Below, one piece after another: positions 1 through 64,000 of a stretch of DNA of 64,000 bases. The notes below the pieces were generated by a model. It worked only from the letters and a program-made list of their open reading frames with translations, had not been told where the DNA came from and did no database searches. The translations under genes were made by a program, and so were the position numbers. Position 1 is the stretch's first letter. The number at the start of each line of letters is the position of its first letter. The stretch comes from Apostichopus japonicus (Eukaryota; Echinodermata; Holothuroidea; Aspidochirotida; Stichopodidae), in NCBI RefSeq assembly GCF_037975245.1, contig NC_092562.1:5870001-5934000 (forward strand), given 5' to 3'.

Positions 1-1609
1 TCCTCGATCGTTTGTTTACTCGCTTGATTCCGCTCTACACAACACATGTAATGTAGCCTATTGTACTGTGTATAGTATATGTATTCAGTCAATGAATCAT
101 GATAGGCCTAGTCGAATATGCAGTGGCCATGAAGACGGCGAGCGAGTGTGTGCCAGTCAGTGAGTGTACACAAAAGAGGCATTTGACGATATGTCTATGT
201 CTTTTGACTTGTTAACTAGTTGTACATTATACAAATAATGAAAGGTTATGAGTACAATAGTGCAAATATTTCATGAGTTGAAAGATGGAACAAATTACAT
301 CTTTCAACGAATGAAATATTTGCACAATTGCACGAATAGAAACCATTATTTGTTTTATACAACATATTATATTAAGATAGGTAAAATGCACTCATGCAAC
401 AAATTGTTTTGAACAGACAGGTTTCTCTGCTCTCTTACCATTGAAAAAGTGCTACCAAAAAAGTATACCCCATGGTTCAATTTCATAGAGTGGAATAGAG
501 CGGATTTTGCATGCAATCAACGAGAAATTGACCATTCAAATGACAAGAATACAATTAAAGCCTTATAACCTATACGTACGGAAACCTATACGGAAACCTA
601 TTGGCTCGCTGAGAACCAATCAGAATCGAGGAAATAATTTCAGTTCAGTTTGGTTTGGGAAAAAATATTCGCGGGCGGGGGGCGATTTTTTTCCCCAAAC
701 AGGTTTGCAATTGCGTGTAAATAGGCGCTCATGATTGGTCGGAAAGTTACGTCATCACGATAGAAACCTTCACTTCCAGGTAACCAATGTGTCTGCATCC
801 TTTCGTTGTAACGAAGATATGCCCGTTCAAAATTACCCGAAGCTTTTCGTTGTAGATGTGTTTGGAATTGGTTTAGACATTATTGAGCACACTGGTATGG
901 TATGATCATCTACTTTGATCGAAGTTTTCTGTGTAGGCATTCATCGATAATAACGCACAGTGAAATGTTCGTACAGGGTACATCACACATGCGCTGGTGG
1001 CCTATATGTATTATAACTGTGTACACAGTACAGTGACGGAAACATATCATATCATACTGTACACTTAACTGTTTGCGTATATCCATTCAAGACTCGTGAA
1101 GTTGATTTTAGTGTAGGCCTACCCATTCCACGAAACGAATTCCGATTGCAGTAGAACGGCTCACAAGTCTTGAATAACGTAAACACGAACCAATATAATG
1201 TAGCCTATGTATCAAAAGTAAGGTCAACATGTGATTCAAGCATTAAAAGTAAAGTTAAGGCGTTTGATGGGAAACCCCGTAACTAGACTTAATTAAGTAT
1301 CAGTGTGTAACTCAGTGCATGTCTTCGAACTTCGATTGATGATGACGTCATGAGAAATCTGATTGGCGGGAAAACTCCGTAATTGCAAAACTGCTTGGAA
1401 AAAATTTCGCTGGCGGGGGGGGGGGGTGGGTGGGTGGGGGACCTATCCACACAAATGCCGCAGTTTCAGAGGATTAATAAGCACATCAAGTCACTGCAGA
1501 CTAAACAAAGTCTGGTAGTTAACGAATTTCCGATCCCCGTGTTTCCCAAATCTACTTGCATAAACTCAAAACCATATGAATTCTGTTTCGGGTTTCGAAT
1601 AACCGTGCT
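1..1609. other. No recognisable gene
   Basis: Apart from the palindrome at 229-355 and G runs near 1416-1440 I see no coding exon, RNA gene or named repeat. The open frames are short, carry no recognisable motif and overlap low-complexity sequence. Confidence 0.5.
229..355. repeat. Imperfect palindrome, two arms of about 57 bp
   Basis: The left arm (about 229-286) and right arm (about 298-355) are imperfect reverse complements around a loop of roughly 11 bases. Shared core words are GTGCAAATATTTCAT and its complement, and GTTGAAAGATG opposite CATCTTTCAAC. It would fold into a long hairpin, as a foldback MITE or a decayed transposon end would. No target duplication was recognised. Confidence 0.7.
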
Positions 1610-3922
1610 ATTTCCAGCCATTCAGATCCGTAAATAGGATTAGTCACATGTAGTTAACTTGTTTGACTTAGTAAGCATTGTCCCTTCCTAATTCAAAACG
1701 GTACTGAAATGTGAATAGGTATTGTTCGTTGAAATTTCAGGCTTACTCCAGTTCATGATCGTCTGCATAGAATATTTTTGTAAAAGTAACACAACTTACA
1801 GCAAGACCTATCTTGCAAGCATAATCTTAAGCAACCTTTTGTGAATAAGAAGTTTCCACTCGGAATCCGTTTGTGTTTTTACTGCTTGCTTCGAAGTCAT
1901 CGATAGTATCGGGGCATAAGCCTATTGTACAGTTACGTCTTAGAAGGAAGCGACATTCCTACTGCTTGCTGCAATCTGAACAAAGACAAGCGTGAGCTTC
2001 TTGTTAATAAAGATATTCAGATCCGTTGTTCTAATGAGAGTAAAACAGGATGAATAGAGATTTCGCTGTCGTTCACTGTTACCAATAGATAGTATCCAAC
2101 CAATAATACCAATTTAAGCTCGGTAAAATGTAACTTGTCAAATGGCTCAGAGGGTAGAGCAGTGGACTGGTCACCCTGATGAACTGAGTTCGACTCCATC
2201 AATGGTAATACAGTTTAAAAATTCTTTTTCTCTTTCATCAGTCCACGCTGAAGTCTCCATATATTAATTCAACCATTTAATTTACTAGCTGATGTGATGG
2301 CCGATGCTATAGAGGGTAACGAAAGACTCATTCCTCGTTGGTCGTGTAAATCGTGGCTAGGGTTCAAGACAGGCCTCTGGCGATAATACCTCTGGCTGTG
2401 GCATGGTGCTTTTTGTGGCCTAGGATCCCGTACCATGTCTCCCTTGTTGTCGCAAAAGAACCCGGGAGGATGCGCAGAGGGTCGGTCAAATCGACCAGAA
2501 GCGTCCTAGGTGGCGTGCGTGAATCCTTGCCTTTGGCCAGAGGGTGAGACCTCTCTGCGACCGGCATGCTTGCAGCCACCGTCCACTGAATACGTGGCTT
2601 GATGATGCGCTATTCTCCTAAAAGTGAATCTACGGATGCCTTTAAAAGCCATATAATTAGTTTTTATTAAAAACATCCTGTTTCAAACTAGGGTCATCGA
2701 ATTCCTTAAAAGCCGTTTGTATTCTTGTCACTCTGAAGGTGGAATGAACTTTATTGTATTGTAATGGTTATTTGTCGTAAGCCAAGCAAAACATTCAAAC
2801 AGTCATGCGGTTCACAAGGGTTTGCAGGAACTTCATTAAACTCATTGTTTGACGTAAATGTGTTAACAAAGATTTACACTACCTACACCAAAACAAGCAT
2901 TATATTCGTTACAATGCCAGAGACATACAAGCCACCAAGACTATGAGATAAAATTTTAATATATATATAAAATTCAATCTTTATCACTTTTGCAAGAAAA
3001 AAAAAGGTATCAATATGGTCCCATTCTAAGCCACAGTGTTGTAGCAAATTCTCATACCGGATAGTAGGTAGTTTCGGAAACAGTGATTCTTAAGAACTTT
3101 GTTTGAGATTCACCCAAAAAAGACCCCGTATTGTGTTCTGATAAATTCAGGCACAAAATTAACTTTTATATGCCGTGGACCGTTAGAAACCACTGCTCTC
3201 AGTCTAGCTAGGGTTGTATTCCTATAACACAATTACTTACTTTTTGTTTGTTTTTGGAATGACCCTTTAAACAGTTGAGGTTCACTACTTAAAGTGACTG
3301 GACCTTTTAGTTAACTAGTTACTCAGTTGCACTACAAAACTCCGAATGGGAAAAAATTAAGATTATATGGTCTCAAATGACATGTTTATAATTATTACAA
3401 ATTTATTAAGGACAAATGGTGTTGATTGCCATCCAAGGGTGCTCTGTTGCTTATATGAAGTTTAACGAACGTATTCTGGTTGACCTCAAAACCAACGGAT
3501 TAACATTAACTATAAGAACTACCATGAGGAGCCGACGTCAACATCAAGTTAGCCCAATCGAATATCCCAGAAATAAGTATCTTTAACGATACATACCTTG
3601 AAAAAATACTGGAATAGCTACAAAAACAATATTGGACTCAAAGTTGTCTGTTTTTTTTGTATTATGTCATACTAACATTCTGCCTTATTCATTATTTAAT
3701 TATTTAATTGAGTTATAAAGTGTCAGCTAAATATGTCGATCATTCTCCCATAATTGAATGAAGGGGATACATTTAAGAAAAGTCACCCAGGAAAGAACCT
3801 GGGCTCGAAAACCAAACTACCGAACGTCTTATCCGCACTCAACCTCAGTCCCTGTGCATCGAGACTTTGTGATCATCGTCAGATGTGTATCACAATTTTC
3901 CTCGAAAGGGAACATATACTAC
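1610..3922 (+). repeat. Repeat A, 2.3 kb, inverted copy at 25079-27302
   Basis: From TTTCCAGCCATTCAGATCC near 1611 to AAGGGAACATATACTAC near 3922 this stretch matches the reverse complement of 25079-27302, with scattered substitutions and small indels. Matching landmarks include the blocks around 2350-2580 versus 26250-26490 and around 3590-3650 versus 25367-25420. I found neither terminal inverted repeats nor LTRs and no coding potential, so the family is unknown. A tRNA-like segment lies inside at 2139-2205. Both homology boundaries are abrupt. It may be a non-autonomous transposon or a segmental duplication. Confidence 0.75.
2139..2205 (+). repeat. tRNA-like (SINE-head-like) segment inside repeat A
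   Basis: The segment has an A-box-like word (TGGCTCAGAGGGTAGAGC, 2143-2160) and a B-box-like word (GAGTTCGACTCC, 2186-2197) at tRNA spacing. The inverted copy near 26640-26710 is degenerate. This looks like a tRNA-derived promoter relic, not a functional tRNA: I could not pair an acceptor stem. Confidence 0.5.
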
Positions 3923-4435
3923 ACATGATCTTCGGGCATGTCCTCAACTCTTCGGTCGATCTGTTAGTTGTACACGATTCAGGATAAACCTAGTTTGATC
4001 TCGGAAGAATGTTATCCGATTCCTTGTTCTTTATTCTATATATTTGTTTCATAAGTCAATGGACTACATTCGGATGGCATTCGGATGAACAATGAACAGA
4101 TGAAAAAAACTGACATTTCTGGAATACCAAGTAGTCCCCGTCATGTCGAACACGTAACTCACTTATGGACTTTATCGATACTCAATGACGAACCACATCT
4201 GCCTTATTTTCATACTTCTCAAAACTATACGGCAAGATGTTTACACTATATGAGCAGTCGAGACTCCACAGTGAATGCTTAGCGCTTTAACAGAATTGTC
4301 CGTTGCTTAAGACATCGACCCGGTTAAAGCTTTCCGTAGTTAAATCTTTCCGTAGTTAAATCAGCCCTTTGAGTAAATGGTGATAGTTAATGCCCATGTT
4401 GCTTCTCCCTAGAATCCTCAAACAAACCTCCTGCC

Positions 4436-4500
4436 CCACTCACCCCACCCCATCCCACCCCATCCCACCTCATCCCACCCATCCCACCCCATCCCACCCA
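4436..4500. repeat. C-rich minisatellite (CCCATCCCAC-type)
   Basis: About six imperfect copies of a roughly 10-base unit such as CACCCCATCC run in tandem. The minus-strand frames across it give glycine/tryptophan-rich peptides, which are artefacts of the repeat. Confidence 0.85.
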
Positions 4501-5424
4501 ATAAAATAACTTTTGTTGTGAGACTGCTCATGAAGATTGCAAATATAGGAGTGAAATTGATGCTTGGTGAATATTTCATCAACTTCCCAACACCCAAAGG
4601 TAATGTTCGGCCCCTTTTGTAACCCATGCTGAACTTTATTCCGCAATTCCATAGTATATTACTATCGTATTGGAATATGATGCTCGGGGTTATCTACTAT
4701 ATATAAAATACCAAACCCCACACTATTTGCTTTTATTGCCTACGCTTTTGTCAGTTGTGTATTCACACGATGTTCTGATACGTCCTATATTAAACATGTT
4801 TACATAAGTACGTAGGGACTACGTATATCAGCTGCTTATATACCATTTGCTGTTTTTTTTTATCAACTCGGCGAAAGTATTGGAATCTCGACCAGTTCCC
4901 TAGGGTGGATAAGTACTTCAATCCATGTCGGATTTCGGAAACAAGCAATTTTCTGAGCAGAAGTAAGGGCCAGAATGATAGAAGCTGTCATTACATCTCA
5001 GAGGAAACAACCAACCAACAACAACCATATTTCCGTTAGTTCACATTTAAGACATATTTTTAGCCTACTGATACGAAGAGTTGTACAGAGAGAATTATAT
5101 CGGCTTTGACAGAAAGTGAAATAAAATGGTTACATTTATATCAGATTGTTCAATCACACGGGGTAATGTGAAAATTGCATTTTTCTTGCGTTGAATTCTA
5201 AACACCCCGACAGAAACACGTTGAAAGGTTATTGAAAAATAGGGTGGGTATCTGATAACAATTTAATGCGTGACGTCGTTCAGTAAAACGTCGGGTAGAT
5301 TGAAAAGAGACGGTAATATTAACAAATCTGTACCCATTATTCAAACAGTAAAAAAAAACCCATTAAATTTGTTAGAAACAAATTATTTGTGCATGTGCTT
5401 GAACCGACACATCAATCAGGTGAC

Positions 5425-5560
5425 TTGAGTTTGAACACACACCTAGAAGGGGGGGATTTTTTAATGGGGGGGGGGGGACATCTAGGTGTCCTGTAATTGA
5501 GGTGTGTATTCAAACAGTGTGTTTTGTGATATCTGAAACACAAAACACACTAATATTGGT
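5425..5560. repeat. Double hairpin around G-rich tracts
   Basis: GTTTGAACACACACCT near 5429 faces AGGTGTGTATTCAAAC near 5500 across a G-rich middle. It is followed at once by a second inverted repeat (AGTGTGTTTTGTG facing CACAAAACACACT). This looks like the folded ends of a small non-autonomous element; no target duplication was established. Confidence 0.55.
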
Positions 5561-8160
5561 GTATAACATGATAACATGTTTCAGTTGAGGTTGTGTATTA
5601 AGATTACTGGTAATTTGTACAGTTTTGGGGCTGGCGAAGGGTGTGGTTAGCTGGGGCGTGCCTACGCCGTGGCCCTCAAACTAAAATTATGGTCAGGTGA
5701 AGTTTTAGTTTTATTTGATCATCATTTTAGTATCTATCACATACATTAAACTTTGGTCATTGTGTATCCCGACTGCATTGCAATCACTGCACTGTCCAAT
5801 ACAGGCTAAAATATTGGGGATTGAAGCCCCGATTAAGATAACAAGACTCTACCGCTACCCACCAGTCTAGCTATACTGGATTAAGCCATCAAATACAACA
5901 TTTCATTCCACTATGAAGCCAAATGTGGTCTTACCATTCTTTGTGATGACTTTTCCCCTTATACCAAGAAGGAGGTCGCCAAAACCACTACAGACTCCAG
6001 TGCCATGTCATATCCAGCATGGACCATATCGCACTTTCCTTATCCCTACATGATCCAACTCATTTTAGAAACAGATTGGTGGGGCACCACTGAACTTTGT
6101 CAAGCATTTGAGACAAGAGAACATGGGGTGATTTAAGCACTCCTGTATGCCTCAAATGTATCCTTAGACGATGGTATGGGGCTTGAATTTTACATAACTA
6201 CATTAGCATTATGATGAAACAATACTGGTATATGATTATATATTCCCACAAGGATATAATTGGTATTACCAGAGACTGACAGAAGGTTCCATTAAGAAAT
6301 TACCTTGCTTTAAAGCTGGCGGGCAAGCACAATAAGATGTCAACCTTCAACATGATCAAGGATGAAAACATTGTTACATATCAATTATAAGTGGTGCAGT
6401 TGAGAAATAAAGACAGCTAGGGTACATTTATGAATGGAATTATACGGAATGCACCATAATATCTTACTCATTTAACTATTCATTTTATCTAGTAACATAT
6501 GTTTGTGGGTGAGAAGGTGTCATTTTATGCAGGAGCTGCAAATCTATAATTTAAAGTCAAACATATCATCACTAATTTTCACTGGTTGCTGTATACTTGT
6601 TTTGAATTGATAAAATATCCTCCTTGCTCCATCACCCCAGCTCTGCAGCTGTATCAACAATTGACATCGTAAAAGAATAAGTCAGGAGCTTAACATCATA
6701 CTCTTCTTAATGTTTCTGTACAAGAAGTATCTTAGTATGCTAAATATACAAGTGCCATTACACTTTGTTAATAACTTCGCATGTGTGAATTGGTGCTGTG
6801 GGCAAACTGATTTCTACAGTAAGCTGCAGCTGGTCATCAACAGTATGAGAAGACTTAGCAGTTCCATGTGAAGCTGATGGGTAAGTTATTTTAACAGTTA
6901 CAAATAGACATTAAGTTATCAGTTAAAGTCACTCCTGTGTTATGAATATCTTTTACTATAATAGCCTCTAAAGCTTGATAATCACTTTAAAAGTAACAAA
7001 ACAGTCTGATCAAGTGGCTAAAATCCAAATAACTCAGAGTTCGTTACATTAAAGAAAGTCAATATTGTTACCAATTTGTGTTCAATAGGATGGTAATGGC
7101 ATGCCTTCACTATCACACTAAGTTGCCATTGTTCACTGTGGTAACGTTGACTAGTATTTCCACATCTTTCCTTTTTGGTCCATACGAATACTTGAGATGG
7201 TCAATCAATGTTCATAGTTTGATATCATTCCCTGTTATTAGTAGCATTTAGGGTGTGCCAGCTTTCAGCATTTCCAATGACATTTATTATGAAACTGATT
7301 TTTATTTTACTGTCTCAATTCTCCCCAAATTTTTTTACATGCTGTGGATATTTCCTGTAATTTGTTATTTTGCAAAACTTAATTAAGCTGAATGCTACTG
7401 TGGTTGTAAATAAGCATCAACATGAGTCGACAGATGTTCAAAATGGTGTATGCGCCAAGTAGAAATGACTAGCCTACGAAGGGAACCACAGGATACTTAT
7501 ACGTGGTAACCATATAACGTTATCTTAATTGGTTAGACAATTGTATCAGAAATTGAGTAGTGTCATGTTGGTATCAATAAAGTACCCCAGATTGAGCAGA
7601 CGTTGATTGACACCAACAGGTTACTGTCTTCTCGGCTTTCCTTTTTCAGGATGGTACATATGTGAGTTGAGCTGCTTCAATACGTTCTTCTTCCTCTTGT
7701 GGTAACTTGAATTTGTCGCGCATGACTTTTGGGTCTCTTCGTATCATTTCATGTCAGCTAGTTGTCAATTTGCTTTCGAGATGCAATCCTCAACCGTGCA
7801 CCACTTACAAGTGGTATATGTATTCATGTATACAGTCACGTACACGCACAAAAATGGAGTGTTGAATTTGAACACTTTCCAGGTGTAACCGTTCACCCTA
7901 CACCTGAAGGGTTACTCTGACCCTGAGTAGGGTTACATAATTCATGTAGCGTGTATTTTTTACACCTGCAGAAAGTGTACTTTCAGTTCGAGCATTCCGA
8001 TTGGTCAAACCTCCCATCAGCTGGATTCTTAGTGCAAGTTAAGTGTTTAAACCACTGACAACATTTATCGTTACTAAATGTACTATAGTAACCACGGCCA
8101 TATATACGTGCAAGCCACATAACGTTACGTATTCAGTGTGCGATAACGAGCTACAATGGC

Positions 8161-8218
8161 ATGGAAAATGACGTTATAGGAGACTGGGGCCTGGAAGAAT
8201 TGATTGAAAAATTCGGAG
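8161..8218 (+). CDS. Probable first exon of a SAM-type accessory gene (element 2)
   Basis: An ATG opens a 19-codon exon whose peptide begins MENDVIGDWGLEELIEKF. It ends in a clean GTATGT donor in phase 1. The peptide resembles the start of a sterile alpha motif (a 'W…LE.LIE.F' pattern). The last exon of what may be the same gene lies at 11396-11690. The middle exons cannot be found; element B has inserted between, at 8662. By position and family it corresponds to the 531-residue SAM protein of the 20.7-kb element, but it is a relic. The SAM reading rests on one short exon and is tentative. Confidence 0.4.
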
Positions 8219-8661
8219 GTATGTTTTGATATTATGTAAGTGAACGTGAAAAGAACGAGATATGCTTAGAGACCCACGACTAAGTTGGGTAGACGAATGC
8301 ATTTGAATCGCTTGCGTTACGTAGACCTAACGTTAAAGTCATACGATAAGTTAATATAATAGGCTAGGTGCTGTTTGTCATATAGTCAACTCATAATTGT
8401 CAACGAATCTGTGTAACCTACATACAAGTAAAATTAAACGGAATTGCCTACGGAAGGACGGAGGACTTTGGTCTAGGCCTTTTATGTAACCCAGTGCATT
8501 CTATTCCTTTTGGGGCGTTAACCGTAACTTCGTATACCCTGCGAGTCACTTTTTTAAGTAGTAGTAGTACTAGTAGGATATACTTAGGCTATTTCAAGGC
8601 AATGCATTTTTAATAGCATCGGGCGTGGGCCTATAGTTACGCTGGTACTATGTTTAATAAG

Positions 8662-10862
8662 CAGGCGCGTATCCAGGATTTTCAAACCCGGGGGGCGCGA
8701 ATTACTATCTAAGCGGAGCGCCACCATCGGTTGGCGCGCAGCGTACAAGAAAATTTCTTATTTTGATACCCCCCAGATCACCGGAAACGGCACTTCTCGG
8801 GCTTGAAATGACCAACCAGATGTACACTTTTTGCCTGAGAACCAAGTATTTCCTAATAGTTTTTTTTTTCCATCCATAACCTTTTTGAAGATTGTCAACC
8901 CGGCACACATCATGTTCGACCTGATCGCATCTCCTGTGGGTCTTTGCTTTTGTAGGTGATTCTACGTTGCGGCCCACAATACCCGTCAGCCCCACTTTTC
9001 AAGGTTTTAAGCCCCATATTTGTTCAGAATTTGAAAATTCCCATTTCTCGTGAATAAACTCACTTGAAAACATACCCATAATGTTGTACAAAATTTCATC
9101 TATGGACAACCAATATAGAAAAACTTCCTTCAACCCCTAACAGACCGGTCAAAATTGCACGAGTAGAGGGAAGTGTGATGCAGAATGCTGGTCATAAATT
9201 TTCGAAAATTCAGACAGTTAATTTATTGGTGTAGAAATATTAAAACCTGTTATAACGGCTATTATAAAACTTGGTTGAAGGAAATGAAAAAATAGCAGAT
9301 ATTTCCGAAACCGAACACTATACACATAGGCGTAGGAGGCGCGGCGGAATTGGCGGAGCTAGGGGTATTGGTCAGGACGGGCGAGAATGGTCTGTAGGGG
9401 CGCTTTCAACACTATCTAAGCGGAGCGCCACCACTGGTTGGCGCGTAGCGTACAGAAGATTTTTGAGTAAAGATACTCCCTAGATCGCCGGAAATGACCC
9501 TTTCCGGGCCTGGCTAATTTACAGATAAACGAAGAATAAATATAGTGTTATCTCCAAATTACACCAACAAAATGTGACAAATGTCAATAAGTAGATGAGA
9601 GCGCAATAAAAAAGTCAATAATCTAGAATAAGTTAAAAGTGGTAAAGAGCTGAACAAGGCGCCAGCAGTCCATTTGAGTCCGTCGGGGGGGGGGGGGCAT
9701 GCGCCCCTGATCGTAGGGACGCTCCGCCACTGCGCGGCGGGGGTGCAGCCCCTACTTCGCCATTACTAATGTAAAAGAGAGTTTTGACATAATTGGACCT
9801 GCTTTTTATACATCTACATGAGACATGTCGTTGTTTACATTAGCATCCCGCGGTATACTGCGCAATTTGAACGGACCGTACGGTACATGATGGCATGCGA
9901 TGTAATAACCGATGCTTGCTTATATGATATCGACATTAACACGTTGAACGTGCGCGAAGCGCGAAAATTTTTGGTTATTTTTTCAGGCAAGTCGGACAGT
10001 TTTGAGGCTTTTCATCCTGGAACGCCATTTTCATGCTCACTGATATTTGATGTGATATCTGCTGTTTGCGATACAAATTCGAACAGGCGCGTAGCGAGGA
10101 ATTTGCCAAGGGAGGGGCGAAGCCTGTAGGCAAATTATCTCAGCGTAGCGCCACCATAGGTTGGCGCGAAGCGTACAAGAAAATTTTGGCCGAAAATGCC
10201 TCCTAGATCGCTGGAAATGGCACTACCCAGGACCATTTGTTAACGCGAAGCGTACAAGCAAATTTTGGCCGAAAATGTCTCCCAGATCGCTGGAAATGAC
10301 ACTTCCCAGGCCTTGTAAGTGCATCTAAGCACTTTCTATTTTGAAATAACTTAGCGATATCATTTAAAACAATGCTGAATGGGGGGGGGGGGCGGGCGGT
10401 CGCCCCCATCCCAAAAATCGTCATGTTCCCCGACGACACGGTCGAGTTCGAGACCAGCCACAGTTGGTTTCATAGCACAATTCTACACACGCGTTATGAT
10501 AGACCATATATAGTATATACATAGATCATTAGTGAGAGAGGAAAATGGAAACGTCAAAAAATGGAGTTGTCGGTGCAAGGGGTAGGGTGAGTCACACTTT
10601 TACAAATCATTGATCTGTCACTGGCTACCCTTCAGCGCTGTAATGATGTCACTGTTCCTCTTTCTCCCGGTGTCTTCGCGTTTTTCTTTTACTCCCTCCT
10701 TTTCTCCTTTTTCTCTCTTTCTTCTTTTTCTTTTCTCTTCCTTCCTCTCCTCCTCTTCTTTTTTCCCCTCTTTTTTCCTTTTTTTCTTCTCTTTTTTTTC
10801 TCTCTTCTTTTTCTTACCCGGGGGGCGCGCGCCCCCAACGCCCCCCCCTGGATACGCACCTG
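8662..10862. mobile_element. Element B: 2.2-kb TIR element with 5-bp target duplication
   Basis: The left end is CAGGCGCGTATCCAGG and the right end, read inwards, is CAGGTGCGTATCCAGG. ATAAG lies directly outside both ends (8657-8661 and 10863-10867). The interior is non-coding and mosaic. It holds at least three copies of a roughly 55-bp hairpin module (8705-8757, 9415-9460, 10137-10186), G-rich tracts and a pyrimidine-rich stretch (10610-10815). The reverse complement recurs at 28226-30450 with a different target duplication. The CAGG terminus resembles hAT elements; the 5-bp duplication fits hAT lineages with short duplications (inference). Confidence 0.8.
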
Positions 10863-11395
10863 ATAAGGGATAAACTTATATTCATGTAATGCAATATATA
10901 ATTACCACTAATTGCCATTTTAGCTTGTAAGTTGTAGCAAGTAGGCCGAAGCTGATGTGGATCGGTGATACTTTTAGACCTAGGCCCAACTATAATTTAG
11001 CTATATTATGGAAGTGGTCTAGCTGTTATAGTTCATAGCCATCTAAACAATTGCATACAATGGGAGTGAACATTGTTTTAAGCATTGTTAACATGATGCA
11101 TTGGTTGTAAAAGTTGCCTACATTGTCTGATGAAAGTTTAATGCAAGTTCCTGTTTTGACAAGGAATCACTATAGGCCATCTGGCTTTCTAGTTTCAAAC
11201 GTGCTTGAAGAAGACAACCACAACTGATTAAATTTTGTGCATTTTCTTTAGGAATGTCAATGTTTTGTGAGGGGTACATGTAAATAACTGCTTATGCTCC
11301 AAGAGTGTTTTAACACAACTTCATTATGATGGGAATTTTCTTTTCTTTTCTTTGTTACTTAGGTAGCATCAACTTGGAATTCTATTTGCAAAGAT

Positions 11396-11690
11396 TTCAG
11401 AAAGACCTCAGCAATATGTGTTACTTCTTGGAGGAAGCAAAATACATCCTCAGCAGTCATTTGTGATCATCGAGAGGCATGCTCTACCCCAGAGGACATT
11501 TATGAAGCCATTGATGTTGCTTCAAATCATTCTACGTGTTAAATCTGAATTATACCAAATTGCAAGTTTCGGTGCCTGGGAATTTTTCCAAAAAGTTGTC
11601 AACCAGTTGCCTGGTGGTGTGAAGTGCAACCAGATTCGAGATTTATATGCTTACCGTGCCAACAAAAAAGACAAAGTAACTGCAGTTTAG
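11396..11690 (+). pseudogene. Last exon of a SAM-partner-type gene (relic)
   Basis: After a TTTCAG acceptor the frame reads through to a TAG at 11688, with characteristic stretches HALPQRTFMKP and WEFFQKVVNQLPGG. From memory these match the C-terminal part of a large family of uncharacterised animal proteins, often labelled SAMD3-like, to which the 531-residue protein at 32724-46085 also belongs. Only this exon and a possible first exon at 8161 remain in element 2. Stop-free length and splice signal support a formerly real exon. The 164-bp tandem array begins within its final codons. Confidence 0.5.
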
Positions 11691-12190
11691 CAGTTGTCAT
11701 AGACAGCACTCCACGTTTCCTCATCTCACGGATCAGAATGTATGTAAAGTTGTTACTTATTTTGAATTCTCTTTGGGAAGAGTTGTTTCTTTGTGTTTAA
11801 TTTGGAATACCAAAGGTACGAGCCAACAACAAAGACAAAGTAACTGCAGTGTAGCAGTCATCAGAGACAGTACTCTATGTTTTCTCATCCCACGGATCAG
11901 CATATATCTAAAGTTGTTGCCTATTTGAAATTGACTTTGGGAAGAGTTGTTTCTTGTGTTTAATCTGGAATACCAAAAGGCATTTGCCAACAACAAATAC
12001 ATAGTCACTGTAGTGTAGCAGTCATCATACACAGCACTCCACGTGTTCTCATCCTATGGATCAGAATTTCTCTAAAGTTGTTGCATATTTGAAATTGACT
12101 TTGGGAAGAATTGTTTCTTTGTGTTTAATCTGGAATACCAAAAGGCATGTGCAAACAATAAAGACCAAGTAACTGAACTGTAGCAATTGA
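11658..12190. repeat. 164-bp tandem repeat, about 3.2 copies
   Basis: The phrase GCCAACAACAAAGACAAAGTAACTG recurs near 11658, 11822, 11986 and 12151, so the period is 164-165 bp. The first copy overlaps the end of the coding exon at 11396-11690, so the array is an expansion of the 3' end of that gene. Confidence 0.85.
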
Positions 12191-13020
12191 AAATGTTGGC
12201 ACTTTTAAGTTGACTTCATTCCACAAGACAGTACTTTTATAGCCTAAATTGTTTATTTTACATTTAATGGGATATAATATATGGACCTCTGGAATAGGAA
12301 GGTAGTATGGTGTTTAATTGCTGAAAATCGCACATTCTGAATTGTTTGTGTTGTCATTGCTTTTTGTTCTCTCTTAAATGTACCTCTCTGCTGTGAGCGA
12401 TTCAAACATGCATCCATATATTGTTTACCTAATTACTAGGTATTAATTAACCTAAAACCTGTATACAATATTTGCTAAATGGGTGCTATGTAAACTTCTC
12501 TGGCAAAATTTTACATAACAGTATTGTATTTGCGTTACATAATAAACATGTAAAACTGTACAAACCAGCAGTTAAGTAATTTTTACTTAAATGTTTTAGT
12601 GTTCTTATTTCACATGAGAATTAAGTATAATTTTACTTAACCTGTATCACGTTTTTTGAGTGTAAGTGGTATATTTATGGGATTTGGGGTTTGCAATTTC
12701 ACCTGCAAGTGTAAAATGAACATCAGTAAGGTGTTGGCTATATTCAACACGCAAAAAGTGTAAGAATAGCCAGACATGTGGTGTTGGTACAGCTCTCCCA
12801 TCAACTGAGTATTAACACCTTTGAAGAGCTAAATTTAGGGGACTGGGTGTGACAATGACAAATGCAAGTGTTGATAAATTCAACACCAGCGAGGTGTTAG
12901 ATTTTCAACACTCGGAAAGTGTAAAATTAGCAAGGAGGGTGTTGTCCCTGTACGAGCTAGGCTGAAGTGTTTGATATGACACTTATCGATTACTTTTCAA
13001 CACTTCATTTTTTTTGAGTG

Positions 13021-13887
13021 TAGAGATCACAAGGAAACGTGGTAAATTTATCATGCTCTCATTATAAGTGTAATGTTACTTGGTTATATAGATCCTGCCA
13101 AAAACAGAGGTTCAACCTTATACATAACAATTATTATTGTTTTACGTTTGCCTAATTATACGAAAGATTTCTGGTTGTCTTTGATTAAGCTAATGGATTG
13201 AGTTTCTACGATAGGGAATGAACCATTATTTATTATTATTAACAATGAAGGCTACGAAAATACGTCATATAGAATCTACCATCGTTGATCACTCATGTAT
13301 GAAATGATGTCTAATAGATTTATGAAGATATACTTAACCACTAACGACAGATATATAGTAAGGAAGCTCTAATCCGGGTAAATTATATTGTTTGATCAAG
13401 ATTGAAAACCTCATATCACATTATGCAGTATTAAACAGTATCAGTTTGATATTTGGATAAGACAGAGTTTGTGCAAGGAAGCACATTAATCCAGCCTCTA
13501 GAATCTTAGTTTGTTTTTGGTTGTCATCTTACTAAGGTAAGATATCATCATCAAGTGACCGTCAAACGTAGTTTCATTTGTGATAGATTTCTAATTGCAT
13601 CAGTACAAAACGTTATAAAACGAAGGTGTGACATGATAATAAGATACGATATAACAATCTAAAGAGGAATGTATACTGACCCGATTCAAATGATTAATTT
13701 CTCACATGTTATTTTCTCAGCAACTAAAAAAAGGTATTAAGATGGGAATTGGTTTAAGGTGTTATTGATCTTTTTTTGACTTTGTTTGCAATTTAAATTG
13801 GCTACCAGATATTCCATCGCAAGATTTTAAAGAAGAAGAGAAAGATATTTAGCACTAACAATATCTGGCATTAATGGAATTAGTCAT
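13021..13887. other. Intergenic stretch downstream of the phospholipase gene
   Basis: It lies between element 2 and the stop codon of the phospholipase A2 gene and should contain that gene's 3' UTR. No other gene was recognised. Confidence 0.4.
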
Positions 13888-15121
13888 TTAGCATCTGTCG
13901 TTGTCATAAAACCTATAACGATCGTTAAACGTATGTTCATTCCTTTGGAGGCAAAGTGCAGCTGTTCTGTCACAGACACACAAGGCTCTCTCGCATGCGT
14001 TGTTCGAAGAATCATCTGTAAAAGAATCAAACAAGCGATTTGTTAGAGGAATATTGCTGGGAAAAAAAATGACAAAATGTAGTTAAGAGAATCGTTACTT
14101 ACAGACCAACCTGTCCATTAGTATTGGTCGATAAGCGCAGGCTTATGATAAGATTAATTTTGAAGGGTATTTGTCAGTATATGAAAATCAAAACATTTCG
14201 AACTACATGAATAAGAGCCTCTGGTTTGTTATGCATTATTGTGTAATCCCTAAATGAACTATTGATGTTTGAGCATTCATGAGTTATTCAGGTGTGTTTT
14301 ACCTTTTGTGCAATATAAAGGAGTACATTGCTTAAGCTACGAAAATACTCTCTGACATCATCGTATATGTCATCGTATGGAATGAGTAATTTTGTCATTG
14401 TAGAAAGAAAATACACTGTAAAATATTCCATTTTCATATTAGAGTCCATTGGTGATTCTGTCGAAGTAGTACACGGTCAAGGTAATACTTTCATGCATAT
14501 ATGATAGAAACATTAGATGTCTGAATTTCGTTCCGTATCGTCAGACGCTTGTTTACCCTAAATTCGTAGGGCGCTTCTCGCCCAGAGGGTGAAGCCGAAC
14601 TCCATTTACCTTTACACAGCATAGTATTTATTTATTTGTTCAGTTACGGAGTTCCTTTACCTACATATGAACGTTTCACAAATACATTTTCTTCCTTCGC
14701 GTGAGCTGTACGACGTAATAATTATTCAAAACGGTTCCATAGAATTTTGACCTCAGAGCATACAAACTGAAGCGATGCTGCCTTTTTGGTGTAATTTTTA
14801 CTATCAGTTCTTTACTCGAATGAGTACCAAATATGAAGGGAACATCGGACTTCTATATCACGTACGTATTTCATGCTCGTATTCGCTTCTCATTAAAGTT
14901 GCAAGATACGCAAGTTAGGCAACTGGATTATTCGGCAACTCTAGGGAAGATATCCCAGCACATGCACATCGTATTTCAAGTTCGCAAGATGGTCAATATT
15001 AAATTAATATTATTGAAACAATGATATCCCTTATAAACTACTCCAAGATCAGTAACTGAACACTTGATTAGAATGATACCAACAATGTTGCCGTATAAAA
15101 ATATACGAATATATATATATG

Positions 15122-15177
<56 letters not shown>

Positions 15178-17975
15178 TCTGGGAATGAAGTCTCCCAGGA
15201 GGGAAATAGTGAGTGGCTAGTAGTGGACGAAGTGCGTGGTGATTGTGATGTGGTAGAAGATGGTTGTGTGGTTGTAAACAGCGGTAAGTGGGGACAGGAG
15301 AAGTCGAAAGGAAGAATGGTATTGTGTGGGGATTCAATAGTACGGTATGTAGACCGAGAGTTCTGCAGGGTGGATAAAGCAAAAAAGGTCAGGGTATGTT
15401 TGCCAGGTGCTAAAATCCAGGATGTCTCTAAAAGGGTGAACAAAATCGTGTCAGATGAGGAGGTGGTTGTAGTCCAGGTAGGCACCATAATGTGCAGGAG
15501 TCGCAAAACATTATAGTCTAGGTACCACGAATTGATGTGTCGACTAGCATCAACTCGGGCTAAAGTTGTCATATGTAGTTTGTTGCCAAGATTTGACAGC
15601 AAGGTTCTGTCAGATAAGATTGTAACTTTGAATGGTTTATTGTATAGTCTGTGTGCCGACTTTGGCTTCACATTTGTTGACATGTGGTCATCATTCCAGG
15701 GTAGAAGGGATCTGTTCGCCAGGGATGGTTTGCACTTAGCTAATACTGGGGCCTCGTCAAGGGCGGCGGAACCGGGGGGGCACAGGGGGCACGTGCCCCC
15801 CACTTTTCCTCAGGTTAAAAATGTGCCCTTTTTCTCCATAAAAATTGAGGTGTCTCATCTCAAGTTAGCAAGAGGCCAGGGAACCAGAATGAACACTCGG
15901 GAAGGGCCGTTCCGGCCATCTGAGGGGTTTGTAAAACCAAAAATTTTCTTGTACGCTCCGCGCCAACTGATGGTGGCGCTCCGCTCAGATAGTCGTGCCT
16001 ACAACTTTGCAAATCCTGGCTACGCCCCTGACTTTTAATGAATTTCTGTGGGTCAAACTCAAAGCTATTTCGAATGGAAAAAATTTGGTTAAGATATTAA
16101 TTCGGAAGATTCCTACATTAGCGACTAGCATGATTTCACCTCATTTTGTCTCAAAAGAAAACTTGTTCATTGTTTCCTAATTTGCACATTGGATATTGCA
16201 GTGCTAGTATGCATATTTTCCTTGAGGGGGGGGGGGGGGCGTTGATGGAGTGATGTGTATACGCAAACAAGATTATACAATAAGAGTCATAAAGGGTACT
16301 AAATATAAGGCTGCATCAGTCCAATCGAATTTCTGCAAAGTGCCCTTTGATGTCGGTGCCCCCCCAGATTAAAAGTGCTTCCGCCGCCCTTGGGGCCTCG
16401 TTGTTTGGTAGGATGGTGAATTACTCTGTTGAACAGCTATGTTTAAACTAAATTGGGGGGCGATGAAGTCTGGAATTAGTTTGGATAAGGATTATGTTCC
16501 TAGTGGAGGCGATTATAGGCGTTTTGAGAGCAAGAAAAGTGATAGTCATAGTTCTAACTTTATGGAGGCATGCTAAGGTACATAGTTTCAGGGATAAGCT
16601 GAAGATTGTCTTTACCAATGCTAGAAGTATTCGTAAAAATTTTGCTGAATTTACTGTGCTTCTCGAGGATCTGAATCCGGATGTGTTTGGTATCACCGAG
16701 TCTTGGTTAAGGGAGGACATTGATAGTGCTGAGGTTTCTCACCCGGGGTATGTTGTGTATCGTCAGGACAGAAAGGATACTCATAATGGGGTTGGTGGGG
16801 GAGTTTTACTGTATGTTAGGGATGACATTGTAAGTGTTGAGAAATCTCACCAGCGTCTTTTACTTAGGCTGAAGAGCATGGGTGTCATAGGGAATTTACT
16901 ATCTTGGATCGGGAATTGGCTTGGAAATAGGGAACAGAGGGTGGTAATTAATGGCTGTGCTTCTTCCTGGCAGAACGTTACTAGTGGGGTTCCACAAGGG
17001 TCTGTATTAGGTCCCCTGTTGTTTGTTGCCTATATAAATGACATCGACGGAGATATTTTGTGTACAGCTATAGGTTTGCTGATGACACCAAATTGTATTC
17101 TGAGGTCTCTTCCAAAAGCGATTCTGAGAAATTTCAAGCGGATTTAGATAAGATTTTTTCCTGGTCTCAGGGGTGGCAAATGCTTTTTAATATTGATAAA
17201 TGTAAGGTAATGCACATTGGTACTAGTAGCCAAAAGTTTACATACAATCTAAATGGTGTGTAGTTACAAGAGGTCTCTGTTGAAAGAGACCTAGGTATCT
17301 ACATTGACTCGTCTCTGAAGCTGCTAAAAGAGGTAATAGGGTTTTAGGTATGATCAAGAGGAACTTCAGTTTTCTGAAAGAGGACATCGTAGTTAGGCTT
17401 TATAAGCAGTTGGTTAGGCCTCATCTGGAGTATGCTGTGCAGGCTTGGAACCCTTATTTTGCTAAGGATAAGGAAGTACTTGAAAAGGTCCAGAGGAAAG
17501 CTAGTAGGATGATTAGTTCCTTAAAGAGGGTTCCTTATTATAGGCGGTTACAACTGTTGAATCTCACCACACTGGAGCTTAGGAGGTTACGTGGGGACTT
17601 GATCCAGGCTTTCAAGATTGTGTATGGTTTCGACAATTTATCCTTTACCGACTTTTTCAAGTTTGCAAACAGTAGTTGTACTAGAGGTCATTGTCTTAAA
17701 CTCCAAAAGTCGCATAGTAGGATTAATATTCGGCATAACTTTTTTCTAATAGGGTTGTGAATGAGTGGAATAGTTTGCCTGAGAAAGTTGTACTTGCAAG
17801 TAGTGTCAATGGGTTTAAGAATGCTTTGGACAAGCACTTTAAGCATTGTAATCGGGTCTGAGTGTTTGTGTCTTCAGTTTTTTCCCTCTCTTTATAGGGT
17901 CCTTGATGGGGACTTAAGTGTCCCTCCTGATCCTTTTTTCTACTAAACTAAACTAAACTAAACTAAACTAAACTA

Positions 17976-18023
<48 letters not shown>

Positions 18024-19361
18024 TAGTTTAGTTTATGACACAGTGAATGACACAGTGAGTTTGTTGGTTTTAGTTGGTTGTAGAAGCAATTTTTGTAAAT
18101 AGTGTAGAAAGTTTTAATTAAAAAAAGTAAACAGATACTTTCTGTTTCTGCTGAGTATGTAGCAGATTAGTTATGGTTCTTTTACTTTTACAAGCCTTTT
18201 TGGATATATCCTTTGCTACTTATCTCTCCTGAGATAAACAGTGCCTGTTAGACAATAATGCTTATGGCTATACCTGGAAAAATAGCATTTAGAGGGACCG
18301 TGTATGGTGGGAAAGAGTTAACAAATAGCCCAGAGCTTTTAACCAGTAGTTGTTTTCACTTAGTTGTGGTAAAATTGTATCTTGTTTAGGTTAGTTCTGG
18401 AGAGTTTGATTCTTTATCTAGAGAGAACAAGACTTATCTTGCTTAATAAAGAAGTTTTGTTTATATTGGGAGTTTTTGAAAATGTCCATCATGTAACGCT
18501 ATATTTTTCAATTTTGATGAGACTGTCATAATAGTATTCTTTTGGCCACTGTTCTGGATCTTTTCGAGATGGTAACAATGGACGTTTTGTATTTTACTCA
18601 ATTGTTGTTCTTGGAGCCTACCTTTACTTTGTATTTGCCAAAGGAACCAGATGCTACCCCACCGAACTGTAAATGTCACTCTAAACTTAATTTGTTAAAC
18701 CATTTTGTAAATCGCTGGAGTGTTGTTTGTAACGGAGCACACTGATGTACACCGTAACCTTAATTAGCGAAAATAAACTTTCCGCGTTTAAGCAAGAAAG
18801 CCAGCAGTTCGCGACAGCACCAGTTTTCAGATAAGTTTAAGTATTCCTTTTTATTGTAACCTTGTCATGGCCATAGACAATAAGTTTTAAGTTTTTCTAA
18901 GTTCTATATGTTCGGTGCATAATACAGCGCAGACTGTAACCTCAGTATTGTTTCATATTGTCTATACCGACTGTGCTGAATCTTGATGTACAGTGTTCAG
19001 TACCACAGTAACCAGTATGTTATGTAACTGCAAGAATTAATTTAATTTAAATTAATTTAAGAGTGTGGTCAAGTTGACATATTTGTAATGTAGATCTTTT
19101 TTATTGTTTTGTGCCATTGATAGCCTTATTACATCTCCATTTCCCACAAATGGAGGATTGAAAATGTAAGTAGTTTCATGGTACATTTCTTTGTGTTTTG
19201 TGTCTTTCATTGTAAACTGTGTAGAACTGACTCAGCAGTTGTTTTGAATATCAGCATTGTACCGTTTGGACATGGACACAATTTTATCCTGTCTTGAGGC
19301 CCTCTTGATACACATATTGCTAACCCATTGTCCTAATTACCTTCACCGAAGGAAAGGAGGG

Positions 19362-19418
<57 letters not shown>

Positions 19419-22400
19419 CATGATATATGCTATATGCTATATACGACCCCCTCAATAACCACACGATGAACGTCACATTTGGAGAAAACTTCAACGGAAG
19501 ATGTTATGTCAAAGTTGTGCTAGTTGTGCTAAAATGATTCTTACCGCAGTAAATGTACGGGTATCTTGAACCACAGTTAGATTTAGTAACGGTATATGCC
19601 TCCCAATACGTGCCTTCGCCCCTGCAAACACCGACTTTCAGGGCATCCCAGCAGCGATCATGAGCTTGGCAGCATCTATGATAGGAATAAGACCACCAAT
19701 TATATTTGAACAATGACCACAAACAGTGCCCTATGATTACACTCAACTGTCTCCATGGCAGAGTGAATGATGTCTGAATATCAATTTCTTTACAACATTG
19801 TAGTGATTTATCCACCAGAAACACAAAGTAGTCAATCCATGGATCCTCAGATCTCATCCAAAACAATTAGGAACATGGCCACTAGGATGTTAGCATTCAA
19901 CAAGTTTGAAGTAAATGAGCCTAATTGTCTCTAACTTCGTGACATTTGTATTTTATGTTAATACGCTCAAGGCTGGACAACCATACATGAGTATATGGGC
20001 CTTAAACATTTGCGGAACACGTTTTTGCACATGTTTGAACTTTAAACTCTTTTCATTGAATTTTGGATATGTTATGATGTGTTTGAGGATTCGGCAACAT
20101 TGTTATGTTGTTGTATACGTAATCACGTCAAAATGCTGTTTTTCATTCCTATTTGACGTTAGACTTCTGACGTTTGACCCTATGCCGTCATGCGTCACGG
20201 AGGCAGTGCATCACATGATTATGCACATACCCAAGAAGTTTAAAGCCAACGGTCATTCCTTTGGTTTGCAGTTTTTTTCTTCGTGCACACCCGTAAACAC
20301 ACTTTTGTTTTCTCCAACCTATCATATCCACGTACCCTGACCTTAACAATACCTCTAAACAATATAACTATTCCCAGGACGTGGTCATTCTAAGATTAAA
20401 TTGGCGTCTGAGGGACTTGGAATTCCTGCTAGTAGGCCTAATGTACCTATCAAATGTATGAAGCACCTCTGACCCCCAGGATAGTTGCGTCATGTCCAAA
20501 TTAAGCTGAACATTGACACATCATTGTGTAGATAATATGACACACCATTGCATTATTTAAATTTGACAGGGATTAACTTCATTTCATATAGTATTTTCTG
20601 GCCCAGTGTTACTCCTGACTTCAAAGTGAACTCATGAGGTCAAATTATGCCTACTCGGTACAACCAACCACGTAGAAGAGAAATACCAGCTTCATCCAAT
20701 GTTCAGTGAGTAGCTTTTACTCCAGCATTATCTGAATTTTATATGGTTGACCATACTGAAGGTGACTCATCATCCTTTGTAGAGAGCTTGCAGCCAGATT
20801 ATCAGTGCACTGATGAAATCCCACAACAATTATCCACCCATCATCTATACCTTTAGCAACGAAAGTAAGTAAACTAATGAACTCTACAAACTGGCAGGCA
20901 ACTCTTGACCAAGATGGTCACATTTCTGATAAGTGGGAGGATATGTTGGCTGAGCCCGGTGACACCTGTGATGCTTCACCTTTGGAAGATGAAGAAGAGT
21001 CAGAGACAGAGTCCAGGAGTGGTTCATCATACATCTATAGAGGACATTGGATGACAGTAGAAACAAGTCTTCTCCTGATACTCACATTTGCAACTACGCA
21101 TTCCATCACTGATGTCCAGCTGTCTGATATGCTAGCACTAATTAGTCTCCATTGTATGGAAACTCACTCTGCCATTGGTAGTCTTTATAGGTTGAAGACC
21201 TTTTTTTGAAAAGGCAGATTCACCAGTGCAAAAGTATTATTACTGTGAGTCCTGTTTTAGCTCTGTTGAAGATGGCCAGACCAACTGTAATATAATGCAG
21301 GATGATAATTGACTTTGAGAAGAACAAATTCCTCAATCTAACACTAGAGCCTCAAATTCAAAACTTGTTTTAGCGTCCTGGTTTTGTAGATAAAATTCAG
21401 CATAGATTTAAGGGAAGTATGGATTGTTTCTCAGTGACTTTCCAAATTAAAAAAAAAATGATTAACATTTTAAACTGATTAATTGAAACCTATTAATTGA
21501 TTAACAGAAACTACGGTGAAGTTTGGTAGAATTATGAATAAGAATCCTCCTGAGTTTTTTTCTCAGAGTTTTGAGATTACTTTTAAGATTCTAAAGATTT
21601 AATAATTTGCATTGCTTAGTGTTATTTGTGGGTTTCCTGTACAAATTCAAACAAATTAAAAGATAAGTAATTTTGTAATTGCTGATCTACAAGCTCCACA
21701 GCCTTAATGTGCAGTAACCTATTTGAATTTAAGTACATGAATCATAATCTCTAATGTGCCTCTCCTCATGTTGTAACCATTACAGTTTGTTCAGTGGTAT
21801 CACATATTTTCTATTCCTACAGGAAAAGTTAAAACATTTAAAAGATGATGGCTCTTTAGTTTAAACCAATAAAAATAAATTCTAAAAATTGTATGATATC
21901 TGTTTGGGTTGTGTAGAGTTTGAGTCTGTAAGATTGTATTTCTCCTTGTTGTGAAGATAAGTTAACTGCAGAACCGCTGCACTATGAGCTGCATTATGCT
22001 GTACTATGAAAGTTTTCTCGCTGTGTAGTAAATGAAGCTAATTGCAGAAGGGAAACCTACCCATGAATCATGATCATGCAGTGATAACTTGAGTTCCCAC
22101 AACTAGTTGCAGTAATGGTACCTTTCTGTAAAGTGATTATTACTTGACGCGAAGAAGCTGCGACTGGTTGCAACAAGAAGGCCTGTCCTGGAAAATAACT
22201 TTGCTTGCCGCGAAGTAGCTGCGACTGGTTGCAACAAGAAGACCTTTCCTGCGAAGTAATTTTCCTTGCCGCGAAGTAGCTGCGACTGGTTGCAACAAGA
22301 AGGCCCTTTATGCGAAGTAACTTTCCTTGCTACGAAGTAGCTGCGACAAGTTACAACAAGATGGACCTCCTGCGAAGTCATATTCCTTTGCTGTGATGTT

Positions 22401-24428
22401 GCTGACAGTAGTCACAGGAGCAAAATCCTGCGATGAAGTAATATTTCTGCTGTCGCGAAGTCACGGCAAAGTCACAGTAAAAGTGAAGTACTGCGAAGTC
22501 TTGTAGCGAAGGTATTCCTTCGCAGCGAAGTCGCAACGACTGCGCAGGGAAGTAACCCTTTTGTTAGGGGTACTCGTAATGAACACTTAACTACCAAATT
22601 TAAGTTCAGTGTCATAATTTGTCAAGAGGACGACAATTATTCAAACATCTAATCTCCAGTATATTACATGCATAGCAATGAGAAAATAACGTTTCTGCAA
22701 ACGTTAAATTATGATGAAATTCCTTAATACAGAAATCATTGGCAGTTATATGCTAGCATTGTTAGTCTATCACGTTTAAAATATAAATCAACAGTAAGAA
22801 TGCAAAATACAAGAATATAAGAAACCAACTCCTGGATTTAAAAACGTGTGTTCGCCACTAATCGAATTCTTACAATACGGTCCTATCAAATATGTGTTTG
22901 CTCTTGAGGGGGGGGGGGGGGCAATTGACGGTTACTTTGATGTATTAGTTTGTAATTAATTGAATAAGACATTTTTAAACGAATTAATTTAATAAGAAAA
23001 AAAAAAGTAATTTTACAACCCGTTTTGAGCCCTTGTTTGGAGCTAGTTCGTTCAGCCTTATTTTATACATTCTATATCCCTCACTTTGTGGACAAAGAAT
23101 TAGGATTTTTGACCAGTAATAACATGTATAGCTAAATTCTTTATGAACAGGACAATGTTATCCTGTCTACTTAATATACCTTAAAGTATCTGCATCATTC
23201 TGCCCATCGACTTGTATCATATTTTCTACTTTAACGGGGAGTCTTCTACTCTATTATTTTATTATTTTTTGATGATGAAACAAATAAATAAACAAACAAA
23301 CAAATAAATCAGTTAAATTGTAGAGAAAGATTAAGTTTACGTGAACGTGTTCAACAATATCTACTTTATGACAACATCCATATTCTGTAAAAAAAAAATC
23401 TAACAGAACAGCGTCTTAACTAAATTCAAATCGAAGATTAAGTAGAGGGAAAGGAAAAATAAGATTACTTGGCGTCAAAGTGTAATCGTGTCACAAATTA
23501 CAGTGTCTAGACGTTTTAACATATGGACATTTTAAAATAAACATTTCATTTGATTATAAAAACGATCCTCTTTCTTTTAGAACGAAAAGGCAAAATAACA
23601 CAATTGTAACGAACAAGGGCCAGTCTGAATTATGAAATACAGGGACAAAAATTTTCACCGCGTCTGCCTTGGGTCGTTATAAGTTGTTAAGAATACGGAT
23701 GAGACATATCATTAGGGATGCAGTGCTTAAGAAACTGAGCTCTGAGATTCGCCATACCTGTCAGTAGCATCCAATGCTGTACCTTCGCCCCCAGGTCCAC
23801 ACCAACAGCCATATCCCAAGTATTCAGCGGAATACCGACTACACGTGCAGTCTATCATTGATATAAACTGGTTGAAAGATGATTGGCCTATATAAAACAA
23901 GAAGGTATGTACCAACATTGTTAATGTGATCATAATGATATGAGCATCTTCTTTAAAATGGTATGGAATAATGGCCTAAATAATTTCAAATAGCAGGTAA
24001 GTCATGTTGTGGTTATTGCAACGATGTTTACTTTGTACGAGCTGTATACCCTTAAAGGATAGTTGACGCGTTGGTCATTTGTAATGCCGTCGATTTCGGA
24101 AACATGCAGGTGTTGTTATTCTTGGTCAAAGACCTCAAGAATTCAATCAAGTTCTTCCCCCCCCCCCCCAAGTTTCACGTCTCTAATCATTATTTCGGTA
24201 TATCTTACAATCATGGTTATTCGAAATTGCCTTTCTAAATCTGGAGTATGAAGTTTGAACACCATTAAATTGACAACAATAGTACATTCTTCGCTATCAT
24301 TTTCTCGAGCGGTAGAACTATACCAAGATGAAACTAAATGATCCAGTGCACAATATAAAAAAAAAAAAAAAAACTGACAGGTACTCACCAAAGCCAACCA
24401 TCATGAGCAAAATAACAAGACTCTTCAT
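13888..24428 (-). CDS. Secreted phospholipase A2, four exons, complete
   Basis: The four coding exons are 24428-24389, 23887-23758, 19675-19545 and 14015-13888, all with GT-AG borders and matching phases. They give 142 residues, a normal length for a secreted calcium-dependent PLA2, which hydrolyses the sn-2 ester of phospholipids outside the cell. Residues 1-14 are a hydrophobic signal peptide ([13 protein letters not shown]…). The calcium loop YGCWCGPGG is at 39-47 and the catalytic pair His62-Asp63 sits in CCQAHDRC. The second catalytic Asp116 lies in VCDRTAALC. Cysteine-rich spacing fits the group I/II fold. The position normally held by a conserved Tyr just after the catalytic helix motif is Trp66. 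Introns of about 0.5, 4.1 and 5.5 kb hold transposon debris. The 5' flank carries a 258-bp tandem duplication. Confidence 0.88.
15114..15172. repeat. (AT)n microsatellite
   Basis: A long AT/TA dinucleotide run sits at the 5' edge of the CR1-like element. Frames across it encode Ile-Tyr repeats and are not genes. Confidence 0.9.
15223..15748 (+). pseudogene. CR1-like ORF1, esterase (SGNH-like) domain, broken
   Basis: The first frame (15223-15516) has the GDS-type block I in [14 protein letters not shown]. The second (from 15532) has [13 protein letters not shown] and the Asp-His block in [10 protein letters not shown]. They are separated by a frameshift near 15515-15535 that has also damaged the expected GTN block. 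Such esterase domains are typical of CR1-clade ORF1 proteins. The frame resumes after the nested insertion at 16393 and stops near 16451. Confidence 0.7.
15758..16392. mobile_element. 635-bp TIR element with 9-bp target duplication
   Basis: The ends CAAGGGCGGCGGAA and TTCCGCCGCCCTTG are perfect inverted repeats. The 9-mer GGGCCTCGT flanks both sides (15749-15757 and 16393-16401). Removing the element and one copy rejoins the LINE ORF1 frame, so the empty site is reconstructable. A 9-bp duplication suggests a Mutator-like element, but no transposase is present. The interior carries one copy of the hairpin module found in elements B and B' (about 15935-15995). Confidence 0.85.
16590..17760 (+). 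pseudogene. CR1-like ORF2 (endonuclease/reverse transcriptase) remnant
   Basis: The frame at 16494-17147 holds the N-terminal endonuclease motifs and, after an internal deletion, RT motifs including [13 protein letters not shown]. The FADD box continues in the frame at 17060-17263. The thumb region is in the frame at 17350-17760. At least two frameshifts separate these parts. The full enzyme would prime reverse transcription at nicked DNA; this copy cannot. Confidence 0.85.
17942..18035. repeat. (AAACT)n - (TA)n - (AGTTT)n palindrome
   Basis: The pentameric tail of the LINE runs into a TA dinucleotide block and then into the inverse pentamer, so the whole is a perfect palindrome. It probably arose by slippage or by foldback at the LINE 3' end. 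Confidence 0.85.
19363..19422. repeat. (AT)n microsatellite
   Basis: An AT dinucleotide run in the last intron of the phospholipase gene. Frames across it are spurious. Confidence 0.9.
20647..21312 (+). pseudogene. N-terminal relic of an EnSpm/CACTA-like transposase
   Basis: The frame at 20877-21206 contains an acidic stretch followed by [20 protein letters not shown], then a hydrophobic helix pattern ending SLYRLKTFF. After a frameshift at the T run near 21201-21208 a second frame has a zinc-ribbon-like [10 protein letters not shown] followed by a third Cys in GQTNC. From memory this order (acidic N-terminus, TV..SLLLIL helices, Cys pairs) is typical of animal EnSpm/CACTA-like transposase N-termini. 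Short upstream exon candidates with donors lie near 20647-20700 and 20740-20866. No catalytic core follows. It sits antisense in intron 2 of the phospholipase gene. Confidence 0.4.
22130..22560. repeat. 61-bp tandem repeat, four copies plus decayed tail
   Basis: GCTGCGACTGGTTGCAACAAG-type units recur at 22157, 22218, 22279 and 22340, then decay into GCGAAGTC-rich sequence up to about 22560. This may be the subterminal array of an old transposon, possibly the one whose transposase relic is at 20647-21312. Confidence 0.8.
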
Positions 24429-24459
24429 TCTTTGTCAACCAAGTTTCAACAACGACGAC

Positions 24460-24985
24460 GGTATCTCGATTTGTGTTTGTTTCAATTTTATCATCTTGCT
24501 TTTATACTGCATTACGTGAAGCTTTATCTACGATACTTGAACTATTTAAGGTGCCTTTGTCTGTTGTTTCAATTATATTTCAAAACGATATGTTTGAATT
24601 GCTTCCCCTCTTCACTTATGTGTCTTAATAAAGTAGTAACCATCAAATTGTTTTGGTACTTCACCACTACTTTTTGTTATTGCACAACTTTTCCAAAGTT
24701 AATCCGGCCGCCTACACCAGTCTGTGTTTGTGTTTGTTTCAATTGTATCCTTTTTCGATGATGCTGCATTCCGTGAAGGTTTATTCTACGATACTTCAAC
24801 TATTTAAGGTGCCTTTGTCTGTTGCTTCAATTATATTTTGAAACGATATGTTTTAATTGCTTCCCCTCTTCAGTTATGTCTCTTAATAAAGTAGTAACCA
24901 TCAAATTATTTTGGTACTTCCCCACTACTTTTTGTTATTGCGAAACTTTTCCAAGGTTAATCCGTCCACCTACACCAGTCTATCT
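24460..24985. repeat. Two-copy direct tandem duplication, unit about 258 bp
   Basis: The block starting TGTTTGTTTCAATTTTATC near 24473 recurs near 24730 with about 90 percent identity by eye, up to the CCTACACCAGTCTGT/CTATC junctions. It lies directly upstream of the phospholipase start codon (24428, minus strand), so it would duplicate promoter or 5' UTR sequence. Confidence 0.85.
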
Positions 24986-25078
24986 GGCAAGTGCCAAAAT
25001 GGGATTAAAAGTTGTTTTCGTTACCATGAAGTTTTCTTTGTTTTTATTTAAGCAGTCATTGGTAGGTTCACATTTTGG

Positions 25079-27302
25079 GTAGTATCTGTTCCCTTTCAAG
25101 GGGAATGGTTATACACACCTCGCGATGATCAAACAGTCACAGTCCCGATGCAAGGGGAGTGGGGTTGAGAGCGGATCAGACGTTCGGTAGCTTGGTTTTC
25201 GTGACCAGGTTCTTTCCTGTGTGACTTTTCTTAAAAAGTATCCCCGGTATCCCCATGGGAGAATTTTCGACAGATAAATGTTGCTGTAGCTTGATAACTC
25301 ACTTAAATAATTAAGTAATGAATAAGGCAGAATTATAGTCCTGATATGTTATAATACAAAGAAATCAGACAACTTTGAGTCCAATATTGTTTCTGTTGCT
25401 ATTCCAGTATTTTTCAAGGTAAGTATCGTTAAATATACTCAATTTTGAAATATTCGTATAGGCTAACTTAATGGTGACGTGGGCTCCTCGCTGCAGTTCT
25501 TATAGTTAATGTTAATCCGAGGAACTAATCTGATAAGCGCTGTACTAAACTAAAAGGTCCAGTCACTTTAAGAAGTGAACCTCAACTGTTAAAGGGTCAT
25601 TCAAAAACAGCAATGTGCTATACAACCCTAGCTAGACCGAGAGCAGTGGGTTTTAACGGTCCACGGCATATCAGATTTAATATTGTTCCTGAATTTATCA
25701 ACCAGAATACGGGGTATATTTTTTTTTGTGAATCTCAAACAAAGTACTTAAGAATCACTCAGTTTCTGAAACTACCTACTATCTGGTATGAGATTTTGCT
25801 ACAACACTGTTGCTTATAATGGGACCACATTGACACTTACTGGTCTACTTTGGTTTTCTTTCAAAAGTGATACAGATTGAATTCAATGTATATGAAAATG
25901 TTATCTTATAGTCTTGCTGGCTTGTTTGTCTATGGCATTGTAACGAATATAATGCTTGTTTTGGTGTAGGTTGTGTAAATCTTTTCCAACACATTTATGT
26001 CAAACAATGGATTTTATTAAGTTCCTGCAAACCCCTGTGAATTAACCGCATAACTGTTTGAATGTTTTGCTTGGCTTACCACAAATTAACCCATTACAAT
26101 AAAATTAATTCCACCTTCAGAGTGATAAGAAAAAAACGGCTATGAAGGAATTCGATGGCGCTGGTTTGAAACAGGGTGTATCTTAATATAAAATATTTAT
26201 ATGGCTCTTAAAGGCATCCGTATATTCACTTTTAGGAACAATAGCGCCTCATCAGGCAACGTATGCAGTGAACGGTGGCTGCAAGAATGCCGGTCGCAGA
26301 GAGTGTCTTGCCCTCTGGTTAAAGGTAAGGATTCACGCACGCCACCTAGACGCTTCTGGTCGATTTGACCGACCCTCTGCGCATCCTCCCGGGTTCTTTA
26401 GCAACAACAAGGGAGACATGGTCCGGGATCCTAGGCCACAAAAACCACAGCTAGAGATATTATCGCCTCAGGCCTGTCTTGAACACTAGCCACGATTTAC
26501 ACGACCGACGATGAAATTAATCTTTCGTCACCCTCTTTATCAAAACGGCCATCACATCTGCTAGTAAATTATATGGTTGAATTAATATATCAATACTTCA
26601 GCGGCGACTACTGAAAGAGAAAAGAAATTTCAAACCTGTGTAACTATTAATTGAGTAGAACTCAGTTCATCAGGTTACCAGTCCACTGCTCTCCCATCTG
26701 AGCCATTTGACTAGTTAACTTTCTATGAATTTAAATTGGTCTTATTGGTTGGATACAATCTATTGGTAACAGTGAACGACAATGCCTTCAACAGAATGTC
26801 TATTCATTCTAATTTACTCTCATTAGATCAACGGATCTGAATATCTTTATTAACAAGAAACTCACGCTTCCATGTCTTTGTTTACATTGCAACAAGTATC
26901 AAGAATGTCGCTTCCTTTCAAGAGTCGTAAATGTACAATAGGCTTATGCCCCGATACTATCGATGACTGCGAAGCAAACAGTAGAAGCAAAACGGATTCC
27001 GTGAAATATTCTTATTCACAAACTGAGGTTGACTTGACTTGACTTTTGGTGCGTAGGACGCTGTGTCCCTTTGCCCAAACTGAGGTTGCTTAAGATTATC
27101 CTCACAAGAGAGTTCTTGCTGTAAGTTGTCTCCCTATATTGTATGCAGACGATTATGAACTGGGATTAATCCTGAAATTTCAACAAAAAATACCTATTCA
27201 CTTTTCAAGACCTTATTGAATGAGGAAGGGACAATACTTATGAAGTTAAACACGTTACCTACATGTGACTAATCTTATTTAGGGATCTGAATGGCTGGAA
27301 AT
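25079..27302 (-). repeat. Repeat A', inverted copy of 1610-3922
   Basis: The reverse complement matches repeat A along its length with substitutions and small indels. With A it flanks the phospholipase locus in opposite orientation. No coding capacity was seen. Confidence 0.75.
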
Positions 27303-28225
27303 TACACCCCCCACCCCACCCCCCCAATGACTGTGTTCCACACACATACGAAGTGTGTATTTAGTTTGATACAAATATTAGAATCATCTTTATAAATATC
27401 AAATTTTGGTCTTTTATCAGCCAAGAGTGTTTACAATTGTTGCATTTTGAAAGACTGAAAGATTATGAGGAAGGGACGGTGACGAGGACGGGGGTTTTGT
27501 TGGTTTTATAGCTTTATATGTGCAATACAAGTCAACACTCTGACATGGTTGACTCTATAGGCAGCTAAAATCTCTATAAAGCATTATTTCAGGTTTAAGC
27601 ATGAAAGGTATAAACAAAGCTAAGTAAATTGGGTAACCGTACGCAACCATGGTATCGTCCTGTATTAGGAACTGGTATTACAATTGGGTTACTCGCAAAT
27701 GCGTCACGCTCACTTCATACAGTTTGGCGCAAATATATCTAGTCATCAATAAAATAACGTGAGAACAAGAGAGTAAAAAAAGACGGTTGCAAAAGCGAGT
27801 AATGATGCAGAAACGCGAAACAGGGCATCGCAGCAAAAAACCCCACCCCCTTCCCCCCAAGAAAGAAAAGCGGCTCCCTTAGGGATTTTCACCCCCACCA
27901 TGTTTTTGTTAGGGATTTTCACTTCATCATGTTTTTCGGTTAGCTAGGACCCTCGGCTTTCACAATCTGCTTGTTTGCCATTCAATTAATGGTTGGTGTG
28001 GCCACCAGCGCTGTTGCCATGGCAACACATTCATAAAAACTTGGAATTTTATAATATGTCATATCTTTGTAATTAAATAACCTAAAAGCACAACGTTCGT
28101 GTCTCAGAATATATATTTGGAGCTGCTCTGGTAAAACCAATCATATTCCGGAAATTCATCCCTAATTAGGGCTGTTGCAGTGGCAATAGCTATAATGAAA
28201 TTTGAGAAAAATATAATATACTATG
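27303..28225. other. Spacer between A' and B'
   Basis: It contains C-rich tracts and no recognisable exon or repeat end. Confidence 0.4.
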
Positions 28226-30450
28226 CAGGTGCGTATCCAGGGGGGGGGCGTTGGGGGCGCGCGCCCCCCGGGTAAGAAAAAGAGAAGAGAAAAAAAAGAG
28301 AAGAAAAAAGGAAAAAAGAGGGGAAAAAAGAGGAGAAGGAGAGGAAGGAAGGGAAAAGAAAAAGAAGAAAGAGAGAAAAAGGAGAAAAAAGAGGGGGGGT
28401 AAAGCAAAACGCGAAGACACCGGGAAGAGAAAGAGGAACAGTGACATCATTACAGCGCTGAAGGGTAGCCAGTGACGGATCAATGATTTCGTAAAAGTGT
28501 GACTCACCTTACCCCTTACACCGACAACTCCATTTTTTGACGTTTCCATTTTCCTCTCTCACTAATGATCTATATATATATACTATATACGGTCTATCAT
28601 AACGCGTGTGTAGAATTGTGCTATGAAACCAACTGTGGCTGGTCTCGAACTCGACCGTGTCGTCGGGGAACATGACGCATTTTGGGATGGGGGGGACCGC
28701 CCGCCCCCCCCCCCCCCCCGTTCAGCATTTTTTAAATGATATCGCTAAGTAATTTCAAAATAGAAAGTGCTTAGAGGCAACTTACAAGGCCTGGGAAGTG
28801 TCATTTCCAGCGATCTGGGAGACATTTTCGGCCAAAATTTGCTTGTACGCTTCGCGCTAACAAATGGTCCTGGGTAGTGCCATTTCCAGCGATCTGGGAG
28901 GCATTTTCGGCCAAAATTTTCTTGTACGCTTCGCGCCAACCTATGGTGGCGCTACGCTTAGATAATTTGCCTACAGGCTTCGCCCCTCCCTTGGCAAATT
29001 CCTCGCTACGCGCTTGTTCGAATTTGTATCGCAAACAGCAGATATCACATCATATCAGTGAGCATGAAAATGGCGTTCCAGGATGAAAAGCCTCAAAACT
29101 GTCCGACTTGCCTGAAAACATAACCAAAAATTTTCGCGCGCGAAGCGCGCGTTCAACGTGTTCATGTCAATATAATATAAGCAAGCATTGGTTATTACAT
29201 CGAATGCCATCATGTACCGTACGGTCCGTTCAAATTGCGCAGTACACCGCGGGATGCTAATGTAAACAACGACATGTCTCATGTAGATGTATAAAAAGCA
29301 TGGAGGTCCAATTATGTCAAAACTCTCTTTTACATTAGTAATGGCGAATTAGGGCCTGCACCCCCGCCGCGCAGTGGCGGAGCGTCCATATGGTCAGGGG
29401 GCAGATGCCCCCCCCCCCCCCTGACGGACTCAAATGGACTGCTGGCGCCTTTTTCAGCTCTTTACCACTTTTTAATGATTCTAGATTATTGACTTTTTTA
29501 TTGCGCTCTCATCTATACTTATTGACATTTGTCACATTTTGTTGGTGTCATTTGGCGATGACACCTTATTCTTCGTTTATCTGCAAATTAGCCAGGCCCG
29601 GAAAGGGTCATTTCCTGCGATCTAGGGAGTTTATTTACTCAAAAATTTTCTGTACGCTACGCGCCAACCAGTGGTGGCGCTCCGCTTAGATAGTGTCGAA
29701 AGCTCCCCTTCAGACCATTCTCGCCACTCCTGACCAATACCCCTAGCCCCGCCACTGCCGCCGCGCCTCCTACGCCTATGTGTGCAGTGTTCGGTTTCGG
29801 AAATATCTGCTATTTTTTCATTTCCTTCAACCAAGTTTTATAATAGCCGTCATAACAGGTTTTAATATTTGTACACCAATAAATTCACTGTGTCGGAATT
29901 TTCGAAAATTTCTGACCAACATTCTACATCACACTTCCCTCTACTCGTGCAATTTTGACCGGTCTGTTAGGGGTTGAAGGAAGTTTTTTCTATATTGGTT
30001 GTTTTTGTACAAGATTTTGTACAAGATTATGGGTATGCTTTGAAGTGAGTTTATTCACGAGAAATGTGAATTTTCAAATTCTGAACAAATATATGGCTTA
30101 AAACCTTGAAAAGTGGGGCTGACGGGTATTGTGGGCCGCGAGGTAGAATCACCTACAAAAGCAAAGACCCACAGGAGATGCGATCAGGTCGAACATGATG
30201 TGTGCCGGGTTGACAATCTTCAAAAAGGTTATGGATAAAAAAAAAAAAAAAACTTTTAGGAAATACTTGGTTCTCAGGCAAAAAGTGTACATCTGGTTGG
30301 TCATTTCAAGCCCGAGAAGTGCCGTTTCCGGTGATCTGGGGGGTTTCAAAACAAGAAATTTTCTTGTACGCTGCGCGCCAACCGATGGTGGCGCTCCGCT
30401 TAGATAGTAATTCGCGCCCCCCGGGTTTGAAAATCCTGGATACGCGCCTG
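28226..30450 (-). mobile_element. Element B': second, inverted copy of B
   Basis: The ends CAGGTGCGTATCCAGG and CCTGGATACGCGCCTG are inverted repeats, flanked on both sides by CTATG (28221-28225 and 30451-30455). The reverse complement matches element B at 8662-10862 over its whole length. The different 5-bp duplication shows a separate insertion event, not a segmental duplication of B. The polypurine stretch at 28265-28400 gives a Lys/Glu-rich frame that is not a gene. Confidence 0.85.
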
Positions 30451-30710
30451 CTATGCATGTATCTAAAAAAAAAAACTAATTGTCTTTTTGTAACATTTCT
30501 CAACTTATTTTATCGTTTTACCTATTTTTAAGTTGAGAATGTCGAAAATTTCAGTTTGGAAAATTGAATGTCGCATTGCTTTTAAGTCTTGTGTAATTCT
30601 ATTGAGTTGTTACACCATACACTGTTAAAAAAAATTCTGTTAAAAAACAGAATTTCTCTGGCAGCAGAGTTTTCAGAAAATGTCTGTTATTTCCAACTGC
30701 AGATAATCTA

Positions 30711-31200
30711 TGTAAAATAAACAGTCTAAAACTGTTTTTTATACAGTTTATATCTTTCATTATAACAGTTTTTGTCCGTAAACTTACTGTACGACGACCG
30801 TTATTTTACACCATATTCCATGTAAAATAAACAGTCTGAAACTGTTATTTATACAGTTTTTTCCCCCATTATAACAGACTCTATTCGTAAAATTACTGTA
30901 CGACGACCGTTATATTACACCATATTCTATGTAAAATAAACAGTCTGAAACTGTTATTTATACAGTTTTCCCCCCAATTATAACAGTTTCTGTCCGTAAA
31001 ATTACTGTATGTCAACCGTTATTTTACACCATATTCTATGTAAAATAAACAGTCTAAAAATGTTATTATACAGTTTTTCTTTGCATTATAAAAGTTCTTA
31101 TCCGTAAAATTACTATATGACGGCCGTTATTTTACACTACATTCTATGTAAAATAAACAGTCTGAAACCGTTATTTACACAGTTTTTTCTTGCAATATGT
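30711..31200. repeat. Left subterminal array, about 109-bp period, five units
   Basis: TGTAAAATAAACAGTCT recurs at 30711, 30821, 30930, 31039 and 31147. Each unit also holds CTGTTATTTATACAG, a short palindromic context. Such arrays serve as transposase binding sites in CACTA elements (family knowledge). Confidence 0.9.
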
Positions 31201-31395
31201 AATTTTCTCTGTAAAATAACTGTATTGTAACTTTTAATTTACTGTATCTTTTAGGTAAAGTCTAGTCTTCAATGTTATCTATAGTTTTTTTCCTTGCAAT
31301 AAATGGGTCTTTGTCTGTAAAATTGGCTGTCAGATGGAATTACTATTATCAGTGAGATTATAAAATAAAAAAGCAACTTATTGTTCTCTGAAACT

Positions 31396-31401
31396 TTTAT
31401 T
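31396..31401 (-). promoter_or_regulatory. Candidate poly(A) signal of the SAM gene
   Basis: AATAAA is present on the minus strand about 1.3 kb after the SAM-gene stop codon. It lies just inside the left subterminal array, a sensible place for the 3' end of the transcript. Confidence 0.35.
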
Positions 31402-32723
31402 TACAACTTCAAAACTTGTTGAAACATATTTTTGAATGTCAAAACCTTAAAAGTAATATATAAGACTGAACATCAGAAGGCAATCTCTTATTGATGACTG
31501 GGAATTTGCTGGGTGACCCAGCCTTTCTTTTGGAAAAGGTTTTGTTATACAGACGATACTTTCATTGTTTGGAAATATACTGATAAGTCTGTATGTGGCC
31601 ATATTTGTCTCTTCGGCCACTTCAGGAAATCCTGGATCAGCCCACTGAAAGTTTTCACAATTAACTGATCATAAAACACTAAGCTTTGACACCTGCTAGT
31701 TCCTCGCCCTTTCTATTGCTCTACAACAAAGTTCCTTTCCCTCTTATTTACAGATGCACTTGAAGTATGCAAAGGTCACTGTATTATGTGACCACAGAAA
31801 CTTAGGTGTCTTCACTATTCTTCATTTAACTTTACTACAACTATACTCATTTCATGTATTTTTAAATGTTCTAGCATTATTAAATATATCGCTCATATAA
31901 CATATTCACTTTAATGGGCATATCAATGTTCACAGAAAATTAATACCTTTAACTGTGGTAACTCCTCTATCGCTGATAAGGATTGAATACTTTTTCTAAT
32001 TTTCATGACCTTCTTTAGCCCTTTAAGTTCAAAGTGGAAGTTAAAGACAAGGATATGTTACAATACGTAAGAATAAAGGTTAACTATTCTGTTAACCAAA
32101 GATATTGTAAATCATCTGATCAAAAGATATATAAACAATGATTTGACCTTTGTACCTGGAAATGATTAAAAAAGTTGTCCTTATATTCCTGTGCTTCTGC
32201 TGTTGAGTGGAAGGAGCAGTTTTATGAAAAGATTTCATGTCAACATTTAGCAGAGAGATTTTATATTTTGACAACAAAATATAGTTTAGATATCAAGCTT
32301 ATAGCATTAACAAAATTAACAGAATAACTTGACATCTGAAACTATTATGGATTCAAAACTTTTCTAACATTTGTGAACCTGCTTGGAAGAGTTTCAGAGT
32401 TTATGGAGTTATTGGAAAGGTGTCATGATAGCACCAAATAATAGTCTTTAACAATTTTGTCAACAAGTAAAACCTTGTAAATATCCACCAACAAAGTTAA
32501 ACACAATAGTTTGAACTCTGTATAAATGTTTAACTGTTCATTTGTAAAAGAGACTTCTCTGTAGCTGGAGAGTCTATGGTTCCAGTTAAGGAGGCTCAAG
32601 AGGCTCGCTAACATTTTCTCAACTAGGAACACTTTAAATCAACCAAGTGACCTAGATTTATAATCCAAAGTTACCAAATTGTCAGACTAATGTGACCAAT
32701 CACGGGAAGTGCCTGAAAAGCAT

Positions 32724-35700
32724 TTAGACTGTCCAATCTGACTCAAACTCCTTCAGGTTTCCAACCAAAGCCAAAATTTTTGGGTTGACAGGATAGCTCT
32801 TCTTGGATTTGGGGGTCTTTCTTCCCTTGTCTGGATTCAATCCAACAAAGCAGCTGCAAAGAGGAGCAAAATTAGAACTGTGAAGTCATAAAGTTCAAAT
32901 AAGTTTGCAATTATTAAACCATTTAACAATTAATTTCCCTTGGTCCCAAATTTACACTACAGTATGTCATACATGATAGTAAGATGTGACACAACTCAGT
33001 TTCCAATTGTATGTGTGCTCACTGGCGTTGATAGAAGCAATTGAGCTGGATACCTGTCTTAATTTGCAAGCCTTTGGAATTCAACAGTTTTCTAGGAAAT
33101 CATGATCTGAAAAGAAGAGCTAATTTGTGAATCCTCTTTTAATTTCAATTTTGTTCAGTTTAAGCTGATACCCTATAGTTGTAACAAATTGTGCAGGTGT
33201 TCTCAGTAAGTAACCAAACTCATACATTACCACCCTTTTCCAAAATAATAAAACATGCCATTCAACTATTTACACTAACTTTCCATTGGTGAAAATAATG
33301 TAAAGGTCATCAATGTTTACAAAAGGTTACCAAAGCTGCTGTTATTCTTGGACCACAACAAATAGTACAAAATAAGTAAATCAGCTGTAACTGAGAACAG
33401 AGTATGATTTATTTCAATGATCTGCCTAGGGGTAGAGTTAACTGCAATTTGTTGATTTTTTTCTTTATTGGTACCTTTATGATCGGCTGATCTTTTGAAG
33501 GTGGCTAATAATATGCATACACTCTTACATTCCATGTCAAGGGAATGTCCACACAAAATAACATTGGTTAACTATTACTAGGGTACTTTCAGCCTACTCA
33601 CCGCTGGATAAACTCCATTAAAGTTGCACCTTCAGATGGATACTCAATGTTTAAGATGAAAAACATTGCAAACAGCATGGTCATTGCACTTTCAAAAGTT
33701 TGAATGTGGTCATTAACAATAACCATATCTACTGCCAACATAAACTTTCTTCCAGTGTACATGTTTGGACCTGCAAAAAATAAATATCAATTACAACTAT
33801 TAAGAGAATGTCCAGTTAAAGTTAATGCCACTGCTATGACTACCACTACTTTACAGTTGCAGCGTGAATATACTCCAACTCGCGTGCACTAATGGGTCAT
33901 TATTTTTTATTCAATATTTTTATTACCGGTATTCAAGGTTTGTTTCGGATGCACTTGGTATTTCGATATATTCGTTGATGGCAGATTTCAATATTGTCAG
34001 TGTGGATATGAAAGAAAAAACAGTTTATCTGATATATCGATTTACTGAGGCACCCTCAGCAACACAAAAATGACATTGAAAATGTTGCAATGGTCAACCA
34101 ACATGTTTTTACCACATATGAAGTAAAAAATGGGCTATAGTTCTTGAGTTTCATGTTACATGCTGAGCATCAAATGCACACATACAGCTGAATTGATGCA
34201 GTAACAGAGTTTTCCCAGTTAAATCTCATATGGACTCATGACTTTGTCTTCCACAGGTGATAGTGCACCATGGGGTGTCATTGACACACTTGCCATCATA
34301 TAACTTCCTAAGTTTCTCTAATCAAAGATTCCCAAATTTTGACCCCTGTTGATTCAAGTGACCACACCTACATACCACATGAGATCTGTCCAAGCTTCCC
34401 TTCTTGAGATATCATGTTTACAAAGTATTCAGTTTCACCTCTGTTGACCCCAAATGATCTTTGACCTTTGCCAAAAACAATAAGGCTTCTTGTACTCTAT
34501 CGGGTACACCCACATGCCAACTATGAGATCTGTCTAAGCTTCCTTTCATGAGAAATTGTGTTTACAAGGTAGGCATCACTAAAATACATACACACGCACA
34601 CATACTCACCATCACAAATTTCAAACGTTACAACTATCATCCAAACCAAAAAGGGAAAAAGAGCAGTGTATATGTACTGGAGGAAATGCATCTTAGAGCA
34701 AAATCCTCCAAATGCTTCTCACCTTGAATAATGATGCATGGGGATGTTGACTTCAGATCCTTAGTGATATTCTGCACAGTACTGGTTTCCTGAACATAAT
34801 GTAAATGTAGGAACAATTAAATTGTTTGGAATACTTATCTTATTATATAGTGGGACAAAACATTCAAGATGCCATCTGGGAAACAGGAGTTTCTTCCAAA
34901 GCATAACATAAAACAATGAAACTGAGGGACAATATGTATCCCTGAAATCAAAATGATGACAATGGGGAAGATCTTAATTAACTGATGGCATATGATGTAC
35001 TGAACTTTGGACTTCAGAGTCCCAATACACAACAATTACAGCTGACCTACAAACAGTGAACATCGCAGAGGAAAATCGTTATAAAGTCAATCAACTTGAC
35101 CAATACATCTACATAACTGTAAGTTTAAGAACGACAAACCAGAGCAAAACACAAAAACACAGACAAATAGTGCTATTCTGAGACAGTTCACAAGCTTAAT
35201 GATTTATAAAGGTAGCTACTTCTTACCTTTGCAAGGTAGAAAAGATCGTCCCATTTATCTCCAAGGTGATTGCAGAGGAGGAGAATAAGTCCTGGAACAT
35301 CAGGAGAATGATCACCACTTTCCTGCTTAGCACTCTCCACATCAGCTATTATATTTTGCACCTCCTTCTTCTTCTTTGCTGACACTTGCAGAAACTTCTG
35401 AATTCGTGGACTTTTATCTATAAAAGCTGTAGTGAGAACTGATTTCAGTTTGATGCCCACTAAATCTTCAAAATGTCCCATCATCCCAACCTCTTCAAAC
35501 AAGAAAGGATATTCATCAAGGAGAGCACATACAGGAACTTGCTGACTGTTTATCTTGGCACGGATGGTTGGAAATACAGTTTTCATGAGGAAAACAACCT
35601 CATTGTCATCCCATATGTTAAGTTCATGCATCACCTTTAAGTCATCTATCTTTTTTCTCTGCGTGTCTCGATCCTCCCCTTCAGGTAGGTCCTCTGGTTG

Positions 35701-38700
35701 CCAGTTTTTGCAGCCATCCCAGGTGAAAATTCCAGTTAATACCTGTTGAACTGGTTTTAACAGGTACCTGTTGCAACTGGTATTTGGTGACAGGTAATAA
35801 CAGGTATTAAATGGTATTAACGGGTGTTGACTGGTATTGACAGGTATTAACTGGTATTAACAGGTTTCAACTGTTTTCAACAGGCATAACAGTTTTTAAC
35901 TGGTATTAACAGGTATTAGCTGGTATTAACAGGTTTCAACTGTTTTCAACAGGCCCAACAGCTTTAGCTGGTATTAACAGGTATTAACTGCCCTTACCCA
36001 ACACGAATAACTATTAAGTATTCGCTAAGTATTCGCTAAGTATTCGAATAGCTATATAGTTGGTATTTCAAAAATTTAAGCATTCAGACTTTAGAATAAC
36101 TAATTGAATACTTAAAATAACTATTCCAATAGGTATTCGAATACTTCTTTCCTTCGAATGCTTAGAGAATGCTAAAAATAGCTATTCCAATAAGTATTCG
36201 AACACCTATTTCATTGAATGCCTATTCGAATACTTATTTCCTTTTGTAAGATGGTCAGCTCTTACATAAAGTTTTGTTTTGTACCATAGTTTTACTTGTT
36301 TATTAGGTGCATTGTGCACAGAACAGAGGGGCTATACATTTGTACAGTATATTTGTATGTTGTCTTGTGGATTAAAACCTCTACACTTCTACCTCTTCTA
36401 GGTTGCTAGGCAACTATCTTGTTCTTCCTGGAAATTAGCTCTCACAGGAAATGGGGTCTGTGTGTGTATATTTTAGTAACAAAGGGAGTTTTGTGAGGGG
36501 TATAAGGAGTTAGGCAGTTGGCTATAAGTATCTGAGCAAGGCAGTTGCAAAAGAAGAGAAAGATAGTTTTAATGGCTGGATAGTTTGTTTTATTCAACTG
36601 ACAGTCTGGGACACTATTTTATTATAAAGGATATTATTTTACAATAAAGGATATTCCGGGACACCATTTCTTATAAAGGACATTATTTTACTACAGAGGA
36701 TATTGACATTATTTTACTGAAGGATACCCTGCGACACCATTGCTTATAAATTAAAGGATAATACTTTGTTGGGATCGGACATTCATTTAATACCATTTAT
36801 TGTGTTTAACTATTTCTGATGTTGTGGAATATCTGATGTTGTGGAAGATATGATGTCGTAGAATACTTGATGTCACCAGCAGGCCAACTCACCAGAACAG
36901 ACTTTTAAATTAAGTGTATTTATTTTAACATTTGGGTGTGACCTCACGACTGTAAGTTATTTTATTTACTTCTTTGACTGGGCCCAGATCAGCTGAATAT
37001 TGTTTGTTATTCATAATTATAATTTTTTTTTTATCCAATCCGGTTGAGTTTTCCAGTTTTGATGTATCTGCTCTGTGTTTGGTCTTCCAACCAAACCCAG
37101 AGTTCTCTGATCAAGAACAAACATTTTTTTTCAGTGGCTAACACCCTTACACTTTGAACAGCGCAAAAATATTTGAAATATACCGCGGAGGATTTAATAG
37201 CTGAAGCGTTTCCAAAATTTCATCGATCATATTCATAAGACCTACTGTTTTAGTATTCTGTGCTTAATACTCCATTTCAAATAGATATTTATTCCTTGTG
37301 AATGTTATTCAACTTTTAATAGCAGATTTAATCAAGAAGCTAGGACAACAAGCTGGCCAAATTCCTAACTCTCCTTACTTGGAACTAATTAGCATACAAG
37401 TATTCAATAAGTATTCAAGTAAGTATTCAGAAACCTGTTAAGCCTTCATAACATAACTAATTAGCATACAAGTATTCGAATACTAGCGAATAAGTATTCG
37501 AATAACTATAAGTATTCGTCAGAGCCGAATTATTTAAATGAGCGAATACTTATATGTAAATGAGCTAAGTATTCAAATAGCTATTCCAAAAGCTACTCGA
37601 ATACCTATTCGAATAGCTATTCGAAGAGCTATTCGAATACCTATTCGAATACCTAACAGGTATTCGAATACTTAACTCATTTACATAATTCGGCTCTGAC
37701 GAAGGCTTATAGTTATTCGTATTAGTATTCGAATACTTATTTTGTACTGTATGTTATATGGTAGATTTTCTGAATACTAAGGAAATCTTTGAATACCTAT
37801 CGAATACTTATCGAATATATTCGTGTTAGGTAAGGGTGGTAATAACAGGTTTCAACTGTTTTCAACAGGCATAACAGTTTTTAACTGGTATTAACCGGTT
37901 TGAACTGTTCTCAACAAGTTTCAACAGGCACAACAGCTTTTAACTGGCATGAACATGTATTAACTGGTAATAACAGGTTTCAACTGTTTTCAACAGGCGC
38001 AACAGCTATTAACTGGTAATAACATACTGTATGAACTGGTTTCAACTGTTTTCAACAGGGGTAACAGGTTTTAACTGGTTCTGTTTTCAACATGTCTTCA
38101 CTGGTATTGAAAACGTTTGAACAGGTAAGAACATGTATGGAAGGTTTTAAGCTGGTTATAACAGTAGGATTTTCCACAGGTTCAATTGTTTTCAACAAGT
38201 TATCTGGTGAAAACAGGTGGCGATGAATTTCAACAGGTTAAAATTACTCTTTACAGTTGCACATGATGTAGGTCTAACACTTAACAAGCAAGTTAAGGCG
38301 AGGGAGAACTTCCAGCAGATGGAGTAAAAATCACTGTTAACAAAAATCTGAAAATATCATTTTATTCCAACAAAGTTACTTAGACAAGTTAATGGATCAA
38401 ACATGAATGGCAAAAGTATAGTACTGCACAATAATGCAAAGTTGAGGGCAATGAAAAAGAAAACATAAATTTGGAGTCTAACAAGAAAGCAAACTTCTAG
38501 AGTAAACGCTTTCATATTACACATTAAAAACTTACATATATTATGAAATACCAACTAAATATGTTCATTAAAACAATGATTTCATGTTCTGCTGTGGCAA
38601 TTATGAAAGGAAACTCTATCTGTTAAAACAATATAAAGGTTAATTTTTTATCAATCATTATATCAAAATAAAAGTTACAGCTGAATAGATAAAAGTTATT

Positions 38701-41700
38701 CAAGAGTTAGCATTACCAAACTACTGTATGTAGTGTGCAATTCTGCATGCTAGGCAGACAATAATAATAGCTAGTCAGACAGTAACCTTTTGAAAGGAAT
38801 TCGTTCTTAAATTGGCTACCAATCAGATCTTAAAAAAACAATATTTACCTACAAAGCATGTATTTGTAATGCATATTTTTACTGAACACATATGTGACGA
38901 CAATATACTGTCTATTCTGGAGTTTGAATAAAAATCTAAATACTGTTTAATGGCATTTGTACATACTGATTACTAGAAATGTTAGTTCTTTAAAAAAAAT
39001 AAGGCAAAAGTGGAAAGATGACTTTGCCAAGTAAAAGTCAACATCAGTCTATACTAGTCATGGTTAAACCACTTTCAAGAAAAAACTGTCCAGAAGATCT
39101 CCATTGAAAACTTAAGTTGTAATTGACAGCAACATACTTTCCATTTCCTGAATTTAATTAAAAAACTAAATACTATATAATGGCAAACAATAACTGTTTA
39201 AAACATAATAATAAATATGGGTTTAATCCTACTTTGAAAAAAGAACTGTCTACAAAAATTCCTCTGAAAAGTTAACTTGTCAGTGACAGCAATATGCTGT
39301 CAGTTTGAATAAAACTAAAGACTGTTTAATGGTAAGCAATAACCATTGAAAAAAATAATATGATACTAATGTTTTAAGGCCTTCTTTGTTTTACGATTGA
39401 CGTCAGCTTCTCGGATATGTATTTGCTGAACCTTGCAGCTTCCTCATTAAACTGCAGCTTTCTTTCAAACGTTCCACGAATTGTGCTGCAAGAAACAAAG
39501 CGTATGAACACTTAAGAATTGACTTATCATGATTAACAGTAACAGTGTGGTCCTAAAACTTAACAAACTCTCTTGCATTGCTAGATGAGTGCTTTCATGG
39601 AAAGTTAAGGTCAAACTTTCCTATGGTTTAGAATGTCTCACGATATTTATCTCTGTTGGTATCCAACCTGAATGGACTAGCAATCACAGTCTAACCAAGA
39701 ACATTCTTTTGGTTTAGAATTTGGGTTTGCTCAATCTTTTGGTTGGAAAAACTACACCACTATGGTAGTTTGATTGTATGCTTCCTGTCAGAACTCAAAG
39801 GCAATTAAGAACCAACCAAAATGATATCAGTTGTTAACTCATGATACTGGAATGCATAATCCTACTGATAAATAGTTCTGTCAATGTTAAAAAATTAGTT
39901 ACTCCTGAAAAACAGCTTATTCAGTACAGTAAATTATATTGTACACTTGTGTACTAAGTCATGAGCTTGTAATATAAATGGTAACTTGTTTGAAAGCTTT
40001 TCATAATGACTAACCTTCCATAGCATTAAGCTTCACGGGAGACAACAGCGGTTTTGCATCTCTGTCACTGCTGAATTGTGTTGAATGGTTTTCAAAGTGT
40101 TGGTACCCCAAATCAACACCAGTAAAGTCTTCACGAACATAGAGTGTTTCTCTTAACTACAAATGGCCTCCCACTTGTCTTCAGGAAGCCCAAAATCTGC
40201 ACCAATATTGACCTGTGAACAGAAAATATGATATACCTGTAAGCATATATACAGATATAGCACATGATAACTCATATTATCATAAACATACATTAACATT
40301 AACATTTTATATTGATATTGGGAGGTAAACATTTAAATCAAGGTCCCTCAAGTTATAAGCCAGGAATAGCAGCTTTACCAAATAATTACTAGCTTTGCAC
40401 TATAACACCAAGTTATTTTTCAAAGCTTAATAACCATGTTTATAATTATCCCAAATCAGTAAAAAATTGGCCAAACTTATGACGCTTGTACGTAAATGAT
40501 GTACCAGACTGTTTTTTATATATTATATATAAACAGGTTATGAAAAGTATCTAAATAATATCATTACACATTTGGGTACAATAGTTAAACTCACCCTTCC
40601 ATCTTTTTTTCTCTATGGCACTTGTTCCTTTGCTTTTTGGACTCTTGGATAAACTCTTAATATCATCTTACACCATTATGTCTTTAAGCCATATACGTTC
40701 TCCTCTTCTGTTGTTGCCTCCACACTGGTGTCGTACATCACAGGAAACCTCACCTGGATATTTGGTTTTTCAATTCTTCCTAGAAAAAGGAAATAGCAAA
40801 GCAGCAGTAGTCATGAATCATTTGAAAAAATGAAATAAAGTTGTCACCACAAAGTGATGTGAGATTTGCTTCCACAATAGTCTGAAAAAAGGATTCCCAA
40901 AGTCTGAAGCAGACTGTATAAAGCTGAACATTTGAACCAGAGTGTCATCATTGCAACCAGAATCAAATGCCCAGACTACAGAGATAATAAAACATGGGCT
41001 AAATCTTTGTTTGTTTTTAAGATCTAAAAATACAAGATTTTAGAAACACAAATGCACTGAGCCAACTTATTTATAGGCCTAATTGTTTTAAGTTGTTATT
41101 TTGCTTGCTCACTTAACAAGTCTTATTTAGACCTAGGCTAGAGAAGAAACAGTTCTTTTTCACACTGAGTCAGTTTGTCTTTCAGTCGTTTTTTTAGTCT
41201 TACTAGTAGTAGTACTAAAGTATATAATACCGGTGACTAGCCAACATAATTTGTTCAGCCTACTGTAACAGTAAGTTTGAAGGTCTAGCCTTGTTTTATT
41301 CAATATCACATAGCCTACCCATTTAGATTCACATGGGAAATTCAAGAAATCTTTACCAAATGAGTGTAGACCTAAGCTTCAAGTAAACTACAGTATTGAA
41401 ACTCAGTCCCAGCATTTGTTTGGAAATAAATTAGAAGATTATGTGCGACTGTTCAATCTAGCCCAATACACACATAACACATTGTTAATTGGTGTTTAGA
41501 ATGCACAGTTTAGTGTTGAGAACGCACTGCAGTACTCAATAGAAAACCTAGGCTACTCACTGTCATTGCACTTGTGTATCGCGAAACGCTAGCCTAACAA
41601 CGGTCACAAGTGCCAGTGGCCTAACAATTAACGTTAGTTTTACCTCCAAGTTTAAGGAACAACAGGTAGGCCGATGGTGGCGGTTAATACTTCCATTCTT

Positions 41701-44250
41701 ATATAGATCTTCTTGGGTGATTAACAGTTGAAAGTTGCTTAGAGTGATCGTATTAAACCATGCCAAGCAATGCTTACGCTGTGCAATGCAAGTTCCCGTT
41801 GCTCCTCGGTTTCGAAATTGAATATGGTGTTGAAGTCAAAGTTCAACCTCGTACAAAATGTGATTATCGAAAAAATTTAAAAAATTGTCTTTGGCCCCAA
41901 TTTGAGAGTTTCATGTCACTAAAAATTACAAATGTTATTAATTGATATTAAAAATTTAAACAAAAGTTAATAAGAAAGAATTAAATCATAATACAATTTA
42001 AGCATTAATTATTTTTATCTTGATCTTGACTTGGCAATATGTGTCTTACTTTCTTAGACTATGAATCACTGATCTAAATATAGATGCGAGCTCGTCTCAA
42101 TCTTTTGATGTATGTGTATGCTACGTATTCATATACTATCTGGAAGAACTCTCTCATAAATTTAATATGTGAATTTTTCATTTTACCTTAATGTACCAAA
42201 TAGGATAAACAATTCAGTGATCAGACATATGTTATACCATATCTTTGCAGTGGCAAAGCCAGCGAGGGCGGGGAAGGGGGGGGCAGGGGAAAGAGTACCT
42301 CCACAAAAAATTTTGGGGACGTGATGTCCGACGGTGAAAAAAACGAAGGGAGCAAAAAAAGAGGAAATAATTGCATTATTTTGCATATAAGCCCTTTATG
42401 AGAAACAAAAATTTTCAAGCCCCCCTCCCCTCATAAACCTTACCTGACAACGGTGATCCACCATTATGTGCCTTAAAGTGGAGACAGAAATTTGAACCAA
42501 CTGGTACCTGTTGAATGCAACTGGTGTAACAGGTACCTGTTAAACCAGTTGTTTTCAACAGGTACCTGTTAAACCAGTTGTTTTCAACAGGTACCTGTTA
42601 AACCAGTTGTTTTCAACAGGTACCTGTTAAACCAGTTGTTTTCAACAGGTACCTGTTAAACCAGTTGTTTTCAACAGGTACCTGTTTAACCAGTTGTTTT
42701 CAACAGGTACCTGCAGTTTAACCAGTTGTTTTCAACAGTTACCTGTTAAACCAGTTGTTTTCAACAGGTACCTGTTAAACCAGTTGTTTTCAACAGGTAT
42801 TTAACCTGTTGAAAGCAACTGGTTTAACAGGTACCTGTTAAAACCAATTGGTACCTGTTACAGCTTACAGGTAATTTACCTGTTGCAACAGGCAATTAAC
42901 TGGTATAAACTGGTTTTGGTCACAATACCTGTTAAAACCAGTTGTCGTTAACAGGTACCTGTTAGTCCCTGTTGGTTCCGGTTAAAACCAATTGAAATTG
43001 TAACAGGTATTAACAGGAATTTTCTCCTGGGATATGAGGTGCTGAGTTTACACTTCTTTGGTAGTGCTTCATTCTGTTCACCCTCTACAAACAGGGGGTA
43101 ACCAACATTTAGGTGAAGTTTGCCTCTATTGATATTGCTCATACGGTTTTCCAACTGTGTAAGAAGGGATGCATATCCACTACCAACAACAAGTCCTTCA
43201 ATGTCATCTTTAAAGGGTTCTGGAAACTCACGAACGATCTTCTGTGCAATAATAGAAAGGTGCTTTCGTCCTGGACTTGACTCAACTTTCATTATGTCAT
43301 TGCATAATATTCTGATCATTTCACGCCGATCTTTGGGAGTGGGTCTCTGTTTCTTCTGGAGTGATTTTGTAAGGCTTTTAGGCATTTTATCCCAATCAAC
43401 TTTAAATGACTCTGCCCAATCTGCAATTACCGCTGCTGGACTTGATCCTGCTGAACTGGGCACCCAGCTGCAGCCTGGTGAACTGGCCACAGAGTCGGGT
43501 TCAGATGATTGTGAAGATTCTGATCCAAGCAACTTTTCTTTAAGAATGAAAATATGTCACATCAATGAAAGTAGATGATATGAAATGAATAAACAACCTT
43601 GATAAATTATTTCCTGATAACAGACATTTATTGCATTAAGGTACTAGTTTTTTGGACACTCACAGAACATCAGCATTTACACAACAAACAGGGGCAGCAC
43701 TCAAGCTCGCAATCTATCGAATCAAGCATATCTTCAATTGGCAACAGGGGCATTCTCTGACACGTCTGTTTAGGTTGCTGTGGCCGAGAAGATAAAGGCG
43801 GTGGCATTTGAAGCAATGAGGCTTAGCAATCGGGAGGTTCGGGGTTCGATTCCCGGCTGGGTCATAGTAAGGTGGGTTTTTCAACCAAGAGCAATCTACG
43901 ATTTTCCCATCTGAAATGACTTTCTAAATTGAAAAGATCCAAATTTGAGTTAAAATGTTGAATTGGAAGCCACCCGACGTGTAAGTTGTAATTCATAAGC
44001 CCTTGCGGTCTTCTCCCACATTTGTGATCGCTTAAGCGTCGTAAAAATAACTGCTGATTATTATTATTATTATTATTATTATATTATTACTATATTATAT
44101 ATATTATTATATTATATATATTATTATATTATATTATTATTATATTCAGGGTTTTCGTTAGTAGCCGGGACCCGGGTCAAATGACCCGCTTACTGCACGT
44201 AAATGAATGACCCGGCTACTTTGCGACGCTCAGTAAAAAAAATAATAAAA

Positions 44251-44286
<36 letters not shown>

Positions 44287-46085
44287 TGACGAAAAAAATC
44301 GAGAGGAATAAAAACCCACAACCAGATCAGGTGTGATTGAAACTGTCACAGCAGTTAACTGTTGGTAAAAACTACAAGAAGTTGAACATTAGTAGTATGG
44401 TCGAGGAGATGAGGCCGAGGGGTGGGTGAGAGTAGAGGTAGGCGAAGGGCTTCTCTTGACATACAAATTGTTGCTCAACAGAGATAAAAGCTGAATAAAA
44501 AACAGAAGGTTCTATCACAGACCTAGTTGGGTATTTTTTGGCAGTAAAATCCTACTCACTTTGTAGGTACCGTAGACCTATTATCATTTTGTTATGATCG
44601 CACTTCATTTAATGCAGCAAGTGCGTCACACCCTTGCTAAGTTCCGTTCAGTGGCATAGCTACCTCCCTAGGCTCCATGACCCGAGTGTTAATAAAAAAA
44701 TTCAGGAGAAAAAAAGAAAAATAGGACAGAAGAAAGGGGTGATTGGGAGGGGGCAATATCATTGACCAAACAACTGCATATTGAACCATTTTGCATCTAG
44801 AGACTTTTTAAATTGCAATTTTCCGGCTTAGACCCCTCCCCCATGTCCGCGTACAGACAGTCCCGTCTACTTTTCAACTTGACCCACCTACTTCATTTCT
44901 TAACAAAAACCCTGTATATTATTATTATTGTTATATATTATTATTATTATATTATAGGTTAAGTCTCTGCTTGTTTGTTGACGTAGACAATGGCTTTGTA
45001 CACATATACACACCGTACCGTATGCCATATGGACCTTGTGCATAAGCATCGGACAAGGCTTGCTTTATAGTTTAAGTTGTCAAGGTGTATTCTTATACTG
45101 TATGGAAAGCAAGCCATTGCCACAGTTCTCTGCATCTTTCAATCAGTATAGCCGAAGTGTGAAATTATTGGGGCAATTTTTGTTGATTATTGGATACAAG
45201 TGTTTTTGGGGCAAAGTAACACTCATACATATCAAATTGTTGCGTCACTGGTCACTGCAGACGTTTGCGTAGTGCCCGCTTATTTGGACCCCAAAGTGGG
45301 GCCCAAGTATGATCCCAGAGTTGAGGTACCCCATACTACCCCATAGTGGTTGTTTTTCAAGGTGACCTTTAGCCTTGTCATACTCCCATATGAACTTCAA
45401 CATCCTCTACAAACAACATAGAACGTATGTTCTATGTTTAATTTGAATTAAAAAGAAGGGTTTCCTCTTTTCTTGATGATAAATATTTTAGTTTGGGTAT
45501 GTGGTGTATCATTTCATTAGTTTGACCTGGTGTTTTCTGTGTGTTCTATTTGCTCACTACTTGAAACCTACTTAAAAAAATTCAAATCTAATGTATAATA
45601 CTAATAATTAACCAGAAAATTTTCTTTAGAGAATTACAAAAATGCTAATGATGTACTATGTGACCAGTTTCCTTATTCAATTTGTGGTACCAGCAACTGT
45701 CTTAGACAATAAGAGAAACTTCTGTGTATCACATGTACTTACTATTTAGACATTTTTCCATCTCCTCTTGTAACTTACTTCTTAACCTCCCCTTTCCTCA
45801 AAAAAAGGAGGATAATCATATTTAGAAAGTGCAATTATATTTCTGCTTACCTGCCTTGTTTGCCCATGCTAGTAACAGCTTTCTCCTCTGTATTGGCTTC
45901 AGTACACTGGAAAGGTCATCATCAGTGATCAGCTTGAGATCGCACACACTTTCCACACCAGCAGCCAGGAGCTGTTCAACTACTTTGTCCACCATTTCAA
46001 GTGGCAGTGAAGGAAGATGCTGCATTATGGATGAAGCAACATCTTCAAGACAAATTGTATCATCTGATTGTTCTGACACGCTCAT
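32724..46085 (-). CDS. SAM-domain accessory protein of the 20.7-kb element, interrupted
   Basis: The coding exons are 46085-45851, 43537-43032 plus 35715-35227 (one exon split by a 7.3-kb insertion), 34789-34723, 33770-33602 and 32853-32724. All real junctions are GT-AG with matching phases. The sum is 531 residues. Residues 1-78 hold a sterile alpha motif-like helix bundle ending SVLKPIQRRKLLLAW. About 120-245 is a conserved block with KMPKSLTKSLQKKQRP and PKDRREMIRIL. About 248-410 starts GCKNWQPEDLPEGED and contains YPFLFEEVGMMGHFEDLVGI. The C-terminal part has FIQRCFVGLNPDKGRK. From memory this is the uncharacterised SAMD3-like family seen in fish, cnidarians and echinoderms. The role is unknown; binding to the transposase or DNA is inferred only from co-residence. 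Confidence 0.75.
33800..34660. repeat. Diverged two-unit repeat in an intron of the SAM gene
   Basis: Phrases with GAGATCTGTC.AAGCTTCC…TGTTTACAA occur near 34380 and 34525, giving two diverged units of about 145 bp beside sequence rich in TGACCTTTG words. Probably an interspersed repeat; family not recognised. Confidence 0.45.
35227..35715 (-). CDS. Second half of the interrupted SAM-gene exon
   Basis: It resumes with the codon for Gly248 (GGC at 35715-35713) and encodes residues 248-410. It ends at GCAAAG|GTAAGA. The joined reading Y-G-C-K-N-W-Q-P is what the family shows at this point. No GT or AG is found at the break, so the 7.3-kb stretch is an insertion and not an intron. Confidence 0.8.
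35991..37836. mobile_element. 1.85-kb TIR element nested in the 7.3-kb element
   Basis: The ends are CCCTTACCCAACACGAATA and, inwards from the right, CCCTTACCTAACACGAATA (one mismatch). TG is duplicated outside (35989-35990 and 37837-37838). Both subterminal zones (36010-36240, 37390-37830) are dense in GAATACTTATTCGAATA-like palindromic words. No gene was recognised inside, so it is non-autonomous. Confidence 0.82.
39374..40779 (-). pseudogene. Decayed three-exon gene inside the 7.3-kb element
   Basis: Exon-like blocks with splice borders lie at 40779-40595, 40212-40015 and 39485-39374 (stop). They include readings such as PNIQVRFPVMYDTSVEATTE, VNIGADFGLPEDKWEAICS, GVDLGYQHFENHSTQFSSD and FERKLQFNEEAARFSKYISE. 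The first exon has in-frame stops and the second a frameshift (TGTAGTTAAG), so the gene is broken. I do not recognise the family. Position suggests a cargo or accessory gene of the nested transposon. Confidence 0.5.
42497..42815. repeat. 29-bp tandem array with a perfect palindromic core
   Basis: About nine units of ACCAGTTGTTTTCAACAGG-containing sequence repeat every 29 bp. Each carries the 14-bp palindrome AACAGGTACCTGTT. It forms the right subterminal zone of the 7.3-kb element. Absence of unique spacers rules out a CRISPR array. Confidence 0.92.
43032..43537 (-). CDS. First half of the interrupted SAM-gene exon
   Basis: The acceptor is at CTTAAAG|AAAAG, giving phase agreement with the SAM exon. 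It encodes residues 79-247 with the conserved KMPKSLTKSLQKKQRP block and GYASLLTQLENRMSNINR. The frame stops making family sense exactly at the Tyr codon at 43034-43032, where the terminal repeat of the nested element begins. Confidence 0.8.
43774..44146 (+). repeat. tRNA-derived SINE with ATT tail
   Basis: The head (43774-43866) begins GTTGCTGTGGCCGAG and has the B-box GGTTCGATTCC at 43843-43853, with a Leu/Ser-tRNA-like layout. A body of about 185 bp follows, ending CGCTTAAGCGTCGTAAAAAT, then (ATT)n at 44055-44146. It lies in an intron of the SAM gene in opposite orientation. Confidence 0.88.
44147..44914. mobile_element. 768-bp TIR element in the SINE tail
   Basis: The ends CAGGGTTTTCGTTA and TAACAAAAACCCTG form an inverted repeat with one mismatch, flanked by TATATT-like sequence. 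The flanks lie in an ATT microsatellite, so the target duplication (perhaps TATATT) is ambiguous. CAGGG termini suggest hAT. It contains an A-rich tract and no gene. Confidence 0.7.
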
Positions 46086-46106
46086 TTTAACAAGAGAACC
46101 TCAGAC
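45851..46106 (-). CDS. SAM-gene exon with start codon
   Basis: A TACTCAG acceptor precedes 46106. A TGA lies in frame just upstream of the ATG at 46085, so translation starts here and does not continue from the 913-residue frame further upstream. The exon ends in GCAG|GTAAGC, phase 1. The peptide has SAM-like features (VVEQLLAAGVESVCDLKLIT, then DDLSSVL). Confidence 0.75.
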
Positions 46107-46489
46107 CTGAGTAATGGAAGTGAAGGTTTTAGTTCCTTCTCAATTCAGAATAATTCATATGCCACATTTGCTTACTATAAGTTTCTTTGTAAGGCCCATT
46201 ATATACTCCTAGTTGTTCCATAATTGAGCTTGCACTCAAACATAGTTCTTTAAATGGAAGGCACTTTACATGTAAACACAAAGCCTTACTTAGATATTAA
46301 TTGATAATTATTTCCTAACTTTACAACAGTTTTTCTGCAGTAATATCAACAAATGCATAAGCTATTTAACAAGTACATGTATGTAATGCTTCAAGTTCAT
46401 TAGCATGGTTCTAAGAGAAGATGATACATTGCACCATCTTAAGTCAATGAAAATACGCCCCAGTTGTATAGCATTTGCCACTTACATGC

Positions 46490-49231
46490 CTATAAAAGCA
46501 CTGCAGCTAATGGCTTATGCTTTAGTGAAAGCAAAAGCCTTCCTCTCACAAAATATGCCGACAATGGAAAATAATCAGCAAGCTTAGAAATCTGCACACA
46601 AGACACTATATTCAAAGGCTGCAAACAGTAAACTCCAGTGGTGTGATTGAATGATCCACTGTGCATCTTTACGACAAGGTACACAATATTTTGGCTTTCA
46701 ACAACTGCAAACAAAATGCAACCCAATTTAAGACTTGAAAAGCATGTATCAGAACACTGACATATTACAAAGAAACCCTTCTGGTAAGAAGTGCCAAACA
46801 TCTGAACTCTGTCACTGATAACAGAATCATCAAACTTTACATTTGCTGCCTGCAAAGCATGCTTTATTTCAGGCATGAAACATTCTATGTTGAGGGATGT
46901 GGCATTTTCAATAACCAATCTATCAGGATATATTTTCCCTGAGCTGTTATAAGCTTGAAAGTACTGGTGTTGATTTGCTAAAGACTGTGTAACATTGATG
47001 AAATTTTGTGCAGATCTGGCACAACGCTTGAAATAGGAGTGCTTACTTTCGAAGCGTAGAGTCCACACTCTCATTAATGGTCCAAACTTTATAATTAAAT
47101 CTGGATAGTGGCTCAGGAAATGATGTTTTGGTCTGAGGGGAGTATCAGCAAAGAGTCGTTTTCTCTCAGTCAAGTATTCCTCCATTATCACCCTTAAATA
47201 TGCAAGTTGCTCATGTGAAATCTTTGGAGAACACACATACTCAACAACTTCTCGTAAAAGAAGAAAGAGTCTCCATACAAGGTCATTATGATCTTTAACA
47301 TATGCACTCAAAATAATTGGAAGAAGTCTCAAAAGGTTCCAGTTTTCAACGGCCTGACCACCTAAGCGGTTACCTGATAAATTTACAAATGCAGGTTTAT
47401 TGTTTGCATCGCGTCCTTGAAATTTAAACTGTACCAACATTATATTCAAATCTGCATATGTGAACCAATGTTTTTGTTTAATCCAGTATTGAATAAACAT
47501 GGCTACATCGTAATCAACAACTCCTTCAAACAAGTCGTGCCCCAGGCATGGTGGCAAACCAGGTGCACACACATGAAAATACCTCAAAGAATTAAAACAT
47601 GAATTAAATTTAATTCCTTGATGATGATTTTCTTCATGATCTTCAAGGTGTGCAATGCAAGAATCATACTCCTCCTTGGTTCTAGGCTTCCCAACAGCAT
47701 ATGGTGCGTTACATTTGAAGTCATGTGAAGTTAATAAACAGTAGCGGCACATGTTAGTTCCTGAAAAACTCTCAATGAAACCCCCAATACAATGGGAACC
47801 TAAATTATCCCCTAATATACAAGACAGCGCACCTTTCCAGACCACCCCGTCATTTGTTTCTATTCCAACTTCCTCTAATGTTTTCAAATCATTTATCACT
47901 CTCTCAAAAACCTTCTGCTGCCCAAAGACCTTAAAATCAACTTCTTTACACAAAAACACAAGCTGCATTGCATCAACAACAGATCTGTACTCAGGTTGGA
48001 TGTTTCCAAGTGTAAAGTACATTGCTAGTATTTTGTGTTTTTTTCTTGCTGACCCAAGTGGGTTTACAATTTCAAATGAGTCTTGATAGAGAATGATGGA
48101 TAAAGATCTTTCACAACTTTGAAACAAACTATTTTTTTTAAAAACTGTACCATCCACTATGTCAGTAAGAACAGATGAGTCTTCACTTTGGTGCCTACTT
48201 TGACATTGTCCCAACACAAAATCATCTGAAAGGAGCAACTGAATGCTCTCCTTGATTGGAATGTAATGATAGTAATGCATTTTTTGTGCTGAATCTCTCC
48301 CTAGTGATATTGCAATTGGAGCAACAAACTTGAATGCTGATTTATAGTACTCTTTTCTACAGTGCTGTGTTCTGAGTTTTCCTTTACAACTATCAATAGC
48401 AATCCATGCATCTATCTCATTCATATAATCGGCTACACATTTGATACGTTCTTCTGCTAAACCCTCATCTCTCAATTTTTGAGTAATTTTCAAAACCTGA
48501 TCTTGTTGACATAAACTGTGAATAGTTTGAAGCTCCTCAACAATCATTTGAATTGTTTGTGATGGAACAAGTTGTTTTGCCTGAAGTTTCAGAAGAAACA
48601 AGGAAAAATTTTGTTGAAATTGAAGCCTAGACTGACCTGTTTCTTGCGCCCTACCTTGGCAATTGTTACTGTTTTCGAAATCACAGCTTATGTCATTTTC
48701 ACGGACAAATCTATCAGTCTCTGTAGACACATCAAAGCAGTTAGTGTCTAGAGGTATATCTTGATCCAAAGAGCAATGATCACAAGTAGAAAGTTTGTAT
48801 TTCTCCAAAATGTTTACAGCTCCCCAGTTTCTGTGACAACGTGACAAATGTGCTGTAAATGAACTGGTTTTTGAAAAATCTCTTTTGCACTTCTTATATG
48901 GACAAGATACAATTTGGCCTTTTCTTATATGTGCTTTTAAGTGTGCCAAATATGAGGACAGATCTGTGAGTTCTTTTTGACAGATTTCATACGTACAAAT
49001 CAATGACAGGTTAACTGACTGAAGATTTGCTGCAATTGCTGTTTGCTTTTGAAGATGGCGGTGATACCTAGTCACATGAATCTTCATTGCAGCAAAAGTT
49101 GATAGGGTATAGCCACAATTTACAAAACAACATGGAAATCTCACTCGAGGTATATTCCTATGGGAACTCACATGATCAACATAGCTACGGATAGTAGCTG
49201 TTAGTATATTGCATATTTTACAGGTGTACAT
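46490..49231 (-). CDS. C2H2 zinc-finger DDE/Tnp2-like transposase, 913 aa, intact
   Basis: A single uninterrupted exon encodes 913 residues. Its acceptor (GAAGCAG) is at 49239, seven bases before the ATG. Four C2H2 fingers lie at about 4-24, 35-57, 79-101 and 110-133. A helical block follows (about 208-270). A catalytic-like core has Asp384 (LYQDSFEIVNP), Asp475 (ILGDNLGSH), a CxxC (MCRYC, 495-498), GHDLFEG (564-570), PKHHFLSHYP (701-710) and Glu728 (RFESKHSYFK). The order D, D, CxxC, HDL.EG and late E resembles Tnp2/CACTA-type RNase H-fold transposases with a large insertion (inference). From memory close relatives are uncharacterised, multi-copy proteins in fish and cnidarians. Location inside 17-bp TIRs supports a transposase role: cutting and joining the element ends. 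A domesticated role cannot be excluded. Confidence 0.72.
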   Translation of the reverse strand: MYTCKICNILTATIRSYVDHVSSHRNIPRVRFPCCFVNCGYTLSTFAAMKIHVTRYHRHLQKQTAIAANLQSVNLSLICTYEICQKELTDLSSYLAHLKAHIRKGQIVSCPYKKCKRDFSKTSSFTAHLSRCHRNWGAVNILEKYKLSTCDHCSLDQDIPLDTNCFDVSTETDRFVRENDISCDFENSNNCQGRAQETGQSRLQFQQNFSLFLLKLQAKQLVPSQTIQMIVEELQTIHSLCQQDQVLKITQKLRDEGLAEERIKCVADYMNEIDAWIAIDSCKGKLRTQHCRKEYYKSAFKFVAPIAISLGRDSAQKMHYYHYIPIKESIQLLLSDDFVLGQCQSRHQSEDSSVLTDIVDGTVFKKNSLFQSCERSLSIILYQDSFEIVNPLGSARKKHKILAMYFTLGNIQPEYRSVVDAMQLVFLCKEVDFKVFGQQKVFERVINDLKTLEEVGIETNDGVVWKGALSCILGDNLGSHCIGGFIESFSGTNMCRYCLLTSHDFKCNAPYAVGKPRTKEEYDSCIAHLEDHEENHHQGIKFNSCFNSLRYFHVCAPGLPPCLGHDLFEGVVDYDVAMFIQYWIKQKHWFTYADLNIMLVQFKFQGRDANNKPAFVNLSGNRLGGQAVENWNLLRLLPIILSAYVKDHNDLVWRLFLLLREVVEYVCSPKISHEQLAYLRVIMEEYLTERKRLFADTPLRPKHHFLSHYPDLIIKFGPLMRVWTLRFESKHSYFKRCARSAQNFINVTQSLANQHQYFQAYNSSGKIYPDRLVIENATSLNIECFMPEIKHALQAANVKFDDSVISDRVQMFGTSYQKGFFVICQCSDTCFSSLKLGCILFAVVESQNIVYLVVKMHSGSFNHTTGVYCLQPLNIVSCVQISKLADYFPLSAYFVRGRLLLSLKHKPLAAVLL

Positions 49232-49736
49232 TTCTGCCCTGCTTCACTATTGATTGGAGCTAATCAAAACTGATCATTTGAAAGAAACATGAATTATGCC
49301 TTTTCAAATTCAGTCATGTTCTAAAAGGCTAATTAACCTTTGCTAATCTAAAGACTTCATATTACATGCCACATGAGAGCCAATATCATCCATGTATGTA
49401 GGCTATCAGCACCAATTAACTTACAAGTTACAATGTACCCACCCTTATAATATTATATCATATTAACCTAAACAACATGAAGCAAGGCTAAGCTTCACAC
49501 GCACATATCAAAATGCACGGTAGGGCGACGATAGGTTGTATAATACAGCGCCAGTGTTTCTATAGTGATAGTCTAACTCTTAATTATCGTTCGTCTAGTC
49601 TACGTTATAGGCACTGGGCCCTACGGTTATAACTAAAATATAAACTAACTTTTTGTTATGACCAGACTTTCAAAGTTGTTTTGTTGATAATAATAATGCA
49701 AATGTGGCATATGGTTCAAATAAATTTACCACTCAC

Positions 49737-49904
49737 GTCTGACGAAGTACTCAATGAAGTCTTGTTCTGGTGTGGAAATGTGCGTAGCCTACTGGACAGC
49801 AACGGCAGTTGTTTTCCTCTCGTGTCGACGTACTTTGAAGCGCTGTAGTATTGTATTGTGCAATCTATACACTTCATACGTACGTTAATGCGAGATGCGA
49901 TCAA
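49737..49904 (-). promoter_or_regulatory. Candidate non-coding first exon shared by both element genes
   Basis: A strong donor (AGAC|GTGAGT) ends at 49737 on the minus strand. The next acceptors downstream are at 49238 (start of the transposase exon) and 46106 (start of the SAM exon). One promoter at about 49.9-50.1 kb could therefore make both proteins by alternative splicing. The exon start is not defined by the sequence. Confidence 0.4.
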
Positions 49905-50908
49905 TCATAATGTACAGAACAGCGCAGCATGTACTGGACGTTCATCGCGCCAACTTGGGTCATGTGACTGCATGCTGGACTGTAGCCAAGTTTTCCGGGA
50001 AAGCCAACGGCAGCCGCCCATGTATCAAAATAATTCCCGCCTGTGCGCGAGACGTCATAGCTGTTACAGACACGTTGGCGCCAATCATCGAGCTAGACCG
50101 GCTGGGTCGAATGGGAGGAGGGGTTGAGGGGGGGGGGGTGGTGGTTCAGATGAATGAAATGACATTTGCTGAACTAGACATATTTAACAACATTTTGATA
50201 CGTTCGGTGACCCATTTAGCTATAAATAGCTGCATGTGTGACCGTACATTGAGCACACGGAATTGTCATCGGTTCATGTTGTACTGACAATACAAGTTAA
50301 CATTAAAACAATGAATTAGACTACATCTTGAAGGCTGGGCATTGTATTCTTGGCAGCTCACATCAGTAATTGTTTTGATAGGATTTCGGAAGTTGTATAC
50401 TCCTTAAACAAACGGTAAACCAATTGGAACAGTACCATCTATGTCGTTTTCATTAGTTAACACGTTAGGCATTTACAAGTAATTCGTTACTAAAACTCTT
50501 GAAATGGTTAGATTTCACATATTTGACCTACAGACCCTTCAAGGTTATCTTTCACATTGTTTTCGTTCGCTGGACAATTAAGGGTCATTGATGAGCCTCA
50601 CGGGGGTGGGGGTTGTTGCTCAAATGTAAGTTTATGTAACACTAAGGCAGAAAACGACTGTAGGGACAAAGTTAACTGGTAATTGTGGGTTGGATCATGG
50701 AGCTATCGGTAATAGCTTCATGGTTGGATTTCATTCTTTTCTTTGCCAAACGGTAATGTTACTGCACGATGGAGTTTGTTGTATACCATTGTATATTGGT
50801 AACGTGTTTCCACCTTCAAGAATATTTCCGTATAACGCTCTTCAAATTCCAATTTTACATGCATTAAATTGCAAAACAAACTTATTCTGTAAAGTACATG
50901 ACACACAT

Positions 50909-51290
50909 AACGTCTGTAAAAATCACAGATTTTTACATGTAAATATAATAAACTGACTTATTCTGGAAAATTTTACAGAATTATCCTGTAAATTTTCATT
51001 GGAGGGAAAAATACTACAATTTTTTGTAAACCACTTGCTGTAACATAAAACGTCTGTAAAAATCACAGAATTTTACATGTAAATATTAAAAACTGACATA
51101 TTCTGTAAATTTTTACAGGATTTTCCTGTAAATTTTCTTTGGAGGGAAAAATACTACAATTTTGTGTAAACCACTTGCTGTACAGAAAACGTCTGTTAAA
51201 ATAACAGACGTTTACATGTAAATATAGAAAACCGGCTTTTTCTGTAAAAATCGACAGGAATTTACTGTAAATTTACAATTTTTTTTAACA
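50909..51290. repeat. Right subterminal array, about 139-bp period, three units
   Basis: AACGTCTGT(A/T)AAAAT recurs at 50909, 51049 and 51188. Units contain TTCTGTAAATTTTTACAG-like palindromic words, echoing the CTGT/ACAG content of the left array, although period and full sequence differ between the two ends. Confidence 0.9.
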
Positions 51291-51798
51291 GTGTAGGCAT
51301 AAGTAGTTAGTAAAGCCTACTTTAACTGACTAATATGACACTTGTTTAACGGTTTTGGCAAATCAAAGTTGACTATAACGGGCTTTAAACAGGGAGTCCC
51401 ACAACCAACTCCCAGAAGCGGAAGACGAAAAATACCTTAGACAACAGTAATAACAAGATGCGGTAATTTATTCATAACATGACATTCATTTCCGAAGAAA
51501 TATTGCATGTGCCATCTATACCCGTTGATAATTTTTGTCTTCTGTGTTTTTCCACCCAATTAATAATTTCTGATTTTAGGGTTTATTTTGTTATTCTGCA
51601 TTCTATTTTCTTGATATATTCAATGATAGTTAGTGACATGTTGTAAATACGTGATATTTGGTACTGTATAGTTCAGTGACACTTTTGAAGTTTTTTCCAA
51701 GCTATTTACTTCAGAATGTAATTGAGTTATCCTTGGTAAAGCTTTAAACAAAATTACACAACCCTTGTTACAGGGTTGGCATATTTTTGTGATGGTGT

Positions 51799-51799
<1 letters not shown>

Positions 51800-51853
<54 letters not shown>
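51800..51853. repeat. (AT)n microsatellite
   Basis: An AT dinucleotide run at the 3' flank of the Penelope-like relic. Ile-Tyr frames across it are spurious. Confidence 0.9.
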
Positions 51854-51857
<4 letters not shown>

Positions 51858-51879
51858 ACGAAGATCCACGTTTACTCCA

Positions 51880-52091
51880 AAAGAAAATATTATTAGAGAA
51901 AACCAGAGAAATAAGATATGACTCACAATTGACAAAAAAAGGAGTAAGTTTTAGAAAATATATTGGAACTTTCGGTCCCCTTGGGACCTTCGTCAGCAAT
52001 ACTTGGCAGTCGAATGAAAAGTACAAAATGTGACACATACATATATATATAATATATATATACATTTATATAAATATGTCACCAAAAACAA

Positions 52092-52140
<49 letters not shown>

Positions 52141-52684
52141 TATATAAGGAATACACTTTTAGAAAATACACTTTTAGAAAATACACTTTTAGAAAATACA
52201 CTTTTAGAACTGCTGACGTTCGTCAGCAGTTCTTGGCAGAGGAATGAAAAGTACAAAATGTAACACAATGAAAATATGACGCTATATAGTGTAAGTTGCA
52301 TTGATGGAATTAGAACCAAATAAACCATGACTATACAGGAAGCGGATTAAGCAGCAAAGATCGGATTATTTATGTTTGTAGAACTGATAGTTGTTAAGAG
52401 GTCCCAAGCCTTTGTTGAGGCCGGTTATGTGAGACTCAATACGAGCGATCCAATCGATTTCTTTGTGTTCACGCTGAAGTTCGAGGCAACTAAAATACTT
52501 TTTAGGTATTGAGAGAATGACTATGAAGATTGAAATGTTCGGAAACTGGGTATCCTGCAAAGTTATCACGAAATATATTTTTTTTGTGATTATTAAAACG
52601 TAAGCGGAACTGGGAGCCTGCTTCACCTACATAGTTGCCCTCTTTGCAAAGTACACAAATGAAAATGTAAATAACATGAATAGA
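51880..52684 (-). mobile_element. Penelope-like element relic (GIY-YIG end and 3' repeats)
   Basis: On the minus strand at about 52672-52516 a frame reads CVLCKEGNYVGEAGSQFRLR and later YPVSEHFNLHSHSL. These are the Cys pair, Y-V-G-E core and His motifs of the GIY-YIG-type endonuclease of Penelope-like elements. A frameshift follows, and another frame continues with HKEIDWIARIESHI. Two copies of a CTTCGTCAGCA…TTGGCAG….GAATGAAAAGTAC repeat (about 51990-52036 and 52208-52265) resemble PLE terminal repeats. A 15-bp minisatellite (ACACTTTTAGAAAAT, four copies) lies at 52149-52208 and an (AT)n run at 52098-52145. The relic is cut at its upstream side by the element at 52685. Confidence 0.65.
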
Positions 52685-53286
52685 AGGGGCGTAGCGAGCG
52701 GGGGGGTGTGGGGGGTGTCACACCCCCCCAATAATTTGGTCGCTGTCGGCAAATTTTGGGTCTGTCGGCAAAAGGAGAAAAGGTGAAGAGAGCGGAAGGG
52801 GAAGAAAGAAGGAAAGCTGAATAGAAAAAGGAGAACGGGAGCTTCTTCCGTGCCAAATTTGACTTAAAATATGCACCAGATTGCATCTAAGGACGTTCAA
52901 ACTAATTTTCCAAAGGGGAGGGGTAGACCCCCTACCCTTAGACCCCTCCCCATTTCAGTCACCACTTCCAGATCCGTCGGCAAATCAAATTTGACTTAAA
53001 ATATGCACCAGATTGCATCTAAGGACGTTTCAAAACTAAAAATTTTCCAAAGGGGAGGGGGACACCCCCATTTCAGTCACCACTTCCAGATCCGTCGGCA
53101 AATCAAATTTGACTGAAAATATGCACCAGATTGCATCTAAGGACGTTTCAAAACTAAAAATTTTCCAAAGGGGAGGGGGACACCCCCTCCCCTTAGACCC
53201 CTCCCCCATTTCAGTCACCACTTCCAGATCCGTCGGCAAATCAAATTCTCCACACCCCCCCAACAAAAACCCTTCGCTGCGCCCCT
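52685..53286. mobile_element. 0.6-kb G-rich TIR element with internal tandem repeats
   Basis: The left end is AAGGGGCGTAGCGAGCGGGG and the right end, read inwards, is CAGGGGCGCAGCGAAGGG. The interior has three units of about 118-130 bp (52854, 52982 and 53098) containing TTGACTTAAAATATGCACCAG. CAGGGGCG termini are hAT-like. I could not find a target duplication, so the left end may be eroded. Confidence 0.65.
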
Positions 53287-56200
53287 GATCGTTAATGATA
53301 ATAATAATAACTCATATCAGATCTATGGTATCCATGCATCTTACTCGGTAACCGTATCACCATACCAACGAGCTTCTACACCGCTGTTTCATCAGTATAT
53401 AGGCCTATATAAGGTGAATAATCATGATCGTATCGAAGCTCATGGACTAGTTAATTTCGTGAAGGAATTCAACTCGCAGAAAATGAATGTACGACTGTAA
53501 ATAAAATACTCTCTCACACACCCACACACATATACACCCTGATTGATGTGTCGGTTCAAGCCCACGCACACACCCATACATACAAAAATACGGCAAAGGT
53601 TACGGTATTCATCGAAACCAAAACTCAAGTGAAAAAAATACTAAAGCAATCATTCCAGTGACTGTGCTTTGTTACAAACTGAATCAGAAAGCAAATCAGG
53701 AAGAATATAAAAGACCTGAACTAATGTCAACAACACACGACAAAGACAGACTAAAATTTAGTCTACAAAATGAATATTTCTTAAAATTTGGATAAATTGA
53801 AGATTCGCCTGTGCAACTTAGTGATATAATTACTTCAGACAATGAAATACATATAACATATAACTTTGAGAACTCTATCTCCATGAAAGACTAGCAAATT
53901 TCAATATACTACAGTACTGTTACATTTGACCTGCTTATCACCAATATTCTATTTGATTTAACACAAACCAACAGGTAGGCTTCAACTTAGAAAAATTTCA
54001 TTTTTTAAAACTGCTGCTTAAGAAAAGTTTCCTTTTCTTATACTCGAGTGTATTTTTGTACTGTTTTAATTAATTACTGAAAATACTGTTTTAATTTTTT
54101 CGTATACTTATACTGCATACCTGATTGCTTTCTGAGTATCATAGATAAATTGTAAACAAAATGAAACATACAGACTGATCATCTCAAACATTTCATACAT
54201 TTGCTTCGATTTGGTTTGCAGATCAATTTGAGATTAATTTAGAAAACACATGGGCTTTGTTGGATTTCAAATATTTATGAACACATCTATAAAATGAGAC
54301 TTTCGACTCCTCTTCCAGTGACAAATTCAATGTTTGTTAATTTGGTATCTACTGATTGAAAAATTGTTATTAATTTTTACCATCATAAAAACCACTCTTA
54401 TTAGAGTTTACAATAATATCTCTGACAAAGCAATACCAGGAACTTGTTGCCAATACTGAAGATTGTTCTCATTCCTCCACACCACCCCTACTAAGGGTTA
54501 ATGTTAATAGTGTCTCTATTTGTTACACAGTTTTGCCGCCGAAGTTGTCAAGCTAATATGCAGTCATCAATCATGCTATGTGTTGAAATGATTGCATCAT
54601 TCTCCTGAAACTGCCATGTATAGCAATGCCTACATGTCTTAGTTGTCGTGTCATAAAATGTTTTCTTTGAATATTACAAATACTTCTGCAAAAGCTGGGC
54701 AATTTAGTTTGTAGAAGTGACATCACATAGCAGTTGGAACAATGGGACAATCCCGAATAATCAGGACGTATGGAAACAACACCCCACACCAACCTTCACA
54801 TAGCTCAAGAAGAAGTGACACCATGCTTTACTTCAATCTCAGAGGTGTAATGTCTATTTCCCCCCAAAAGGCCACAAAAACAATACAAAATCTAATGTAG
54901 GGACAGAGGAAATGAGTTAAAGTACGTACAGGTAACTTGCTTTCAATATTGTCTAGAGTGTATAATAAGCAGACATATATGTGTAACATCTCATAGGAAA
55001 AACAGTTCGTTACTATGATTCTCTCTCTACTTGGTGGCCGGTGCTTGTCAACTCATTGGCATCCTAAATACGCGAAAACAATCACACTAACATATGGATA
55101 GACAACCTTCATCTCAGGATCCAAAAACAAACTCCACCCCATAGAAGTAAAGTTGACACATTAAAACTGTTGCCAAGAACGCAGTAGTACACAAAGGGAC
55201 TCACACAGGCCATGTCCCATGGCGTCCAAACATCGAATGATAATACTGGTACTAATACTTTACTATGAAATTGGCAATTTTTGATGCAAGAGCATACCAA
55301 AATGGTCGGTTGTTCTGAACTGATTTCATACTGAAATGTTGATGATTTCCAAAGAATTCATATGAACTGTGAGGAATTTCCAAAATGTTGCATTGAAGTG
55401 CTTTACCTGCAATATTGTCTGTGTTAGGGTAGCCTATAGAAAGACCCCATACTAAACAGATTTTTTTGTTAGCACATATGTGGACAGCTATTCTAGCTTC
55501 CTTGCAAGATCAAGCTGTGACCTGTCATCAAAGCATCTTTCATGATAAGAAGCAGTCATGAATACGCAAAAAGATTGAGCTTGAAAACATGTCAATTTAC
55601 AGTGTGAAATTTGCAAAGGATAAGCCAGTCCTTAAATGTTATCAACAGTCTTCAAATTGTTGTATTTATCCAACACATCCCTGATGAGACAGACTCTATA
55701 ACTTTAATATTATTTACAGTTAACAACAAACAAATTTGACAGTGAAACAAAGGAAAAAAGAAATTGATGGAATAATTGTGCAATTAGTAAAATTACAGGA
55801 AACAAAGATCTAAGCTGTTGCAAATGTTTCAGATCAGAAAATAAAGAAATTACTTCATAATTAAGGAAAGTGAGCAAAGTAATGTCATACCCTCATCATT
55901 GTTGATGAATATCTGAGTAAGTTTAGGAAAAAGCTGTTACGATGATAATAACTTCTAGTTGTTGACTAAAATTGGAATACTTTACAAGTTCTCCACACTA
56001 CCACTGGCAAAGCGTATTGAATGATTAGCATATAACATCGACCATTGCCGATTTAAAACCATTGGATTATGTCTAAACATGATTCGTGTCTGATTATATT
56101 GGTAAAAAGGAACTTTAAAAGGAATATATGCAAATTTAAGCAGCTGCTTGTCGTTGAGATAAAATAATAAACTGGATTAACGATTAACATTTGGTTGCCC

Positions 56201-58563
56201 TCTGCATGGTCTCATCACCAGTTCTCGTAGTTGCCATATCTTTTGCTGAACTCTATCAGAAAATCAAAGCACAATATGTAGTCCATCTGAAAGATAGAAC
56301 ACAGAATGAATGTGGTATCACTTTGTTGTATAAAATGTCAAACATAATGTTTCAAACTTCCAGAATTGTCACTGAGCTTGATACGCCTTTCGTTCCAATG
56401 TAAACCTTTCGATTTTCACTTTAAATTTTATGCTTCGTTTAAAAATCAATGCATTTTTAATCATAAAATTATGCTTACATTCCCTCGTCAGTTATCACAA
56501 AAGAAAGTGTTCTGCTTGGTGGTAACACACATGCTTGATGAGAAAAGACAACTGAGCCTCAGCTGCCAATAAGCTACATCAGGCAGTCAAAATGACTTAC
56601 CTTAAGCAACCTTATTTGTAGAACTTGCTATTTGGAAATGGAGCATGCTGGGTAGAAGTAAGCCAACTAGGTGACTGTTAAATATTCCAAATTCTGATCT
56701 GTTCAAGTCTGCTACTTTTTCTTACCAATATCACCAATATATCAAATCTGCAGATACTTTCAGAACAGATTTACCTACCTCTTGCTTTATGTAAGACATG
56801 GATTGATCTCTCTTCCACAATTATCACATAAATATTAGCACACATAAGTTGACTTAGTCATCGAATGGCTATATAACATGAAAATATGAACATAAACTAC
56901 AATAGTTCATATCAAGTCAAGAATGATTTTAAACAATGGATGGCTCTTGTATTTGAACACTTTTCTGCTGTATTAATGTTCAAATTTTAGCAAACATAAA
57001 TAATTGCCAATTTGACTTTAGTCTGCTGACTTAGAGCGAAAAACTACAAATAGAAACTAAGACTAAAAAAGAACAAGTATATACAATTTCATTTTGGCAT
57101 TGATAGTTTCGATCATTTCAAAGAGCAGCGGGTTCATGACTGAGTCTCTACTTTCTCAAAGTAAGCTGTATGTAAGGTCCAAGAACAAGAATTAAATGAA
57201 ACTTAAGCCTGGAAGAAAACCGAATATACACTATGTATAAACTACACTGGCTGGTGAAGATGAAGGCTTTTGGGCCTTGAAGTGACGGATTAAGTTAGTA
57301 ATTGGATCAATTCCTCCCTATCAAATTGATAAATCCTTCCAAACTTAAGGAATTGATTCACATTTAATGGTCATCACACACCAGAAATTTGCAGGTATGA
57401 ATTCAAACTAGCCCAATATGTAATTTCTTTTATTTGTGTTGATTCATACTCACTGTACAGCTGAGCACTGATTCTCTTACTGTGTCCAATAGTATATTAG
57501 ATGTGTTGTTACATTGTGTAGGAATATGCACATATTTAATTGAAATATTGGCTCTCCAAACTAGTGTATATATATATATGCACTGGTTTCTTTCCAATTT
57601 CGACCTCCAAACCTCATGAAGTTGAGAGTAAGAAACCTGAAAAATTTGTGGTCAGGATCATCCACGAAGCGGTTTGCTCGCTAAATCTAAGATTCACGTA
57701 ACCAAAAATATCAGTTTAGGTCTGCCGAAGTTTATCATCAAAAGCTCCATGAGTTATTCATGTTTCAAATGTATTTTTTTGAGATCTAAACTGATTTGAT
57801 GCATTTTTCATAGTTTTATGTGAAGTTAGGTTTTGCAGAGACATGGTCGATTGCAACTTATACTGAGGCCTGTATGGAGACCAGTTACAATCACTTACGT
57901 TTAATTCCCACGTTTTAAACATCCTAGCGAGTGTAAATATGATTTGCTTACTACTACTGTACTCGATCGAATATTTATTTCAGTATGCAACAGATGACAA
58001 TTTAAGTTTTCGTGTTTGCTGCATTGCTTTGGTATATTGTAGGTGACTGGCATGGGTACACAGTGTAAGGGTTTGAGGTTTATCCTGCTTTAGTAGGAAG
58101 CAGTTAAGATAGATAGGTTGTAAGAATTCTGAGTTATTTGCCAATAGCGCTCAGTTTTGTCACAAGTCTTTGTAACATGAGATGACCGATCCCATTTGTT
58201 CGTTAAATGTAACTGTTGCATACAAGTTGCTGTTGGCATTGGTACATAATATTAGTCCATTGCTTTGTGATTATTTGTTCATGTGTACAGGAGTGTTGTA
58301 ATAAATAAGTTGTATTCTTTCTCTTTAGTTATAATCTATAAAATAAGCAAATCTTGTTATTGTTTGTTGTGTGCATTTTGGACAGGATTGTATCAGTCAT
58401 TGTCTTTTAAACATTTTTTTGTACGTTTCCTATAATTTAAGAGCTAGTGGAGAACACAATACAACCATTTAAAGAGTACTCTCTGCCGTACTTTATCTCT
58501 CTCCCCGTGGATGTCACCACCAGGCTTCCTTAACCACCCGGTCCTTTACAATTTGGTTCCTAC
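53287..58563. other. Non-coding stretch 3' of the phosphatase exons
   Basis: It should contain the last exon(s) and 3' UTR of the receptor phosphatase, because exon 58699-58564 ends at a donor. I could not identify a terminal exon with the expected Q-Y-x-F-C-Y type motif. Small open frames on both strands show no recognisable domain. Confidence 0.4.
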
Positions 58564-60038
58564 CTTCTTTCTCATCATGTGCTGGTGTTCATTTCTGAGT
58601 TTCTTGACTGTAGCAAAGATGTCCACTAGACCTGTTGCCCTTATACGCTCCATCTCGGACTGAACAGTCACAAAGACACCACTCCTTCCAAAGCCGTTAC
58701 TGGTAAAATGTCAACAATGGATTAACTGATGTGATACATCGGATAAAGTTGATATCATCAATAAATATATACCACTAGGTATGTTTCACACTACAAGCTT
58801 AATATCTGATGACGTGCTAAAGATATAAAAAGGTCAGAAGGACACTGTGTCCTATCTTTTTTCTAAATATATCAATTATGAAGTATTTGCTAAAAGTGTC
58901 GCTCAGATGGCATAATTGGAACCTTCACTTCATAAAGTTACTCATTCATATGAAGACCCTGTTGAGTTATGAAATGGACCATAGTCACATTACAACATAA
59001 ACAGAGTCATGCATCCATATGATCCCGAGGTCTCTACATATCATTCACCTTCATTGAACACCATGCACATGGAACACCTTTAATAGTCAATACACTATCA
59101 GCAACTAGGAAAATGCAAATGAAGTTAATGAGTCTGCCTATCTGTCTCCTTTGTCATTTGCTGAGTATTTAGTCAGTCAAATACATCTATAATGGAATAG
59201 ATAATTGATTAATTAATTAATTTTGGCGATACATACATGCAGTGGACAACCAGCGGTTTCTCAATATTTGCTTCTTTCTGTAGTTTCTGCGCATCTGTGA
59301 TGAGTCTTATTACAGATTGAGGACTACCGTTTGGCGGCCACTCCTCTAACTGCAGATGAGTGACTGATATCACATTCTACAGTCACGGAGGAATAAACCA
59401 GGAAAGAATGGAGAAATTGAAGCAAAGAATCCTTAAATCATTACCTATCAAGTTTGCAGCCATGGAGGTAATATGCAACAATTGACATGTAAACCAGAAA
59501 ATATAATGACATAATTAATTCTCAATCTGATTTTGAATATATAGCTATGCTATCCATTCAACTGATATTCCTATCTGATATCATAAGGCTTCATAGCGAA
59601 GCTGCTCTTCACTAACTGATAAAACGTTGAAGTTACAGTTGTATTGTTATTTTAATGCTACAGTTTAGAGCACTGCTTTGAAGTTTCCTGATCCTCTTGT
59701 AGAAATTTTGCTGTATTTTTTTAAAATATTCATTCAACCAATTTGAAAAATGATTATCAGTTGTTATGCATAACTGGTGGATAAAGCAAGATATTGAAGA
59801 TTAACTGTCAGTTTACAAATGAAGCAAAAACGAGAATGGGGGACGGGAAATGGGAGAGGAGCAGGGGACAGGAGGGGGTTTGGAAGGAAAGCAAGAGAAG
59901 GTCACTTACCGCGGAATCATTGAGAGACACATCAAATGTCCGTTTAACATAGTCTGACTGTTGTTCTGTGGCAATACAGGTTACAGTCATAATCCCATAC
60001 TGTAAGCTACCACGATCAGGCCAGTACTGAACACAAGT
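58564..60038 (-). CDS. Receptor-type tyrosine phosphatase, three exons of the distal domain (partial)
   Basis: Exons 60038-59910, 59376-59237 and 58699-58564 have GT-AG borders and join in frame (135 codons). They read CVQYWPDRGSLQYGIMTV, then HLQLEEWPPNGSP, then, across the last junction, HCINGFGRSGVFV and VDIFATVKKLRNE. This is the C-terminal part of a PTP domain. The signature loop C-x5-R is present (CINGFGR), but the acid/base Asp of the WPD loop is Pro (EWPPNG). That points to the second, pseudo-catalytic D2 domain of a receptor PTP, where HC.NG.GRSG is common. Upstream exons lie beyond 64000 or unrecognised in 60-64 kb; the last exon was not found. Such receptors act at the plasma membrane in adhesion signalling. 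Confidence 0.85.
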
Positions 60039-61436
60039 CTGTGATGAAAGCAAATATGATGGCAACAAATTAATTTCATGGATATGCAAAATATTGCACA
60101 TCGCTCTAAAATGTTACCACATTTCCATGTAATATCGTAAAGGACCATTGACAATCTCTATGGAATGCAAACCACAGCGATTAAACTAGATTACATTACA
60201 GGTTTCCCAAGTACAAAGTGTGACCATTTCTCTGCACTCAATCCACAAATGACCTGCGTTAAATTGCTCAAGCCTAAAAGGTCATTAAGCCAGTAAGTTC
60301 CCTTCAAAACTAACAACAACTACTGCAATACCAATTCTTATAATCAATTGAAAATAGAATAAATCAATAATAATAATACTATGAAAGTTTGATGTAGGCA
60401 AACTATTAATACTTGTCAATTTATAACAAATTTAAGTACTTAAAGCTTCAGGTTAATTGTTATACATTAAGTACCTTGAGAGCAAAGCCATGTTTAACTG
60501 CATTTCATAACAAATACATTATTGCTGTAGCAGGATAATGCAAGAGTGCAGCATAATGAGTATTCATACAAATAAAGAATAAATATAAACTTAAAAAATT
60601 AAGTAAAATAAAAAACACAAACCAAATAATAGTCATAACAAACAAACAATCAATCAATCAATATGCAGAAACTGAATAAGCCAGTATAATTATTTGGAAA
60701 TTCTCAACAACAAGGCAATACATGGCAGTTGACGTTTCTTTATTTTGTGATATATTTTTGATGATCCTTTGTGCCAAATCTACACTCTGACAAAGACGAA
60801 AGAGTATGCAAATGGTCAAAATTAAGCAATGAAATTCTCTCTGCTTCAGGCATTGCAAAGTAGCATGGAATGCACATGCGCATTACTCTGTTTTATCCAT
60901 TTTACTACTATCTGGTTTTTCATTTGCTTTCACTTTTGGCTACTGTTAAAACAGGAGTGATGTTACGTGACTTTGAACAAACTTTTTGGTATTGATTTTA
61001 TGAGTTAATTGAACAAATTTTCTATCAGTTCCTCTGTCGTGAGCTCTCTCTGTTTCCCCGAGCATAACTTTGAAGGAAATTGATTTGACTTTATGTCTGC
61101 ATTATATCGTTATTAACACATGAATGCACTCATCTTAAAATCAGCTTTTTGAGTTTGGTTATATCTACAAAAGGCAGGTATTGAAAATACAATCTTTTTG
61201 GCATAAAACCAGTGCAGCCTGCAATTTACGCCGTCCCTACAGAGAACAACAGCTTACTGTGTCTCTGGTTTGTTATATATAAGACATGCAAACAATAGCT
61301 ATATTTAGAAAAAAAATGACAACTGCAAGGTCACCACACAATGGTAAAGGTTGGCAAAGTTGATTGATCCTTTGAATTCAATACCAATGACTCAATGTGT
61401 ATTACACTCTAAACTGTACACTAGAAGGAAGTGTTC
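60039..61436. other. Probable intron of the phosphatase gene
   Basis: No exon with phosphatase motifs was recognised. Small frames such as that at 60658-60858 lack familiar motifs. Confidence 0.4.
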
Positions 61437-61444
61437 AGTGTATA

Positions 61445-63070
61445 CAGGGACGTAGCTAAGGCCTGATGATTGGGGGGGTGTAGTGGCTGAAATTCCAACT
61501 GGATGGGTTTTGGAGTCAGAAAATTCCGACTGCTGCCTTGTACCCCCCCCCCGACTCATCGTCAACGATACGGTCAGTGTCAGTCAGACACCCCATCTTT
61601 CGCGACTGCACTTTTGTTCCGAACTTTTTTCAATACATTTGTACCTTATGGGGCAAAGTTTTTGCTTATGTTGATGGCACTTTTAAACTTCCGTAGATTA
61701 GCATTGAGTGTTTTAATTGTATACCATAGAGACAATGTATATCCCAACGTCGTAGCCAGGAATTTGAAAAGGGAAGCACTTTTTGCGATTGATATGGGGG
61801 AGGGGTCTAAGGGGAGGGGGTGTCCCCCTCCCCTTTGAGTTTTTTTGGAACAATTGAAGATCCTTAGATGCGATCTGGTGCAATTTGTTGCCAGTTTCAT
61901 CATTATCATATGATATCATATTATCAGCAGATTTTGTTTCCTGTTTGAATTCTTTTACATGTTCTTTTACATTATATATCAGAAAGACAAACATAGTGCT
62001 CTTTTACAATTTTTCCAGAAGGATGATTCTTGTTTATTGTCCAATGTCTGGACTTAAATACATTTGACGAACTTAATTGATGGACAATATAAACTTTCAT
62101 ATTTTGTAGGACAGCCAGATTTGCAGTGGCCTAAAAAAATATCGTTATCTCCGTGTATTAACAGTGTAATAATTATTTATAGGAAGTGCGTATCACGTAC
62201 GATTGCTAGCTTAGCTTCATAACATGCTGTTCGTGCAACAACTTAGGACGAATCATAGAACGGATGAGAACGAACTTGTCGTCGTCGTTGTGCATACGGT
62301 TCGTGACATTCCATCGAGTGAGGTTAGGTAGGCAATATGTATTTTATTACGCAGTGGCCAACTGTAGGTTTGAAATAGGCTATAGGCTAAATTTATCTAA
62401 TTGCATCTGCCAAACTAAGTAAGTAGTTGAATCAGTAGGCCTGCATGTTATTACGATTATAATCGAGTTAACGGAGTTGACGAGTATTCAAGATCAAAAG
62501 AGCACTGACAAAATACCATGCTAAAAAACAACAGTTTTTAAACATTTTTTTTCGACACTCAAAGGGGGGGGGGGAGCAGTCGCTCCCCTGCTCCCCCTGG
62601 CTACGTCCCTGGTATATCCTGAACTTACTTTAAGCTAGCGAACAGGGTCGACCCACCCAATAACAAAATTAATACATAAATTTTCCGAAATGAAGCTGGC
62701 AAACGTTGTATTTTTTTTTAGAGTATTCAAAATCATACGAAGTTTTGTATGGTGGAGTATAAGGATCGCGAGATACAATTTCTCAATGTGACGAGGAAAA
62801 CGTGGTAAATATGACTGATTAAAGGTCAATTTTGATCGAAAATTTTATGTCACTCACAAATTACAAGAACATATGAAAATAAGAGTGCGACAGTCAGAAA
62901 ATTAGAGCGTGACAGTCGGAAATTCCGAATTGAAGCTGGCGACAGTCGGAAATTCCGACAGTCGGAAATTCCGACTGTCGCACTCAAATTTTCCAACTAT
63001 CGTCATTTTTACCAAGATTGGGGGAGTGAGACACCCCCCACACCCCCCCCCCCCTCTAGCGACGTCCCTG
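61445..63070. mobile_element. hAT-like element with 8-bp target duplication (outer)
   Basis: The left end is CAGGGACGTAGCTA and the right end, read inwards, is CAGGGACGTCGCTA. AGTGTATA flanks both sides (61437-61444 and 63071-63078). The arms share GTCGGAAATTCCGAC-like words (about 61525 and 62905-62980). It has no transposase, so it is non-autonomous. A second hAT-like element is nested at 61745-62611. Confidence 0.85.
61745..62611. mobile_element. hAT-like element with 8-bp target duplication (nested)
   Basis: The left end is CAACGTCGTAGCCAGG and the right end, read inwards, is CAGGGACGTAGCCAGG. GTATATCC flanks both sides (61737-61744 and 62612-62619). Length is 867 bp with no gene. It carries a G/C-rich block (61795-61835) close to one repeated in the element at 52685-53286. 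Confidence 0.85.
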
Positions 63071-63078
63071 AGTGTATA

Positions 63079-64000
63079 CAGTTCATATATGTAACATGTG
63101 TGTTGCACTTGTCAGCTGCATATGGTTTGAGGAAAAAAATAAAACATGGAAGCCATGATGGAATAAAAAACTCATGACCAATAGGCTAAGTTTACCTCCA
63201 ACATGGCTTTCTATTACTGTTCTGTATTACACATACACAAATACAGTTCAGTAAATTGAGTCACACAGCAGTTCCATAATATTAATGATGTATGACATGA
63301 ATGTATTAATAGTTCAGTACATGCTATGGCAATTATGTATAATATTTGACAGGAGCATTAACTATGTGTGAAACACTGTCTCTACTGTTCAGGAGATTTA
63401 CATAGAAAGGAGGAATTCAAGTTAATGTGTTGAGAAAGCTTTAAAATTAGACGAACAATAAAATGGACAAATATAGTGAATGAGAGAAATAAAAAGGCAA
63501 ACATTTAAAGGTAAATCAATGAGAAGTGAATTTGGAAAATCAATGGTGAGATCTGATGGCATGGCAGAGATACCAAAATATCAATGGACAAATGACCACC
63601 TCCTTCAACACTTAAACACAGTTCATTTCCAACTTAATCACTTTTTGGGGGGCTATACATTTAAATTTCCGTTATTTTAACATGTTTGTAACTTCCCAGC
63701 TGCTAGCAAATCAAGACACCCTTTAACACTTTAAAACAATTACACCATTCATGTGATGGGGTATATAAATGCTCTGACAATCACTCATACTGCATATATA
63801 GAATGTTAGTCTTGTAAGGCACATCTAAGGGTTCTAGAATTTTCATTTTTTTTTATCAAAGTGACAATTAGTTTAGAGCTGTTAACTGAAAGATATAACA
63901 AAAACTGATTTCAATGTTCCCTCCAATTTTGACAGAAATGTTTGCAACTAAATGATATTGAGTGTAAATAATTTCTTTGCGATGCCCACTGAACCCACAT
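63079..64000. other. No recognisable gene
   Basis: AT-rich sequence; it may be intron of the phosphatase gene. The open frame at 63480-63680 shows no motif or splice support. Confidence 0.4.

Follow-up and report, generated by a model that had tools for sequence, protein, structure and literature searches.

A CACTA-like DNA transposon with two genes, one encoding a SAM-like protein, in the sea cucumber Apostichopus japonicus

Two genes on the same strand lie between exact inverted repeats in a 64,000-nucleotide stretch of the Apostichopus japonicus genome (hereafter the window; contig NC_092562.1, positions 5,870,001 to 5,934,000), which raises the question of whether they form one mobile element and, if so, what the second gene does in it. 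An initial annotation, made from the letters alone, had proposed a CACTA-like DNA transposon with terminal inverted repeats, and the ends, the 2-bp target duplications and a transposase motif conserved in 8 of 8 sequences all agreed with this proposal. The 17-bp sequence CACTGTTAAAAAAAATT formed an exact inverted pair flanked by TA on each side, with tandem subterminal arrays at both ends, as had been reported. The features, in window positions, are as follows (no strand is given for those without orientation).

30618..30619, target duplication TA, left
30620..51293, whole element copy of 20,674 bp, gene 2 side left and gene 1 side right
30620..30636, plus strand, terminal inverted repeat of 17 bp on the side of gene 2
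30703..31189, subterminal array of 4.5 units of 109 bp
35188..35717, minus strand, second part of gene 2 exon 2, including the stop codon, beyond the nested insertion
35718..43031, nested element breaking gene 2, 7,314 bp, CCCAGG...CCTGGG inverted ends, 2-bp AT duplication
43032..43537, minus strand, first part of gene 2 exon 2, between the predicted acceptor TTAAAG/AA and the nested insertion
45851..46085, minus strand, gene 2 (S) exon 1 with the SAM-like domain, from Met to the donor CAG/GTAAGC, splicing predicted
46490..49243, minus strand, gene 1 (T), candidate transposase, a single frame of 917 codons between stops and 913 counted from the first Met
50909..51274, subterminal array of 2.6 units of 140 bp
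51277..51293, minus strand, terminal inverted repeat of 17 bp on the side of gene 1
51294..51295, target duplication TA, right

The 109-bp and 140-bp subterminal units were not alike, and the motifs common to both arrays were modest. The length of 20.7 kb given in the initial annotation was not the native length of the element: the window copy reaches this size because a 7.3-kb element was inserted in gene 2. Without this nested insertion it measures 13,358 bp, and of the ten remaining exact-end pairs, five span 13,292-13,362 bp (the others 9,632, 12,173, 12,559, 13,719 and 25,752 bp). The nested element is an intruder and lies outside the described transposon; its own frames are all of 90 codons or fewer, and it resembles the two-gene transposon in its 2-bp duplication but differs in having no transposase and other ends, starting with CCC like those of TRC elements. 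Since it splits exon 2, gene 2 is broken in the window copy. Of the two same-strand genes first described, the common strand and the uninterrupted 913-codon frame of T stood, while a working gene 2 did not. With T open and gene 2 broken, this copy would therefore need the accessory protein from another copy.

The flanking dinucleotides matched in 10 of the 11 exact-end pairs (8 TA, 1 TG and 1 CA) and differed in a 25.7-kb pair on contig C12. The target duplication is thus of 2 bp, with TA outside the repeat, and TA is a target preference rather than repeat sequence; its inclusion in the inverted repeat was ruled out by the two pairs flanked by TG/TG and CA/CA. A 3-bp duplication was also rejected, the third base being unlike in the five dinucleotide-matched pairs whose flanks were read.

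The initial annotation had recommended a search for further copies, and these were found on many contigs with different flanks. TA followed by CACTGTTAAAAAAAATT occurred 36 times in the 671.6-Mb genome versus 0 for the reversed control, whereas the 17-mer with at most one mismatch was little above its control (145 versus 105). Solo ends without linkage to the genes, which had been named as an argument against a transposon, were not the rule: gene 2 was located inward, within 30 kb, at 46 of the 48 exact 17-mers genome-wide. Nor did a fixed syntenic place lacking inverted repeats, the other such argument, find support in this genome. Where compared, copies of 13.3 kb on C1, C9, C11 and C22 were ~98-99% identical; their flanks differed, and their 2-bp duplications matched. 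The C9 copy and the C11 copy at 22.06 Mb (C11b) had identical T coding sequences, which bore out the suggestion of recent activity at the family level. In family F3, dS was 0 across all 10 pairs among five copies; inside families, dN/dS was not consistently low. From these sequence features we take the window element to be a genuine cut-and-paste DNA transposon that was mobile in recent times, a distant relative of the plant CACTA elements.

In line with the initial annotation, both genes recurred between the same ends, in numerous copies and across several families that have diverged. Two F2 elements (C2 and C5; T 52% identical) carried ACACTGTTAAAAA at each end with T and S between, and these two pair calls are based on both ends framing both genes. 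Lone matches to this 13-mer carry little weight because they are only about twice as frequent as the reversed control (334 versus 176, with matches listed to C8). Ends were not established on the T side of F2 and F3 beyond the C2 and C5 pairs, or in F4-F6. Among the ACACTGTTAAAAA matches listed, an end-like motif at 17730698 lay 4.8 kb outside a weak S match at C3:17735463.

Gene 1 has C2H2 fingers at its N-terminus, followed by the residues D383, D474, C494xxC497, H703xxxH707 and E727 (numbered on the first row of alignment A1); this D-D-CxxC-HxxxH-E series was invariant in all eight aligned T sequences, drawn from seven families, and the putative catalytic D and E were assigned from it. A CxxC and an H(3-4)H between the second catalytic D and the last E are described as the signature of the CMCT group (CACTA/EnSpm-Mirage-Chapaev-Transib, also Plavaka, ESTA and Lanisha; PMC12730594). 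T has both residue pairs in this interval, and the CACTG..CAGTG termini with 2 bp duplicated in 10 of 11 pairs agree with the termini of the group, CA..TG in most cases, and with its 2-5 bp duplications. No Pfam model reached its cut-off for T, and the window T matched only models of zinc-finger type. Transposase_21 (Tnp2) was found at its curated cut-off in 0 of 8 T sequences and below it in two (E 5.2e-4 and 5.6e-3; best score 19.7 versus 28.6 bits at the cut-off), neither of them the window T; DUF4218 was sub-threshold in a third sequence (E 0.069). None of the 20 Transposase_21 loci in the genome was a T locus. A PDB sequence search with the T profile returned zinc fingers and otherwise chance-level matches, and the single-sequence structure model (pLDDT 32.7) was too poor to show an RNase H-like or any other fold. 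Among viral_contigs, the T alignment gave 30 pattern matches, with a relative confirmed in none. The conserved motifs and the sub-threshold Tnp2 matches nevertheless lead us to infer that gene 1 encodes a transposase with a DDE core.

The first exon of gene 2 plausibly encodes a SAM domain, with scores that are under every curated cut-off. In Pfam, the F2 SAM exon matched SAM_TNK (E 5e-4) and SAM_2 (E 0.0098) below the cut-offs, and the window exon had no match at E 1. The structure model of the window exon (pLDDT 76.5) contained five helices, and its 11 best Foldseek matches in the PDB were all SAM-containing chains, with a probability of 0.96 and weak E values (best 0.32). PDB sequence searches gave a single match for the SAM exon (E 0.86) and a single one for the S profile (E 0.38). 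No Pfam model reached its cut-off for S, and the Pfam and PDB profile searches found no known relatives of the long exon; its matches to COG6_C (E 0.014) and ATG17_like (E 0.016) occurred in one of three members only and were taken as chance. The predicted splice sites are in frame, no DNA-binding domain was seen in S, and among viral_contigs the S alignment gave 22 pattern matches with a relative confirmed in none.

The pairing counts cover the scored T loci, 50 of 393 candidates in the first search and 56 of 362 in the second. All 45 T loci of the first search, with T identities to the window from 39 to 100%, had S downstream, both genes lying on one strand. It was found with five of 20 further scored T loci, mostly more distant, so that S or the SAM exon went undetected at 15 of 65, all among the 20 added later. 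Conversely, for 13 of 58 S loci no T was listed among the loci of the first search. The 49 SAM-exon matches had T upstream in 41 cases, S downstream in 46 and both in 40; the SAM-exon match started 42-44 bp past the T match at three loci, 423 bp past it in full F1 copies, and farther away in F2 (~690 bp) and F3 (2.2 kb). The S loci used for the T-locus and 17-mer linkage counts exclude nested-element matches (second-piece residues to ~54) and small C-terminal fragments of listed loci, first-piece rows not being counted separately. For the count over 65 T loci and SAM exons, seven S loci were added and 12 weak ones left out (C3, C4, C6, C7, C8:6870126, C9, C15, C17:7685636, C20, C21 and two on C11), none of the 12 being near any of the 65. 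In this genome, T and S have stayed paired in several related families of elements.

How should these observations be explained? With a probability of roughly 0.8, we favor a two-gene cut-and-paste transposon of the CMCT clade, whose ends read CACTG and whose 2-bp duplications are mostly TA. That two host genes simply lie at a locus between chance repeats, with no transposon and no mobility, found nothing in its favor and is scarcely credible in view of the near-identical (~98-99%) 13.3-kb copies on C1, C9, C11 and C22, with their differing flanks and matching duplications. It is possible, but we hold it rather doubtful, that genes 1 and 2 are really a single larger gene whose transcripts are alternatively spliced, like tnpA and tnpD of En/Spm. 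They share a strand, the SAM exon can follow T by as little as 42-44 bp, and the transcripts of En/Spm and SmTRC1 are described as alternatively spliced (PMC1636069); however, T closes with a stop codon, and the SAM exon opens with a Met, of its own.

We are equally hesitant about a transposon as described in which gene 2 is dispensable, a silencing-escape or host-interaction factor hitchhiking between the ends. Several fungal DNA transposon lineages carry a TET/JBP cargo gene for which such a role has been proposed (PMC12730594), 15 of the 20 T loci scored later were without S or SAM exon, and T has its own zinc fingers, so that end binding need not involve S. Cargo genes would nevertheless be expected to be more sporadic, whereas the side and strand of S were constant in all 45 T loci scored in the first search, down to 39% identity.

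Our best reading of the two-gene transposon is a branch of CACTA-like elements that would work like En/Spm, with a transposase and an accessory protein. The C2H2 fingers of gene 1 would bind the ends and its DDE core would cut the DNA; the gene 2 protein would self-associate by its SAM-like domain and help to gather or regulate the repetitive ends, and splicing of a single transcript may yield both proteins, as it does in En/Spm and SmTRC1. We see about even odds for this role of gene 2, that of an accessory protein acting like the TNPA of En/Spm. A more demanding version, in which the SAM partner is obligate, polymerizes or dimerizes to synapse both repetitive ends, has accompanied T since families that today share 30-40% identity diverged, and gave rise to animal SAMD3-type genes, which we presume S to resemble, seems to us unlikely. 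The T/SAM pairing was undescribed in the papers searched, Repbase and animal protein databases being outside that search, and no SAM gene, SAMD3 included, was found with such elements among the matches listed.

The accessory proteins of CACTA-like elements are described as having little mutual similarity and as known mainly from plants (PMC2613891, PMC1636069). A transposase and partner paired over deep divergence, near-identical recent copies and an interaction-type domain would together provide a testable case of two-component cut-and-paste transposition, and T-S transposons could be a source of host SAM genes.

Among known systems, fungal EnSpm-like ESTA shares the CMCT motifs and 2-bp duplications, which are TA in ESTA but here TA in 8 of 11 exact-end pairs, with TG and CA in two others, and Plavaka shares the CMCT motifs with duplications of 2 or 3 bp, but its ends are TGT or CATCA instead of CACTG (PMC12730594). 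ESTA and some Plavaka carry a TET/JBP gene; they are described from fungi and compared here by description alone (PMC12730594). The animal CACTA elements of the TRC group, SmTRC1 and relatives, also make 2-bp duplications, and one cloned transcript has a second ORF in tandem, recalling T and S. Their transposase is of the Transposase_21 type, which T matches only below threshold, their ends start with CCC rather than CACTG, and the available part of their description mentions no SAM-type partner (PMC1636069). Plant En/Spm is described with a TNPA that binds subterminal repeats and is not presented there as a SAM protein, unlike SAM-like S; T differs by its C2H2 fingers, and a soybean CACTA element has a 3-bp duplication, as in EnSpm/CACTA proper, against 2 bp here (PMC2613891). 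The window element nonetheless has the repetitive subterminal regions of EnSpm/CACTA proper, and it shares with plant En/Spm the CAC-type ends, the asymmetry of these repetitive regions and a coding content of transposase (TNPD) plus accessory protein (TNPA), to which T and S may be compared (PMC2613891).

The element was bounded in the window by two exact inverted 17-bp ends starting with CACTG, each adjoined by TA, and a tandem array lay on the inner side of each end: a 109-bp unit repeated 4.5 times on the left and a 140-bp unit, unlike the former, repeated 2.6 times on the right. The ends, the adjoining TA and the presence of an array at each end had been proposed in the initial annotation and were borne out. 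The components are as follows.

30620 to 51293: element, end to end
between the ends, minus strand: T (putative transposase gene), then S (second gene)
46085 to 45851, minus strand: exon 1 of S, SAM-like domain
35718 to 43031: separate, nested element

The 20.7 kb first attributed to the element are a real end-to-end span, but one that includes an intruding element of 7.3 kb; five other copies with exact ends (C1 at 1.54 Mb, C9, two on C11, and C22) measured 13,292–13,362 bp, and nine other copies showed an uninterrupted site where the window has the insertion. Likewise, T is open and S lies on the same strand, as announced, but exon 2 of S is split by the nested element in this copy. In at least three other copies (C1 at 1.54 Mb, C9, and C11 at 22.06 Mb), neither the frame of T nor that of the S long exon was interrupted by a stop.

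The nested element has 32-nt inverted arms (94%, AT counted in), CCCAGG ends, an AT duplication, arrays of the AACAGGTATT/ACCTGTTAAACC type and no frame of its own above 90 codons between 35718 and 43031. Many relatives of it were seen across the genome in the form of paired end pieces, with a frequent spacing of about 5.4 kb. It possibly represents a non-autonomous TRC-like family: it shares the CCC start and the 2-bp duplication with animal TRC elements, as given in PMC1636069, but carries no transposase, so that the likeness is a lead only. Elsewhere in the window, open frames at 16467–17760 resembled by eye pieces of LINE endonuclease and reverse transcriptase, and tandem arrays were present at 24470–24981 (258-bp unit), 11656–12185 (164-bp unit) and 22120–22388 (122-bp unit).

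The genome search for further copies that the initial annotation had called for (671.6 Mb, 35 contigs, with the window at C2:5870001-5934000) returned 48 exact 17-mers, among which 11 head-to-head pairs were readable. The flanking dinucleotides were TA/TA in eight pairs, TG/TG, CA/CA and TG/CA in one each; because they match in 10 of 11, we conclude that insertion duplicates 2 bp, usually TA. The third flanking base differed in all five pairs with matching dinucleotides that were read. TA followed by the 17-mer occurred 36 times versus 0 for the reversed control. Besides the pair in the window and the five of 13,292–13,362 bp, pairs spanned 9,632, 12,173, 12,559, 13,719 and 25,752 bp, the last being the mismatched TG/CA pair (G000:C12:5997082-6022833), where two degraded copies of the window's family (F1) lie inverted between two 17-mers. 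At the six end loci compared outside the window, alignment to it reached the ends and broke off at TA, except at L004, where the match ran two bases further. The ends are not solo repeats unlinked to the genes, since S lay inward within 30 kb at 46 of 48; none was found within that distance at the other two, both on C3. At G000:C3:21548489-21556389, end motifs 7.9 kb apart (one exact 17-mer, the other as a 13-mer), with no gene 2 detected, form a possible non-autonomous derivative. Eight one-mismatch 17-mers on one strand at G000:C4:160255-172311, mostly spaced 1.05 or 1.5 kb, suggest a tandem repeat whose unit includes an end-like sequence.

Related families shared this organization in part. 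Two F2 elements, on C2 and C5 (T 52% identical), had ACACTGTTAAAAA at both ends, 13.8–13.9 kb apart, with T and S between; the pairs were found among the 13-mer matches listed, up to C8, and the frequency of the 13-mer by itself is only roughly double that of its reversed control (334 vs 176). F3 elements carried the exact 17-mer on the S side; no T-side end was found in them.

The 62 rows of a first T search were grouped into 45 T loci, all with S downstream on the same strand (45/45) at 1.6–10.6 kb, the maximum being that of the interrupted window copy. A second search with a relative 39% identical added 20 T loci, four with the S long exon and one more with a SAM exon 42 bp downstream (E 0.1). 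Overall, S or a SAM exon accompanied 50 of 65 T loci among the scored candidates; none was detectable at the other 15, all from the 20 added. From the other side, 49 SAM-exon hits had T upstream in 41 cases, S downstream in 46 and both in 40. Thirteen of 58 S loci had no listed T in the first comparison: at C8:15.33 Mb the second search located it, and L047 and L049 are F1 copies with T mostly deleted.

In the window, T is a single open frame of 913 codons, counted from its first Met. We aligned eight T sequences from seven families (two rows from F2), the other seven being 51, 51, 51, 42, 42, 43 and 39% identical to it. D383, D474, CxxC (494/497), HxxxH (703/707) and E727 were kept in 8/8 rows, and the same motif order is described for the CMCT clade (CACTA/EnSpm-Mirage-Chapaev-Transib) in PMC12730594. 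Transposase_21 matched two of the eight below threshold (E 5.2e-4 and 5.6e-3), DUF4218 weakly matched a third, further on in the sequence (E 0.069), and the window T matched zinc-finger-type models only, all below cut-off. In plant elements, DUF4218 comes after Tnp2. Genome-wide, none of 20 Transposase_21 matches fell at T loci, and the T family therefore stands apart from ordinary Tnp2 elements. A single-sequence structure model of T was useless (pLDDT 32.7).

For S, splicing is predicted to run from a GTAAGC donor to an AG acceptor that precedes 43537 and to join exon 1 in frame to the long exon. The window exon 1 had no Pfam match, and its F2 counterpart matched SAM_TNK (E 5e-4), SAM_2 (0.0098) and SAM_1 (0.19), all below cut-off. 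Five helices are present in the structure model of the window exon 1 (pLDDT 76.5). The top 11 matches of this model in the PDB were SAM-containing chains, with weak E-values (best 0.32). The long exon was open over 350–392 codons in F2, F3 and several F1 copies listed and over 318–319 in F4; F1 was 43% identical to F2 and 32% to F4. No convincing Pfam or PDB relative of the long exon was found. S may resemble animal SAMD3-type proteins.

The coding sequence of T was identical between C9 and C11 (22.06 Mb). Among five F1 copies whose T frame is open, the other pairs had dS of 0.002–0.018, and dS was 0 in 10/10 pairs of five F3 copies. Where one member of an F1 pair was the window copy or the C1 copy, dN/dS was 0.18–0.52; it was 2.3 in two F1 pairs and about 1.1 in three F2 pairs, with few changes in all. 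Consistently low dN/dS was not found within families, so selection inside them gets no support. Between families dS was saturated (dN 0.27–0.40), and frames that stay open across such distances argue for selection at that level.

On sequence features, we would place the element only in the CMCT clade and in no narrower group, because the 3-bp duplication and the Tnp2 match at cut-off that mark EnSpm are absent and the ends do not match those of TRC. Literature searches, which did not extend to Repbase, animal proteins or the majority of subscription papers, brought up no SAM gene described as a partner of such elements. Judging from its motifs, T would cut and paste the element. En/Spm requires both TNPD and TNPA, the latter recognising subterminal repeats (PMC2613891). 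S is tentatively taken as a TNPA-like accessory, given its position and its interaction-type domain; homology with TNPA was not apparent and a DNA-binding domain was not found in S, so the odds for this role are about even. The reading draws on an anatomy that parallels En/Spm in its CAC ends, asymmetric subterminal arrays, and transposase followed by a partner on one strand.
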